From the NCBI GenBank assembly GCA_003999685.1, contig CP021231.1, positions 744,001 to 808,000 of the forward strand: DNA of 64,000 nt, given 5' to 3'. Numbering within the stretch: the first letter of the stretch is position 1; each line of letters begins with the position of its first letter. Of this stretch, positions 1 through 64,000 are shown piece after piece. Under the pieces are notes generated by a model. That model saw only the letters and a program-made list of their open reading frames with translations. It was not told the DNA's origin and made no database searches. This DNA comes from Taiwanofungus camphoratus. Taxonomy: Eukaryota; Basidiomycota; Agaricomycetes; Polyporales; Taiwanofungaceae. Made by a program: the position numbers and the translations under genes.

Positions 1-231
1 ATGGTATTACTTCTCGATCCAAATCGATCACCTCCTTCACCTGCGCATTCGCAAAGTGTCACTCAACTTCTCTCTCTCGCGGCTCTATCGCCATCTGCTT
101 TTAAGGAAGCTACAGCGAAGTTGAATCCACAGATGCGAGAGTCGTTAGAAGGTTCAGTTCGGCAAGCACTAGGCAACAAAGGCCCAGCAGTAGAAACACC
201 AAGGCCTCAAATTTCCCTTAGGTCATTCTAG
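1..231 (+). CDS. C-terminal end of a protein, possibly HEATR5/LAA1-like (partial)
   Basis: An open frame of 76 codons runs from the window edge to a stop at 229-231. The ATG at base 1 is probably internal, because the gene should extend left of the window. The segment has a helical, alanine/leucine-rich tail (LLSLAALSPSAFKEAT, then MRESLEGSVRQALG) and a short polar end. This resembles the last HEAT helices of the large LAA1/HEATR5 proteins, which help clathrin adaptor AP-1 in trans-Golgi/endosome traffic. That assignment rests on general resemblance only. The gene is convergent with the HRP1-like gene (stop at 620). Coding status is fairly sure; the family is not. Confidence 0.4.
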   Translation: MVLLLDPNRSPPSPAHSQSVTQLLSLAALSPSAFKEATAKLNPQMRESLEGSVRQALGNKGPAVETPRPQISLRSF

Positions 232-619
232 GAGAAGTCATGTACTGTAGTCCAATATCAGGGCGTTCTAAATTATTTGTTCCAAGTAACACTCTGTGAA
301 AAAGCATAGTCAACGTTGGTGCAGAAATTGCAGGTCAGTCGTACACTAGTCGCACAAGCTGCCAGTGACTACAGGTTGACTGGTGTGCGACCGTCCTGCC
401 ACCGATGCCTCCATGTTCGGCTACCGAAAGGCAAGAGACTTGACTAGTTAGTCAAGTTATGCAGCTTCCGTACCAGAAAGGTGACTAAAGCCGAATTTCA
501 ATTTTTACAGAGTGATATATATAATACAAGGCTACATGCTACAGACGCATTACCCAGAAAGAAACATTAGCTTCTACTATGAATTAGATACAATGAACGT
601 AGGAGCGGCCCATGTGGTA

Positions 620-2767
620 TTATCGTGCGTATGGATGGAAACTATGCTGTCCGCGGGCTGCGGTCCTTGCGGGACCCACTCCAGCATTCATCATGGTACC
701 CCCACGCATCCTTGCGATGGCACCGCCCATCATGCCCATACTCGGTTGCATCATTGCTGCCGGATTATTCATGAACGGCCGCATCATGCCCATACCTGGC
801 GTGTTCATGGTCATTGGACCCATGCCCATCCGCATATTTCCCCCCATACCGCCGAGCATGCTTCCTACCATGCTACCCATCCCTGTCATGCCACCGCCCA
901 TTCCTCCCATAGCACCCATTCCCCCGCCCATCCCTCCTCCAATCCCGCTGGCCATCCCTCCACTCATATTGCCACCCATACCTCCTCCCATATGTCCAAG
1001 GTCATTCATCTGAGGGTTGACTACAGCCATGGGCATCATGCTAGACATGCCGCCACCGCCACCATTGAGCGCGGTCATTCCCATGCCCATTGGGTTCATT
1101 CCCATTGAGGTCATACTACCCATCATAGGCATTTGACCCATCATACGTTGGTACAGCATTGTCATTTGCTGAGGATTGACAACCGGCTGCTGAGACACGG
1201 TATAATTCATGCCAGTTGTTGCCCCACTCTCGCTCCCAATTCTACCAGTCCGCGATAGGTCTCGTTGACTGCGCGGCTGAGCAACTTTGACCTCAATCTG
1301 GCAACGGATGTATACACTTGTAACGAGAACAGGAAAACAGAGTAGCTGTAACATACCAATTTATCATCCAATATAAGATCCCCTTTACCAACGAGTTGAT
1401 CCGTATTGCTCGCGTCCTCAAAGGTTACAAACCCGAAGCCCTTGGATCGACCCGATTCACGGTCTACCATGATAGCACAGTCGACGACTTTGCCGTATGA
1501 GGAGAAAAATATGCGCATTGATTCTGAAGTCGTGGCGTGCGAGAGACCGCCGACAAAGTAGCGGGTATTACGAAGATGTTCTTCCCGAGGTATCGCACGC
1601 TTTGGATCGATCTAGGGCAGACGGACATACAACGTGTATGTGAGCATACACAGGATGGGGAGAGCAGATAAAGCGCACCGCTTTACCATCCAAGATGTGT
1701 TCTCGCACCATCACAGCGTTCACTGAGTTTGGGTCTTCAAAAGTGAGGAAAGCAAATCCACGAGACCTCCCGTCCTGATCACGCAGAATAGTACAGTCCT
1801 CAACTTTTCCAAATTCCGAGAAGTAATTCCTCAGACCTTCTGCTCGACAGTGATGCATAGGTCAGATTAGCTCCCTCACAGTAACGTTTTTGTAATGAAT
1901 GTTATATACCGTCTGTTGTATCCCAGCTGAGACCACCGACGAAAAGTTTGCTGCGGGACACGAACACATAGATGTCGCGAATATAGCATTTGAGGCGTAA
2001 ATTGTAGCGAATAAAAGTATGGTGACATGTTGACGAGTACCAGGGAGGGATATAAGACGTTATTAGTTTCCGTAACGTAGAAGGAGATGACCAGATAGGC
2101 CATAAACCGAGCCCATGAATGAGACTAGCACAGCTCGAGAAGACGCAAGTATCGTGGCGTACAGTAGGTGTACACGGTGGGTGTGTATAGCATGAGATAG
2201 TACATGAGACCAAGTAGGATTGTGAAGGCACGTAGTCCATATCAATGACGCGACCGAAAGGAGTAACTTTCCAGTCATTCTCACCGTCCATGTACTCTGA
2301 CGAGCCAAAACTTGCCGGCACACTGGCATTAATTGCACTCACCCTTCGTCCTTCATCTCCGAAGGCCGAACCGGTCTTCGGAGAGAAGTATCCTGCTGCT
2401 TTGAGGAGTCAGCAGTGCCACCATCTTCCTCTGAAGGTGTTGCTTGAGATCGCTGTTGGCGTTCTTGAGCTGGAGTCTGCTTATAAGCGGAAAATTGTTT
2501 GGCGATTTGAGCCGAGTAGGATAACTCAGTGGACTGCGGTTTAGCAGGAAGGGAGCTTTCTCCCCTAAGACTCTTAGTGTCGTGTTCCACGAGAGGCTCT
2601 GAATGTGAAACTTTCGGCTTTTCATCAGTCGAAGGATTTGGTGAAGGTTCTGCTTCTTTGGTGTCGGCACTGTCACCGTAAAGATCTATTGAAACTGAAT
2701 AAATGAATACGTGTCCACAACGAAAGGAAATACCATCATATATGTCGTCTTCAAAGGGGGCGGCCAT
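620..2767 (-). CDS. HRP1: HRP1-like hnRNP with two RRM domains
   Basis: Spliced minus-strand gene for an RNA-binding protein of the Hrp1/Nab4 (DAZAP1/Musashi) type; in yeast Hrp1 is cleavage factor IB, acting in pre-mRNA 3' processing and mRNA export. The start is at 2767 (MAAPFEDDIYD), followed by an intron of about 50 bp. A charged Pro/Ser/Gln region leads to the conserved pre-RRM segment SSEYMDGENDWK (near 2290). RRM1 contains KLFVGGLSWDTTDG and GRSRGFAFLTFEDP. The family linker DPKRAIPREEH follows. RRM2 contains YFVGGLSHATTSES and GRSKGFGFVTFEDA. After IEVKVAQPRSQ comes a very Met/Gly-rich low-complexity tail (about 620-1200) ending near HSFHPYAR. The intron between the first linker and RRM1 is unusually long (about 2270 to 1965). 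The junction near 2310-2345 is unresolved: the frames join only across a 32-bp intron, or a boundary is elsewhere. Family assignment is strong. Confidence 0.88.
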
Positions 2768-3164
2768 GGTGAGAGTAGACGAGCAGTAAAGTGTTACGAG
2801 CTGTGCTAAATGCGCACGAAGGTACGACTCCTCTTTCGGGAAAGCTTACGTAAGTCAAGAATTACAGCACGCTCTAGTCTCTAGGTTCGACGCTGACGAG
2901 AAGCCAGCGCGCAAAAATAGAAAAGAAATCGACTGAATAAATTATGAAATGCGAGTCAAAGCACGACCGCAAAAGTCCCTACAGTGCAATGCGATGCAGC
3001 TCTGCATGAGTACAGACAAACCCTCCGTGAAGACACGTCGCCATAAACTATGCCTGAAAACATACCCAACAATAGGTGGTCAGGACAGGTAAAAGCAAGT
3101 TTTGTCACCCTCAACCTACACTATGGTCTACCTCTCCTGACCCCCTTCACAAATTCCTGAAGAG
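2768..3164. other. Intergenic, promoter side of the HRP1-like gene
   Basis: About 400 bp between the HRP1-like start and the stop of the VHS/GAT gene, both on the minus strand. I see no gene, RNA or repeat here. It should hold the promoter of the HRP1-like gene and the 3' UTR of its neighbour. Confidence 0.5.
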
Positions 3165-6100
3165 TTAATGGACGCCAAGCGCAGCTGCAGCCAGTTGTCC
3201 TTCCTTGATGCGCTGTTGTAGCCGTTCAGCTGCAGCATCATACACGTAATGCACCGGTTGATGCCATCCTCTGATGCGTCCTTCTTCCGAATCGGAATCG
3301 AGAGGATCGTCGGTAGACCGCAATGATTCATCAGTGTGATCGTAAAACAGGTCGTCTGTATCGAAACCTCCTATACAAGTTCGTAAAATTCAAGTTGAAA
3401 CATTACCTCACTCGAGGAATATCACAGCTTACGATCCGATTCGACAGGTTCAATGACTTTGCGTTTGCCAAGGGCCTTCGCGCTCGGTTTTACTGGCGTG
3501 TCGTACTCCTCGTCGCGCAACCCATTTTCTCTCAGTCGGAGCTTGCTCATGTCATGAACAACTGCACTTGGCGTATTCTCCAAAGAGCCGTGAGAAATTT
3601 GATACATCGAGGATCGTTCCGGGGAGGGCGTTCGCGACTGCGTCAAACCATACGCAGGAGACCGTGGCCCAAGTGGGGCATGAGGAGGGGGGGCGAGAGA
3701 TTGTATGGAGCCTTGGGAGCCCAGAGGACGCTGCTGAATCGGATGCACAGCACCATGGGTTGGTATGGGAGGTAGTGGATGGGTATGCGATGGAATTACT
3801 GGTGTTACAACAAAGGATGGGGCAGAAGAGGCTGAAAGTGAAGGAGAAGGCGAAGCACTGCGTGAGGATGAAGCACCACCATGATGGGGATAGCCGGGGT
3901 CCAGATATAGTGAGTGATCCACATCATCATATCGGAGTTGCTACATTGGCACAGAGAATTGAGCACTCCTGTGATCAAAGAGGGTGAAAATCACTCTTAC
4001 ACTCCGATCCATCCTGATTTCTTTTCTGCTCCTCTCTTCGGCCTCCCTCTCGAGCCCGACACGCTCGAGATCGTCGTAGACTCTGAGCGCTTCCATCAAC
4101 TCCTCGTTCGCAGCGAGTAAATCAGCCAACAACTGCTCTTCTGGTGTCAATTCGGGCGTTCGATCAGTATCCGTAGTTGAGACCGGTGAAGTGGTACGGT
4201 TAGAATCAATCGAGGGTCTCATGTCTTGGAGCGGCTGTTCGCGCCCTGCAGCCCGACGTGACCGTTCAGCCCCAGAGAATGCCCAAGGTATCTGGGCAGA
4301 AATCAGCTCTTGAGATGCGCGACATCGTGCATAAAATTCCTATAAGGGATTTATATCAGAAAGCAATGGCTATGTAGCGCTAACGTACCCGAATGATATC
4401 TTTTCTCAGGTCTTCTGGCTTCGCGAAAGCAAGCGCCTCGAAGAGTACTTTAGCATTTCCGCTGCCAACCTTGCACTCCTGGAATAAACGCCTCATGTCT
4501 TCCTCTGGTGGAATCACACGATTACGAGACGATGTCTTTGGTTTATTAGACGGAACCTATACAAAAGAATTAAGACCATGGAGTATGATATGTAGTAAAT
4601 AACTAGGCCTACAGCAGGTGGCAGCCGCTGAGGCCCCATAGGCGACTGGTCAGGATTCGGAGATGCTGCAGGTAGGGGATGGCGCGGCGTAGGTGGATAG
4701 AACATTGCGTCGTCCGTGTCAAAGGGAATACCCTATATGCGCCAGATCATCAGACATCGCTTTTTTGGAGTGCTTTCTCAGGACTATCGTGCCTGGTCAA
4801 AAAGTCACGTACTTCTCCTGGTTTGTCGGCCGGTTTCACCTTCCGCCACAGATGGCGAAAACCACTATCCTTTCCTATCAGAGCAAGGGCAGTAGCAGTC
4901 AGACACTTCTCTTCGATAACGTGGACCAGACGCAAGCTCGACTAGACAATGACCGTGCAGACGATGGCTAGGCAAGTACAGAAAATAGAATTAACAGGGT
5001 GTGATGCTCACCAGGTGGACTGGCATAAGCAGCAGCGGCTAACACCTCCAATAGTCGTTCACGGACAACGGGTGATGTTCGTGAAGAAGTGATCACGTCC
5101 TCGAGTGTATCGAGGAATTTGCGGGAAGCACATTGTGAAATGAAGAGCTCAGAAGAATTGCGTAACATGATGGCCCAAAGCTGAAAATCGTGAAGCTATA
5201 AGACTTGAACGGTCTCACACTGTGGGTGGGGACACACCCGGGCAGCCGACAGTTGCGCTGTTGGCTCCGCGTATCTGCAAGAGCAGAAGAAGGCAATAAG
5301 AAACAGCGTGTAATGCAAATGGTGACTGATGGCAAACAGGTAAATGAAAGAAGTCTCACTTGAATTCTCTTCGTAAGGCTTTCACGGCCTCCTTCGCGTT
5401 GGCCTCACCTGCAGAAGCTCTTTCACATACTTCAAGCACGAGTGACCAATCTTCTGAAGCAGTCGCTGTAAGGTACCCTGGTATGCCAAAATGGTGTCAA
5501 AAGCAATTCTCATCCAGCGACCAGCACAAACACGCATGGCGATTGTTACAGCGGATCGCGCTGTAGATGAAGACGGTAACGTACCGATCATGCGGGTGAG
5601 GTCTGCATGTGAATCTTCCTCTTGCCGCTCCTTGTCTCTGACGCGATCCTTATCTTTGTCTTTGACACCAGTACGTTCCCAGAAGCCTCTCCGCTCTTTC
5701 TTCTCTTCTCGATACGAGACTTCTGTCATACTCTCTTCTGACTGTTCCACAGTCGGATCTGGATGTGGATCAAGCGCCTTGAGGATACCAACGGCGGCCA
5801 AGGGATTATGGCCATTTGGCCCCTTCTTACGTAGCATCTGTGGCTCTCGATTCCGCTCCTTCAAATTCGGAGACTTGGTTGGTGGTTGCGGCGGCGAGAC
5901 TGCAGATGAGATCACTGGTGGACCTGCGTGATGTGTAGATAGGAAGGCAGGCGTAGCAGATGGGGTTGGGGGGGAATGCGACGCGGAGAGCGTTGAGCGG
6001 ACAGTGTAGGATTGTGAGTCATTGTCAATCATGTTCCAATGCTCGTCAGACGAATGCGGTGTTCCGGCTTGAGATCGGTCATAGCGTTGGGATAGATGTT

Positions 6101-6265
6101 GGGAGTGTGTATAGTTCTGGTAATGACCGGCGTGTCAATATGGATGGCAACAAGCTGAGGTCAACGTACTTCTGTTGGCGCTCCAGACGCTACGTCCGTG
6201 AAGCCATCCTTCGAGTCTGACGCTCCTCTGACCTTGACCTTGTCACGTCCGAATAGCCTCTTCAT
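3165..6265 (-). CDS. VHS/GAT-domain trafficking protein (LSB5-like)
   Basis: Multi-exon minus-strand gene. The start is the ATG at 6263-6265 (MKRLFGRDK), chosen because this basic N-terminus is typical of the family. A long Pro/Ser-rich region follows, then KKGPNGHNPLAAVGILKALD and a Lys/Asp/Arg-rich stretch (about 5600-5700) containing GFWERTGVKDKDKDR. The VHS core is read across several introns: EANAKEAVKALRREFK (near 5370), TAQLSAARLWAIMLRNSSEL and ERLLEVLAAAAYASPPG (near 5040), then GFRHLWRKVKPADKPGE. A GAT-like helical segment lies at 3941-4222 (TPEEQLLADLLAANEELMEA, LRVYDDLERVGLEREAEERS). The tail is Ser/Pro-rich and ends EGQLAAAALGVH with stop at 3165-3167. Such proteins bind ubiquitinated cargo and actin/clathrin machinery in endosomal sorting (family knowledge). 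Exact exon edges in the 4.3-5.4 kb part were not all fixed. Confidence 0.75.
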
Positions 6266-6643
6266 TTCAAAATTTAAGGCGAGACCTGTCGTGGACGTCG
6301 TCAGAGTTCGCAAACAGAAAAGTTCTGAGTTGCGGCGCTCACTGGCGGTTGGAAGGCTGTACACTAACCAGTAGCAATATAAAGCGACTCAATCATAGTT
6401 ATACCACGTGGCTCCACTTTCCCAGTGCCCCGCCTCGCCGCGATCAACCTCTCACACCCTTGAGTACTTACTTATATCTAGTGTTCCATAATCAGCTCAC
6501 GCGACTGATTGTCTTGCAAGATTGGCAGCGACCATATATGGACCACCTAAGTATGATAGCTACTTTCACTAGGATTCCATTCGACCCTATATTTACCGCC
6601 TTCACACCTGGATAAACAACGAGATTCCCATCAACAACCATCT

Positions 6644-8769
6644 TCAGGAACGTAGGGGTCCTTTCGCGACAGGCACCGTTCCCACCGGATCAGCCTCGCC
6701 AAAAATGACTGCCGCTGCAGCGTTCAACGCAGGAACTGTGAACTCAAACGTAGCGAGGCAGGGCACGTCTACGTCCTCGAGGTTCATGAGATCATAGGGT
6801 GCACAGGTAGTCACTAGCACCACCTTTCCCGAATCCACGTTTTGCATCACGTCCCGCAAGAAGTCGGTCTGCCACTTGCCGCTCTCGAAGGCGTTTCGTG
6901 TGGCGAAAATGACGGTTGAGGCCAGACGCAGACTCTCCTTCAGCGCATCGGCAACTGCATCACCAGGTGCGTATACGACATGTTGCATGGGCTGCCGCTG
7001 TGCGATCGACGTTGCAAAGGCTTGGTATGGTGGGCCAGCAGTGTTTCGCAATCGACCCTCTTTGTCGCGAAGCTTCCCTTCGGCATCGTCCACTGCCAGG
7101 TTGATGCTCTCCGTTCGGGGCGTGAATAAAACCGCAGATCCCGAGTTGCTCTTCGGAAGCCCTCCAGGAGGATTGCGGACAGCTGCAATGGCAGCTGTGT
7201 AAGCTCGAACACTGAGGGCCTCGTTCTCGAGCTTCAGGCGTGATACTTCTCCGGTGTCCAAGCTCGAAGAAAGCACATCGTCCCAAGTGCCTGCAAATTT
7301 GTCCTTCAAGGAATATATCTTGCTTCCGCTGGCCCGAAGTGCATCGACGGATAGCCGACCTTCTTGCACAGCTTCGTATGTAGCCTTCAATGCTCCCACA
7401 TGACGGTCATATCGGTGACAGATCATAACGACATCCGCACCAGCTCCTAACGCCATGACAGCACCACGCTCCGATCCATACGTCTCGGCAACAGCCTCCA
7501 TTTCAAGGCAATCTGTGACGATCACCCCTTCGAAACCCATTTCGCCCCGAAGCAGATCAGTGGTGATTATCCTAGACAGCGAACAGGGTGTATCGTCGCC
7601 AGTGACAAGCGGCAGTGCCATATGTCCTGTCATAATGGTGGCAATGCCACTGTTTACGACTTTCTGGAAAGGAACAAGCTCTGTAGCGAGTAACTGTTCC
7701 TTGTTGGTCAAGATCCGAGGTAGACTCAAGTGAGAGTCGACATGAGTATTTCCATGTCCCGGAAAATGCTTCGCAGATGGCGCAACTTTGGCAGACGTCA
7801 AACCGGAACTTACAGCTTGAACATAGCGGCCAACCTGGAATGGATCTACGAAGGAGTATGAGTGCATGAGTCAGAGACCTACACAACCAATGATGTTCTC
7901 ACCGTCTCCAAATGATCGGACGCCTGTTTCATGGATGAGGCATAGACTTGCCAATGGGGACATACATAGACTCACCGATGACGGGGTTTCGAGGATCTGA
8001 ATTCACATCCGCAACAGGGCTATAGCTGCAGAGATCGTCAGAAGGAGATCCAGATAGCGGAGGTGAAATCAAACATACGCCCAATTGATACCTGCTAGGT
8101 GCATTTCTTTCCCAGAAGCATTTGAGACTCGCTCCACTAATTCAGGAGAGCCTGAAGCAGCTAGAGCCATGGCTCCGGGGCTGAAGTCGACAGGCCATCA
8201 ACAAGCAATAGCTCCACAATGAAATGCGACTCGCAATTGAGTGCCTGCATCACGAGTCATCGTGGAACTGAACGCGGACACCAGGCCTGTGGTGCAGTTA
8301 TTTGTTAAGCAAGGATCGAATGGCATCGTGGGGGATGAAGGGGATGACTGTACCATTCTCTTGATCAATGCCAATCATGAGTGGCCGTGCATGTCCCGCC
8401 TCTTTGGCAAGAAGCTGCAGCTTATGGACAAGCTTATGAACTTGTGCAATACCTATAAGCAAAGACGATCATCGGCAACAGCGGCTTGAGCAATGCAAAC
8501 TGCGCACTTTGAACATTGCGTTTCATCAATATAATATTCCTGAATACGTACTTTTCCGTAAGCTTCAGAGGATTAGCCTGTCTAAGTCAGGATAACTAAC
8601 CCAAGGTAATACTCGCAGATCAGCGTTTTGATGTCTTCACTCACTTCATGACCGTGAAACCCAAAGACGAAGTGCTGTTTATCATATTCAGAAGCAAGCT
8701 CATAGGAGACTCACAATATCAATGTACCTGCCCAATTTCTCGCCTAACTTGCTCTGAAAGCTCTACCAT
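6644..8769 (-). CDS. Glycoside hydrolase family 3, beta-N-acetylhexosaminidase type
   Basis: Minus-strand gene with a long 3' exon and several short 5' exons. The start is set at the ATG 8767-8769 (MVELSEQVRREIGQ), continuing after an intron as HFVFGFHGHEVSEDI. Further short exons carry MIGIDQENG and WAYSPVADVNSDPRNPV. The long exon holds KHFPGHGNTHVDSHLSLP, the NagZ-subfamily motif with the His-containing acid/base loop, and VIVTDCLEMEAV, where the Asp after Thr is the expected nucleophile. AGADVVMICHRYDRHVGAL follows. A C-terminal domain of about 200 residues ends at 6644-6646 after VGTVPVAKGPLRS. The expected role is removal of terminal beta-GlcNAc from chitin fragments or glycans, in the cytosol because no signal peptide is seen. 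It is divergent from the gene at 9391 with about 620 bp between them. Substrate is inferred from the subfamily motif. Confidence 0.88.
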
Positions 8770-9390
8770 ATCGTAGTCAGTATCGTCGTAGCAAAGGGGA
8801 CTGGGTCGCCGTGGACCGAAGGTTTCGAGAAGGACAAGGTGTGGACTCGACAAGGCAATTAAGAGTAACCGGCCTACGGCCTTCAAATACGTAGGCTCTC
8901 TGTTACAGGAATTGGCCTAGAATGAATGTAGGAACTATTCAACGGTGTACATTATGGTATGTGGTTCCTGAGGTCGGAGATAACGGTCATCTCAAATAGG
9001 CGCCGAAGATCAGTGCCAAAACAGGAAGTCTGCTGCATACTCAAAGGAGACCGTTAACTATTTATTGTCTTTCGCGTGCGTCTCAAGATCAAAGGTCACG
9101 ATGCATTTCAAAGTGCTGATACCTAGACTTTACTTGAAGTCTGAACGATATATAACAATTGTGTTAAAGGAGAGCCTGCCAGGATTCCAAAAGTACGTGA
9201 GGTCCGTTTGTTACGTAAGCTTAGACACAACTTGCCATTCGTGGAGCTCAACCACTGTTGCTCAGTGCAGACCACTACTCGCACTCTCAAGAGCAATAAG
9301 GATGTTAGAGCAGTCCCCAAGTCACCTTCGTCCTAATCTTTCTACTTCGCCGTCCTTGTCAGAGAATTCAGGCATCTTAAATTAGACAAT
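8770..9390. other. Divergent intergenic region
   Basis: About 620 bp between two divergent start codons (GH3 at 8769 minus, uncharacterised gene at 9391 plus). It must carry both promoters. No clear motif, RNA gene or repeat stands out. Confidence 0.5.
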
Positions 9391-10816
9391 ATGACTGAGA
9401 ATAATGACGGGGGTATAAAGGTGCGTTTGTATGAACCCTGAGGCAGGTTTGTGTGATGCTCAGTTGTGTCGCTTTGTAGCAGCCTCCTGCTAAGAGGCCG
9501 CGATTATCTTCCGCGGATGGATTTGCCAGAAGAGGCTCTCCAGTGAAGATACCTGCTCCAAAGTTTGATTCTGCCTTTGATAGTTCTCCTGGTACTTCGA
9601 CTACAAAACTGCCAAGCAAAGCAAGCAGTCGTACATCGCACCTACCGCGACTGAATGCGACCTGCCAAGCTAACTTTACTTCTGGTTTTGGCGATACCTC
9701 CCCAATACGCCCCAAACCTCTAAGCAAGATACCTGCTCGTCCTTCTAAGTTACAATGGCCAGATACGTCTAGGCACATCGCAGGACCGGCTGGGGCACAG
9801 AAGTCGACCCCTCTCCGCGTATTAGAGCCTCCAGCTTGGGTGCCTCCTAAACCCCATCCAGTCAGCGAAGGAAGTCCCACCAAGAAGGTGACTGCTCTGA
9901 CCTCTCGCCTACCGTTCCCTCTCCCATCCTATGAGACGTCAGCCGAACGCAAGACAAGTATACACCAACTCCACCCTCGTCTCATAACTCCACCACGTTC
10001 TAAGAAAGTTCAACCTCTTATGAAATTCCCTGCACCTCCACTAGCAGCTGTGGCAGGGTCCTCTCGTTCTGTCGATACGGGAATGAAGACCATATCAACC
10101 ACAAACGTCGCTCTCGCCACTGATCCTCGTTCAGAAGGCGGCTCGGCCGAGCTGCTCTCTATCTTCCTCCAACAGCACGGCCACAGCTTCACTGACCCTA
10201 CAGAACGCGAGCTACAACGCGGATTAGGTCAAAGCCCGGAAAAAGCTTCCAAATCTAAGAAACCCAGATATATTAGGTGAGGACATTGGATCTCTCGGTT
10301 GTCCTTTTCTGACAGCCCGTTTGCAGGGGAGACTTGGCCGAGCAAGCGAGTAGACAATTCGCTCAGAGCGACACAGCATTATCTTTGTGGCAGACAGATA
10401 TGCAGAGACCGTCTTCCGCGCGAATCGCGCCAGATCTTCGTCTGCGGATTGTATCTGTGTCAACTGATACCGACGATGTCAGTCATCATCGCCCACCTTA
10501 CCCCCCTCGCTTGGGAATAGCTCGGTGTTGCTCTATGAATGGGCTTGATCCGGAGGAGAGAACTGTATTGCTGAATTTCGGTGACCCTTGTTCTCTTATT
10601 CTACGGACGAACAAAGTGGATGATCTCCAAGAAGGCGGAGAACTCCATTTATGGCGCCCATGGCACACGATCGACGCGCTCGACTCGTGTGTGGAGGGCT
10701 CAGATCCGCGCGTCCAAGGACACAATCTTCAACTGGCTAATCACCTATTTCTTAATGGCGGTAATATCTTATTATGCTCTCGATTCCGCATTGTCCCAGC
10801 TTTACCCTCTATTTAA
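9391..10816 (+). CDS. Uncharacterised protein with basic, Pro/Ser-rich N-terminus
   Basis: Three exons joined by eye close in frame: 9391-9420, 9480-10276 and 10327-10816, with short introns bounded by GT..AG. The first exon gives MTENNDGGIK; the second begins QPPAKRPRLSSADGF. The KRPR cluster could be a nuclear localisation signal. Residues up to about 270 are disordered-looking and rich in Pro, Ser, Thr and Lys. The last ~150 residues look folded: DLAEQASRQFAQSDTALSLW, RLGIARCCSMNGLDPEERTV, then GELHLWRPWHTIDA and NILLCSRFRIVPALPSI at the end. I do not recognise the family. The folded tail and clean splicing argue for a real gene; a nuclear role is only suggested by the basic motif. Confidence 0.7.
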
Positions 10817-10966
10817 ATCCGGTTCATCGGTCAGCTGTGTGGATTATTCTCCCTTGTTGTATACTACTGATTGTAGCGATATGTAACGTCTTCCTCGTTA
10901 TCCAATAGTTGTCGCGTAACATTCTCCTGGTTGACCTTGAACGTATGACGGACATCACAGTACGCG

Positions 10967-10984
10967 ACGCGTTACGTCACGCGT
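10967..10984. promoter_or_regulatory. Paired ACGCGT (MCB-type) motifs upstream of the coiled-coil gene
   Basis: ACGCGT occurs at 10967-10972 and again at 10979-10984, about 80-95 bp before the start codon at 11063. ACGCGT is the core site of the fungal MBF (Mbp1-Swi6) factor, which drives G1/S transcription. Two copies 12 bp apart are unlikely by chance. Function here is inferred. Confidence 0.5.
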
Positions 10985-11062
10985 CATGTCACACAACTTC
11001 ATGACTTGTCGTCGCATAATCCAACGTCCTTCGTAACCACACTACTGGATAGCGCTGCTTAG

Positions 11063-11849
11063 ATGCCACAGAACCGCCTGGACAACACAAAGGTAGCTCG
11101 GGAACTCATGAACGGCTCATCTACGTTTACTTATTATCCTTCACTTGTCTCAGCAATCAATGAGCAGTGACGACGCTGGGTAAGCAAACACTTTTTCAAT
11201 ACTAGTACTGATAGAGTGGCTGAGAAGGTACAAGTGTAATGGCTGCTGTGGCACAGCAGATGCAAAGTATTGCATGTCTCATGGGTCGAAACTGGACTAT
11301 TCATTTGTCTCTACTCATAAGCTTCCTGGGAAAAGAAGAGGAAGGAAAAGGAAAACACGTTCTTCCAGGAGGCTAAAGTTGAGCTGAGTAAATGCGTCAG
11401 GTCTAGTCTTCGTGCCTCGTCTAGATATCGCCTTATTGGTGAACATGATAGGTTTCGACCAGGACTGATAAGTTTGCGGAAGCCATTGAAGAAATGTAAG
11501 AAACCCAGATTTTCTCATCTCTTTACTTGACACGTGCAATTTAAGGAACGGTGTATACGAGAAATTCGTTCTGGACTATGCGTCCGTCGAGGATAACATT
11601 CGCAAGTTATGGGCCCAATTACTCGAGGAACAGGAGAAGCTCCTGGTTCATTCCTTTGACATTTCTAACCGAACGCATATATTGATCATGCCGTTGAGAC
11701 AGAATCTCTCGGAACAGAAGCACAGACGTCTGATAGAAACTGAGAAGGAGAGAGAAAAAGGTCAAGTGCAGGGCATGGCCATGGCAAAAAAGGCCATGGA
11801 AGGTTTGTTCAACAACCAGATGACTTGGATTTCGCTGTTCACCGTTTGA
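11063..11849 (+). CDS. Small multi-exon coiled-coil protein, unrecognised
   Basis: A gene made of short exons. The start is the ATG at 11063 (MPQNRLDNTK), exon 11063-11092. Then come 11154-11179 (QSMSSDDAG) and 11215-11227 (VAEK); a later exon starts at about 11322 and carries WEKKRKEKENTFFQEAKVEL. Exons 11463-11495 (TDKFAEAIEE) and 11546-11849 join cleanly. The last exon holds NGVYEKFVLDYASVEDNIRK, LWAQLLEEQEKLLVHSFDI and KHRRLIETEKEREKGQVQ, with stop at 11847-11849. The C-terminal ~137 residues are strongly helical, charged and heptad-like. The join between the third exon (ending 11227) and the exon at 11322 does not keep frame in my reading, so one boundary there is wrong or an exon is missed. 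A pair of MCB-type sites upstream suggests a cell-cycle role, which is inference. Confidence 0.6.
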
Positions 11850-12368
11850 TAGACTTCAACCAATTGATCAATTTGCTCAATGAATTCAACTGACCGGAGA
11901 CATGAAAGACCAGGCTGATGCTCCCTAATGCGCCTCTTGCTGCATGTAGCATGCTAATACCCCCTTCCTCCTGTCGAGCACTGTATTGTAATCTGTGTAC
12001 TTTTCAACTCTCATGTACCCTCGGTGTTCTCAATGATACTTTTGCTGCGGAGAAATTTGATTATCAAGTTGCGTGGAGTAACATATACTGTATATGGCAC
12101 TTTCCCGGAAGATGCCGTTGTACGTACACGATCATGACTTCGGTAGATCTCAGCGGTCAGCGGCTAAAGTACTGCAGCTTCCTCAGGCCTTACTTACATG
12201 CAGCCTGCATGCCACCAGGGGGAGAATACGCTTGGACCTGCGCCAAACCGGGCTGTACTATTGTATTTGACCTCCGTCTAGCGGAACCTACTTTGGATAG
12301 TAGTTCAGAGATTACACAGAATCTCCTCTCAGAGTATGTGCTACTGACTCTGCATGACACTGAAACTG
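11850..12368. other. Intergenic, 5' side of TSC2
   Basis: About 520 bp between the coiled-coil gene and the tuberin start. A 160-codon open frame (11918-12406) runs through it into the TSC2 5' end in another frame. Its Cys/Thr-rich composition resembles nothing known, so I treat it as chance. The stretch should hold the TSC2 promoter and 5' UTR. Confidence 0.45.
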
Positions 12369-15300
12369 ATGGGGAAGTCAGCTCGGATGCCTTCTCAGCC
12401 CGATGATGCACAGCGGTCCAGTCGACCCAGGGCAGGGAGTACTCTGGTGCCATTTAGCTGGCGCAAGGGCAGGGCCGACGCTGCCTCGGCGCCAGCTCCT
12501 GGACCGTCTGCAATGCCTGTATTATCGCTAGAGGCGCTAATCGAGGCCCTCACCCCTCCCGCAGTTCCCTCGCTTACCCACGCCAGGGCCCTTTCAAGCG
12601 CGCTTGCAGCAAAAACTCCCAATCCCCGACTTGCCGTATTGACTCCAGTGCTGGTTTCCCTCTGCAATGCAAATTCACCTCCCTCATTCCAAGCTGCTGG
12701 CTACGATATTTTGGCCGCCTATTGGGAAAACAACGGCTCTACGGTTCTCACTACAGCCGATAGGCTATCTTGCCTAGCATTGTTTCTTGATCCTGCCACC
12801 CCCTGGGCTCAAGAGACCTGGGAACCCCGCTTCAAGGCCTTGGTGGCCATTATCCAGTCAGGTGCAGAGACAGTGGGCATGGAGGGTTCTCTCCTCAGAG
12901 TGCTACGAAATTGGATAGAAGGAGCATTCGAAGGACTGATCTCCCGAGAGTCAGCTATCCCAGAGGACATAATAGAAAGGCAGCGCAGTGTCGAAATTCT
13001 CACTGATTTCCTTACATCATTAGTTGGGAAGCCCGAATTTGTTTCTCGTCTCTCAGATCAGGATACCTCTGAAGTTTTGCAATTGTGGGAGGGAATGATA
13101 GACAAAGCGTTGATAGTACCGGCAGGCTATGTCTCACTAGCCTCCTCACCTACATCTCCCGTAACTGAAGGCCCGTCGTCGAAGCCGACGTCACCTCAAA
13201 GGATACCACTGACTCATCGACACCACCACTCTTCAACGTCGATACCTCAGATGCTATCTTTGAAGCACCCTGCTGATATTATTGTCGAAGCGTACCTAAC
13301 ATATCTCGCTACGCGATGGAAGGCCCTTGCTCCGAATCACTTAAAAACAATCCTCCCCCTTCTATTCCGTGCGTTAGCGTTCTTCGCCACGCCTCTCCCT
13401 CGAGTATCCTTAAATCCCAGCTCGCCACATCAACATGCGATTGAAAAGAGAATCCTGGATACGCTGACGACCATTGTGACCGGGCCTTTCTCTTCTTCAT
13501 GTACCAACTTCCTGAAACATTTCATGTTCCCCTCCTCCGAAATCTCGCATTCCTCCATACAGACTTCTGTTGGAGCACTGAGGACACTCCGTCTCTCCAT
13601 ACGGGACGTTCTCATCAACCGCCTTGTACGCGCCTATTTAACATGTCAAGTTTCGTTTACTTCCACCCCCGCCGGCGTCCCTACTGGGATAAATCTTGAA
13701 CAGAAATTGATGGAACGTGCGTTCAAGGATGAGGCAACTTCGTGGGATCTACTTAGGTTCCGAAGTGTGCTTTGTCGAGCTGTAAAAGCATGGTGTGACC
13801 AAGGGGAAGATGTACATCTCAAGGTAGTTGGTGCTCCAAAGGAGGCTGTCCTGAATGAGATAGCTGCCATCTTGAAGGACGTCATACAGGCCTTCGATGA
13901 GAGGCCGGAGGGCGAAGTAGTAGATGACGAAGAAGTCAGTGCAGTAGGTGACATACTACAAGAATTAGCTTCTTATGTTCGTCCGTTAAGGTATGTTCAG
14001 GTTGTCGTCGATGCCCTCTCGCTCACGTTGTATGCAAAGAAATCGGGACGGCAGTACTCTTGCACTGTCTCTTACCCAGACGAACGAAGCTTCACCTTTC
14101 CATAGCGCTATATCAACACTCCTTGTTCAGGACCTGATGACCACGCCGTTGTACCCTGTTCTTCCCTCTATCATCCTCTCCATTGCAGATCATCTTCCCG
14201 ATTCAGATACCGCCAACCTACTGGTTACGATGTCCGAACGTCAGAGCCTCGCGCCGACATCTCCGGCATGGTTGGAGCATTGGGCAGCTGTTCTGACAAT
14301 TCCAAATTTATACACCTCATTGCGGCCCTTGACGCGTCAGGTGGCTATGGACATTCTCAAGTCCGTCTGGGATTTTGTGAGGGACATCCCTGTGTATCGC
14401 AGACCCTTGGCTGGCCTTGTATTTGACATTTGGAAAAGACAGGCGTCGGGCAATATGGAAGATGTCACGGTCACTATCATTTGGCACATTCTGGGCGACG
14501 AAGTTGTTTTACTCAGTGCCGAGAGTCAAAGGGAGGAGGCAGCTGAGAACATTGGAGATCGACGAGCCGCTGATGATGTGCTGGATTTTTTGATTCGCAC
14601 CGCCTCTGAGAAACATGAAGACGACGAAGAGACTGTAACTATTTTGGCAGCAGATGCCCATGTGCCTTCGTCCCAGGGGCTAGCTCAGGTCTCATCTGTC
14701 ACCACAGCGGTAGCTTCACCAACTGTGTCTCGAATGCAGTCCGAGATTCAAGTTGCGGTGAAAGATCAGCAGTCAGCCATGCAGTCACTGACGTCGCTGT
14801 TAACCTCGTTTACTTCCGGTAATTCGCCTCGTTCTCAATCGCAACCACGTCAAGATCATGACCATCCGCCTGCCGTTGAACCTACCTTGCAACACACTGA
14901 GGAAATCCTACCGATGTCCAAAACGGTGGGTGCTATCGTTGGGATCACGTCGATCTTCAGCCAGCTTGCATTCACTCCCCTCGTACTAGCAGAGAAAACC
15001 CAGGAGCTCGCTCTACGTGTATTCCGTGTTCTGGTTGATTTGCTGTCGAGCGCAGGATGTGTCAGAGCGAGATTGGCAGTTCTCCAATTTCTGACACGAC
15101 TCAGAGTGGATCGCGATCACAGACTCTACTTCGCTACGTCAGACTATGACAAAGATGGTCATATCCATTCCTTAGCTTCCCTCATCAATCGTGCCCACAA
15201 TGGAAACCATGCTGGCGAAGAACCTGTCGTCAATCACGAGACTCGCAGAGCACGTCCTCGCGTGCCGCAAGAGCGGGATGGGAGGCGGCCGTCTAGAGGT

Positions 15301-17743
15301 CGAGGCGGACCGCCATCGAAATTGGAGTCAAGCAGGAGTCGTTCCCGAACCACACCCAAGTTAATTCCAACATCCACCTCCATCCGTCGTGCAAAAGCCA
15401 GAGATCCAATTTGGTCATTACCTGAGACCTTGCCGTTTTCGCTAGCGGATACCGATACACCAAGCGAAGGTATCACATCATTTGACCCCACATGCCCTGA
15501 CAATAGGGCTGTTCTACCTTTGTCCACCTATCTGACGAAGTTGGTAGACATTATTGAGGGAGAAAAGGAGTGGGAGATCCTGTCCTATGTTTTGTGCCAT
15601 CTTCCAACGCAACTTGCCAATAAGCACCTTTTCTGTGGACCCAAGTCTAAGACTATAATTGGCAGACTTCTTTCCGTTATATGCGCAGGGATTTTGGAGG
15701 ACAAGTTTGCCACGAACATTGAGCGTTGGCCCGACGGTATTATAGCACGAGATGCCCATGGCTTGGCATATCACACGTTGACGGTACTCATCAGTTACAA
15801 AAATTGTTTCCCGGACGTGCAGCTCCAGCATCGTTTGGTAGAGGTGTTGTTATTGGGGCTTAACGGTCAACCATCGACAATAAAGAGCTGTCTGCATGCA
15901 CTGTCACTGTCCGCCTTCGAGCTGCAGCCTTCAATGACCAAGTTTCTCTCCAGGATTCTAGAGAAGCTTTCGCAAATCATGTCGAATCCTGCAATGGCAG
16001 TCCATATCATTGAATTCCTTGCCATCGTTGGTTCTCTACAGTCCCTCCACGTCAACTTCACTGAAGGTGATTACAAGATGGTCTTTGGAGTTGCGCTGCA
16101 GTATCTGCAATACCATAATCGCCCGGACGAGTCGCTTCCAATATCGTGGGCACTCTCGCAGCATGTCCGTGTCATGTCTTACTATATCATCTATCTCTGG
16201 TTTCTGGCGGTGAAGTTCCCTGATAGACCTCGACACATCAAATTTATAACCCGTCAATTACTACTTGCAAACGAAGGACAAAATGAAGTGGATGAACCCA
16301 CTGAAGTGTGTTTTGATTGGCTCGCACGCTATACGTATGCGAGTGCCGACCCGCGACCTGCGAATTCCATGCTCAGTGACATCGTCACGAGCCGCAGTCT
16401 GCAAAAATCAACTCCAGAGCCTGTAATCAATGAGAAGACGTGGATTGCAGGCAATGCTGTAATCACTGTGAGAGCCTTGGCAAGGCGTGGATGGATGGAA
16501 GTGCTTTCTCGGCGAGCTTCGGGTCTAACAAAATTCCTATGCAGAGCAGAAAACGTACCCATGGTGCCTGTGGGTGACGTCGATCCAGACACACCTACAA
16601 TTTTTGCCAGTTTAACCATGGATCGGGATGCGCAAAATCCAGGAACATTTGCGACGGAATCGGTGACAGTTTCGGAGGGTAGCTCGATTGTAGTAAGTGT
16701 TATGTCAACCTTTAGCGTGACTTAGTTGGTAATTCGAGTAGCAAGATCTACAGCTCATTCTCAGTCCTACGGCTGAATCAAAGGATAACACCCCCCGACC
16801 CGATCCCATCACAGGTTATGTCTGGAGTGGTACAGCACCGTCCCAGAGGCGGAAAGAAGTATCAATTGATCCTGGATACCTCTCTCTGCAATTGTCCTCC
16901 TATCCAGATCATACATCTGGCAGGCCATGTTTGGTGACTGATTCAAGTAGATTGTCAAGGTTCTGCAGCTCGCTAGACAGGATGCCCGTCATCGATACTC
17001 ATAAAGTTGGGATTATGTACGTAGCTCCTGGCCAGAAGCATGAGAACGAGATATTGCGCAACGACCATGGATCTCCCGCGTACACCCGCTTCTTAGAAGG
17101 TCTAGCCAGACTCATCAATTTACGTGGTCAAGTCGATGTTTACGCTGGCGGCCTGGATCCAAACGAAGATGGTGAATATGCCTATGCATGGTGGGATGAC
17201 ATTGGACAAATTCTCTTTCATACTGCTACATTGATGCCGGCATCCGACGATGAAATCTGCACGAATAAGAAACGACACATAGGAAATGACTTCGTCCGAA
17301 TCGTCTGGAACGACTCGGGCATGCCATACGCATTCGATACCCTAACAACCCAATTCCAATTCGTAAACATCGTTATTGAACCACATTCTCGAGGCGCGAT
17401 CGCTGCATTCTCGGACAATATCCACGAGAATGAGTATTTCAAGGTTATCGTACAACGTGCACCTGGCATGACTGAGTTCACACCCATTGGAGACTTCAAG
17501 CTGATCTCTGCTGAGACCTTGCCTCTTCTTGTCCGACAGCTTAGTCTATTGACGGATTGGTTTGTCTCTGTCTTCCAGCACACCCAAAATGATACTGCGC
17601 GGGTAGAGATGGTCACAAACTGGCGTTCTCGACTGCAAGCTATAAAAAGATTTCGAGCGCTTGTGGCTTCAGATAAGCCTGATTTTACTGAAGAGGGTGT
17701 TATGGGACAAGAATATCGCAGAGACTTTACGACGGCATACTAG
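12369..17743 (+). CDS. TSC2: Tuberin orthologue, Rheb GTPase-activating protein
   Basis: Three exons close in frame: 12369-13990, 14055-16692 and 16742-17743, about 1,753 codons, close to the size of human tuberin. ATG at 12369 is used; the ATG at 12387 is a possible alternative. Most of the protein is helical, HEAT-like repeat. A disordered Arg/Ser-rich linker sits near 15,230-15,370. The last exon holds the RapGAP domain: DTHKVGIMYVAPGQKHENE, VYAGGLDPNEDGEYAYAWWD, DIGQILFHTATLMP and KKRHIGNDFVRIVWNDSG. The Asn in HIGNDFV is the expected 'asparagine thumb' that activates GTP hydrolysis. With TSC1 it inactivates Rheb and so restrains TORC1 growth signalling (family knowledge). It is convergent with GEN1; the stops are about 190 bp apart. 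Nothing in the GAP domain looks broken. Confidence 0.93.
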
Positions 17744-17932
17744 GAATGTACTAATAGTGGTCCTCTCAAAATTATCTAGGTTATCTAGTTGCTCGCTCTG
17801 TTTGCTTTCTCATTTCTGTAGCCACATAGCATATCACAATCGTGTTTTCGATAAACATTACGCCAGAAGTCATCCAACACGGAGTGTAGGTATTACATTG
17901 TACTTAGCGAATCCAACATCGTGGTTATGAGG

Positions 17933-20922
17933 TCACGTTAAATCAATGATATCGTCGGGATCCAAGTGCTTCGAGGGACGAGATGCTATAGAAGATACTA
18001 GCTTCTTAGGAATACTGATTGAAGATTTCGCGTGCTTTGGTCGGGAGGTAGCCATGGATCCAATTCGGGAATTATTATTCGTCTTTGCTTTGGCGAGCAG
18101 CAGAGGCGCGACTTTGGTCGGGAGTGGCGTATCAGAATCACTCGAGATCTCGATGACTGACATGTCCGTCTTCAAACTGCCGATTTTCGGGGATAGAGTT
18201 AGTGGCTTGATTGTTGATGTGAGAGGATATCTTCGGAGAGGTGAAGGGGAGCCTGTACGTTCGCCTCCTTGTGTATGTTCTTCGGTATCTGGTTCCGCGA
18301 CTCGATTTAACCGCGGAGAGGAGTGTTTCTGTGACTTACGAGGGGACTTCTGCAATGGACAACGCTGAGAGCCGGAGTCAGACGACGTTGATGGTCGTGG
18401 ATGTGTCTGCTGCGGTGCTAGGGAACGGTAAGGCCTAGTTGTGGTTCCGGATGGATTGCCGTCTTTCAACCTAAGTTCATCGTCAAGGGACATCGGAAAA
18501 GGCCGAGGTTTGAAGCAAATCGCAGGCAGAGATGGCTTAGGAGGCGGTATATTGCTGTCTTCTTCAAGCTCAGAGCAGATACTGCTTAGGGCCGATGATG
18601 TTGTGGTCCCTGATGTCCGGGAGGACGCTGTAAGGAATGGCAGATGGGTTGAGTAAGTCGATTTTCTGCTGTCACAAGGCTCGTCGTCTGAGGTATCACT
18701 TAGATCCGTGGTGGTGAGGAACTTCGCTCCGATAGAGTTGTTTCTCGCACTCGAAGACGAAGTATTCTCAAGCCTAGTCGAATTTTTAGACGTACTTGAC
18801 AACGTCTTAGATTTCGCTTCTTTGACACCTTTACTAGTTGCGAAGAACTTTTTCAGATTAGGAGGGCGGCTCGCGAGTCCCTTGTCGCTTGCATTTGATC
18901 GTTTAAATTCATCATCGATGTCTGAGGTTGGACCAGCTAGTTTCGCAGCTTTCCTAATGTCCCGTGCAATGGACTTCTTCGGTATACCGGAGGCCGAAGA
19001 CAGTGCTTCCTCTCCCGCGACAAGTGGGACCGCTGCTTTCTTCTTCCCTTTCACCTTGGACCCGGCTGTACTGCCGGATTTGGACCTGCTCGAAGTACTT
19101 TTCCTAACCTTCTTGGCCTGGCGCATCTGTTGAACGCCGTCGAATTCGTCGACTAGTTCAGGTTCTACTATACGAACCATAGATGCAGGGAGCCACATTC
19201 GCAAATGGCTGAGCGGATTAGGAGGTGGTTTTTTAGCCTTCGCCTTGCCTTTACTCTCACCTCCGTCTTCATCTTCGTCGAGCTCTCTATCTTCGTCATC
19301 ATCGTCTAGACCTGTTATGAGGGCCGTCCTCAAACCTTTCACGCCTGCCTCACAGAGACGAACAAGTTGTGCTGGCGCAATTTCGAGGCGGTACTCAGGC
19401 ACGCCATCTGTCGACACATGTTGCCTAGACGAGTGGATCTTGACGATGAGGCGCTCCTCATCGTCCTCATCGTCCTCTTCCACATGCTGTGAGGCCGGGG
19501 AGTTGAGTTGCATAGACGAGAAATGCTTCGAAATCATCGATGATGGTGTACCAGGGGCTGTGGGCCCCTCTCGACCATTTTTCCTCGGTGTCGCTGGAGG
19601 GGCGCCAGACAGTCTCTCTGCAGCCCGCGCGGCTTTCTTGTCCGATAGCAGTGCAGCTCGACGCAAGATGCGAAGCACAGCAGATGGCCACAGCACGGTC
19701 CTGAAGCGCTTGATGATGATCTCCTTAACCCCCCACTCGAAGTACATCTCGCATAGGCCCGCGATCTTACCCAGGTCCGGCTCTTTTTCCCAGTCGATAG
19801 GGATGTCCCGCACAGTCTTGCCCTTCGTCTCGGACGTGATGGGATTAGCGTATGAGAGCAACACGTCAATGTTTGGGAAGTCTTCTGGTATGGACTTGGC
19901 AAGTGAGGGGTGCCTGCGGCCGATGTGGCCCTGCGAGTTCGTGCGCAGCTCCTCTCTGATTTCATCGCGCCATGTACTCAGAAATTCTGGCAAATGTTCA
20001 CTTGGGAGCGTGCGGGCGGCCTTGAGCAGCGTGTCACCGAAACCGCACTTTGCTAGGCCGTGCGCGATGGTGCCACCGCAGCCTGTCAGGCCGGCTTGAT
20101 GGTAGTCTCCGCCGCGAAGAATGCCTATAAGTATGAGGCCTCCTTGTGTGAGCTTTATCTTCGGGTGCTGGGCGATGTCTTGTGACTTATATGTCGCAAC
20201 GTGATTACCATCATCTCTCCCGGCTGAGTTTTTGAGGGAATGTGCGCGATTACCACTTAGATTGACACTAGGACTGATGGCGTGTGCTACATCAACATTC
20301 TGCTGCCTGGCACGTGTCAAGCAATGGGATACTCACTTGCGGACCACCATCGTAGCTCCGAAGAGGAAAGTGTCCACGTCATCAGACATGACAGCGTCTA
20401 TTATTCCAGTGCGATTCAGATATGCAAGCTCGGCCTCAGCTTCTCCGGGAGCCTGTCAAACGTTCAGTACTGCGCTGAAGGTACATCCAGAATGAAGGCG
20501 TACCATACGCCACTCAAAGCCGAAAGCGTTGATGATCGCTTGCATACCCTGTATCATCCAATGGTCCTTCCCGCTAATGCGCTTGCCTCGCTTGACCTCC
20601 GGTCGTTTAGGACCATCGAACACGAACAGTGGTAGGAAGGGCATGCTCATGAGACGCGTGCAACGGAAAAAGAGAGTCCTCAGCTCTGGGTTTTCGCCCT
20701 CCCGACCGTAAGTTGCATGGTAGAACCAGATGCTCGCATCGATGCCGACTCGGAAGCCCCGTACGCCGCCCGTATTCCGCTCGAAACCATCAATGACTGC
20801 AAGATGAGTCAATGAACGCGTCTCTCCTGCTGGTCGAAGGATCTAGGCGGCACTTGGTGTTAAGGTATTTGATGAAAAAAGAAGTAAGATAGCCTTACAT
20901 CCCAAAGCCCGGCGACACCCAT
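17933..20922 (-). CDS. GEN1: GEN1/YEN1-type Holliday junction resolvase (XPG family)
   Basis: The start is the ATG at 20920-20922 (MGVAGLWD), whose last codon touches an intron; the next exon continues ILRPAGETRSLTHLAVIDGF. XPG-N motifs are VGIDASIWFYHATYG, with the metal-binding Asp, and LFVFDGPKRPEVKRGKR. The XPG-I part has APGEAEAELAYLNRIG and AVMSDDVDTFLFGATMV. A further intron lies at about 20,313-20,338. Then GGLILIGILRGGDYHQAG marks the helix-hairpin-helix region that gives Rad2-family nucleases their DNA grip. A long Ser/Lys/Asp-rich disordered tail ends DDIIDLT at stop 17933-17935. The protein should cut four-way junctions symmetrically in the nucleus at the end of recombination. The tail has acidic patches and many Ser/Thr-Pro sites of the kind used for cell-cycle control in Yen1 (inference). 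Family assignment is firm. Confidence 0.92.
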
Positions 20923-21271
20923 GAATCTTCAAGTGAACGACGCGGGAACACATTGTTGTCACAAACGCGAATGGTCACGACTTGTAACAGATGAACCCCG
21001 GGTACTCCGAACGATCCAGTAATATAATGGCATTTGACCTTTTAACGAAGTGCCATAATAAGAGAGCTCTGCCAAATAACATAATCCTACGTTATATCGA
21101 AGTTAATGCTCAAACTCCTAATATAGGGTGACACCCTACTTTGTAACCTAACCCAGCACCCCCTACATCCCTCAAGGCGTTACAAATAGGAGGGGCGAGC
21201 GCACAACTCCTCCAGAGCCTGCCAACTTTCACCGTTATTCTCCTGGTCCCCGTTGAAGGCGTATACCCATC
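20923..21271. promoter_or_regulatory. Divergent promoter region of GEN1 and a TKL kinase, with short palindrome
   Basis: This 349-bp region separates the two start codons. A perfect 6+1+6 palindrome (AGGGTG-A-CACCCT, 21125-21137) lies near its middle and could be a site for a dimeric factor; nothing shows which. No other gene or RNA is seen. Confidence 0.4.
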
Positions 21272-23328
21272 ATGCATTCCGATGCCTTCGATGTTATTCC
21301 GTATGAGGTATGTACAGGTCGGTTTGGTCTGAACGTGTTAGAATGATCCATGACGGGTCGTAGGATGTAAAAGGGGATTGGAAGAAGTTAGGCTCCGGGT
21401 CCTTTGGTAACGTATACAAGGGTGAGTATATAGCTTAGAAAGGATGCGGTACAAATGCTGATTTGCGATGTGCAGGAGTCTACCTCGGTATCGACGTTGC
21501 GATCAAGGAAGTCTTACCTTCTTCGGATTACGACGTATCGAAGTATTTCGAGAGAGAATGGAGGCTCATGAAGTGAGTTCCTGAGCATGTTTGATACGAA
21601 TTGCTGCTCACGAGTCTACAGGGAGGCTCGCCACCCAAATGTCGTCTTGTACTTAGGTCTTTCTCAAGCACCCGACGGGCGCATATTTATCATCTCCGAG
21701 TACATCGAGAACGGTAACCTGCGGATGTATATCCATGACAAGAACAAGCCGTTTCCTTGGAGACTACGACTGTCGTTTGCGACAGACATCGCTCGCGCTC
21801 TTGCTTACTTGCACGCGAGGAAGTGCATCCACCGCGACCTGAAAGGCGAGAACCTGCTCGTGACGTCAAATGGCCGTCTGAAGATCACCGACTTTGGGTT
21901 CGCGCGAATAGCAGCGCGGAACGAGGAAGAGAGCAAGCGGCTGACGTTCTGCGGCACCGACTCGTACATGTCTCCGGAGATCTTGACTGGCACCGAGTTC
22001 GATCTGCCGACGGACATTTTCTCGCTGGGTGTGATCTTTTGCGAGATCGCGGCACGTAAGCTCGCAGACGACCACACGTTCCGCCGGTCTCCACCGCTGT
22101 TCGTCATCGACTCCGACGAAGTGCGCCGGCTGGCTAGCCCGGGGTGTCCGCTCGCTTTCGTCAAACTGGCACTTGACTGCCTTGCGCAGGACCCATGCTC
22201 GCGCCCGAACACACGCATCATCCTAGAGCGCTTGAGAGAGATTGAGGCGGAAGTACTATCGCGCCCGTCAGAAATGGAGGACATGCATCTTGGCACTACC
22301 AAGTTCATGACTGGAGGAGCACGGAGACCCGGTGCTGCGCCCCGGATTCCCAGCTTTGGAATGGGCGTAGGGAAGGACATTCGGAACGGCGGAGACGACT
22401 CTTCCGTCAGCATTCCATCCAGCGATGAGTCCGAAGACAGTGATGAGGAGCTCATGCAAGCAGTTGACCGGCTCAGTCATGTCGACTTAAGTAGTATCTG
22501 GAACGACGCTACTGCAGGTGAGAACATTTCCGTCTCGTAGCTCGATGTTTACTCACGTTCTTTCATCTCTAGGGCACAGTGGCGAAAGCACACAGCCACT
22601 CCTCAACAACACATCCAGCACACATTCTGAATATAGCACCACTGTCGTCCGGGGTCATGCGCCGCAGTACACGCCCTCGCTCTCTTCTATTCTTACCATT
22701 CGACCTGCTGCACCCCCGAACAGCCCCGCTGATCAGGGCACCGCCCCCCCTGCGACTGCGGCGGAGCGGCCCACACCGATGCAGACGGACTCGATGATCA
22801 GCATCGAGTCGTATTATACCGCATCGACGTCGTCGCTCGCCGAGCTGTCCATCGCAGCCGCGACCGAGGGTGGCTCGACGATCCGCGGGTCTGCGTTACC
22901 GCTCGTGCACCGCTTTACGCTGCTGAAGCCGGGTGCGAAGCGCACGAACGCGAACGGGAGCAAGAGCCGCAGCCGAAGCAACTCGCCGTCGCCCCACCCG
23001 CCTGGTGAGGGGCTGTGGAACCCGCTCGACTTCTTCTTTTCGAGCACACTGCTTGCGGCGAAGTGTGATGTCTGCGGGAAGAGGCTGGGGTGGAAGCCCG
23101 TGCTCGAGTGCGATGATTGTGGACTGCGGTGCGTGCCATTACGTCGGTAATTTATCCCAGGTCCTTTGCGCTGATTTGACTCTGATTAGTGCGCACGTCA
23201 AGTGTGGCGAGAATGCCCCAATGGATTGTGGTATTCGTCCGACTAGACCCGGAGTTCATCAAACCGTCTCCAACCCCCCATCTCCTCTATCGAAAGCCAA
23301 GAATTCAAAATCGGCTTCTCCGAAATGA
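21272..23328 (+). CDS. TKL-family protein kinase with C-terminal C1-like zinc finger
   Basis: The start is ATG 21272 (MHSDAFDVIPYE), with introns from 21308 and 21422 and more downstream. Kinase landmarks are present in order: glycine-rich loop LGSGSFGNVYKG, ATP lysine in VAIKEVLP, catalytic loop IHRDLKGENLLV, DFG in ITDFGFARI, and SYMSPEI. The kinase is therefore predicted active; its motifs fit the tyrosine-kinase-like (TKL/LIMK/Raf-like) group of Ser/Thr kinases. A Ser/Asp/Glu-rich linker (SSDESEDSDEE) and a Ser/Thr/Pro-rich region follow. The C-terminus has a C1-type finger pattern: KCDVCGKRLGW, ECDDCGLR, then after an intron AHVKCGENAPMDCG. The first His of a classic C1 is not visible at its usual place, so diacylglycerol binding is doubtful. 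The stop follows SASPK at about 23326. It shares its promoter region with GEN1. Confidence 0.85.
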
Positions 23329-23872
23329 TTGGATTCTATGGTTTACTTCCTCTCAACATCTACGATATTATGACCGTTACGACCGCTGCAACCAAATACT
23401 TATTGTCAGGTGACCTGCATCATAGGTCTTACAGTTTGATCACTTGTTTTGTTCCTCCGCATGACATTGTTGACACGCAACTGCATCGTTTTCCCTCACA
23501 TTCTGAATAGCAGTATCACGACGTCTCTGTATCAAGGACTTAAATTAACGTCGGGCTCCGTTTCGGAAGGCTTACATTATCTTCGAAAGATCGCTCTTAC
23601 TGGTCTGTATTAATGCACAGGTCTTATTCTTTCTATCCTATGAAAAGGCTGCTTGTGAACTAGTGGCCATCGTTTGTATCTTGTCGAACATGTAAAAAAA
23701 CCTCTTTCACGAAGTCTGTCGATATCTGAAAATGTCTGACAAAGGTGGCGGATAAGTCATTCAGTTCAGTCTGCAAAATCCTCAGCGTGCAGCTGCACGT
23801 AGTTCAGAAAGCCGAACGTCCTGGTACATTGTATTCATTCAGTGTACCTCAAAATCCACTTGATAGACTTGC
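23329..23872. other. Convergent intergenic region
   Basis: About 540 bp between the 3' ends of two convergent genes. I see no gene, RNA or repeat. It should hold both 3' UTRs. Confidence 0.5.
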
Positions 23873-26800
23873 TTACCGTTCCAGATTAGCGAAAGCCTTC
23901 GCTCTGAATTCAGGGCGATTAGCACCCTGAAGGGGGGGCGAATAAGCTGGAGTCTCCGACCACCACGGTTCATATGCTTTGTCCATAGATGTAAAGAGAA
24001 AGAAGAGGCTGGGTGCCATAGGCTGGTTGGGGAACGCATGCGTGTGATGCTGGTAGTGGCTGAACTGTCCTGGTAGACCCAATCCAGCCTGTTGATAATG
24101 CTGGTGATTAGAGCCAGAAACCGAAAATCTCGAAGTATGAGGATTGTGGTGGAAGTGCATAGTGCGTAAGTCTTGCACGGTAAAGCGCTGGTCGACTCCA
24201 ACCCGTGTCACTAATGTTGAGTGAACTTCCCTGTTGCATGTCCTACTCAGTACGGACACCCACCTAAGATCAGATCCTCTGCTTTCACATCGTGGCTCTT
24301 GGCAAGATCCTTCCCGTGTTCCAGTAGATACCGCCATGCGCGGCTTGGCACAGTAATAAACGCTTCATGTACTATCTGCAGATTCTGCTTCGTTCCGGCA
24401 GGAACTACGATAGTCCATCTAGACGATACACACGGTCATTCATGCTCGTAATGCTATGCGAAGGATCATACCCCTTGACGTCATCAGGTAAATCAAACGG
24501 CTGCAATTCTGTGCTGCCAAACCCACCATCCCAGCTCGACTGCCCGCCAGTCGCTTCCTTGGCAGTTTCTATCGAAGTCCGATCCTCGAGGAGTATGTTG
24601 CATAGCACACTGAATGACTCGAAGCCTTTTCCTGAGGGTATGTAGCCAACATCGCCCACTGCATATTTGTATGCAGGAACAGTATTCTGTCTCCAAGTCT
24701 GCTGATGTGTGTTTGCCTCGAGAGCAGCGATCCTAATTTGTCGGAGAGTCAAGTGAAGACTGTCTATGTATTGCTGTTCATCTTCGTCTCCTAGTATTCT
24801 CTGCAGACGCGATGAGGCAATGGCAACGTCTGTGGAACTAGGAAGGATGGCTCCGGCGAGAAGTGCCAGGTGATTGACTTTCTGTTGCATCTCGACGCTC
24901 GCTAGACACCACCAAATGTGTCACAAGGTGCCACTCGACCTCAGTTAGTGTACACTCACTAGTTGCATCCATTGGATCATACGGTTCTTTCGCATACCCA
25001 CGGTTTGGCAGTAGCTGTAAAGTTATTAAGTCACAATTCTCTAGTAAGTATAACGGAGGAAACGTGCCTTGATGTAGATTTCGCGTATGGAATGTGCCAG
25101 ACCAAAGTTCCGGTAACTCTGCAACGCATCCACCTCTGGAGGCGGCAGTCCCATGACCAGATTATGTGCAGCGTCAATGCAGAAGCTAGCATTCTATCTA
25201 TATAATCAATGTTTATCACAAGTGATTTCTGATGAACCCAGCAGACCTCGACATAGTCCTGGATCTTCGAGTCTGAGAGGTTCAATTGACGCTGCAAATA
25301 CAAGGCTGCATCCTAGATAATAGTCAATGGGATCGTCCGATGATTAAGCTGACGGAACCAGTCATATATCATACCAGAGTATCTCGATACTAGAAGTTTA
25401 ATCATGAGAGCATAACGGTAAAGGAACGGTATCCGACACTCACCAGGCGAACGAGCACATTAGCACACGCAGCCAGACTAGCGTTCTTAATAGCGTCCAG
25501 GACGAGTGCTTGTGGCAGCCGTGTTTGTACTAAACGAAAGACATGTAAACTCACCTAAGGCTATCTAGAACGTGAATGCCTTCAGACCCACCATTCGCAA
25601 GAAGGATGAAGGGTGTTGGCGTTTCCTCGCTTGAGTAACCTATCATTTGAGGAAGATTTGGGTGGCTATGCAGGGGTTCAGACTTTGCAAAGCATTCCAT
25701 GTGGAATGGCGCACAAGACATTCTGCAGAATCTTGACGTCCCTAAGCCATCTCTAAACACATCATGGTCAATGGGAAGTCCACACAGAAGCAACTTTGGA
25801 GACCTTAGTTGCTGCGCTACCTTCGTACCGCTTAGCTAGCGACCTTTGCCCCCCTGCTTGAACATCCATTGCCCCAGCCCACCAACCTTCCTTTATGCGA
25901 GAACGCCCTTGTATGATCAACTCTGATTGATGATATCGACGGAACTGTAAAACTGTCAACCAACAGCTCTAGTATTCAATTCTATATGGCTCACACCATG
26001 ATTGTTGAGAAAAGCGGTGTCAGCCTTCGGGACTGTAGCAGGAACAACACTTGAAATCACCGAATGGTAGGATGGCGATTCTGAAACCGCAACGCAAGCT
26101 TCAGATGACAAGGCATTCCTTGTCAGATCCACGCCGTCCTGCAGGGTCTCCATCAATTGCAGCTGATGCGGAATCGAGCATCTTTACCTCAGATGTACAA
26201 TGGATCTGATTTGCTGTGCTCTTTTTCAGGGCAGGTGATGAGGTCAGTCTTTCGACGTCGGTCACACACGTCTCTTCAGAGTATGGGGGTGATGGTAGTC
26301 AGGACTATCAGAAATCTCTCTGACTGGTCCGACGATCGACGCCGTACCTGGGAGTGTTATTGCAAGCGTCGGCTTGCTGCTGGTGCTCCGATCACCTACA
26401 GCGTAGTGAATGTTCACAAGAGTGGCGATCTAATGCATTATGAGGCCGATGCACAATCACTGGCTGGCAACTTGACCTACTTGGAACGATCTTGCAGCGT
26501 CGTCCAAGGCACTGTTGTATTGTACTAAAGCATTCTCGATAGCGTTTTTGCGCAATAAGCGACTACGCCATTTAATTGCTGCTTCGTTTCTCATATATTC
26601 ATTTATTGACTCTAGAGTTCTGTGAAACTCTAGTTCAAATCGGTCTGGAATGTTTGGCAAAATTGAGACGGACTGTTCAAATTTCTTTAGGGCCTTTATG
26701 AGTGATTGAGGAGCGTCATCCCAGCGACCATCCATCTGATCTCTGATATCAAGCAGCAACGAAAGACAGCGCCGCGCCAAATGATAACAATCATCTCGAT

Positions 26801-27025
26801 TGGTCTGGATGGTCTGCAGTAGATGTGAATCCTTTTCGAACAGAATAAGATGTAAGACAATCCCACCTGAATAGTCTGAAAAATCTTCTGAAGCAAGGAT
26901 GCGGCAGCACTGACAGGAGGAAATTGCAACAAGGTGGCCAATTCTTGTGTGATAGCAGTAGTCGCTATTGCTGTACTGAGGACATTGTCCGCGGTCACTT
27001 TGGAGCGGATGTATTTCAGAGGCAT
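23873..27025 (-). CDS. Kinase-like protein with N-terminal MLKL/HeLo-like helical domain
   Basis: Minus-strand gene of many short exons, start taken at 27025 (MPLKYIRSKVTADNVL); an upstream in-frame Met exists at about 27094. The first ~190 residues are helical: LLQFPPVSAAASLLQKIFQT, ARRCLSLLLDIRDQMDGRW, FHRTLESINEYMRNEAAIKW, resembling the adaptor/MLKL N-terminal four-helix type common in Agaricomycetes. A kinase-like N-lobe follows: FRRYHQSELIIQGRSRIKEG and GGQRSLAKRYEGSA (candidate ATP lysine), then HPNLPQMIGYSSEETPTPF. Helical C-lobe pieces are ALLYLQRQLNLSDSKIQDY and ASFCIDAAHNLVMGLPPPEV. I find no HRD or DFG motif. A third part (24.2-24.9 kb) has WTIVVPAGTKQNLQIVHEAF and ends in a Gln/His/Pro-rich tail. 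The stop at 23873 overlaps a possible donor (GTAAGC), so the true end may lie further on. Role unknown; signalling by analogy. Confidence 0.6.
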
Positions 27026-27809
27026 GATCAAGGTCCAAGAGAAGAGTAAATCGAGGCCTGATAGATCGTATTCAATGAAATCTGCACCGCTCATGTCATT
27101 TCTGAGACCCGTCAACCCGTTGCTACCGCGCAGGGCGCCGCAGACTACTGTTCCGGGTAAAACCCATGGTCAAGTTTTTTGACAGTTTAGACACATGTCA
27201 GGGTGATAACTAGATTGACAAGTTATACACGAGTTAAAATAAGGCAGGAATATGCATCTTTTTCTGCAAATCCGCTTCCTGTAGACACTCGCGGTATTCA
27301 CTGCGCAGCAGTTTGTGGATCTAGTAAGTTCACCATAGGTTGTGCATCACAGCTTTGAGCTTGTCTGAGCCGGCGAATGGCCGGAAATCTGAGCGTGGCC
27401 AATAAACATTTCATCTACCATTTACCATGTTAGAGATGTGTGCGCGAATTCCGTCATCACACATATAACAGCATCAAGCCATTCTTCCTCATTCAACAGC
27501 AGAATGTGCATCCAGTAGACCTTGCATCTCCCAGACACCCTATGCTCCCTGAGTTTCAAACGCCTCAATCTTGCATTTCAGCTTTAGATATGGTTCAAAA
27601 CATGTTTTCAACTATGTCAAGACTGCCTTGTCTAAAATCCAGTAGTTTTACCCATGACAATTATTTCCAGCAAGTTTGCAACTTGGATTGAGGAATATGT
27701 AGCAATACTGGAGCGTACTCGCACTTGATTGAAAAGGAAGTAAAGCATGGAGAATAACAGTGTTTGGTTGGCAAAGGGCCCCACCTGGACCGAGATCTAC
27801 AATAGCATA
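27026..27809. other. Intergenic, left flank of the giant palindrome
   Basis: About 780 bp upstream of the kinase-like gene. I see no coding gene. At 27710-27800 lies a diverged direct copy of 28262-28360 from inside the left arm. The palindrome starts at 27810. Confidence 0.5.
27710..27800. repeat. Diverged direct repeat of left-arm DNA
   Basis: The segment starting GGAGCGTACTCGCACT and continuing through TTGGCAAAGGGCCC matches 28262-28360 (GGAGCGTACTCGCACT, then TTGGCACAGGGCCC) with scattered mismatches and a few gaps. It is on the same strand and about 550 bp away, just outside the palindrome. It suggests that related DNA was here before, or that the present arm end is not the original end. 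Confidence 0.6.
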
Positions 27810-28149
27810 CCTTCAAATTCTAGCTGGTTCAACGTCCGGTTTATTTATGACTATGATCCAACGGCCTCGCTAACGGTGTTATCTGCACATCGCAAGAGCA
27901 CGTTCGTACACGGCGTCATAATCATAGTCCGCAGTATGACCTGTTGAATCAGTGCCTGAATGACAACGAAGTGCCTAAAGGAATTGGAAAGTGAGCGCAT
28001 GACGCTGCACGCTGCACGTTGAAACGCTGAAGGTACGTTCTCCTGACTTGTATGGTGCTTGTAGTACTCGAAGCTGGAAGCTGGAAGCTTGAAGGTGAGA
28101 TAACTGCACGGTTCTCGGCGAAAAGGGCGTTGGTCGGACAGATCATGGT

Positions 28150-28162
28150 CACGTGGCACGTG
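28150..28162. promoter_or_regulatory. Doubled CACGTG box in left arm
   Basis: CACGTGGCACGTG contains two CACGTG E-boxes one base apart; an ACGCGT follows at 28198-28203. The same block is mirrored in the right arm at 37903-37915. CACGTG is the core of bHLH sites such as Pho4 and Cbf1. Use here is unproven. Confidence 0.4.
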
Positions 28163-29039
28163 ACTGACCACGGAAAACGTTATCGGAATTCGCGTTGACG
28201 CGTCGATGCAGTGATAGGGGTACGCGTTTCCGGCGGGCTCAGTGAGACTTGAATTGTGGAAGACGGAGCGTACTCGCACTGGATTCAAATTGAAGTAAAA
28301 GAAAATGGCGAAAAAAGTGTCTGATTGGCACAGGGCCCTACATGTGAACACGGTCTACATGAAAGCCCAATGCGGCACGTCGTTGTCTGAGGCGATATGT
28401 TGTGATGGCACCGACTAAATAATTCTTCACCAAGTATGTAAGGCATTTGCCGATCGACGTTCGACGGCACGCCATCATCCATAGCACCGTGGCTCTCAGG
28501 GCCACCATCATTTCGAATCGTGAACTACCTGAATTCCTGAATGCTGAGGGCTGAATCTCAGTTGCGATGTGTTTAAAGTTCTACTCTGAGTACTACTTGC
28601 ACCTTCACCACCTCGTCAAGACTTTCGACGAGGCCTCTCACACCCCTGCTCCATGTTAAAAGCTGTCCTTCGGTTACTTTCGAGCAGTACTACCATGCAG
28701 TCCCTGAGAGGTGTTTGAGGTGGGTCCAGAAGATGCCTAGTGGTTGTGGTCGATTTTGGCAATGGTAAGCGAGGATCCATAGCATGTTGCATCCCAGGTT
28801 GATAATCCTCGATCCTTGCACTAGCCGAATTCCGTGAACTGGGCAGAACGCTCCTCCTCACAAACGATCAACGTCGCTCAGTAAAAGTCTGCTTTCTAAG
28901 TCGCGAATGAATATTAAGCATGCATGCTCACGAGCTTCATCTAGCTGTGCTATGTCGGCGGTATTCGTTCGCATAGGGAAAGCTTTCGTGCACCTTGCTG
29001 ATATTGATGACTGTTGAATATGTCAATGAAGCCCCCGGT

Positions 29040-30300
29040 AAGAGCAATATCAATAAGGTGAGTGTATACGTATGTATAAAGCACACCGGACAGCGCTGAG
29101 CACTGCATAGCAGCTCCTTTACGTACATAAGTACATAACGCACGTCTTGTTTGTATTTTAGGCTGCAAGAGCATATTGTAGTGTGGCACGCTACGCTCGT
29201 CATCAATAACAGCGTCGTTTGCCGCTTAAAGCGCTATTTCCCCAACGAGGGAGAGCGTCACAGTACAGGATGTGGCTCGCAGGAAAGCAGAAATGCTGAA
29301 CCAGAGGTATATTCTCTCCTATCCATAGTTCCGATTCAGGTCTCGAGTGCATGCAAGGAACATGATACGACTGACTTCAAAAACGAGTGAGTGTCTATGG
29401 CTATGGCTGCATAACGTACTCACATTATCATGTTGACATATTCTCTCTCTGTGTGTGCGTGGCAGCGCCGCATGCAGCATCGACATCGACGAGGAAACCA
29501 TGCTGCGTAACAGCAGGTATAGTCTACGGTTATTCCCTGATATTGTTTGTGAAATTGGCTGTCGTGGTCGAATGAAGCTATGCGGGCTGTGTGCTTCACG
29601 TCTATTGACGGCAGAAACAGCAGGCGCGAGGCTAGTGATCGAAAGGCTTTGGCCCTGTTTACATGTGCAAGGAAGCTGATCAAACGAATAGCTTGGGATG
29701 ATTGTCTTTTGCCACCATACCCCGATCTTTGTGAGTCGCTTGACAAATTCCTCTGCTGTGACGGAGCCATGTTTGGGGGTATGACGTGCACCGACATGGG
29801 TTGTGCAAGGATGCTCTGGATCAAGATGCGGGAGAAGCACATAGTATGTTCAGTTGACGAGAGCACAGAGAAATACGGTGAGGAACACGCACGAGAATGG
29901 CCTCGTGGCCATTCCTCTCGGTTTTTGGCCTTACCAGGCTCTGGAACGACTTGAATGGGTCAAGGTTTTGGATCGTGTCCCAAGGACATTGCTTGACAGT
30001 GTCTACCCAGCCATGAGGCGCGGAGGTCTTGTTGTGAGATGTCGGTGCATCGAGGAGGGTCCAACAACATCTTTGTATCTCTTGCTTATCCCTCCAGGTC
30101 GGCCGACCAGTCTGACCTCAATGTTTTGTCGCTGGACGACGGATGGGTGGCGTCACCGTTCTGTTGACCTATGGCGTTCACGTAGTTTCTTGATACCGGA
30201 GCACCGGGGGTCGGGTCGCAGGAAAAACAAGCGGCAAATGCGGGAATTGATGAATGGAAAAGGACAAGGTAGGATAGCCCAACAGTCGGGGTAGGTCGCC
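29040..30300 (+). other. Unrecognised spliced gene-like segment in left arm
   Basis: Several open exon-sized blocks, each bounded by plausible GT..AG ends, run in the same direction as the zinc-finger gene. They include LQEHIVVWHATLVINNSVVC (from about 29161), SSACKEHDTTDFKNE (about 29340-29388), ACSIDIDEETMLRNS (about 29470-29515), a longer block with CARKLIKRIAWDDCLLPPYP (29,640-29,850), and WVKVLDRVPRTLLDS with CRWTTDGWRHRSVDLW (29,950-30,290). The start codon and frame across all introns were not fixed. A degraded version lies upstream of copy D (ATLVINNSV near 61160), so it belongs to the duplicated unit. No family is recognised; it may be a real gene or the decayed 5' part of one. Confidence 0.4.
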
Positions 30301-31025
30301 TCTCTGGGCATCCGCCGGTGGTGCTGCAGCCTAGTATGTAAGGCTCTCCGAACCGTCGGAGATCGTTGACTGAACAGTTCCTGCGTCACCTGCGCTGCGG
30401 GAGCGTGTAGGTAGGTAGGTAGGACGTTTGTATCGGCATGCGTGCTTGACTGACCCCGGGGGCACGGAAGAGCAGAAGTCAGGATCACCGAGGTGCAGGC
30501 GCGGATGTGGCCCAAGGTCGTTGTGGAGGTCTCGGTCGACGGCTTAGCTTCTGCTCCTCTCATTGGCAGCAAGAATCCTCTGAATAATGCCCGTATGGCC
30601 TCGATGGAAATGGGCTTTACTCTCGATTCGTCGAGAGCGGCCGTTCTGCTCTGTGCCACTCGCGCGACTAGGATCAAAGCCAGGATATTTGGGCAGCAGT
30701 GATGCGGTGAAAGCATGCACCGACCCAAACCACCCGTTGGCTGTGATGCGCACGTAGAAATATATTGTTTGAGGAGGTAAGCATGCCGCTCCGTTGGCCA
30801 ACGTCTTCGCGCGTGACAGGGAGGAGCGTGATGTTCATGTTTTGTGGGCGCACATCCTCTTTATAGAGTGTACGCGTTGTTTACCATTATGGTCCGCTTG
30901 TTTGCCCTATTTTAACGGGCCTCATTCTCAATCTTTCTCTCTTTCGACATCAACATTCACATCTTTCAACCCCCACCTCTTTGACCACTTTGACCTTTGA
31001 CCACTTTGACGACTTATCGACTGCC

Positions 31026-32416
31026 ATGTCTCAGGAATCATATTATTTGAATGGGATGGCCTCGTTCGACGAGGACGCCGAGGCATATGCCTTTATTGCT
31101 ACAGAGAACCCATTGGCTGAGTTGGTGTCTCAAAATATTCACCGCGCTCGACTTGTACTCAATCAAGGTCTATGGCATTCTAGGTGGGAACGCGTGCTCG
31201 CCGAAGTAACTTTGGCCTCTGACGGGTATGTGCCACTCCCTTTGACCTGACTGGCCACAACACCTGAACCGTCAACTTGCGCGCCTTTGTTTCTGACAGT
31301 TTTGATTACCCTGTTCTCCCCATGTTTCCCCCCTTGGATATTCGAGAGGATTTATTCTACGTAAGCGCCTTTTACCGTTTGTGACCAGAAGTTGGGCTCA
31401 CAGGACATTCAATAGCTAGAGAATCAGATGGAGCCGCCAGCAGACCCATCGTCCCCTGCAAGTTCTACCGGTCCGCAGGGACCGTCAGACGGCTCGTCGT
31501 CTTCCTCACCATCAAATGAGCCAATGAATGCTCTCCCTCCGCCGGTTCCGTCAACGGGCTTCAATCCTCCGACTATACTGCCGTGCGTACCATCCCTGAT
31601 ATATATATATATTACATCCGTATCGTCGCACGAAGTCTCATTGTGTTCGTCCCTACATGTAGGGTACCGCAGCAGCCAGTCGAGGGATCCCAACCAATAT
31701 CGCTACAGGCAGCACACCACAGCGACGTGCCTGCCATCGCTCAAATTAATGATCCATCCTCGAGATCACCCACGCCGCCGCGGAGCTCGGCGCCATCGGA
31801 CACTGCCTGCATCCCTTTGGATGCGGCGCCCACCCGGTCTGCGACAAGACCGAGGACAGCACGCAGGAAGCGACCCTGCGTGGATGAGGGTGATACCGAA
31901 CCACAGGCCGGCCCCAGCCAGCCTGTTGAACACTGCCACCACCGCCGCCGCCGCCGCTTAAATGACGGTAATGCCATAGCTGTGGCCGATCCACCACCTC
32001 CGCCTCCGCAACCTGTTGCGGGACCATCAACGGAGCCTATGGACCCTGTTTCGCAATGCTCCTGGCGAGGGTGCAGGGAGCATGTCTCGCGCGACAGCGC
32101 CTGGAGGCATTTTCGAGCGGCACATTTGGGAGAGGCACAGAACGGCAGGATAACCTGCCAGCATCCCAGCTGCCTCACGAAAGGACACAGACGGGATATG
32201 AGCGTTTCGAACATGAAACGACACTATGAAGCAGACCTGGATTTCAGGACTTACACATGTCCATATTGCGGCGCAGAATTTAAGCGTGGTGACATGAGGA
32301 ACCGTCACATGGAGCACCACTGCCGTGTGTGTCCACACTGTCTGCAAGACTTTAGTTCATCTACCGCAAGGAATGAACACTGCAGGAGGTGCCCCTTTTG
32401 TCGTCCCTCAGGGTAG
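31026..32416 (+). CDS. Multi-finger Cys/His zinc-finger protein, arm A copy
   Basis: Four exons close in frame: 31026-31225, 31300-31360, 31416-31582 and 31663-32416, 393 residues. ATG 31026 starts MSQESYYLNGMASFDEDAEA. A short folded N-terminal segment (SRWERVLAEVTLASDG, FDYPVLPMFPPLDIREDLFY) is followed by a Pro/Ser-rich linker and a basic patch (RPRTARRKRP). The C-terminal ~120 residues hold clustered Cys/His fingers: CSWRGC..H..H, CQHPSCLTKGH..H, CPYCGAEFKRGDMRNRHMEH and CPHCLQDFSSSTARNEHC. This suggests nucleic-acid binding, probably in the nucleus; the exact family is not recognised. Intron 3 contains a TA microsatellite. The gene faces an identical copy across the palindrome axis. Pieces of the same design occur in copies C and D. 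Upstream DNA (about 30,480-30,900) is also shared with C and D, so the promoter was copied with the gene. Confidence 0.82.
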
Positions 32417-32948
32417 CAGTCCGACCAGGTATCGAGGTGTGCCGACTTTGCCTCACTCGGGACCCAGGGATGTTGATTCCGCACTGCGCATCAACATATT
32501 CCCAGCTGCCTCACAATACGGCGCCGTGCTTGGTTTGGTGTACACCAAGAATACTACCCATGGACGTAAACGTCCAAGTCCACCATTATTCTTCCATTTT
32601 TTCTTCGTCATCACAAGCTGCTCTCGTGGTGTATTCCATTCCATCCATGCATGTAGCATATTATCCCACTCATCCGCTTGCCTTGCGTTCGTACCGCTGT
32701 CTAACCCTCTGGCCATATTCACTCTTCAAATTTCCGGCGTTGCTGCAATTTTGTATTAGCATCCCAACTATTGTGTAGCATACTGTCTGCCCGGTCTCAG
32801 TCAAATTGTTTTCGCATCATTAGCTCTATCAAACACTCTTAGAAGTCATATTTGGTTTTCGAACTCCACTGTGCTGCGTGATATGATGGTTAAGTTCATT
32901 GTGTATTTTTTGAGGCTGCCGTTGCGAGATGCACATCAGCCATGCTGC

Positions 32949-33116
32949 TGATTCATCACGAATGATTGGCAAGGATGACACTTTCCCAATTTGGCCTCAC
33001 AGATGCCAGTCCACAAAGTTCATTGAAATTTTAGCCTATCATCCTAGCAAGTAAATAGTCATGGTGGAGGGTGTAATTTGTATTGCACTGCTTGTTTATT
33101 AGATGCAGTAGACACT
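32949..33116. other. 168-bp asymmetric spacer at the palindrome centre
   Basis: This is the only sequence between the two arms. It does not pair with itself and has no open frame of note. It is AT-leaning and unlike the arms. Such a spacer would form the loop of a very long hairpin. Confidence 0.9.
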
Positions 33117-33648
33117 GCAGCATGGCTGATGTGCATCTCGCAACGGCAGCCTCAAAAAATACACAATGAACTTAACCATCATATCACGCAGCACAGTGGA
33201 GTTCGAAAACCAAATATGACTTCTAAGAGTGTTTGATAGAGCTAATGATGCGAAAACAATTTGACTGAGACCGGGCAGACAGTATGCTACACAATAGTTG
33301 GGATGCTAATACAAAATTGCAGCAACGCCGGAAATTTGAAGAGTGAATATGGCCAGAGGGTTAGACAGCGGTACGAACGCAAGGCAAGCGGATGAGTGGG
33401 ATAATATGCTACATGCATGGATGGAATGGAATACACCACGAGAGCAGCTTGTGATGACGAAGAAAAAATGGAAGAATAATGGTGGACTTGGACGTTTACG
33501 TCCATGGGTAGTATTCTTGGTGTACACCAAACCAAGCACGGCGCCGTATTGTGAGGCAGCTGGGAATATGTTGATGCGCAGTGCGGAATCAACATCCCTG
33601 GGTCCCGAGTGAGGCAAAGTCGGCACACCTCGATACCTGGTCGGACTG

Positions 33649-35039
33649 CTACCCTGAGGGACGACAAAAGGGGCACCTCCTGCAGTGTTCATTCCTTGCG
33701 GTAGATGAACTAAAGTCTTGCAGACAGTGTGGACACACACGGCAGTGGTGCTCCATGTGACGGTTCCTCATGTCACCACGCTTAAATTCTGCGCCGCAAT
33801 ATGGACATGTGTAAGTCCTGAAATCCAGGTCTGCTTCATAGTGTCGTTTCATGTTCGAAACGCTCATATCCCGTCTGTGTCCTTTCGTGAGGCAGCTGGG
33901 ATGCTGGCAGGTTATCCTGCCGTTCTGTGCCTCTCCCAAATGTGCCGCTCGAAAATGCCTCCAGGCGCTGTCGCGCGAGACATGCTCCCTGCACCCTCGC
34001 CAGGAGCATTGCGAAACAGGGTCCATAGGCTCCGTTGATGGTCCCGCAACAGGTTGCGGAGGCGGAGGTGGTGGATCGGCCACAGCTATGGCATTACCGT
34101 CATTTAAGCGGCGGCGGCGGCGGTGGTGGCAGTGTTCAACAGGCTGGCTGGGGCCGGCCTGTGGTTCGGTATCACCCTCATCCACGCAGGGTCGCTTCCT
34201 GCGTGCTGTCCTCGGTCTTGTCGCAGACCGGGTGGGCGCCGCATCCAAAGGGATGCAGGCAGTGTCCGATGGCGCCGAGCTCCGCGGCGGCGTGGGTGAT
34301 CTCGAGGATGGATCATTAATTTGAGCGATGGCAGGCACGTCGCTGTGGTGTGCTGCCTGTAGCGATATTGGTTGGGATCCCTCGACTGGCTGCTGCGGTA
34401 CCCTACATGTAGGGACGAACACAATGAGACTTCGTGCGACGATACGGATGTAATATATATATATATCAGGGATGGTACGCACGGCAGTATAGTCGGAGGA
34501 TTGAAGCCCGTTGACGGAACCGGCGGAGGGAGAGCATTCATTGGCTCATTTGATGGTGAGGAAGACGACGAGCCGTCTGACGGTCCCTGCGGACCGGTAG
34601 AACTTGCAGGGGACGATGGGTCTGCTGGCGGCTCCATCTGATTCTCTAGCTATTGAATGTCCTGTGAGCCCAACTTCTGGTCACAAACGGTAAAAGGCGC
34701 TTACGTAGAATAAATCCTCTCGAATATCCAAGGGGGGAAACATGGGGAGAACAGGGTAATCAAAACTGTCAGAAACAAAGGCGCGCAAGTTGACGGTTCA
34801 GGTGTTGTGGCCAGTCAGGTCAAAGGGAGTGGCACATACCCGTCAGAGGCCAAAGTTACTTCGGCGAGCACGCGTTCCCACCTAGAATGCCATAGACCTT
34901 GATTGAGTACAAGTCGAGCGCGGTGAATATTTTGAGACACCAACTCAGCCAATGGGTTCTCTGTAGCAATAAAGGCATATGCCTCGGCGTCCTCGTCGAA
35001 CGAGGCCATCCCATTCAAATAATATGATTCCTGAGACAT
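33649..35039 (-). CDS. Multi-finger Cys/His zinc-finger protein, arm B copy
   Basis: Mirror image of the arm A gene with an identical predicted protein and the same four exons (34840-35039, 34705-34765, 34483-34649, 33649-34402). Stops of the two copies are about 1.2 kb apart, tail to tail, with the spacer between them. Identity of the full coding sequences points to very recent duplication or ongoing gene conversion. Confidence 0.82.
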
Positions 35040-35764
35040 GGCAGTCGATAAGTCGTCAAAGTGGTCAAAGGTCAAAGTGGTCAAAGAGGTGGGGGTTGAA
35101 AGATGTGAATGTTGATGTCGAAAGAGAGAAAGATTGAGAATGAGGCCCGTTAAAATAGGGCAAACAAGCGGACCATAATGGTAAACAACGCGTACACTCT
35201 ATAAAGAGGATGTGCGCCCACAAAACATGAACATCACGCTCCTCCCTGTCACGCGCGAAGACGTTGGCCAACGGAGCGGCATGCTTACCTCCTCAAACAA
35301 TATATTTCTACGTGCGCATCACAGCCAACGGGTGGTTTGGGTCGGTGCATGCTTTCACCGCATCACTGCTGCCCAAATATCCTGGCTTTGATCCTAGTCG
35401 CGCGAGTGGCACAGAGCAGAACGGCCGCTCTCGACGAATCGAGAGTAAAGCCCATTTCCATCGAGGCCATACGGGCATTATTCAGAGGATTCTTGCTGCC
35501 AATGAGAGGAGCAGAAGCTAAGCCGTCGACCGAGACCTCCACAACGACCTTGGGCCACATCCGCGCCTGCACCTCGGTGATCCTGACTTCTGCTCTTCCG
35601 TGCCCCCGGGGTCAGTCAAGCACGCATGCCGATACAAACGTCCTACCTACCTACCTACACGCTCCCGCAGCGCAGGTGACGCAGGAACTGTTCAGTCAAC
35701 GATCTCCGACGGTTCGGAGAGCCTTACATACTAGGCTGCAGCACCACCGGCGGATGCCCAGAGA

Positions 35765-37025
35765 GGCGACCTACCCCGACTGTTGGGCTATCCTACCTTG
35801 TCCTTTTCCATTCATCAATTCCCGCATTTGCCGCTTGTTTTTCCTGCGACCCGACCCCCGGTGCTCCGGTATCAAGAAACTACGTGAACGCCATAGGTCA
35901 ACAGAACGGTGACGCCACCCATCCGTCGTCCAGCGACAAAACATTGAGGTCAGACTGGTCGGCCGACCTGGAGGGATAAGCAAGAGATACAAAGATGTTG
36001 TTGGACCCTCCTCGATGCACCGACATCTCACAACAAGACCTCCGCGCCTCATGGCTGGGTAGACACTGTCAAGCAATGTCCTTGGGACACGATCCAAAAC
36101 CTTGACCCATTCAAGTCGTTCCAGAGCCTGGTAAGGCCAAAAACCGAGAGGAATGGCCACGAGGCCATTCTCGTGCGTGTTCCTCACCGTATTTCTCTGT
36201 GCTCTCGTCAACTGAACATACTATGTGCTTCTCCCGCATCTTGATCCAGAGCATCCTTGCACAACCCATGTCGGTGCACGTCATACCCCCAAACATGGCT
36301 CCGTCACAGCAGAGGAATTTGTCAAGCGACTCACAAAGATCGGGGTATGGTGGCAAAAGACAATCATCCCAAGCTATTCGTTTGATCAGCTTCCTTGCAC
36401 ATGTAAACAGGGCCAAAGCCTTTCGATCACTAGCCTCGCGCCTGCTGTTTCTGCCGTCAATAGACGTGAAGCACACAGCCCGCATAGCTTCATTCGACCA
36501 CGACAGCCAATTTCACAAACAATATCAGGGAATAACCGTAGACTATACCTGCTGTTACGCAGCATGGTTTCCTCGTCGATGTCGATGCTGCATGCGGCGC
36601 TGCCACGCACACACAGAGAGAGAATATGTCAACATGATAATGTGAGTACGTTATGCAGCCATAGCCATAGACACTCACTCGTTTTTGAAGTCAGTCGTAT
36701 CATGTTCCTTGCATGCACTCGAGACCTGAATCGGAACTATGGATAGGAGAGAATATACCTCTGGTTCAGCATTTCTGCTTTCCTGCGAGCCACATCCTGT
36801 ACTGTGACGCTCTCCCTCGTTGGGGAAATAGCGCTTTAAGCGGCAAACGACGCTGTTATTGATGACGAGCGTAGCGTGCCACACTACAATATGCTCTTGC
36901 AGCCTAAAATACAAACAAGACGTGCGTTATGTACTTATGTACGTAAAGGAGCTGCTATGCAGTGCTCAGCGCTGTCCGGTGTGCTTTATACATACGTATA
37001 CACTCACCTTATTGATATTGCTCTT
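35765..37025 (-). other. Unrecognised spliced gene-like segment in right arm
   Basis: Mirror copy of 29,040-30,300 with no differences seen. See that entry for the exon-like blocks and the doubts about frame. Confidence 0.4.
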
Positions 37026-37902
37026 ACCGGGGGCTTCATTGACATATTCAACAGTCATCAATATCAGCAAGGTGCACGAAAGCTTTCCCTATGCGAACGA
37101 ATACCGCCGACATAGCACAGCTAGATGAAGCTCGTGAGCATGCATGCTTAATATTCATTCGCGACTTAGAAAGCAGACTTTTACTGAGCGACGTTGATCG
37201 TTTGTGAGGAGGAGCGTTCTGCCCAGTTCACGGAATTCGGCTAGTGCAAGGATCGAGGATTATCAACCTGGGATGCAACATGCTATGGATCCTCGCTTAC
37301 CATTGCCAAAATCGACCACAACCACTAGGCATCTTCTGGACCCACCTCAAACACCTCTCAGGGACTGCATGGCAGTACTGCTCGAAAGTAACCCAAGGAC
37401 AGCTTTTAACATGGAGCAGGGGTGTGAGAGGCCCCGTCGAAAGTCTTGACGAGATGGTGAAGGTGCAAGTAGTACTCAGAGTAGAACTTTAAACACATTG
37501 CAACCCAGATTCAGCGCTCAGCATTCAGGAATTCAGGTAGTTCACGATTCGAAATGATGGTGGCCCTGAGAGCCACGGTGCTATGGATGATGGCGTGCCG
37601 TCGAACGTCGATCGGCAAATGCCTTACATACTTGGTGAAGAATTATTTAGTCGGTGCCATCACAACATATCGCCTCAGACAACGACGTGCCGCATTGGGC
37701 TTTCATGTAGACCGTGTTCACATGTAGGGCCCTGTGCCAATCAGACACTTTTTTCGCCATTTTCTTTTACTTCAATTTGAATCCAGTGCGAGTACGCTCC
37801 GTCTTCCACAATTCAAGTCTCACTGAGCCCGCCGGAAACGCGTACCCCTATCACTGCATCGACGCGTCAACGCGAATTCCGATAACGTTTTCCGTGGTCA
37901 GT

Positions 37903-37915
37903 CACGTGCCACGTG
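37903..37915. promoter_or_regulatory. Doubled CACGTG box upstream of the SurE gene
   Basis: CACGTGCCACGTG lies about 385 bp before the start codon of the SurE gene at 38301, inside the right arm. Pho4-type bHLH factors use CACGTG at phosphate-regulated genes, and SurE proteins are phosphatases, so a phosphate-response role is possible. This is inference only. Confidence 0.35.
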
Positions 37916-38300
37916 ACCATGATCTGTCCGACCAACGCCCTTTTCGCCGAGAACCGTGCAGTTATCTCACCTTCAAGCTTCCAGCTTCCAGCTTCGAGTA
38001 CTACAAGCACCATACAAGTCAGGAGAACGTACCTTCAACGTTTCAACGTGCAGCGTGCAGCGTCATGCGCTCACTTTCCAATTCCTTTAGGCACTTCGTT
38101 GTCATTCAGGCACTGATTCAACAGGTCATACTGCGGACTATGATTATGACGCCGTGTACGAACGTGCTCTTGCGATGTGCAGATAACACCATTCACGAGG
38201 CCGTTGGATCATAGTCATAAATAAACCGGACGTTGAACCAGCTGGAATTTGAAGGCCTGAGGCTTTTACTCTTCTCTGTTGTTGCACTGGAGCTTCCGCA

Positions 38301-39524
38301 ATGTTCAGCACCAGCGTACTTCACTTTCCTTTCATACTCTTGTGTGCAGCGGCGACCTGCGCTAGAAACCTGGTGCTTACCAACGATGACGGATGGGCAG
38401 TAGCGTCGATTCGGGGACAGTACGAAGCGTTAACGAAAGCCGGGTTCGATGTGGGCTTTACCAAGTCCCATTGCATTCTCGAATTCATTGGATATTGCTC
38501 AGGTGGTCTTGTCCGCTCCAACGGAGAATCAGTCTGGCACTGGCTCGGACACAACGACTCCGACTGTTCTGACTGAGCCTTGCGAGTATGATACTTGCCC
38601 AATTGGATCGCCTCCCGAGGGCTTCAATGCAAGCAACCGTGAGTTTCTGATTGCATCTCCAAGGGTCCGGGGTGTTAATTTACCATTACAGCTCACTTGA
38701 ACTATGTGAACGGCTACCCGTAAGTGTTGAACCGATCATTATCGAGCTATAAATTTGATAAGATAAGTTTAGTGTGGACTCTGTCCGATATGGGATTCAG
38801 ACTCTTGCGCCCAAGTTCTTCTACGGGTTCGCACCTGTCTTTGTCGTTAGCGGACCCAACATTGGAAGTAAGCGCCCTATTTCTGAACAGTGAACAATAT
38901 ATAGTATTCACACTGCTAAATTTAACTCCCCCCAAAGACAACCTGGGAGGAACCACTCAGATATCGGGTACCGTGTACGTGTATCTCCGCATAATCAGCG
39001 AACCCAACAGCACCTGACCTTTCACTGTTCCGCTTAGTGGCGCCGCGTGCGAAGCCGCAAAGGAAGGCATTCCGTCCACTGCCTTCTCTGGAGACACCGG
39101 TGCGCAGGTATCGTACACGACACTCGCAAGCGATCCGGACGCGTCGTCCTCACAGTCTGCCCGCATCTACGGGCAGCTCACCACGCACTACACCGAGACG
39201 CTTCTCCTCGCGGGGCTGCTCTTCCATCCGCTCCTACCGCCGGGGATTACGGTGAACGTGAATTACCCGTCGATCGACGGCTGTGCTAACCCTGCGGACT
39301 ACCGATGGGTGTTCGCCAGGAATGTGGCGGGCAGTGGCGGAACGGACGTGGAGACGTGCGGGAGCAAGACGTTGCCCGCGGAGTCAGACGTCGTGGGCAC
39401 TAGCGGGTGCTACATCAGCGTGTCCGTCATTGATGATACGACCAAGACGGATGTTGACTCGACACTCCAAGCTGCTGTCTTGGAGAGGCTGCTTGGACTG
39501 CCGTTCAGCTGCTTGCCGAATTGA
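38301..39524 (+). CDS. SurE-family phosphatase / 5'-nucleotidase, secreted (copy 1)
   Basis: Six exons can be joined in frame from ATG 38301. The N-terminus is a signal peptide (MFSTSVLHFPFILLCAAATC), followed at once by NLVLTNDDGWAVASIRGQYE, the SurE metal-binding NDDG motif. After the first intron (GTGGGC donor) comes VVLSAPTENQSGTGS, the second SurE loop. Later exons give LNYVNGYP, VDSVRYGIQTLAPKFFYGFA, FVVSGPNIG, LGGTTQISGTV and a large last exon GAACEAAKEGIPSTAFSGDT..VSYTTL. It ends LGLPFSCLPN. SurE enzymes remove phosphate from nucleoside monophosphates and other esters; fungal secreted members are acid phosphatases. The palindrome ends 45 bp upstream, so its promoter lies largely in repeat DNA. 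A second copy in opposite orientation lies at 41490-42689. Confidence 0.88.
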
Positions 39525-40008
39525 GTGGGTCTTCTTCGGTAGCCCTTGAGGTTTAGCAAGGGCTTGAAGTCGAATGTGACATGGTCAAAATAGTATGGAA
39601 TGATTGTAGGCTTTCAACGAGTGATTAGAGGACAGGTCAAACGCAGAGACGGGAAGCCAATACCTCCATATGTGTTGACTTGTCCCAGGCCCTTTGTGAC
39701 CAAATCAACGCGACTTGCTGCTATATAACGTCTGGTTTCCCGCATGCGTGTCGCAAGGCTCTTCAAGGACTCGTACGATGGGGGCATGTATATGAGACTG
39801 GTGACAACCTTGTCCTTGTGGGCCACCAGACATGCAACCACAATGAACTCTTGAGCATAAGCCACTTCGGATGCACGGGTATATTATACTTCGAAGGTTT
39901 GTACATCCGTCATAGTGTAAGCCAAAGTTTCTCGGTACATTCAACACGGCAGAGTGCAACAGGCACGTATCAGTAAATCATCGGCCATCGAAGTCGTCAT
40001 TACCGTCC
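39525..40008. other. Convergent intergenic region
   Basis: About 480 bp between the SurE copy 1 stop and the stop of the minus-strand gene at 40009. I see no gene or repeat. Confidence 0.5.
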
Positions 40009-41073
40009 TCATTCACCCAGCGTTAATCCCTCTAGTCTTTGGAGATCCTTGTCCAAGTGGACGGGGTTGGGTCCATTATCCGAATGAACGCTCTGCACTC
40101 CGTCATCGATCGTGTCTGCGTGGACGTCTAAGTCAGGAAAAAACAGTTGTGCGAGCCCCAAATCGTGACACCGGGTCATTTTGAGCAGCATGCCCAGACC
40201 CACGTCGTCCTGCCGGCGTCCAGGCCCGTCGAGCAGGTCCCACGTCTCGTCATTCAACTCCTCCGCCAGGCGCCCCCATGTTGAGCAGATGGCACCAGGA
40301 TAGTTATACGCGGCAAGAATGAAGCATACTGGGGAGCCTGGGCGATCGCAGTCCGTTGGGTGAGCCACAGTTCTGTGAGTACCAGGAGAGCGGAAAGAGG
40401 AAGATGACGTACAGAGTCCACTAAGTTCTTGCTCGCGGTACAAAAATGATGATACAGGGTCAGGGAGAGGATCGAGGTTCTCCTTATTTTCTTGGAGATG
40501 ATCCTGTAGTACGTCTCCTAGTCGGTATAAGCGCTGGCAGGCTGGGCAAACTCGCGCCAGTCGACGACTCTTGTTGTACCATAAGATCTATCGTATTCTG
40601 ATTCAGGGGCACCGCACAGGAGAAGATGTAAGCCAGGCTCAGCGTACGTGCGCCGTTTCCTCGGGCAGAACTGAGCACAACATCTGCAGCACTTCCTCTT
40701 GCGCGAATTCTGCACATAGTGGATCGTCAAGTGATGGTGGCGCAGCGAACGAAGATGAAAGGAAGGCGCGCGTATCTCTGACACGAGGGCCGTTTCCTGG
40801 ATCGTGGATAAATGGTGTTTTGGTCAAAGCCAGAGGTACAGAGTCAAGATCGTCGTCTGAGTCATCCAAGGAAGAGTCATAAGTATCATGAAGAATGCAG
40901 ACTTGCATGGGCGTTACAGGCTGTGCCGGCGGCGGCGTCGTTGGTGGACTCGGAGTGACGAGCGATTTAGAGGATCTGACAGGGTTGTCCAGGGACTGTC
41001 TTCCGCCCTGAGAGCGCCGCGCTTTCCCCGCCTTGGCCTGTTTCTTTTTCTTCGCGTTACGAGGTCCAGGCAT
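40009..41073 (-). CDS. Uncharacterised conserved-looking protein with a CxxC motif
   Basis: Two exons close in frame: 40648-41073 and 40009-40587, about 334 residues. The start at 41073 gives MPGPRNAKKKKQAKAGKARR, a strongly basic head that may be nuclear/nucleolar. A Pro/Thr linker and an acidic stretch (YDSSLDDSDDDLDS) follow. A compact region has SLDDPLCAEFAQEEVLQMLC and, after the intron, ILWYNKSRRLARVCPACQRL with the single CPAC pair, then GDVLQDHLQENKENLDPLPD. The end has CFILAAYNYPGAICSTWGRL and ELNDETWDLLDGPG, before a polar tail. No family is recognised. It sits between two SurE genes and has an ACGCGT palindrome about 75 bp before its start. Confidence 0.75.
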
Positions 41074-41143
41074 GGATGGAGATTTGTACCTGTTCGAGTG
41101 TACCCCCCTATACTCGAGAGCATCAATGTCAACTATTTGGCGC

Positions 41144-41157
41144 CACGACGCGTCGTG
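41144..41157. promoter_or_regulatory. Perfect 14-bp palindrome centred on ACGCGT
   Basis: CACGACGCGTCGTG is a perfect palindrome 71-84 bp upstream of the start at 41073. Its core is the MBF (MCB) site. The symmetric flanks make it stronger than a bare hexamer. Function is inferred. Confidence 0.45.
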
Positions 41158-41489
41158 ACCAAATCACGTTCGCGACATGTCACGTAGTCCCTAAATCGCG
41201 CCAATGTTAGACTAACGACTCGGAGTCATTTTTCCGACACCCGCTGTCTAAATTCAGAGAAAATAGTTACGCTGCGTAATCGGCTCGAGTGACTAATGTA
41301 CGAGTCCTGGTTTAGCCCCAATAATAGTTACCTAGCGCGATTTGGAGTTGACTGTCCTTTTTTTTACAGTGTCACGCCGATCATAGCTACTGGTACTTAG
41401 TAAGTGCACATTCATGAGCGCGTCTTATTGTTCTACTGCTACTTTGGATAGCTCGAGCTGATACATTCAGTAGAATATATTGGAGAGCC

Positions 41490-42689
41490 TCAACTGGTCA
41501 GGCACACGAAAGACAACCCGCTCAACCTTTCCTTTACGGCACCCTGAAGCGTGGAGTTCACATCCGTCTTGCTCGTATCGCCAATCACCGACACGCTAAT
41601 ATAGCACCCGCTCGTACCCACCACGTCCGATTCCGTGGGAAGTGTTGTGCTCCCGCAGGTTTCCACGTCAGACCCACTACTACCCGCCACGTTTCGCGCG
41701 AACACCCATTCGTAGTCATCCGCGTCCGAGCAGCCGCTGATCGACGGATAATTCACGTTCACCGTGATCCCCGCGGGCAGGAGCGGCGAGTATCCGGAAG
41801 CAAGGAGAGTCTGTGTGAAGGTCACAGTGAGCTGTCCGTAGATGTGTGCAGCCTGCGTCGACGACGAATCCGGATTGCTTTCTAGAGTTGTATACGAGAC
41901 TTGTGAGCCACTGTCCCCGGAGAAGGCGGTGGACGGGATGCCCTCCTTCGCAGCTTCACAGGCGGCCCCACTAATGACTTCAATCAATGACCAGATATTT
42001 TCTCGTAAAGCTGTAGCACACATACACGGTGCCCGAAAACTGGGTTGTCCCTCCCAAGTTGTCTACGGTTCAGAGGTGAGCGAGTAGTGACACCCCGAAA
42101 AATGAGCATATAACTAACTTCCGATGTTAGGTCCGCTGACCACGAAGACAGGCGCCGATCCATCGAAGTATTGAGGTGCAAGAGTTTGAATCCCATATCT
42201 GACCGCATCCACACTGATTCGCAAGTACCATCAGATGGAGGCCTGCATACGGCTAGATCTGCACATACGGGTATGCGTTCACGTAGTTGAGGTGGGCTAG
42301 CTCGTTCATCATGATGAATTTGAGGGATGACTAAGTTTACGAGTAACTCACGATCACTTGAGTTGTAACCTTCCGCAGACGACCCTGTAGGGCACGTGTC
42401 ATATTCACAAGGCTCGCTGAGGGTCGTCGGAGTCTTGGAATCAGATCCTGTTCCCGATTCATTCTCTGCAGGAGCGGACAAGACAACCTACGATGCGCTC
42501 AACAGGTTGAGAATAATGATAACGTGTACTAGGAACGAACATCATATCCAGCACTCGTCAGAGCTTCGTATTGCGCACGAATTGATGCCACGGCCCAGCC
42601 ATCGTCATTGGTGAGCACCAAGTTTTGCGCGCAGGCTGTAGTAATGCTGAGGAGTGTGAGCGCAGCCTGAAGCACACAGGGTCCGAACA
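41490..42689 (-). CDS. SurE-family phosphatase / 5'-nucleotidase, secreted (copy 2)
   Basis: Minus-strand paralogue of the gene at 38301, start ATG 42687-42689. A hydrophobic signal sequence leads to NLVLTNDDGWAVASIRAQYE. The second loop reads VVLSAPAENESGTGS, with Glu where copy 1 has Gln. Further exons give VRYGIQTLAPQYFDGSAPVF, VVSGPNIG and LGGTTQFSGT. The last exon has GAACEAAKEGIPSTAFSGDS, VNVNYPSISGC and WVFARNVAGSSGSDVET, ending SGLSFVCLTS at 41490. The exon plan is the same as copy 1 and the last ~170 residues are highly alike, so the pair arose by duplication with inversion. No palindrome-arm DNA is seen next to this copy, so the arm is not part of the duplicated SurE unit. Confidence 0.86.
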
Positions 42690-44182
42690 TTGCTGCAGCT
42701 CGAGGTTAAATCTCGAGCCGGGGGGCCCTCTGAGTCTGTTATAAATACGTTCAAGTACATTCCATCAGTGTTCCATTTGTGTTATACAAAGCCCCTTCAT
42801 CCCACCAATTGTATTGCTGACATTGTGAGTCTTCTTCACGTTCGCTCAGACAGAAGTCCCGTGGTGGTTTGATTCCTACTTCTTTGCGCTTCTCTGTCAG
42901 ACAGATATTGGGAGGCAATGTTACGTGCCACATGCCGCGTCAACGAACGTGCTCCATTGCTCTTCCAGCTCTTTCGACATCGATTTGAACGTGCCCGCCT
43001 ACTCTTTACTACCAGGGAAGCAGTCTGGTCGCTTGTCTTGATTATCAAAATGACGATCGAGGATATCAATGACCCTTCGATCAGAACGACAAGCATATTA
43101 GTTAGTATCCACTCGTCGTGCCGTCACAGTACATCGTAAGTTAGCAAAACTTCCTAAACGACTGTTTGAGTGGTTGGCCTGTCCGTCTGCGACGTGTCGA
43201 TTCCATGACAATGTATTGGAAAGCGGTACCTTCATGCCTCATCGCTCTTTCCTCACAATCGTGTCCTTCATAATCTCGTACATGCAACAACCTCTGCCAT
43301 GAGACAACATGTCATCATCAACGACTCGTAGACCTCTTCTAATATTGGGGCAGCATGAGCGCTAAGAAAGGAGTTACCTGTGACGGCTTGAAAACGCATG
43401 TTCAATGACCTCACAGGAAGAACCAACACATGGGCCTTCATCTTCTCAGTTGTCGCAATAATAATATTTCCGGAGGTTAACGAAGACTGTAAGCCACTAA
43501 GAGCACAGAGCACACTTTTTTTTTTTAAAATTCCTAGAGTTTATACTCCATACTAGTAAGTACATGAGTGTCATATCCGAATAATAAGTGTGCTCCGCGC
43601 ACAAATCTCCTTGGTCACGTCAGTGGCTCAAGTATATGTGTTGGCTGCTTTGTCCATGAGTGTAGCATGTTTGCTATAGAATACAGATTTCCCCTTCGCG
43701 CGATGCTTTTTGTGACAAGTTATAGACCTGACAGTTTTCGGGTGGTGTCAGAGGCGGGCCAGCGATTTATGCTGCTTGGGTCCAACGTTCGAATAGTGCC
43801 GATGCTTTGGATTCAGCATCGTACCACTCAGTAAATTCCCAGAACCGGTGCCCTAATGGGTCCGTCATTGCGGGATCTAATTGTCTGTCCTCATGGAACC
43901 TTCCCCAGGTGATCATACGGAAAATCGTGTGCGCGTGGAGTCTTGCCCTAGCCATACTGGGATGCTGGAGTGATGGCGGGCTGTCGTCGCACTCTGCGAG
44001 AATTTCGGCCCAATCGAACGTAGCTACCATCGGGTTAAGCCGAAGGAATTCTACAATAGTGTCAGGGTCCAGCACAGAGCACTCAGTACTACAAAGATGC
44101 ATACTACCCCATTGCACACCTACACACTACATAAATGCACTGAGCTCACAGCACTAAGAGAAGAAGGGTTTAAAAAATCAAT
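42690..44182. other. Intergenic region with one doubtful small open frame
   Basis: About 1.5 kb between SurE copy 2 and the tRNA. Nothing is recognised except the open frame at 43767-44117 (listed separately). It also holds the SurE copy 2 promoter. Confidence 0.4.
43767..44117 (-). CDS. Doubtful small open frame of 116 codons
   Basis: The translation has protein-like composition (TIVEFLRLNPMVATFDWAEI, HAHTIFRMITWGRFHEDRQL, HRFWEFTEWYDAESKASALF), and these helices would be amphipathic. There is no known domain, and the opposite strand is equally open. It could be a small gene, an exon remnant or chance. Confidence 0.25.
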   Translation of the reverse strand: MQWGSMHLCSTECSVLDPDTIVEFLRLNPMVATFDWAEILAECDDSPPSLQHPSMARARLHAHTIFRMITWGRFHEDRQLDPAMTDPLGHRFWEFTEWYDAESKASALFERWTQAA

Positions 44183-44269
44183 ACACTGAGCGGGAGTCGA
44201 ACCCACGCCGCTTGCTATACTCATGTAAGCCCGATGGAAGGCAAGCATGATACCGTTTCACCATAGTGT
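44183..44269 (-). tRNA. tRNA-Gly (anticodon TCC) with 17-nt intron
   Basis: Read on the minus strand it starts ACACTATGG and ends TCAGTGTA. The D-stem GTGA/TCAT closes a short loop. The anticodon stem CTTGC/GCAAG is perfect, with loop CT-TCC-A interrupted after position 37 by a 17-base intron (TCGGGCTTACATGATAT). The T-arm is GTGGG-TTCGACT-CCCGC. The first five acceptor pairs are good (ACACT with AGTGT) and the lower two are mismatched as I align them. It lies about 210 bp from the divergent BCAT start. Confidence 0.78.
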
Positions 44270-44477
44270 TTCATTACCACTGAATTGGTTCTCTTTATCG
44301 CTCATGATATAATCTGGATTAGATAAGATCGAAGTTGTTCAGAATTTTTTTGCAGGTTCCACGGAGAGTCTACTTCCGGCATATTCAGTTGAACCTCAAT
44401 CCGATGCTTTGCAGCACTTTCATCCGTTCGCGTACTTATACCACTACCTCAACCACAAAACGTAGAGCAGTAACAAT

Positions 44478-46100
44478 ATGACCTTTACCCAATCCAACGG
44501 TGGTGTTGTCCACTCAAATGGAGCAGACAAGTTGCCAGACCTCGACGTGAGTATCGATTCTTATGCTCCGATTCAGGGTGAGCAACCGAAATTGGGATCC
44601 CAATAGTTGTCGAGACTCGTGATTACCTTGACGAAGTCACCTAAACTAATTCCTCCCCCTGAGACGCTGAAGTTCGGACAGGTAAGCTCTAGACAGCAAA
44701 AGGGGTGTAGTGCATAGAATTTCTAGCACTGTCGTGTCCTCTCCGAAGCAGCACCCCCGTCTCATTGCTCTGATGCATCTGGCACTCATCACCCTGCGCT
44801 TCGACCAGGTTATGACTGATCACATGCTCATTGCGACCTATCATCCCTCCACCGGTTGGTCGGCTCCAGAAATCAAGCCTTACGGACCACTTAGTCTCGA
44901 CCCCGCTAGCTCCTGTTTCCAATACAGTACCAGCGTGTTCGAAGGTATGAAGGTATGTCGCATGTCCTGCGCCGTGCGCCCACGCAATTCTGAGGTTTTC
45001 CGATTGTTTAGGCATACGTGGGCCCGGACGGCAAGCCGAGGTTGTTTAGGCCAAATCTCAACATGGCTCGGATGAAAAGGTCCACAGACCGCATAGCTCT
45101 CCCGGTAAGCAGCTCGTGGCGCACGGCAATCCAATGATAGCTTATCGTAGGTGCGCTGTAGCCTTTCGACACGGACGTCTTGCTCGCCCTCATCAAGCGC
45201 CTGATCGCGATTGAGGCCCGCTGGATCCCCGCCCTCAAGGGTCACAGCCTCTACATCCGCCCTACTATCATTGGCACGCGGCCGAGTAAGCGCACTCCTT
45301 CTCCATAAAACTCTCCTCTCACTGCCTATTCCCTCGCATCCTCCCAGACTTCGGCGTCGGCGCATCCGACCACGCGGTGCTTTATGTGATCCTCTCACCG
45401 ACGGGCCCTTACTTCCGCACGGGCACACGCCCGATCTCGCTGCTGGCGGTCAACGAGACCGTGCGCGCGTGGCCCGGCGGCACTGGCGGGTACAAGCTCG
45501 CCCTAAATTACGCGCCGACGTTCAAGCCGCAGCAGTATGCGGAGGCGCAGGGATACAACCAGGTGCTCTGGCTGCTTGGCGAGAAGGTCACCGAGGCGGG
45601 CGCCATGAACTTCTTTGTTGTCCTCAAGCGGGATGATGGCGGTAGGTGTCCTTTCACATCCTTGCGTTTTCTCACTGCTTAATTTTTGTGCCGTGCAATG
45701 CCCCCGTGTTGTAGATTGGGACCTGGTTACTGCACCTCTCGACGGCACGATCCTTCCTGGTATCACGCGCGACTCGTGCATCGCGCTCGCCGCTGCTCAC
45801 CCGTCACGCGCTGTCCTCACTGGCCTCCCTGCGACTCTGCGCCTGCACCCACAGGAGCGCACGTTCACGGTCCCCGAGCTTTTCGCGTGGCATGCGGAAG
45901 GTCGCCTGCTCGAGGCATTCGCGTGCGGCACCGCCGCGATCGTCGCGGGCGTCGGCCGGATCGGGTACCAGGGCAAGGACATTACGCTGCCAGAACACGA
46001 GGGCGGGCGTGGGCCAGTCGCGAACGCAATGCATGAGCGCATTGTGGACATCCAGGAGGGCAATGTTGACTGGGAGGGGTGGTCGGTTGTATGTGAATGA
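44478..46100 (+). CDS. Branched-chain amino acid aminotransferase
   Basis: Seven or so exons from ATG 44478 (MTFTQSNGGVVHSNGADKLP). Conserved blocks in order: LVITLTKSPKLIPPPETLKF, then VMTDHMLIATYHPSTGW, GPLSLDPASSCFQYSTSVFE, AYVGPDGKPRLFRPNLNMAR, IRPTIIGTRP, and ASDHAVLYVILSPTGPYF. GGTGGYKLALNYAPTF holds the lysine expected to bind pyridoxal phosphate. NQVLWLLGEKVTEAGAMNFF, DGTILPGITRDSCIALA and FACGTAAIVAGVGRIGYQGK complete the fold-type IV core. The enzyme interconverts Leu/Ile/Val with their keto acids using 2-oxoglutarate. No clear mitochondrial presequence is visible, so the cytosolic form is likelier. The stop is at 46098-46100. A relic of its 3' end lies 0.9 kb downstream. Confidence 0.92.
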
Positions 46101-47014
46101 GGTAATTCAAGTCTTTGGTTGACGAGTCCGGTGCCATACATCAGGCTATCTGCGAGAGAGAGATATGTAAAGATTTAACTTATACCAAGATGTTATTCTC
46201 AAGATCTCGCAATCCACTGGTCATTGGCGCGCGTGAGTCATACTTTGGTGCGTCCTCGTCTGGACATCAGACGGACGTGCATCCAAGCCGAATCTGCTCA
46301 GCAAAATAACGATAGAACAATCAGAAGCTCGAGCCCTTTCGAATACAAAACAGGCGCTAGACTCGTTCAACCAGATCTCGTGGAGCATCGAGTCACCTCT
46401 GCTAAGGTGCAATGGTCATTGCATATTGCCCTATCATGACCACCCTGAACTGAATTGCAAGATACGGTGTCCTAAGATCTGCGGAAGGGCTTCATTCCGA
46501 CTGATCACTTTTCATCTCCTTCAACGCAGACGAACAGACCATGAAGGTGTCTCATGAACTTTCATGTTGATGTTTTTCTTTCGGTTAGACAACTGCCACC
46601 GTCGAGATATACTCCTCTACGGCCTCCAAGGCCGTATTGATCGCTCCAAGAGGTGCAATGACCTTCAGCACGGGGGCATCATTTACGTGCTGTTGGTGAC
46701 GTCCTTCAAAGTCGGTAAAGGAATGGCCGCGGCATCTAAAGTGAACCAACCTGGCTATGCTTGTTGAGGATTGGCAATTGTAAGGGTTGAGAAGTCATCG
46801 TCATCCCCGCTTCAGTGTACTGTATATTCCTGCCATATTTCTTCCCGTGGTATAAGCAGCAGTCAGTCCACGACTCTGCAATACACGCCTTTTTCTCGCT
46901 ATCCGCAGGAGTATATTGCCCTCTCTCGCGCGGAGCTGATTATCTACTGTCGACGAGCATGATTCAGTTGTGTTGTGAATTATATATAACTCACCGCATT
47001 GTTCTGAGGTGCTC
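46101..47014. other. Intergenic, between BCAT and its relic
   Basis: About 900 bp with no gene. Because a BCAT 3' fragment follows, part of this may be decayed BCAT sequence, but I cannot align it. Confidence 0.4.
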
Positions 47015-47017
47015 TTA

Positions 47018-47267
47018 CTCCCAGAATGTATTCTTGCGCCTATACCCGCAAGAGCAGACTACCACTGATCTCACTGCTTGGAACATAGAAGGCCGCTTGC
47101 TCGAAGTCTTCTTATGTAACACTGCAGCCGTCGCTGCGGGAGGAGGCAAGAAATGCCAAGGTAAAGATATTGTCCTTCTACAACATGAGGGCCTGCGTGA
47201 ACCGGTCGCGTGCGCCATGTTTGAACGCATAATTGACATTGACATACATGATGGAACAGTCGAGTGA
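47018..47267 (+). pseudogene. Relic of a duplicated BCAT 3' exon
   Basis: Translation from about 47018 gives LRLYPQEQTTTDLTAWNIEG, RLLEVFLCNTAAVAAGG, CQGKDIVLLQHEGLREPVAC and FERIIDIDIHDGTVE. This aligns with the final ~80 residues of the adjacent BCAT gene (LRLHPQERTFTVPELFAWHA, RLLEAFACGTAAIVAGV, YQGKDITLPEHEGGRGPVAN). The upstream exons, including the PLP lysine block, are missing. The frame stops before the last residues, but the DNA after the stop still resembles the parent (GCTGGTCGGTG). It is an old tandem duplication remnant. Confidence 0.8.
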
Positions 47268-47678
47268 GAGCTGGTCGGTGATTTGTGTGTGGTGTGTATT
47301 GTCAATAGCACCGAGATCTAGGACCCTCCAGATATCGGACCTATCGATGTGGCACGTGACTATCGTCCTTGAATGTGATGATTACTAGCTATGACATCAA
47401 TATACTTTTGCGAGATGGCAGCAAGACAGTCTAAGACAATCCAAGGCATCCTAGAGGAGTAAACAAGCATCGGTATCCGCAATCGCACACTAGGAAATGG
47501 GCTAAAGGATACTTGAGTTTCTCAGGCCTGCAGTACCAGTTTGAGAACAGAGGGTAGCATTTTGAAAAACTGATTTGTCTGGACAGACCTTATTTTCAAA
47601 CGTGGCTCAACGCCTGTCGCATGTCGCCGTGAGTCCGCTACTCGATCTTCCCCTGACCGAAACATAGAAAGCCACTCG
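47268..47678. other. Intergenic
   Basis: About 410 bp between the BCAT relic and the PUS3 stop. I see nothing in it. Confidence 0.5.
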
Positions 47679-49235
47679 TTACGACACTGCAAGCTGCGCC
47701 CTCCGTTCCATCTGGCGGGCGCCCTTGCCTACCCTCCAACGCTCGTTCACCACCTCAGCCAGATCCATCCTCGGGCGCTTCAGTAACGGTACATAGTTCG
47801 CGCCTCGCCGATAGGTGCCCGCACCTAGGGGGATGCTCAGCACCGCTCCCCGGGGAATCGGCTCGGTACCCGGCTCGCCGAGGGGAAAGTGCTGCGGAGG
47901 CGGACGGTGGTACTCGCCGACGGCGCGTAGGAAGTGCTTGTCAAGCGTAGTGTGGATGACGGAGCGCTCGTAGAGTGACTGGACGCCGTGGTAGAGATTG
48001 TTTGCGAGGTCGCGGTGGCTCATCGACGAGTGTGCGTCTGGGTTGCAGGCGGACTCCGTCTCCGAGTCTACGCGCCAGCGCAGAGACTCGTCGTATCCGC
48101 ATTCCCAGAGCATGAGCGGGAGGGGGTCCGCCATCTGGTACTCAGGTTTACTTGTGACGACTAGCGGCGCCTCTTCTCCCTTCGGAGAGGGAAGCGGGTG
48201 AGCGGGGTCAACATTGAGTAGAGCATTGATCACGGACGGGTGCTCGAGCCGCGTGCCGACGAGGAAGAGGACAGCCATGATATGGCGTACCTGATTGTAC
48301 AGAAATGCCGTACCAATGAGGTCGAGGACACAAAGATCCTCGTCATCCGCGGAGCCGACCCTACTGATCTGGGCAGAGATGATTCGTCTGACGAATGTAG
48401 TGAGCTGCTTCGAGGCGTCGATCTTGCACAAGTTGCGGAAGTCATGCTCGCCGACCAGGCGCCGCGCAGCATCTTGCATAGCACTGACGTCCAAACCATG
48501 TGGGCTGAAGAAGTACTTGTAATGTCGATATCTGCATGAGAAGCGCGCGGAAAAGTCTGCAGAGACTGGAGACCACGCAATGACGCGGATGGTAGGCGGG
48601 AGGATGTTGTTCAGCCATGAAACGTAGCGAAATTCGATTTCTGGCTTTGGCGGTGGAAGAGCTGCGTTTGTTGGCGGCTCGTCCCAATCACCCATAAGGC
48701 CAAAATCACCTTCCAGTCCCGGACTATCACCGGTGCCATCGTCCGTGACTTGAACAGTCTGCGACTTGAGCACTTCATTCTCAATCTGGACAGTCTTAGG
48801 CTCTTCAGTCCCTTTGGCCAGTTTCTTGGGCATTTCTACTGCACCTTCCCTGGCCCCAAACGCGCTTCTTACCCAGAGACTGATGACTTGACCTGCAGCA
48901 CTTACACCTCTATCCGTTCTTCCGCACTTCTCCCAACCACAGCCCTCGAATCCGCCATCCGGGTCAATTAGACGCGTGTGCACAAGCGCATCATACAGCA
49001 CACCCTCTACCGTGGGGAGATTCGTAGGCGTCTTCTGGAACTCCAGCCCACTATACTCTGACCCATTGTAGCTAAACTTGAGCGCAATCTTGCGCCGTGG
49101 GTACGCCGCGAAGTCGAATGGCTTCTGCTGGCGCGGCTGGTTCGAATTCGCAATGGGATGTGGACGGTCCAACTGCATGAGACGAGCGACAAGCTCCTCG
49201 CGCGTCCAGGTAGCGTAAGTCTCTGGAGAGGTCAT
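47679..49235 (-). CDS. PUS3: tRNA pseudouridine synthase Pus3 (Deg1 family)
   Basis: Single long open exon. The start is set at 49235 (MTSPETYATWTREELVARLM); an earlier in-frame Met at 49292 would add 19 residues. TruA-family motifs follow: RKIALKFSYNGSEYSGLEFQ, then EKCGRTDRGVSAAGQVISLW with the catalytic Asp in GRTDRGVS. Later come NNILPPTIRVIAWSPVSADF, SARFSCRYRHYKYFF, RRLVGEHDFRNLCKIDASKQ and LIGTAFLYNQVRHIMAVLFL. An acidic insertion of about 70 residues (TVQVTDDGTGDSPGLEGDFG) separates the catalytic block from the RNA-binding core. The C-terminus is basic. The Pus3 subfamily modifies U38/U39 of tRNA anticodon arms, in nucleus and cytosol. The absence of introns contrasts with its neighbours. 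Confidence 0.92.
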   Translation of the reverse strand: MTSPETYATWTREELVARLMQLDRPHPIANSNQPRQQKPFDFAAYPRRKIALKFSYNGSEYSGLEFQKTPTNLPTVEGVLYDALVHTRLIDPDGGFEGCGWEKCGRTDRGVSAAGQVISLWVRSAFGAREGAVEMPKKLAKGTEEPKTVQIENEVLKSQTVQVTDDGTGDSPGLEGDFGLMGDWDEPPTNAALPPPKPEIEFRYVSWLNNILPPTIRVIAWSPVSADFSARFSCRYRHYKYFFSPHGLDVSAMQDAARRLVGEHDFRNLCKIDASKQLTTFVRRIISAQISRVGSADDEDLCVLDLIGTAFLYNQVRHIMAVLFLVGTRLEHPSVINALLNVDPAHPLPSPKGEEAPLVVTSKPEYQMADPLPLMLWECGYDESLRWRVDSETESACNPDAHSSMSHRDLANNLYHGVQSLYERSVIHTTLDKHFLRAVGEYHRPPPQHFPLGEPGTEPIPRGAVLSIPLGAGTYRRGANYVPLLKRPRMDLAEVVNERWRVGKGARQMERRAQLAVS

Positions 49236-49642
49236 TGTGACCCGTAGATACTTTCCGGATCGTAAGAAACGATAGCTGAAACCGCCGGGCATATAACTGC
49301 CCAGTCCGAGTCAATCTCGACTCCCGCTTCGAATTGGCGATCGAGATGTTGTAGATTGGATGAAGTCGATATCTTGTGATGATGTGGATATACAAAACCT
49401 AGCACTTCAGAAACAACAAGACCGTTCAGGTTGTTGCGACGCGTTGTCTGAATTTCACCCCTACAGGCTGCTAATAGTCAAGTTTTTGTTCTGGAGTTGT
49501 TCTGGAGATGTCGACTCAAGACCGGCAACTACCGTCTATACTTGCGCTTGCCTTATATAGGTGTGATAGACATTGCATATAAGCAACAAACTCCAGCGGG
49601 CTAACCCATCGCCGATAGTCTTAGATTTGGTCTGTCACAAAC
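49236..49642. other. Divergent promoter region of PUS3 and otubain
   Basis: About 400 bp between two divergent starts. No motif stands out. Confidence 0.5.
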
Positions 49643-51122
49643 ATGTTGGATTCACCACACAGTGAAAGCGAACAAATCGTTCCAGATGACCCTCCGGCCG
49701 CGGGATTATCGCCTGAGGCGCGTAAGTGTGTTCATGTCCTCCAAATGTAGATATACTACTAACTTGGAGGATCGCCGGCGCGTAGCAAAGTTGAAAACAA
49801 CGAACCTCCCCGAAGTAGAAGACGAAAAACCGCCATCTTACGCCATCATGGAGGATAATGGTCAGCACCAATTCCTCGTCAGAAAACTTGGAATTCACCA
49901 CGCCACTATTCAGATCGACTGACGCACCTCTCTAACAGAATTTGCTTCCCTTACACCCATACGAGCCTATGAGATGAATCAGGTACGTGCGCTTAATTCC
50001 GTTGTGTGCGCCAGCGCTGAATCTCGTAGCGATGCACGTAGAGCTTACTCGACGAGACCATTCCTGACCGCCCGCTGATTGCGCCACTGACCCCGGTCAT
50101 GGCCTCGTTACGCCCAGAATACGAAGGGGGCTCGCAAACGTTTGTCAAACAGATAGATTGGCTGGCGGATCATGGTTATATTGGGATTAGGCGTACCAGA
50201 GGAGATGGTTAGTCCTTTGTCCAACTACTCAACAGAAAGCTAAACCTTAATCTCCAGGAGATTGCTTTTATCGATGTAAGCAAACTCCCGCATTTCTGCA
50301 AAGCTTATCGTATGACATTCTACGACACAGCTCTAGCTTTTGCATACATCGAACGAATACTCCTATCGACCGATACGGCGCTAACTGTGACTAGCGCCAT
50401 CTCAGCTCTTGAAGCGTCCCAGCCCCTGCTCGAAGCAGCTGGCTTCCAGCGGCTCGTGTTTGAGGACTTTTATGACTGCTTCGTCTCCGTCATCAACAAG
50501 ATCATAACCCCGGAAGGAGATGGGCAACTCTTAACATCCACCATGCTCTTGGAAGCCTTCAACTCCCCAGAAGGTAACCACGAGTTTGTCTCTCCGTGCA
50601 GCATAGATGTATGACTGGCTCGTCTATAGTATCCAATTCGATCGTGGTCTACCTCCGTCTCCTGACCTCAGCGCAGATCCGCGCCGACCCCGAGTCATAT
50701 GCGTCATTCCTCTTCCACCCGGAGATCGGCGAGCCTATGGAAATCCGCGACTTCTGCGAGAACTTTGTAGAAGCGGTCGGCAAGGAGGCGGGTGCGTATT
50801 CCGTCCATCTCGACGGGGCTTCGTGGGCATGCTAACGGCTTGTGTGTAGACCACGTGCAGATTACCGCCCTGTCTCGGGCGTTGAGGGTCAACATCAGTG
50901 TCGCATATCTGGACGGGCGCGCGCATGGCAGCCAGGAAGGTCAGGTTGACTTTGTACAGTTCCATAACACGGACGAGGTCGACACCGACCCTGTGATTCT
51001 GCTCTATCGGTACGTGTTGGCTACGATGAGAGCCTTCACCGAGTGCAACTCACGATTGGTGTTTCATCAGACCTGGACATTATGACATCCTCGATAGACG
51101 GAGCGAGGATCCGCTAGAATGA
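49643..51122 (+). CDS. Otubain-type deubiquitinase (OTUB1 family)
   Basis: The start is ATG 49643 (MLDSPHSESEQIVPDDPPAA). Short exons lead to SLRPEYEGGSQTFVKQIDWL-type sequence near 50,110-50,170 and then GDGDCFYRSLAFAYIERILL, assembled across two introns (50,209 and 50,278 onwards). It contains the catalytic Asp and Cys. GFQRLVFEDFYDCFVSVINK, VVYLRLLTSAQIRADPESYA, EIGEPMEIRDFCENFVEAVG and DHVQITALSRALRVNISVAY follow in family order. The last exon gives RPGHYDILDRRSEDPLE, with the catalytic His in GHYDIL, and stops at 51120-51122. Otubains cleave mainly K48-linked ubiquitin chains and can block E2 enzymes. All three catalytic residues are present. The first two or three introns were placed only roughly. 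Confidence 0.9.
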
Positions 51123-53827
51123 GCATGCCTTGCGTGCACTGATTTTGTTTGTCACGACGAAGATGAGGTGGAATTCCAATAATACGTACTGTCCCAGATT
51201 GTATATCCATACTGTATCCTACGCCTCATACATGTAGTGCTTTGAAATACCCAGACAAGATCTAAGCGAATGCGAATGTATGAAATCTTTGGCCCACAAT
51301 TGGATACAAGGGCCAATGCAAAGGATTCCGCAGTCGCGACCCAAGCATTGCTGCTTTGTTCTGCTTGTGCGCGCTAGTGGTATATATATTGTGATGCTTC
51401 GTGTTTGTTGTAATGACAGCACTTCGTCCTGGTCATATCTGCTCGTCGTCACAATACGCTGGTCGCCAAGGATATCAATGAGACGCGGTCGGGCGCGCCT
51501 CTCCTATGCCTGTCCCGGACCCTATATATACCACCCTGCTGGAAGACCGTGGTTAAGCATAGTGCTGCTTTGGCAACCACGAAGAATCAAGGCTCGGTAT
51601 CGCGGTGCGTTCTGGAGACTTCAACCGATGTCATTCGACTCTCCACGCTTGACAAACAACTATACCCAGATAGGGGTTCGCCGAGCTAGCCAACCCTGAC
51701 AATCAATACCGGATAGAGTGTGCAGCAGCATCAAATTATGTAGCTGCCGCATCAGCTATTCCTCTTTACAACGAAATTAGTTTGCTCTTCGGCGCGTTCC
51801 CCTCGTAGCTCGCGTGTGCCTCAGCGCGAGGCGTTGACCACAGGATGCTCGCCTGCGGTCGGCGCCTCACGCGGAGGCACACTAGCGGAACGGTGACTTG
51901 GTTCGAGTGTTGGCACGGATTGTATGGCCACATCATCAGCGTTTGGTTGGGCAACTCTTATCATGGTCCTCTCTGTTTTTCATTCCTTTCATGATTGTCT
52001 GCGCCGGGCCCCGACTCAAAGAGATGTATGCTATGAACCTAATCCATGGCAAAAAAAGAATCCAGGTGAGTACAAGTACAGTCTCAAATATCTTTGATAC
52101 CGCCAGGTAATTTGTACCGGGCACAATATGCCTGTACCAGTAAGATAGCGGAGTAATGGAGAGATGTGATGCATCTATCCATGCTCAGCTATCCCTTTAG
52201 TACGGAACACTGTGCCTTTATAGATGTGAGTGATAAATGTTTTGCTTTCGCAGCCTACCTATGATTGATTTTGACCCGGTCACACAGGCTAAACGCCTTT
52301 GCTGCAAGAATAAGTGAGGACATGCGGTCTGGAAACGAGCTTACAAAATGCCATTGTTTTAGTCGGCCAACAGGTGAAAAGCGACATATAGGACAGCAAA
52401 TATTGCTGCTTTAGCCAGTGGTTCAGTATGCCGGCACTAGTGAGACAAACTATCAGCGCGCTGCATGTCCTATTTTAGCTAGCTTAATCACACTGAACTG
52501 ATTTAAAATCGACCCCAAGGCTGGTCATACATACTAGAGCACTGACTGCTCGGAGTGGTAAAGTCTTCTAACCGACCTGCGTCTCCAGCCAATGTTGCAC
52601 GCTTCTAAACTATGGGAGTAATCAGTCTTCTTACACTATTCACTCAGGTGGTGACAAGAACACAAGCTCCACGGCGATACGATGGAGACCGACTTGAAAG
52701 ATATCCTGGCTAACTCCAAGAAAAGCAAGATTTCTGCGGAGTGAACATGAGATCCGGAGGTTATCGAGACTAGCGTTTCTCCGCCCCTGCAACTCAAAAT
52801 AGGACTCGCATGCGACCAGGCGGTGATAATGCTGCCGAAAAACAACCATTAGATCCTTGGTGATGCGTGTGTACCTACATTCAAATGACTCGGTATCCTC
52901 ACACTTGCAAAAGATAGGACCAAAGGTTCATCTCCGTTTGATTTTGAAGTGTACTTCTATAACACCGGGCCCTGCGCGGAAAGGACAGTCCGGTCAGTCA
53001 ACAAGCGAGAGTTATCAGGTAATGGGAATGATGACTACTGTGGCCATCCTGCCTGCCGACGGAAGAAATCGCATCGATTGCTTGAGATCGAAACTGTGGG
53101 CAGAGGGCACAGAGTACGCGCTTCCAGACGATAACTCAACCAGCCTAGTTCTAGACGTAAGCCATCAAGCGTGAAGATCCAAGCGTACGCGCCGACGTTT
53201 GCGACAGCAAAGCAGCTGACAGCCATAATACCGCCGACCGTCGGCGATGCCCGCCGTTGATACTGATATCTGTGGAATGCAGGATTGTGCCGTTGGTCTC
53301 AGAAGGAGATAACCGATGCACCGCCAGCGTCTCCTGCTCCTCCGAGCTCTTGTGGCCGACACCGTAGCGACTCTCGAGGGCGGTTTCAGCAGAATGGAAA
53401 CACCTTACAGCTCGTCTCCATACCTCCAAGCATGCAGAACAAAATGCAAGCGGTGAAGATGCAAGTTGGGGCTGAGACAGGTGAAACGCCCGTGGCCCGT
53501 GCGTGCGAATATACACGTGATGCTTACATAATGTTGAATGGGTTCCCACTGCTTCAGCCAAGGCTGCGCCCCCAGCCAGAGCCTCCCACAGCTAGCCCTT
53601 ACACTGAGCCAGCCCAGCAGTGCACTGTACTGCCTGCGCCTAACGCCTGCCACCCGCACATAAACCCACACCACCCACTTCGCACCTTCCTCCCCTACTC
53701 GCACATTTCAAAGGTATGTCTCATCAGTCGGATACCGTTATCTGATCATGCTGCGGCCGTCGTGCGTGGCGACGACGACGGCGAGGGGAGAGGGGCGCGG
53801 TGTGCTAGAGAGACGTGACGCGCCGCG
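51123..53827. other. Gene-poor stretch
   Basis: About 2.7 kb without a recognisable gene. It contains one imperfect hairpin (51808-51887, listed separately) and several chance open frames lacking any domain. The last part (about 53,560-53,700) is C-rich and may be distal promoter of the HMG gene. Confidence 0.45.
51808..51887. repeat. Imperfect inverted repeat (hairpin)
   Basis: GTGTGCCTCAGCGCGAGGCG and, about 40 bp later, CGCCTCACGCGGAGGCACAC pair over 20 bp with only two mismatches. It sits in gene-poor DNA. It could be the core of a small palindromic element or a cruciform-prone site. Confidence 0.6.
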
Positions 53828-53841
53828 ACGCGTCGACGCGT
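53828..53841. promoter_or_regulatory. Paired ACGCGT motifs upstream of the HMG gene
   Basis: ACGCGT at 53828-53833 and 53836-53841, spaced 8 bp, end about 90 bp before the HMG start at 53933. MBF-type control of an abundant chromatin protein at G1/S is plausible (inference). Confidence 0.5.
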
Positions 53842-53932
53842 GCGCGTCTGGCGCGGGCCCGCTGCCTGCCCCGCACTCCTTGCTCGCCGACGACGTGTCG
53901 AATGTCCTGCTGATGTGTCGCCTGGCCTTCAG

Positions 53933-54636
53933 ATGCCCAAGGAGACGACCAAGTCAACGAAGGTGCGCGTGCCTCTGTCCTGCACACCCCTTGCTGCCGA
54001 CTGACTGCCTCTGTGTTTCTCCCTTGTATGTCCGATGTGCTGCAGCGCAAGGCCGCAGACAAGGCGGAGAAGGCGCCAAAGAGCAAGGCGAAGAAAGACC
54101 CCAAGGCGCCGAAGCGTGCACTGTCCGCATACATGTTCTTCAGCCAGGACTGGCGGGAAAGGATTAAGGCGGAGAACCCGGACGCAGGATTCGGTATGTG
54201 TGTTCGCTGTGTGCGTTGTGCCGCCGTCGCTGTTGGCAGCGCCTAGACAACTATGTCGGTTCGATTTCGTAGCGATCCGAGCATTGAGCGTGCAGCGGGC
54301 AGCGCCCTATGTGTCTAACATTAGTTCTATACTGACTGTATGCGTTCACAGGTGAGATTGGGAAGCTTTTGGGCGCGAAGTGGAAGGAGCTTGACGACTC
54401 AGAAAAGAAGGTGGGCATCTTGGCTTCAGAATTTCCTTCGTTCCTCTCACTGACCCGGCCCCAGCCCTACATTGAGCAAGCCGCTCGCGACAAGGCGCGA
54501 GCAGAGCAGGAGAAAACAGAATACGATGTGCGTTTTCTTTTTCAACACCCTTTAGTAACTGACTTATATGCGTTACCAGGGCAAGAAGGGCGAAAGCGCT
54601 GGCAGCGGCGGTGACGGCGATGACGATGACGAGTAA
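53933..54636 (+). CDS. NHP6: HMG-box chromatin protein (NHP6/HMGB type)
   Basis: Five exons close in frame: 53933-53962, 54046-54193, 54352-54410, 54465-54527 and 54580-54636, giving 118 residues. The N-terminus is [10 protein letters not shown], then a Lys-rich arm ([20 protein letters not shown]). The single HMG box runs [60 protein letters not shown]. The tail is Gly/Asp-rich and ends DGDDDDE. Size and one-box design match Nhp6, which bends DNA and helps the FACT complex open nucleosomes. The acidic tail is present here and absent in yeast Nhp6, recalling animal HMGB. Paired MCB-type sites lie just upstream. Confidence 0.92.
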
Positions 54637-55459
54637 GTCGATACCCGCGCAATGCGCTACTCGTCCGCGTCTGCATCCTGCTCCGCATCAGACTCTGTAT
54701 AGCTGCTAGACTCTTCCTGTGTCTCGTCTCGCGCGTCTCTAACCTGGCCGTACCCGTACCTTACTAAAACTCATCGTTACTTTCGTCTTTCGCGTTTTGT
54801 CCTTCGTCTCGTTCGTCTTCCCGTGTCTCCATCCCGTGTCCATGTCGATGCTCCTTGCCTGTACTATCCGTTCTGTGGTCGTCGAGCGCCCGCCATACAT
54901 ACATAGCCCTGCCGGCCGTAGTCCGTTACTCGCTGCCGCTGTATCTTGAACGACGTCCTGTAATACTAGACGATGGTGCCGCCGACGCTCGCCCGTATCG
55001 TATCGTATACATGCCAAATATTTATCATTTGCTGCTTAGACTAGGAATAAGGGGGCTGTATATGTTACTGCATAGTATGAGCGCGCGAGCAGCTGGGGTG
55101 TGCGATCACGCGACACGACTCACGCGTTTTGTGAGCTGGGACGCCTCAAAATTGACCGACATCTCTCAGCTTCCACTTCGCAACTCGCGAATAAATTCCA
55201 GCCAGATATAAATATTTGTGCTTAGCATATGGCTAGTATTTGCTCAACGGATAATGCACCCCTTCGTGCGCTCTCGCTGAGCCGGGTCGGTTGGATCGAA
55301 ATCATACGGTAGACGTGAGCATGCATATGTATGGTATGGATCACTCTGATATTGTTCACAGGAAGCATTCATGGCATTAGGAACTGCCTTGAAGGACAGT
55401 AGACACATTCAGTCAAAGGTATATTCCGTTTTACTTCAGATCAAAACCAAGAAGAATAT
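54637..55459. other. Intergenic
   Basis: About 820 bp. The first part is probably the HMG 3' UTR. Nothing else is recognised before the DNA shared with the zinc-finger unit begins near 55,460. Confidence 0.45.
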
Positions 55460-56289
55460 AAGAAATTTACGAGACTGTCCTAAAATCAGGTGAGGCTATG
55501 AGCATACAGTATGCTGACTTTGCGATTCGCCTGACACGTGGGTTGCCTCTCGGGAATTGCCGCCGAGGCGCAGGTGCCTCGAGACTCCCAGAACGATTTG
55601 GTAACAATGAAAGTGGGGTTTGCAGGCCTAGGCATTGCGGCGTTTTGCCCGGTGCCACTCGTATCAAAGCGAGGCAGAGGCGATGCAGCGTCAAATCGGG
55701 TACGGTCCCAAACAATCCTATGGCTGTAATACGCACGATAAGGCATTCTTTCAGGAGGTAAGTGCGTTGGTACCTGGACACGGAAGAACGTGATGTTCAG
55801 GTTTGTGCATCCTCTTTGTATGCGCGTGTATTTACTTCGCTTGGTGCATTCTATAGTCGTGTGCAAATCACCGTCGCGATGGAATTCTTGCAAAATGTTC
55901 GGTGTCGGAAATGTTGCAAGGGCGGCACTGCGCTCTGCTATGTCAAAATGCCATGTTCCAGCTCTGATTGTATGAAATAAGTGCTTTCATCAGGCTAATG
56001 ACATTTTCTCAAATGTTCTGAGCACGAACATGCTGTTTTGTCCCCACTATTTTTTTGCAATTGCTTCCATTGTCTTCCGCTTTCACTTGTTTTCCCCAAT
56101 TGCTTTTGTTTGTTTTCCTATTTTGCTTTCATTTGTCTTCCTATTTTGCTTTCGTTTGTCTTCCATTTTTGCTTCCAATTGTGTTTCCCATATATATAAC
56201 GGGCCTCCCCTCACTCTTCTTGTCCAAAATCACCGTGTACATCTACATCCAGATCAACGTTGCCCTTTTGACGAGATCGACAATTCATC
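55460..56289 (+). repeat. Unit 5' flank shared with palindrome arms and copy D (copy C)
   Basis: This stretch aligns with about 30,480-30,950 of arm A and 62,390-62,800 of copy D. Shared blocks include GTGCCACTCG..TATCAAAGC, GGAGGTAAGTG and the CATCCTCTTTGTATG..CGTGTATTTAC run. It holds the promoter-side DNA of the family. Its 3' part is a pyrimidine-rich tract (56,047-56,190). Confidence 0.65.
56047..56190 (+). repeat. Pyrimidine-rich degenerate tandem repeat
   Basis: Variants of TTTGTCTTCCTATTTTGCTT recur three to four times with a period of about 24 bases. It lies directly upstream of the copy C coding remains. It probably formed by slippage. Confidence 0.6.
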
Positions 56290-58400
56290 TTATGCATGAA
56301 CAAAGGCACGATCTAGTGGCAATGACCCCGACTGATGATAACCTACCCGATGAGTTTGTGTCTTTCAAGTTTGCTTGTCGTGACCGCATTATACTCAATC
56401 TCAGTCTGATATCCCAGGTGGTTTCGCGAGTTCACAGAAAATCCTGGAAGCGAAAATGCGTATGGTTTATCTCTTCCGAATGTGCTACAAGGCTCATCGG
56501 TGGGTCCATCGTCTCACGCCTCTATGAACGGACTATCACGGGCTTTTCGTCAGCCTGTGCCCTCCATGAGCATCACGCATCTTATTCTGATGACCAAACC
56601 AACCTATAACTTGATGCAAGGGACCTCAACTTCCGACGAGATATCGGAGTCTGCCGCTTTCGACAGGTCGGTAATCCCAAGTATTTGTTTTTTACAGTGC
56701 ATATTCAATCCGACTCTGATATTCTAGGTGGTTTCTCGAGCTCACAGAAATGATTCTGAGCTTTGAGGTGGATATGACAACGACCGCGGCCTCCGACTTG
56801 TCATCGGAGTCTGTTGCGTTCGAAAGGTTGGTATCTCAAAGTATTTGTCCTTTACAACATGTACTCAATCTTGGTCTATGACATTTCAGGTGGTTCCGTG
56901 AGTTCACGGAAATGCCTATCAGGGAGAATGCGTATGTACCATTCGCTATGCCCTGGCTGGCCACATCGACGGGTGTTAACTCATTCGCTTTTACCCTTGC
57001 AGGTTCGAATATACGAGCGTCGCGGGCCCTTCTGGATCGTGCGTATCGTTCCTGCTATATTTTATACATGTCACTGAAGCAGAACTTGATCGTTCATCAC
57101 TATTACTTCCAATGACATACAGTAGGATAGAGCGGTCCATTGACCGCGAGTATGAGGTGGCGGGTGTGCTTCTCGACAAGCTGGCGAACCTGTTCGACAC
57201 TCCACTTCCGCCAGTTCCCGGGAGCGTCACGTCTCAACAGGCCACAGGCGTGTATGAGTGGTGAGTGCACTGTTAAGTCTCGTTGGACGTGTCTGATTAC
57301 AATGTCAGGGATCCTAGTTTCGGACTTGCAGGCGGTCCAATGTTCAACCCCTTCAGTATTGACTGGCTGGTGGCCACTACTACTGAAAATCAAGATGTGC
57401 TGTGTCCATGGTTGGCGGAGCCCTTCCCCATCCTGCTGGTGCCATCCCAAGCGCCTCTGTACTGCAAGGCATTTGCTATGCTGCTACCGCTAGACCTTTT
57501 CCCGATGATCGTCGCGTCGCAGGAGGCGGCATATGTCATGCCATAGAGCTCGATGCCATGGAGGAGCATTGTGCCTCAGCATGTGTCCATCCAAACTGGC
57601 GTGGCCATGGCTCAGTGGTGAGTGCGCTGCCTATTATTGCCTGATGAGACTTGTTCCAACGTCAGCGGCGCATCCAAGTTTCGGACAGGGTCCGATGTTC
57701 GACGGCCTTTTCCCACGGACTGTCATGCTGCATCGAGCAACCTATACTGGAGCACAGAAGTCGACACCATGGGAGGATTCCAACGGCCCTATCGACCCTG
57801 CATTCATCCCGCTGACGACGCGACCGAGGATAAGACAGCCGAACGCCAGACGCACGAAGCCGGCCTGCACTCATGACGGCCATACTGAGCCACTGCCTGG
57901 CCCATCGACTAACAGCCAACCAACTCAGTGGTGCCGTCATAGAAGTCCCAACAATGCAATCGCCATGGCCACTCCTCCATCCCTCCTTTCGAGCGTGCAT
58001 AGCCTATCGCAGGAGCTCCGACCGAGCGAAATAATAGCAATGGTATGGCACTACCTGCTGTTGCCATCCCAGCTGCACCTACGCAAACACATCACGGGGT
58101 CATCGACGGTGCCCATGTTGCTCGCACACGGTGCCCGTGACAAGATACAAAGTACGGGTTCGCCGGAGCACTGTGTGTATGCACCTCCGGGCCACGCATA
58201 TGGAGGAGACGCGCGATGGCAGGGTTGCCTGCCAGCACGCTGCGTGCGTGAGCAAGGCGTGTGGGTGTGACATGGGTGTCGGGAATATCAAGCAGCACTA
58301 CCGAACTGGGCTTCCAGGGACACAAGTGCCCCAACTGCGGCGCAGAATTCAAGCATGGGGACATGTACAGGAGGCATCTCAGCATCAGGATAAATCAGGG
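56290..58400 (+). pseudogene. Decayed zinc-finger family copy C
   Basis: Family exons are recognisable but cannot be read through. Two start-like regions exist, at about 56,295 (MHEQRHDLVAM) and 56,590 (MTKPTYNLMQGTSTSDEIS). The repeated N-terminal module appears three times: WFREFTENPGSENA, WFLELTEMILSFEV and WFREFTEMPIREN. It is followed by FEYTSVAGPSGSC, DREYEVAGVLLDKLANLF and DPSFGLAGGPMFNPFSIDWL; a second PSFG-like piece lies near 57,670. The frame then breaks. The finger region survives only in alternating frames, as RATHMEETRDGRVACQHAAC (about 58,200) and KCPNCGAEFKHGDMYRRHL (about 58,330). Internal duplication of exons and frame loss mark it as a pseudogene related most closely to copy D. 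Confidence 0.75.
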
Positions 58401-58414
58401 TAGCTCCTGATGCT
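58381..58414. repeat. Perfect 10-bp hairpin at the end of copy C
   Basis: AGCATCAGGA (58381-58390) and TCCTGATGCT (58405-58414) are exact reverse complements with 14 bases between them. It overlaps the last codons of copy C. Confidence 0.6.
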
Positions 58415-58430
58415 ACGGCAACTACAACCA

Positions 58431-58460
58431 AATCTATAGCACTATATATTGCTATAGATT
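58431..58460. repeat. Perfect 11-bp AT-rich hairpin after copy C
   Basis: AATCTATAGCA (58431-58441) and TGCTATAGATT (58450-58460) flank CTATATAT. It lies 16 bp after the previous hairpin. It may be a 3'-end structure or an inserted palindrome. Confidence 0.6.
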
Positions 58461-59327
58461 GGGGATGTAGCAAATCCAGCTACATAGTTACCTGCATTTT
58501 TCCTGATGAGGCGCCATTGACATGTTTGCCCACACTGCTCAGAGGACCTGGGCTCATCTGCTGCAATGAATGAACACCTTGCTGTGTGCCCCAAATGGCC
58601 AGGCTATCAAGGGTAGCCTCTGGTAGGCTTTGCAAGATGTACTTTCAATGTCATCCTTCGCTCGATGTAGAATTGATGACTGAAAGGATGCCGGCACAGA
58701 AGTTCGAGACACCCAAGCAGGAGATGCTATCGGAAGATCTACCAACCTACCACCTCTTGGCCTGCAAAATGTCTATGGATATGAGGAAGTGTTGACAAAA
58801 CTGGCTCCGACTCTCAAAAGGATGGATGTGCTCTCCGGCATGTGCGCAATTTCGGCAGGAGATAATAGGTTGCCTCCTTTCTTCTTGGTCTAGTAAGTGC
58901 AGGGTTGGGCTAGCCATCAAGGTCCCTGATGAGGCCCCTTGGCAAGGGCCGAAACCCTTGTCTCCCTGCTTTCATTTTTGCTCACACAAATTAGAGGCCT
59001 GTCCCAGAAGACAGGCTTTGACTTTATGAGTGAGATTGACACTCAGTTAGTTGTGGTGCTGTGGCTTGTACCCTTCTGTAGCATGTGTCGAGACATTAGG
59101 TGACAGGATGCTCGGGCCCTGCACATTCACATACTAATTCCGACCCTCTAGCGATTGTGTATGGTAAGGATTTGCCGCTCATGGATGTAAATGTTCCAGA
59201 CCAGTCGTTGTCTCTTTTCCATCGTCGCAAGCCACTGTCTTCGCTGGAATCCAGGTACGTATGTTTGCCTGCCACAGAGGTATATACCCATTAACTAGCG
59301 ATGATGTCCATTTCGACGTGACTGCAG
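58461..59327. other. Intergenic
   Basis: About 870 bp between copy C and the P450 fragment. No gene is recognised; earlier P450 exons were looked for and not found. Confidence 0.45.
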
Positions 59328-59886
59328 CTCTTCCTCTGTCTATCGCACATCTACTCATGGAAGATGACGTTTATGAGGGTTATTTCATACCAAAAGGGAC
59401 AGTAGTCCTGCCCAACGTTTGGTATGTCCGTCTCGTCTCAAGTGTACACCAGCCAATAAACAGAAGAAGTGCATAGGCTGATTCTCCACGACGAAGAGAG
59501 GTACCCAGGGCCCCTCAAGTTTTGGCCCGAAAGGTATGCTGATTCAAAGACTAATATGGAGCGCCGTATCAATCCGGAACCCCTCGTTGCTTTCGGATTT
59601 GGGAGACGGTAATGTGTCAAAAAGCCCTGATAACCAATTTGCTCACAGCAGTACGGCCCTTAGGATATGTCCTGGGCGTTGGCTGGCCATTGACGCTGTC
59701 TGGATTACTGTAGCGACCGTAGCTGCGTCGTTCAACATCTCGAGGTGGCTCGACGAGAAAGGCAATCCAATTGACCTGTCTGCACAGTCGGCCAGAGCCC
59801 CTCAAATGCAGCATTATCCCACGTTCAGCTGCTGCTGCTGCGTTGATCAGGCAAACCGCAGACGATGCCTAGTATCCTACTTATAG
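59328..59886 (+). pseudogene. 3' fragment of a cytochrome P450 gene
   Basis: Three exons join in frame: 59328-59421, 59477-59608 and 59664-59886, about 150 residues. They give LPLSIAHLLMEDDVYEGYFI, PKGTVVLPNVWLILHDEERY, FWPERYADSKTNM, then AFGFGRRICPGRWLAIDAVW with the haem-binding Cys in FGFGRRICPG. The C-terminus is DEKGNPIDLSAQSARAPQMQ and an unusual Cys-rich end. This is the last third of a CYP of the type abundant in wood-decay fungi. The I-helix and ExxR exons are absent upstream, so the gene is truncated at its 5' side. The surviving exons still splice cleanly, which suggests recent truncation. Confidence 0.75.
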
Positions 59887-61029
59887 CCCAAGTTTCCTAT
59901 AGCATGCATACAGTTGTTTCCTCTTCTTTCCTATGATCGCGACCTGAGATCTGGGCTGCTATGCGTACACCACTATACGTAAAGCGGAGTACGTCGGCCT
60001 TCCTGTGTACAATATGAAATCCAACGGAGTTGCCATCCCCGATCGTAGGTACCTGCTTGAGCTGTAGTTTACGTTCTGTAAAATTGATGTTTCCTGGTGT
60101 GGGGTCACTCAGGGCTGCGCACTTGCCTTTCTGGACAACAGGCTGCCCGAGCCCTGTTTCATTTTTTTCTTAAACCGAGAAAGTCCTCGATAAAGCTCGT
60201 TACCAACACAATAATGCAATTTCATTCATACATACTGTCTCAGCTAGGTGGGCTACAATGTCCTACGGAAGGGCCTCTTCAATCCCTTGACAGTGTCGGC
60301 CGACGCCCATCTCGATCAAAGTCACACGTACACCTATGTACAGTCATTCAAAGAATACAATACCTCCGATCACCGGCACTTTTAAGCACTGGCAGATAAG
60401 ACTTGTATGCTGCTAGGGGAGATGTGGTTCTGTCATCTCAGGCTGTATCCAACTTGACCTTAACAGGCAAAGATCTACTACAGTGCCCTTAGCCTCTATA
60501 TATTGCGACGACACTCAGTTGCAGACTGTTCCCTCCGGTATACTTCAGGAGGGCGACCGTCGTGTATCACGTGCCAGTGATTGACGCGTCGTCGCCGACT
60601 CGCAGTGATCGCATTGTATTGAAGGAGTGTGCAGCGGGCGGCTTGTACTAAATAGTAGTTTTGCCTTCTCATTTTCCACGAAGCCCCTCGCGCTCGGCTT
60701 GTCATGTAAATGCACTTCCTCCACTAATCTCGAGCGGTACGGTCGTAAGGTTGCAGTGGGTCTAGACGATGTCTTCGCCGAATCCTCCGGCGGTGCGTCA
60801 GCATTTAAAGCACAGAACACCTTCGCAATCCTCAAACTTTGCACAGGTGAGCGACATTCCGCTCTAAAATGGACCGCTGAAACGCCACGTCCAGTTGCCA
60901 AAGCTAATGGGATTGGTCTTGGTGCACCGCACAGGGTCCTTGGCGGTGCGGTGCTGTGCCAGCAGTAGTATAAGGACAGCGCATGACGTTGCACACTCAC
61001 ACTGATTGGATCCGTCCCTGAAGCTCCCA
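59887..61029. other. Intergenic
   Basis: About 1.1 kb. Nothing is recognised. An ACGCGT at 60584-60589 lies next to CACGTG, recalling the similar motif cluster near the outer ends of the palindrome arms. Confidence 0.4.
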
Positions 61030-62880
61030 CTTGAGCGACGTCGTACAAGTGAGTATGCACACATATCGCATTGTGCAGGACTGAGCGTTGCATACGCAGC
61101 TGCTTTTCGTATATGCTGTTTTATCATAGATTGCGCCAGCATATAGCATGTCAAGCTACACTCGTCATCAATAATAGCGTCTTCCCTTCGCCGCTGACCG
61201 AATCTACACCTGTTGTCTCCTTCAATCGAGGAACTATGCTGATTTCGTTCAAGGGAACTATCGTAGCGTCGTGAATGTGTGCACATATTTTAAACTGGGA
61301 ATCAAAGGCAACGCTCTGCTATCCATAATCACAGGTCACATACAAGAAACATAACGCTATGAACCTAAAAGGTGAGTGCATATGGCTACAGGTGTATAGC
61401 GTGCTCATTTTTTAACCTTAGTCTTTTATCCCATGGGTTCATTGCTCTGCAGAATGCAGCTGCCTTGGACATCAGGTAGGAAATCTGTCTCACAGGAAAA
61501 GACGATGTCCGATCGTTTACCTACAAATCTTGTGGATTTGGAGTGACTGACATTGTCGACTGGAGCCATATGGGACTGTTTGTTAGCCTCTGGCAGAAAG
61601 GAGGCCTGAGGCCAAGCATTGGCAGCAAGTCGCTTGTTGAATTTCCCTGTGATTTCGGAGCTGCGCTTGTGGGATAAGGTGTGCAACTGAAAATGGCCCA
61701 GCGCAGATCCTTAAGATCAAATTGGGGGGGAAGGCATGATGCTTATTGGACAAGAGCACGGAGCATCACGATGCGGAATGCACTCGAGAGCAGGTTCCTA
61801 GCAATCCATTGCATTTACTGGTCTTAGGCTCCTGGCTCTGGCTCGGCTTCTGTGGTCAAGAATTCTCGTCCTGCCCCTGGAACCTCTCGATTGCGTCTTT
61901 TGGCGTGGCAGCCTTTGTAGGGGTTTCGCAGCCTTGGACTCGGAGGTTATGTCGAAGGAAGTATGGGCACTGAATCGGCAGGTGGTGCACCGGAAACGTC
62001 CAACAGCAGTGTTGCGTCTGCTAATGGTCCCCTCAGGTCTCTGACATATCTGGCCGCATGTTCCTCTGTTGCTGGTCGACGGACGCCCTGAGTATTGTCT
62101 GCTAACCTACGGAGCTCCTGTGAAATGTATCAACGCCCATGTCCAGGCTCACGTTGTTGGGAAGCTGCGCGTTCAATTCGAGGTCGACACAGGGAAAGGC
62201 TATGCAAGCATTCTTGCACTCCGCGTAGTTCGCATCCGCTGGCACTACATCCTAGAGTGAGGCCCGCCTTGATGTCGACCCAGAAGTGGTGCCTTGAATC
62301 GGCTATGTATTCCGTGCGGGAGCGTCCAGGTAGGATGTCTGTGTTGGTGCACTTTTCTACTACATGGGGACTGAATTCTCGGTCATTGGTCTAGGACCGC
62401 TGAAGTGGAGGCGCGGATGTGCCCCGGGGAGATTGTGAAGTCAAGCATCTCACTAACAGCGGCCACAGATATGTTGCTTCGGTAAGAGTTTGTTCTCGAC
62501 ACGGCAGGGCGGGGGCATGTTCCGGCTGGTGCCACTCGCGCACTAGTATCAAAGCGAAGGTATTTGGAATACGCAGCCTCAAAGCACACTCGATCACAAA
62601 CAGTTTGATCGCGGTGATTCGCGGAATAAAGGATCCTTTGTGGAGGTGAGTGTGATGATGTATTAGTAGGGTTCTTCACAGGCCAAGGCGTATAGACATG
62701 GCGACGGAACGTGGTATTCGAGTTTTGTGGGTGCTCTTTGTGCGCACGTATAATTTACAGTTTGACTTCCGCGATCACTTCCGTTTGTCTCTCCCACTTA
62801 AAATGGCCTCCTTCCTTCATCCTTCGCTTCCCACATCATCATCCTAATCCAATCAATCTAACGCCTTACGCCTTACGCCT
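61030..62880 (+). repeat. Diverged copy of the arm unit upstream of copy D
   Basis: This aligns in order with about 29,050-30,960 of arm A at moderate identity. Matching blocks are ATLVINNSV (about 61160), the TATGGCTACA region (61380), a CCTCAGGTC..CTGACATATC..GCTGGTCGACGG block near 62,030 against 30,095-30,140, and GGAGGCGCGGATGTG with TATCAAAGCGAAGGTATTTGG near 62,405-62,570. The unrecognised gene-like blocks are degraded here. It shows that the duplicated unit is at least 3.5 kb long. Confidence 0.65.
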
Positions 62881-62909
62881 TTCGAACTTGGACGCTTCAT
62901 CTTATTCCG

Positions 62910-64000
62910 ATGTCTAACACAATCTATAACTCAATGCAAGGGACCTCGGCCTCTGACGATATATCAGAGTCTGCCGCCTTCGACCGGTCGGTAATCCCAA
63001 GTATTTGTTTTTTACAGTGCATATTCAATCCGACTCTGTGATATTCTAGATGGTTTTCTGAACTTACGGAGTTGGTTCTGAGTTTTGAGGTGCCAACGAC
63101 CGCGGGCTCCGACTTGTCATCGGAGTCTGTTGCATTCGAAAGGTTGGTATCTCAAAGTATTTGTCCTTTACAACATGTACTCAATCTTGGTCTGTGACAT
63201 TTCAGGTGGTTCCGCGAGTTCACGGAAACACCTATCAGGGAGAATGCGTATGTACCATTCGCTATGCCCTGGCTGGCCACATCGACGGGACTGTTAACTC
63301 ATCCGCCTTTACCCTTGCAGGTTCGAATACACGAGCGTCACGGGCCCTTGTGGATCGTGCGTATCGTTCCTGCTATATTTTATACATATCACTGAAGCGG
63401 AACTTTGTTGTTCATCACTATTACTTCCAATTACATACAGTGGAGTGGGGCAGGTTTTCGATCGCGAGTATGAGGCGGCGGGTGCGCTTCTCGACGAGCT
63501 GGCGAACCTTGACGCTCCGCTTCCGCCAGTTCCCGGGAGCATCATGCCTCAACAAGCCACAGGCACGTATGAGTGGTGAGTGCACTGTCTAGTCTCGTCG
63601 GATGAGTCTGATTACAATGTCAGGGATCCAAGTTTCGGACTTGCAGGTGGTCCGACATTTGACCTTCGCAGTATTGACTGGCCGGTGGCCACCACCACTG
63701 AAGACCAAGGCATGTTGTATCAATGGCTGGCGGAGCCCTTCCCCGCTCCGTTGGTGCCGTCCCAGGCGCCGATGCACCACGAGGTATTTGCCATGGCGCC
63801 AGACCCGTCCCTGATGACTGCGGCGCCGCAGGGGGCGGCATATGTCGGACCCCAGAGCTCGGTCGCATGGGAGGTCCCCGAAGGCGCACTGGACTCCACA
63901 TTTGGCCCACCAGCGGCCCCGCGGCCAGCAAGGCAGCCCAGAACGAAACGCACGAAGCGGACGCGTGCCCCCGACGTCGACACGGGACCGGCTGCTGGCC
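62910..64000 (+). CDS. Zinc-finger family copy D, 5' part (runs off the window)
   Basis: Six exons close in frame: 62910-62986, 63050-63142, 63206-63247, 63321-63356, 63441-63575 and 63624 to beyond 64000. The start is MSNTIYNSMQGTSASDDISE. Two repeated N-terminal modules follow, SESAAFDRWFSELTELVLSF and SESVAFERWFREFTETPIRE, then FEYTSVTGPCGS, VFDREYEAAGALLDELANL and DPSFGLAGGPTFDLRSIDW. A Pro/Ala-rich linker ends in a basic patch (RQPRTKRTKRTRAPDVDT) that matches the basic patch before the fingers in the arm copies. The zinc fingers should lie just beyond the window. No break is seen, so this copy may be intact. Its N-terminal half differs strongly from the arm A/B protein. Confidence 0.72.

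What the first reader, a model, noticed from the sequence alone, without database searches (positions are those of the whole stretch)
27810..38255. Giant palindrome: two 5,139-bp arms around a 168-bp spacer
Arm coordinates satisfy x + y = 66065 throughout, and both arms carry complete genes. Natural inverted repeats of this length and near-identity are rare in fungi because they are unstable and refractory to replication. The object could be a fold-back duplication, a young inverted segmental duplication, or a maintained structure.
Basis: seen in the sequence. Interest (0 to 1): 0.85.

Follow-up and report, generated by a model that had tools for sequence, protein, structure and literature searches.

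The report
Gene-bearing near-perfect inverted duplication
A 5.1-kb stretch of what looks like a fungal chromosome, carrying a small zinc-finger-like gene, sits next to a mirror-image copy of itself, most likely a local inverted duplication whose inner four-fifths have been kept letter-for-letter identical by one copy overwriting the other.

Summary
Near-identity is therefore not simply youth; it looks like arm-to-arm gene conversion that spared the outer edge. I predict one intact gene per arm, a 393-codon zinc-finger-like protein, the two copies tail to tail. Diverged same-strand relatives lie at about 55.6-58.6 and 61.0-64.0 kb, so this is the newest event in a local gene-family expansion; the left arm is probably the original. 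No transposon domain in the arm parts scanned, no exact target-site duplication, no third copy. Yeast inverted Ty pairs (about 6 kb arms, 25-280-bp spacers) persist in wild type, so 'refractory to replication' is too strong, though literature also calls such structures rare and unstable. No reads, sister strain or host genome was available; I give assembly error 0.22. New member of a known kind; moderate interest.

The parts
27810..32948 (+). left arm, probably the original copy
   Evidence: same strand as the diverged paralogous units and next to a related repeat
32949..33116 (.). unique 168-bp spacer; 1 CpG, observed/expected 0.15 against 0.95 in the arms
33117..38255 (-). right arm, probably the inverted new copy
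27810..28692 (+). diverged outer segment of left arm (13 substitutions in 883 bp)
37373..38255 (-). diverged outer segment of right arm
28693..32948 (+). identical core of left arm, 4,256 bp
33117..37372 (-). identical core of right arm, 4,256 bp
31026..32416 (+). predicted zinc-finger-like gene, left copy; proposed introns 31226-31299, 31361-31415, 31583-31662; 393 aa (other choices for introns 2 and 3 also stay open)
   Evidence: finger matches below Pfam cut-off; PDB:
33649..35039 (-). predicted zinc-finger-like gene, right copy, identical; 1,232 bp between the two stop codons
27693..27801 (+). repeat just outside the left arm, 76% identical over 113 columns to 28251-28359 inside it (mirror 37706-37814)
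28251..28359 (+). copy of the same repeat inside the left arm
55637..58617 (+). diverged, apparently decayed paralogous unit (a weaker match starts at 55379, E 0.17)
61001..64000 (+). diverged paralogous unit, cut by the window end
38301..39524 (+). SurE-like gene (exons not modelled); its proposed ATG is 45 bp beyond the right arm, so its upstream region lies in the palindrome

Best explanation
A local inverted segmental duplication of a zinc-finger-gene unit. Inferred: the left arm is the original; a replication or repair event (fold-back or template switch) copied it backwards and joined the copy just upstream of the SurE-like gene. Inferred from the mismatch pattern: the arms then diverged by about 1.5%, and arm-to-arm gene conversion has since erased all differences from the inner 4,256 bp, leaving the outer 883 bp. 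Shown: geometry, mismatch pattern, one open and identical gene model per arm, diverged same-strand relatives nearby, no transposon signs found. The 168-bp spacer probably makes the pair replicable while leaving the arms close enough to recombine. The likely effect is a doubled, concertedly evolving zinc-finger gene; no further function is needed.
For: Exact geometry. Asymmetric mismatches: 13 in the outer 883 bp, 0 in 4,256 bp, about 63 expected. The identical core spans gene and non-coding DNA alike, so selection on the protein does not explain it. Paralogous units at about 55.6-58.6 and 61.0-64.0 kb lie on the same strand as the left arm. The only match of the arm to 1-27809 at E 0.1 or below is the repeat ending 9 bp outside the left arm. 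No exact TSD; no Pfam family at E 0.1 in six long frames of 28000-32991 and none above cut-off in 10 ORFs of the arm scanned singly; no third copy beyond the right arm. Yeast precedent: inverted Ty pairs with spacers of 25-66 and about 100 bp are recombination hotspots.
Against: No outgroup or sister strain, so conversion rests on one pattern and could be a single event. Mismatches are mildly clustered (5 of 12 gaps of 10 bp or less, simulated P 0.0105) and 3 of 13 are C/G changes, which could mean error-prone copying or poor bases. Arm GC (0.517) is not clearly above the flanks (0.480, 0.520): no sign of GC-biased conversion. In yeast, lengthening the spacer significantly reduced hotspot activity at HS4, and the pair with a 280-bp spacer was reported as a hotspot in cells low in polymerase alpha, so 168 bp may be long for active recombination. 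The six-frame scan is of limited sensitivity: it missed the finger match that the single ORF gave. An assembly error is not excluded. The polarity rests on two weak clues.
Confidence: 0.55

Rival explanations
1. Assembly error: either a false join through a fold-back read, or two real but more divergent copies whose inner parts were given one shared consensus because reads could not be placed.
For: No reads or independent assembly were available. Differences reach only about 0.9 kb in from the unique flanks, roughly one Sanger read length (recalled). Artificial palindromes are common in amplified libraries (40-50% of reads in the Arabidopsis samples) and were found in 0.5% of reads of an unamplified PacBio control (PMC6218980, passages).
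Against: A fold-back read returns to the same flank, but here the two flanks are unrelated, and 13 differences show two distinct outer segments. Under consensus sharing, reads anchored in the unique spacer should show differences in the innermost part too; there are 0 in the innermost 883 bp, P about 2e-6 at the outer rate.
Confidence: 0.22
2. A very recent inverted duplication without later gene conversion; the outer differences arose during the event itself (error-prone break-induced synthesis, or joining of two different alleles).
For: Clustered mismatches, including 27870/27871/27874 and 28559/28560, fit mutagenic copying; identity elsewhere is complete.
Against: Errors of one synthesis event need not stop at 883 bp; their absence from the other 83% of the arm needs a second, separate step.
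Confidence: 0.18
3. A giant fold-back or terminal-inverted-repeat transposon with 5.1-kb ends.
For: Geometry alone: long inverted ends around a short centre.
Against: No exact target-site duplication of 2-20 bp; no transposase, integrase or reverse-transcriptase domain in the arm scans (limited sensitivity); beyond the short flank repeat, the arm's relatives in the window are gene-family units.
Confidence: 0.03

Closest known systems
Arm-converting palindromes of mammalian sex chromosomes and the willow W chromosome
   Same: Gene-bearing inverted arms; in the mammalian ones identity above 99% attributed to arm-to-arm gene conversion (PMC8981503 and PMC7023750, passages).
   Different: Arms of 5 kb here, against 8.7 to 1,450 kb for human P1-P8 (PMC6218980, passage); no evidence that this lies in a sex-determining or non-recombining region; conversion inferred from one sequence.
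Natural inverted Ty pairs of Saccharomyces cerevisiae (HS3, HS4, the 280-bp-spacer pair of chromosome III)
   Same: About 6-kb inverted arms with 25-280 bp spacers in wild-type fungal cells; HS3 and HS4 are mitotic recombination hotspots (PMC3616911, passages; PMC7999016, passages).
   Different: Those arms are retrotransposons; here no transposon domain was found.
Fold-back, tandem-inversion-duplication and ODIRA products
   Same: Local inverted copies formed by fold-back or template switching (PMC10766186 introduction; PMC10622511 and PMC4689423, passages).
   Different: ODIRA predicts an inverted triplication; no third, direct copy is present.
Divergently arranged pheromone genes of Cryptococcus mating-type loci
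   Same: Duplicated genes in a basidiomycete arranged so that they may act as inverted repeats (PMC12510652, passages).
   Different: The passages stress inversion loops and structural instability at a mating-type locus; no palindrome with the arm identity seen here is described in them.
Arabidopsis VIM4-VIM2 inverted gene pair of Cvi-0
   Same: An inverted gene pair with a shortened intergenic region (PMC13213937, abstract and outline).
   Different: There read-through gives siRNAs that silence relatives; no RNA data exist here.

Membership tests
Arm-converting palindrome | two inverted arms, identity above 99%, unique spacer shorter than the arms | tested here: met
   99.747% over 5,139 bp, 168-bp spacer
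Arm-converting palindrome | genes inside the arms | tested here: met
   one open gene model per arm, identical; expression not testable
Arm-converting palindrome | arms more alike than expected from the age of the duplication | tested here: inconclusive
   0 differences in 4,256 bp against about 63 expected from the outer 883 bp, but no outgroup
Arm-converting palindrome | location in a sex-determining or non-recombining region (typical, not universal) | tested here: inconclusive
   no mating-type domain in the parts scanned; not all of the window was scanned, long-frame scans are insensitive, and the chromosome is unknown
ODIRA inverted triplication | third copy in direct orientation beyond the inverted one | tested here: not met
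   38256-43500 has only short chance-level matches to the arm (best 21 bases, E 0.23)
Fold-back priming | short pre-existing inverted repeat at the centre of symmetry | tested here: inconclusive
   the arms run to the spacer, so a primer repeat would be absorbed; within the spacer the longest exact inverted pair found (6-12 bp searched) is 7 bp
TIR or fold-back transposon | target-site duplication | tested here: not met
   no exact shared 2-20 bp at the two outer edges; mismatched TSDs not searched
TIR or fold-back transposon | transposase or integrase domain | tested here: not met
   six long frames of 28000-32991, 10 ORFs of the arm singly and the gene's main ORF: none
Inverted Ty-type retrotransposon pair | arms are retrotransposons | tested here: not met
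C2H2 zinc-finger proteins | profile match above the curated cut-off | tested here: not met
   zf-C2H2 17.0 bits against 25.2; best phmmer match is the finger protein Aart, E 1.6e-5; zinc-finger-like by sequence, below Pfam's bar
siRNA-producing inverted gene pair | read-through transcript and small RNAs from the arms | not testable with these tools
   no RNA data

The most novel reading that the evidence does not exclude
The palindrome is a maintained, self-correcting structure that also acts as a hairpin-RNA locus: the tail-to-tail gene pair is read through the 168-bp centre into a transcript with a kilobase-scale double-stranded stem, whose small RNAs tune the local zinc-finger family, while hairpin pairing that starts at the centre lets repair equalise the arms from the centre outwards. 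That would explain why only the outermost 883 bp differ. [quoted passage not shown]
Probability: 0.06. Interest if true: 0.75.

Novelty: new member of a known kind. Interest (0 to 1): 0.4.

Why it matters
If real, it is a gene-bearing, apparently non-transposon inverted duplication, in what looks like a fungal chromosome, with the mark of arm-to-arm conversion, a process described in the papers I saw for mammalian and willow sex chromosomes. One survey concluded that perfect inverted repeats with arms of thousands of bases are almost exclusively bacterial, but it allowed spacers of at most 8 bp (PMC13155455, passages), so this one falls outside its search. It offers a test of how a 168-bp spacer, between those of yeast hotspots and of the yeast pair stable in wild type, affects stability and conversion.

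Tried and rejected
Transposon reading: rejected for lack of an exact TSD and of any transposase domain in the scans. Inverted triplication: rejected for lack of a third copy. Second gene in each arm: ORFs at 29.3-30.9 kb score weakly on both strands, their counterparts at 61-62.5 kb carry stops or match only in short pieces, and the one Pfam match among them is sub-threshold (COA2, E 0.023); I do not call a second gene, but do not exclude one. CpG loss as a sign of old silencing of the arms: arms 0.95, window 0.95; no support. Plasmid origin: no megablast match of the 10,446-bp structure in the plasmid collection (only collection and mode tried). Relatives in viral contigs: one scan with 250 residues of the gene found none. 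The second SurE gene as guide to the ancestral upstream region: 42400-44500 has only short chance-level matches to the arm (at most 24 bases, E 1.8 or worse). Pfam coverage: six frames of 22815-27805, 28000-32991 and 38255-43245 and 30 single ORFs plus the spliced protein; the rest of the window was not scanned in full. Long-frame scans missed matches that single ORFs gave (zinc finger and MLKL_N). Literature: ten searches; among the titles and abstract starts listed I saw none about a multi-kb, gene-bearing palindrome with arm conversion in a mushroom-type fungus, but the library is partial and the searches are not exhaustive. Papers opened: 11, as passages, abstracts or one section, none in full.
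Full report
OBSERVATION. The inverted repeat is real in the given sequence and the coordinates are exact: arms 27810-32948 and 33117-38255, 5,139 nt, 168 nt apart; x + y = 66065 along the arms; 99.747% identity, 13 mismatches, no gaps. The window has no N. The next longest inverted pair found in the window is a pair of SurE-like genes at about 68-75% identity.

MISMATCH PATTERN. All 13 substitutions (9 transitions, 4 transversions, 3 of these C/G) lie in the outer 883 bp, 1.47%; the inner 4,256 bp have none, where about 63 would be expected at the outer rate. Under uniform placement P is 1.1e-10 for independent sites and 7.6e-7 when mismatches within 15 bp are merged into 8 events. Within the outer part they are mildly clustered: gaps of 5 bp or less 3 of 12 (simulated P 0.042), of 10 bp or less 5 of 12 (P 0.0105). 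The identical core covers gene and non-coding sequence, so it is not the work of selection on a protein. The simplest reading is duplication, some divergence, then arm-to-arm gene conversion that did not reach the outer edge. A single conversion tract would suffice.

CONTENT. Each arm has one open gene model, ATG 31026 to stop 32416 on the left and its mirror, 35039 down to 33649, on the right, identical. With introns at 31226-31299, 31361-31415 and 31583-31662 it encodes 393 residues; other choices for introns 2 and 3 also stay open. The C-terminal part is zinc-finger-like: zf-C2H2 at 17.0 bits, below Pfam's cut-off of 25.2, and a phmmer match to the finger protein Aart, E 1.6e-5. The two genes point at each other with 1,232 bp between stops. 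Six long frames of 28000-32991 gave no Pfam family at E 0.1; this scan is insensitive, since it missed the finger match that the single ORF gave. Ten ORFs of the arm scanned singly gave one sub-threshold match, COA2 at 15.2 bits against 27. Codon scoring gave only weak signals on both strands elsewhere in the arm. So I predict one gene per arm, not several.

SURROUNDINGS. The arm unit from 29,010 to 32,417 has diverged relatives on the plus strand at about 55,637-58,617 and 61,001-64,000 (57-70% identity in pieces; protein-level matches). The first looks decayed: its finger segments lie in different frames and a stop falls just before the last. The palindrome is thus the newest event in a local expansion. 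The left arm shares the strand of these relatives, and its immediate flank holds a repeat (27693-27801) 76% identical to 28251-28359 inside the arm; both are weak hints that the left arm is the original. On the right, a SurE-like gene starts 45 bp outside the arm (SurE profile). Other genes: RRM protein, GH3 hydrolase, tuberin and Rap-GAP (a TSC2 homologue), a GEN1-type resolvase, a protein kinase, a tRNA pseudouridine synthase, a partial otubain and HMG box, one tRNA. These and the short proposed introns suggest a nuclear fungal chromosome; that it is an Agaricomycete is my inference from recall, not a test. No host genome is held.

WHAT IT IS NOT. There is no exact target-site duplication of 2-20 bp and no transposase, integrase or reverse transcriptase domain in the scans, so it is not filed as a transposon. 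ODIRA predicts an inverted triplication (PMC4689423, passages); no third copy lies to the right. It has no megablast match in the plasmid collection.

STABILITY. One paper agrees in part: long palindromes, short-spacer ones included, are unstable wherever introduced and rare in natural genomes (PMC10766186, introduction). But a review reports fork stalling in eukaryotic cells for inverted Alus with a 12-bp, not frequently with a 52-bp, spacer, and a 6-kb Ty pair with a 280-bp spacer that is stable in wild-type yeast (PMC7999016, passages). In wild-type yeast, Ty pairs with spacers of 25-66 and about 100 bp are mitotic recombination hotspots; an expanded spacer reduced that activity at HS4 (PMC3616911, passages). 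A 168-bp spacer falls between, so a persistent pair whose arms sometimes recombine is plausible without special machinery.

ASSEMBLY ERROR. Without reads this cannot be excluded. Against a fold-back read: the two outer flanks are unrelated (best flank-to-flank match 22 bases) and the outer arms differ. Against a shared consensus of unplaced reads: reads anchored in the unique spacer should then show differences in the innermost part as well; there are none in 883 bp, probability about 2e-6 at the outer rate. For it: differences end about 0.9 kb from the unique flanks, close to one Sanger read (recalled). I give it 0.22.

MECHANISM, SHOWN AND INFERRED. Shown: geometry, mismatch pattern, gene model, relatives, no transposon signs found. 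Inferred: origin by fold-back or template switch, left arm original, gene conversion. Arm GC (0.517) against flanks of 0.480 and 0.520 gives no sign of GC bias. The spacer is CpG-poor (1 CpG, ratio 0.15), but it is only 168 bp long.

BOLDER READING. Centre-outward equalisation through hairpin pairing, and read-through hairpin RNA as in the Arabidopsis VIM4-VIM2 pair (PMC13213937, abstract and outline), are not excluded and not supported by direct data. [quoted passage not shown] probability 0.06.

VERDICT. A confirmed inverted duplication; new member of a known kind; interest 0.4, mainly for the conversion pattern in a gene-bearing palindrome.

Noticed in passing
17936-20842 (-): A GEN1-type Holliday-junction resolvase gene (GEN1_C E 1.7e-28; XPG_N just under its cut-off) lies about 7 kb from the palindrome, the kind of enzyme that could cut a cruciform; probably coincidence.
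   Followed up: partly
38356-39491 and 41523-42635: Two SurE-like genes in inverted orientation, 67.7% identical at DNA level: an older inverted gene duplication beside the palindrome that shows no sign of recent homogenisation.
   Followed up: partly
56578-57561 and 62898-63870: Direct duplicate of part of the zinc-finger gene family, 84.8% identical, 6.3 kb apart.
   Followed up: partly
32949-33116: The spacer has a single CpG (observed/expected 0.15) and GC 0.40, against 0.95 and 0.517 in the arms.
   Followed up: no
58001-59500: Lowest CpG observed/expected of the window (0.51-0.57 in 1-kb windows) over and just after the decayed zinc-finger paralogue, possibly a trace of methylation of a repeat.
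   Followed up: no
26457-27071 (-): ORF with a weak, sub-threshold match to the MLKL N-terminal domain (E 0.0035), in the left flank.
   Followed up: no
45609-46097 and 46791-47264: Aminotransferase class IV piece (sub-threshold Pfam match) followed by a second ORF 59% identical to it over 80 residues (E 5e-26) that has no Pfam match: a tandem, probably partial, copy.
   Followed up: partly
44182-44269 (-): A tRNA gene found by Rfam (37.8 bits) but not by ARAGORN with the bacterial code.
   Followed up: no
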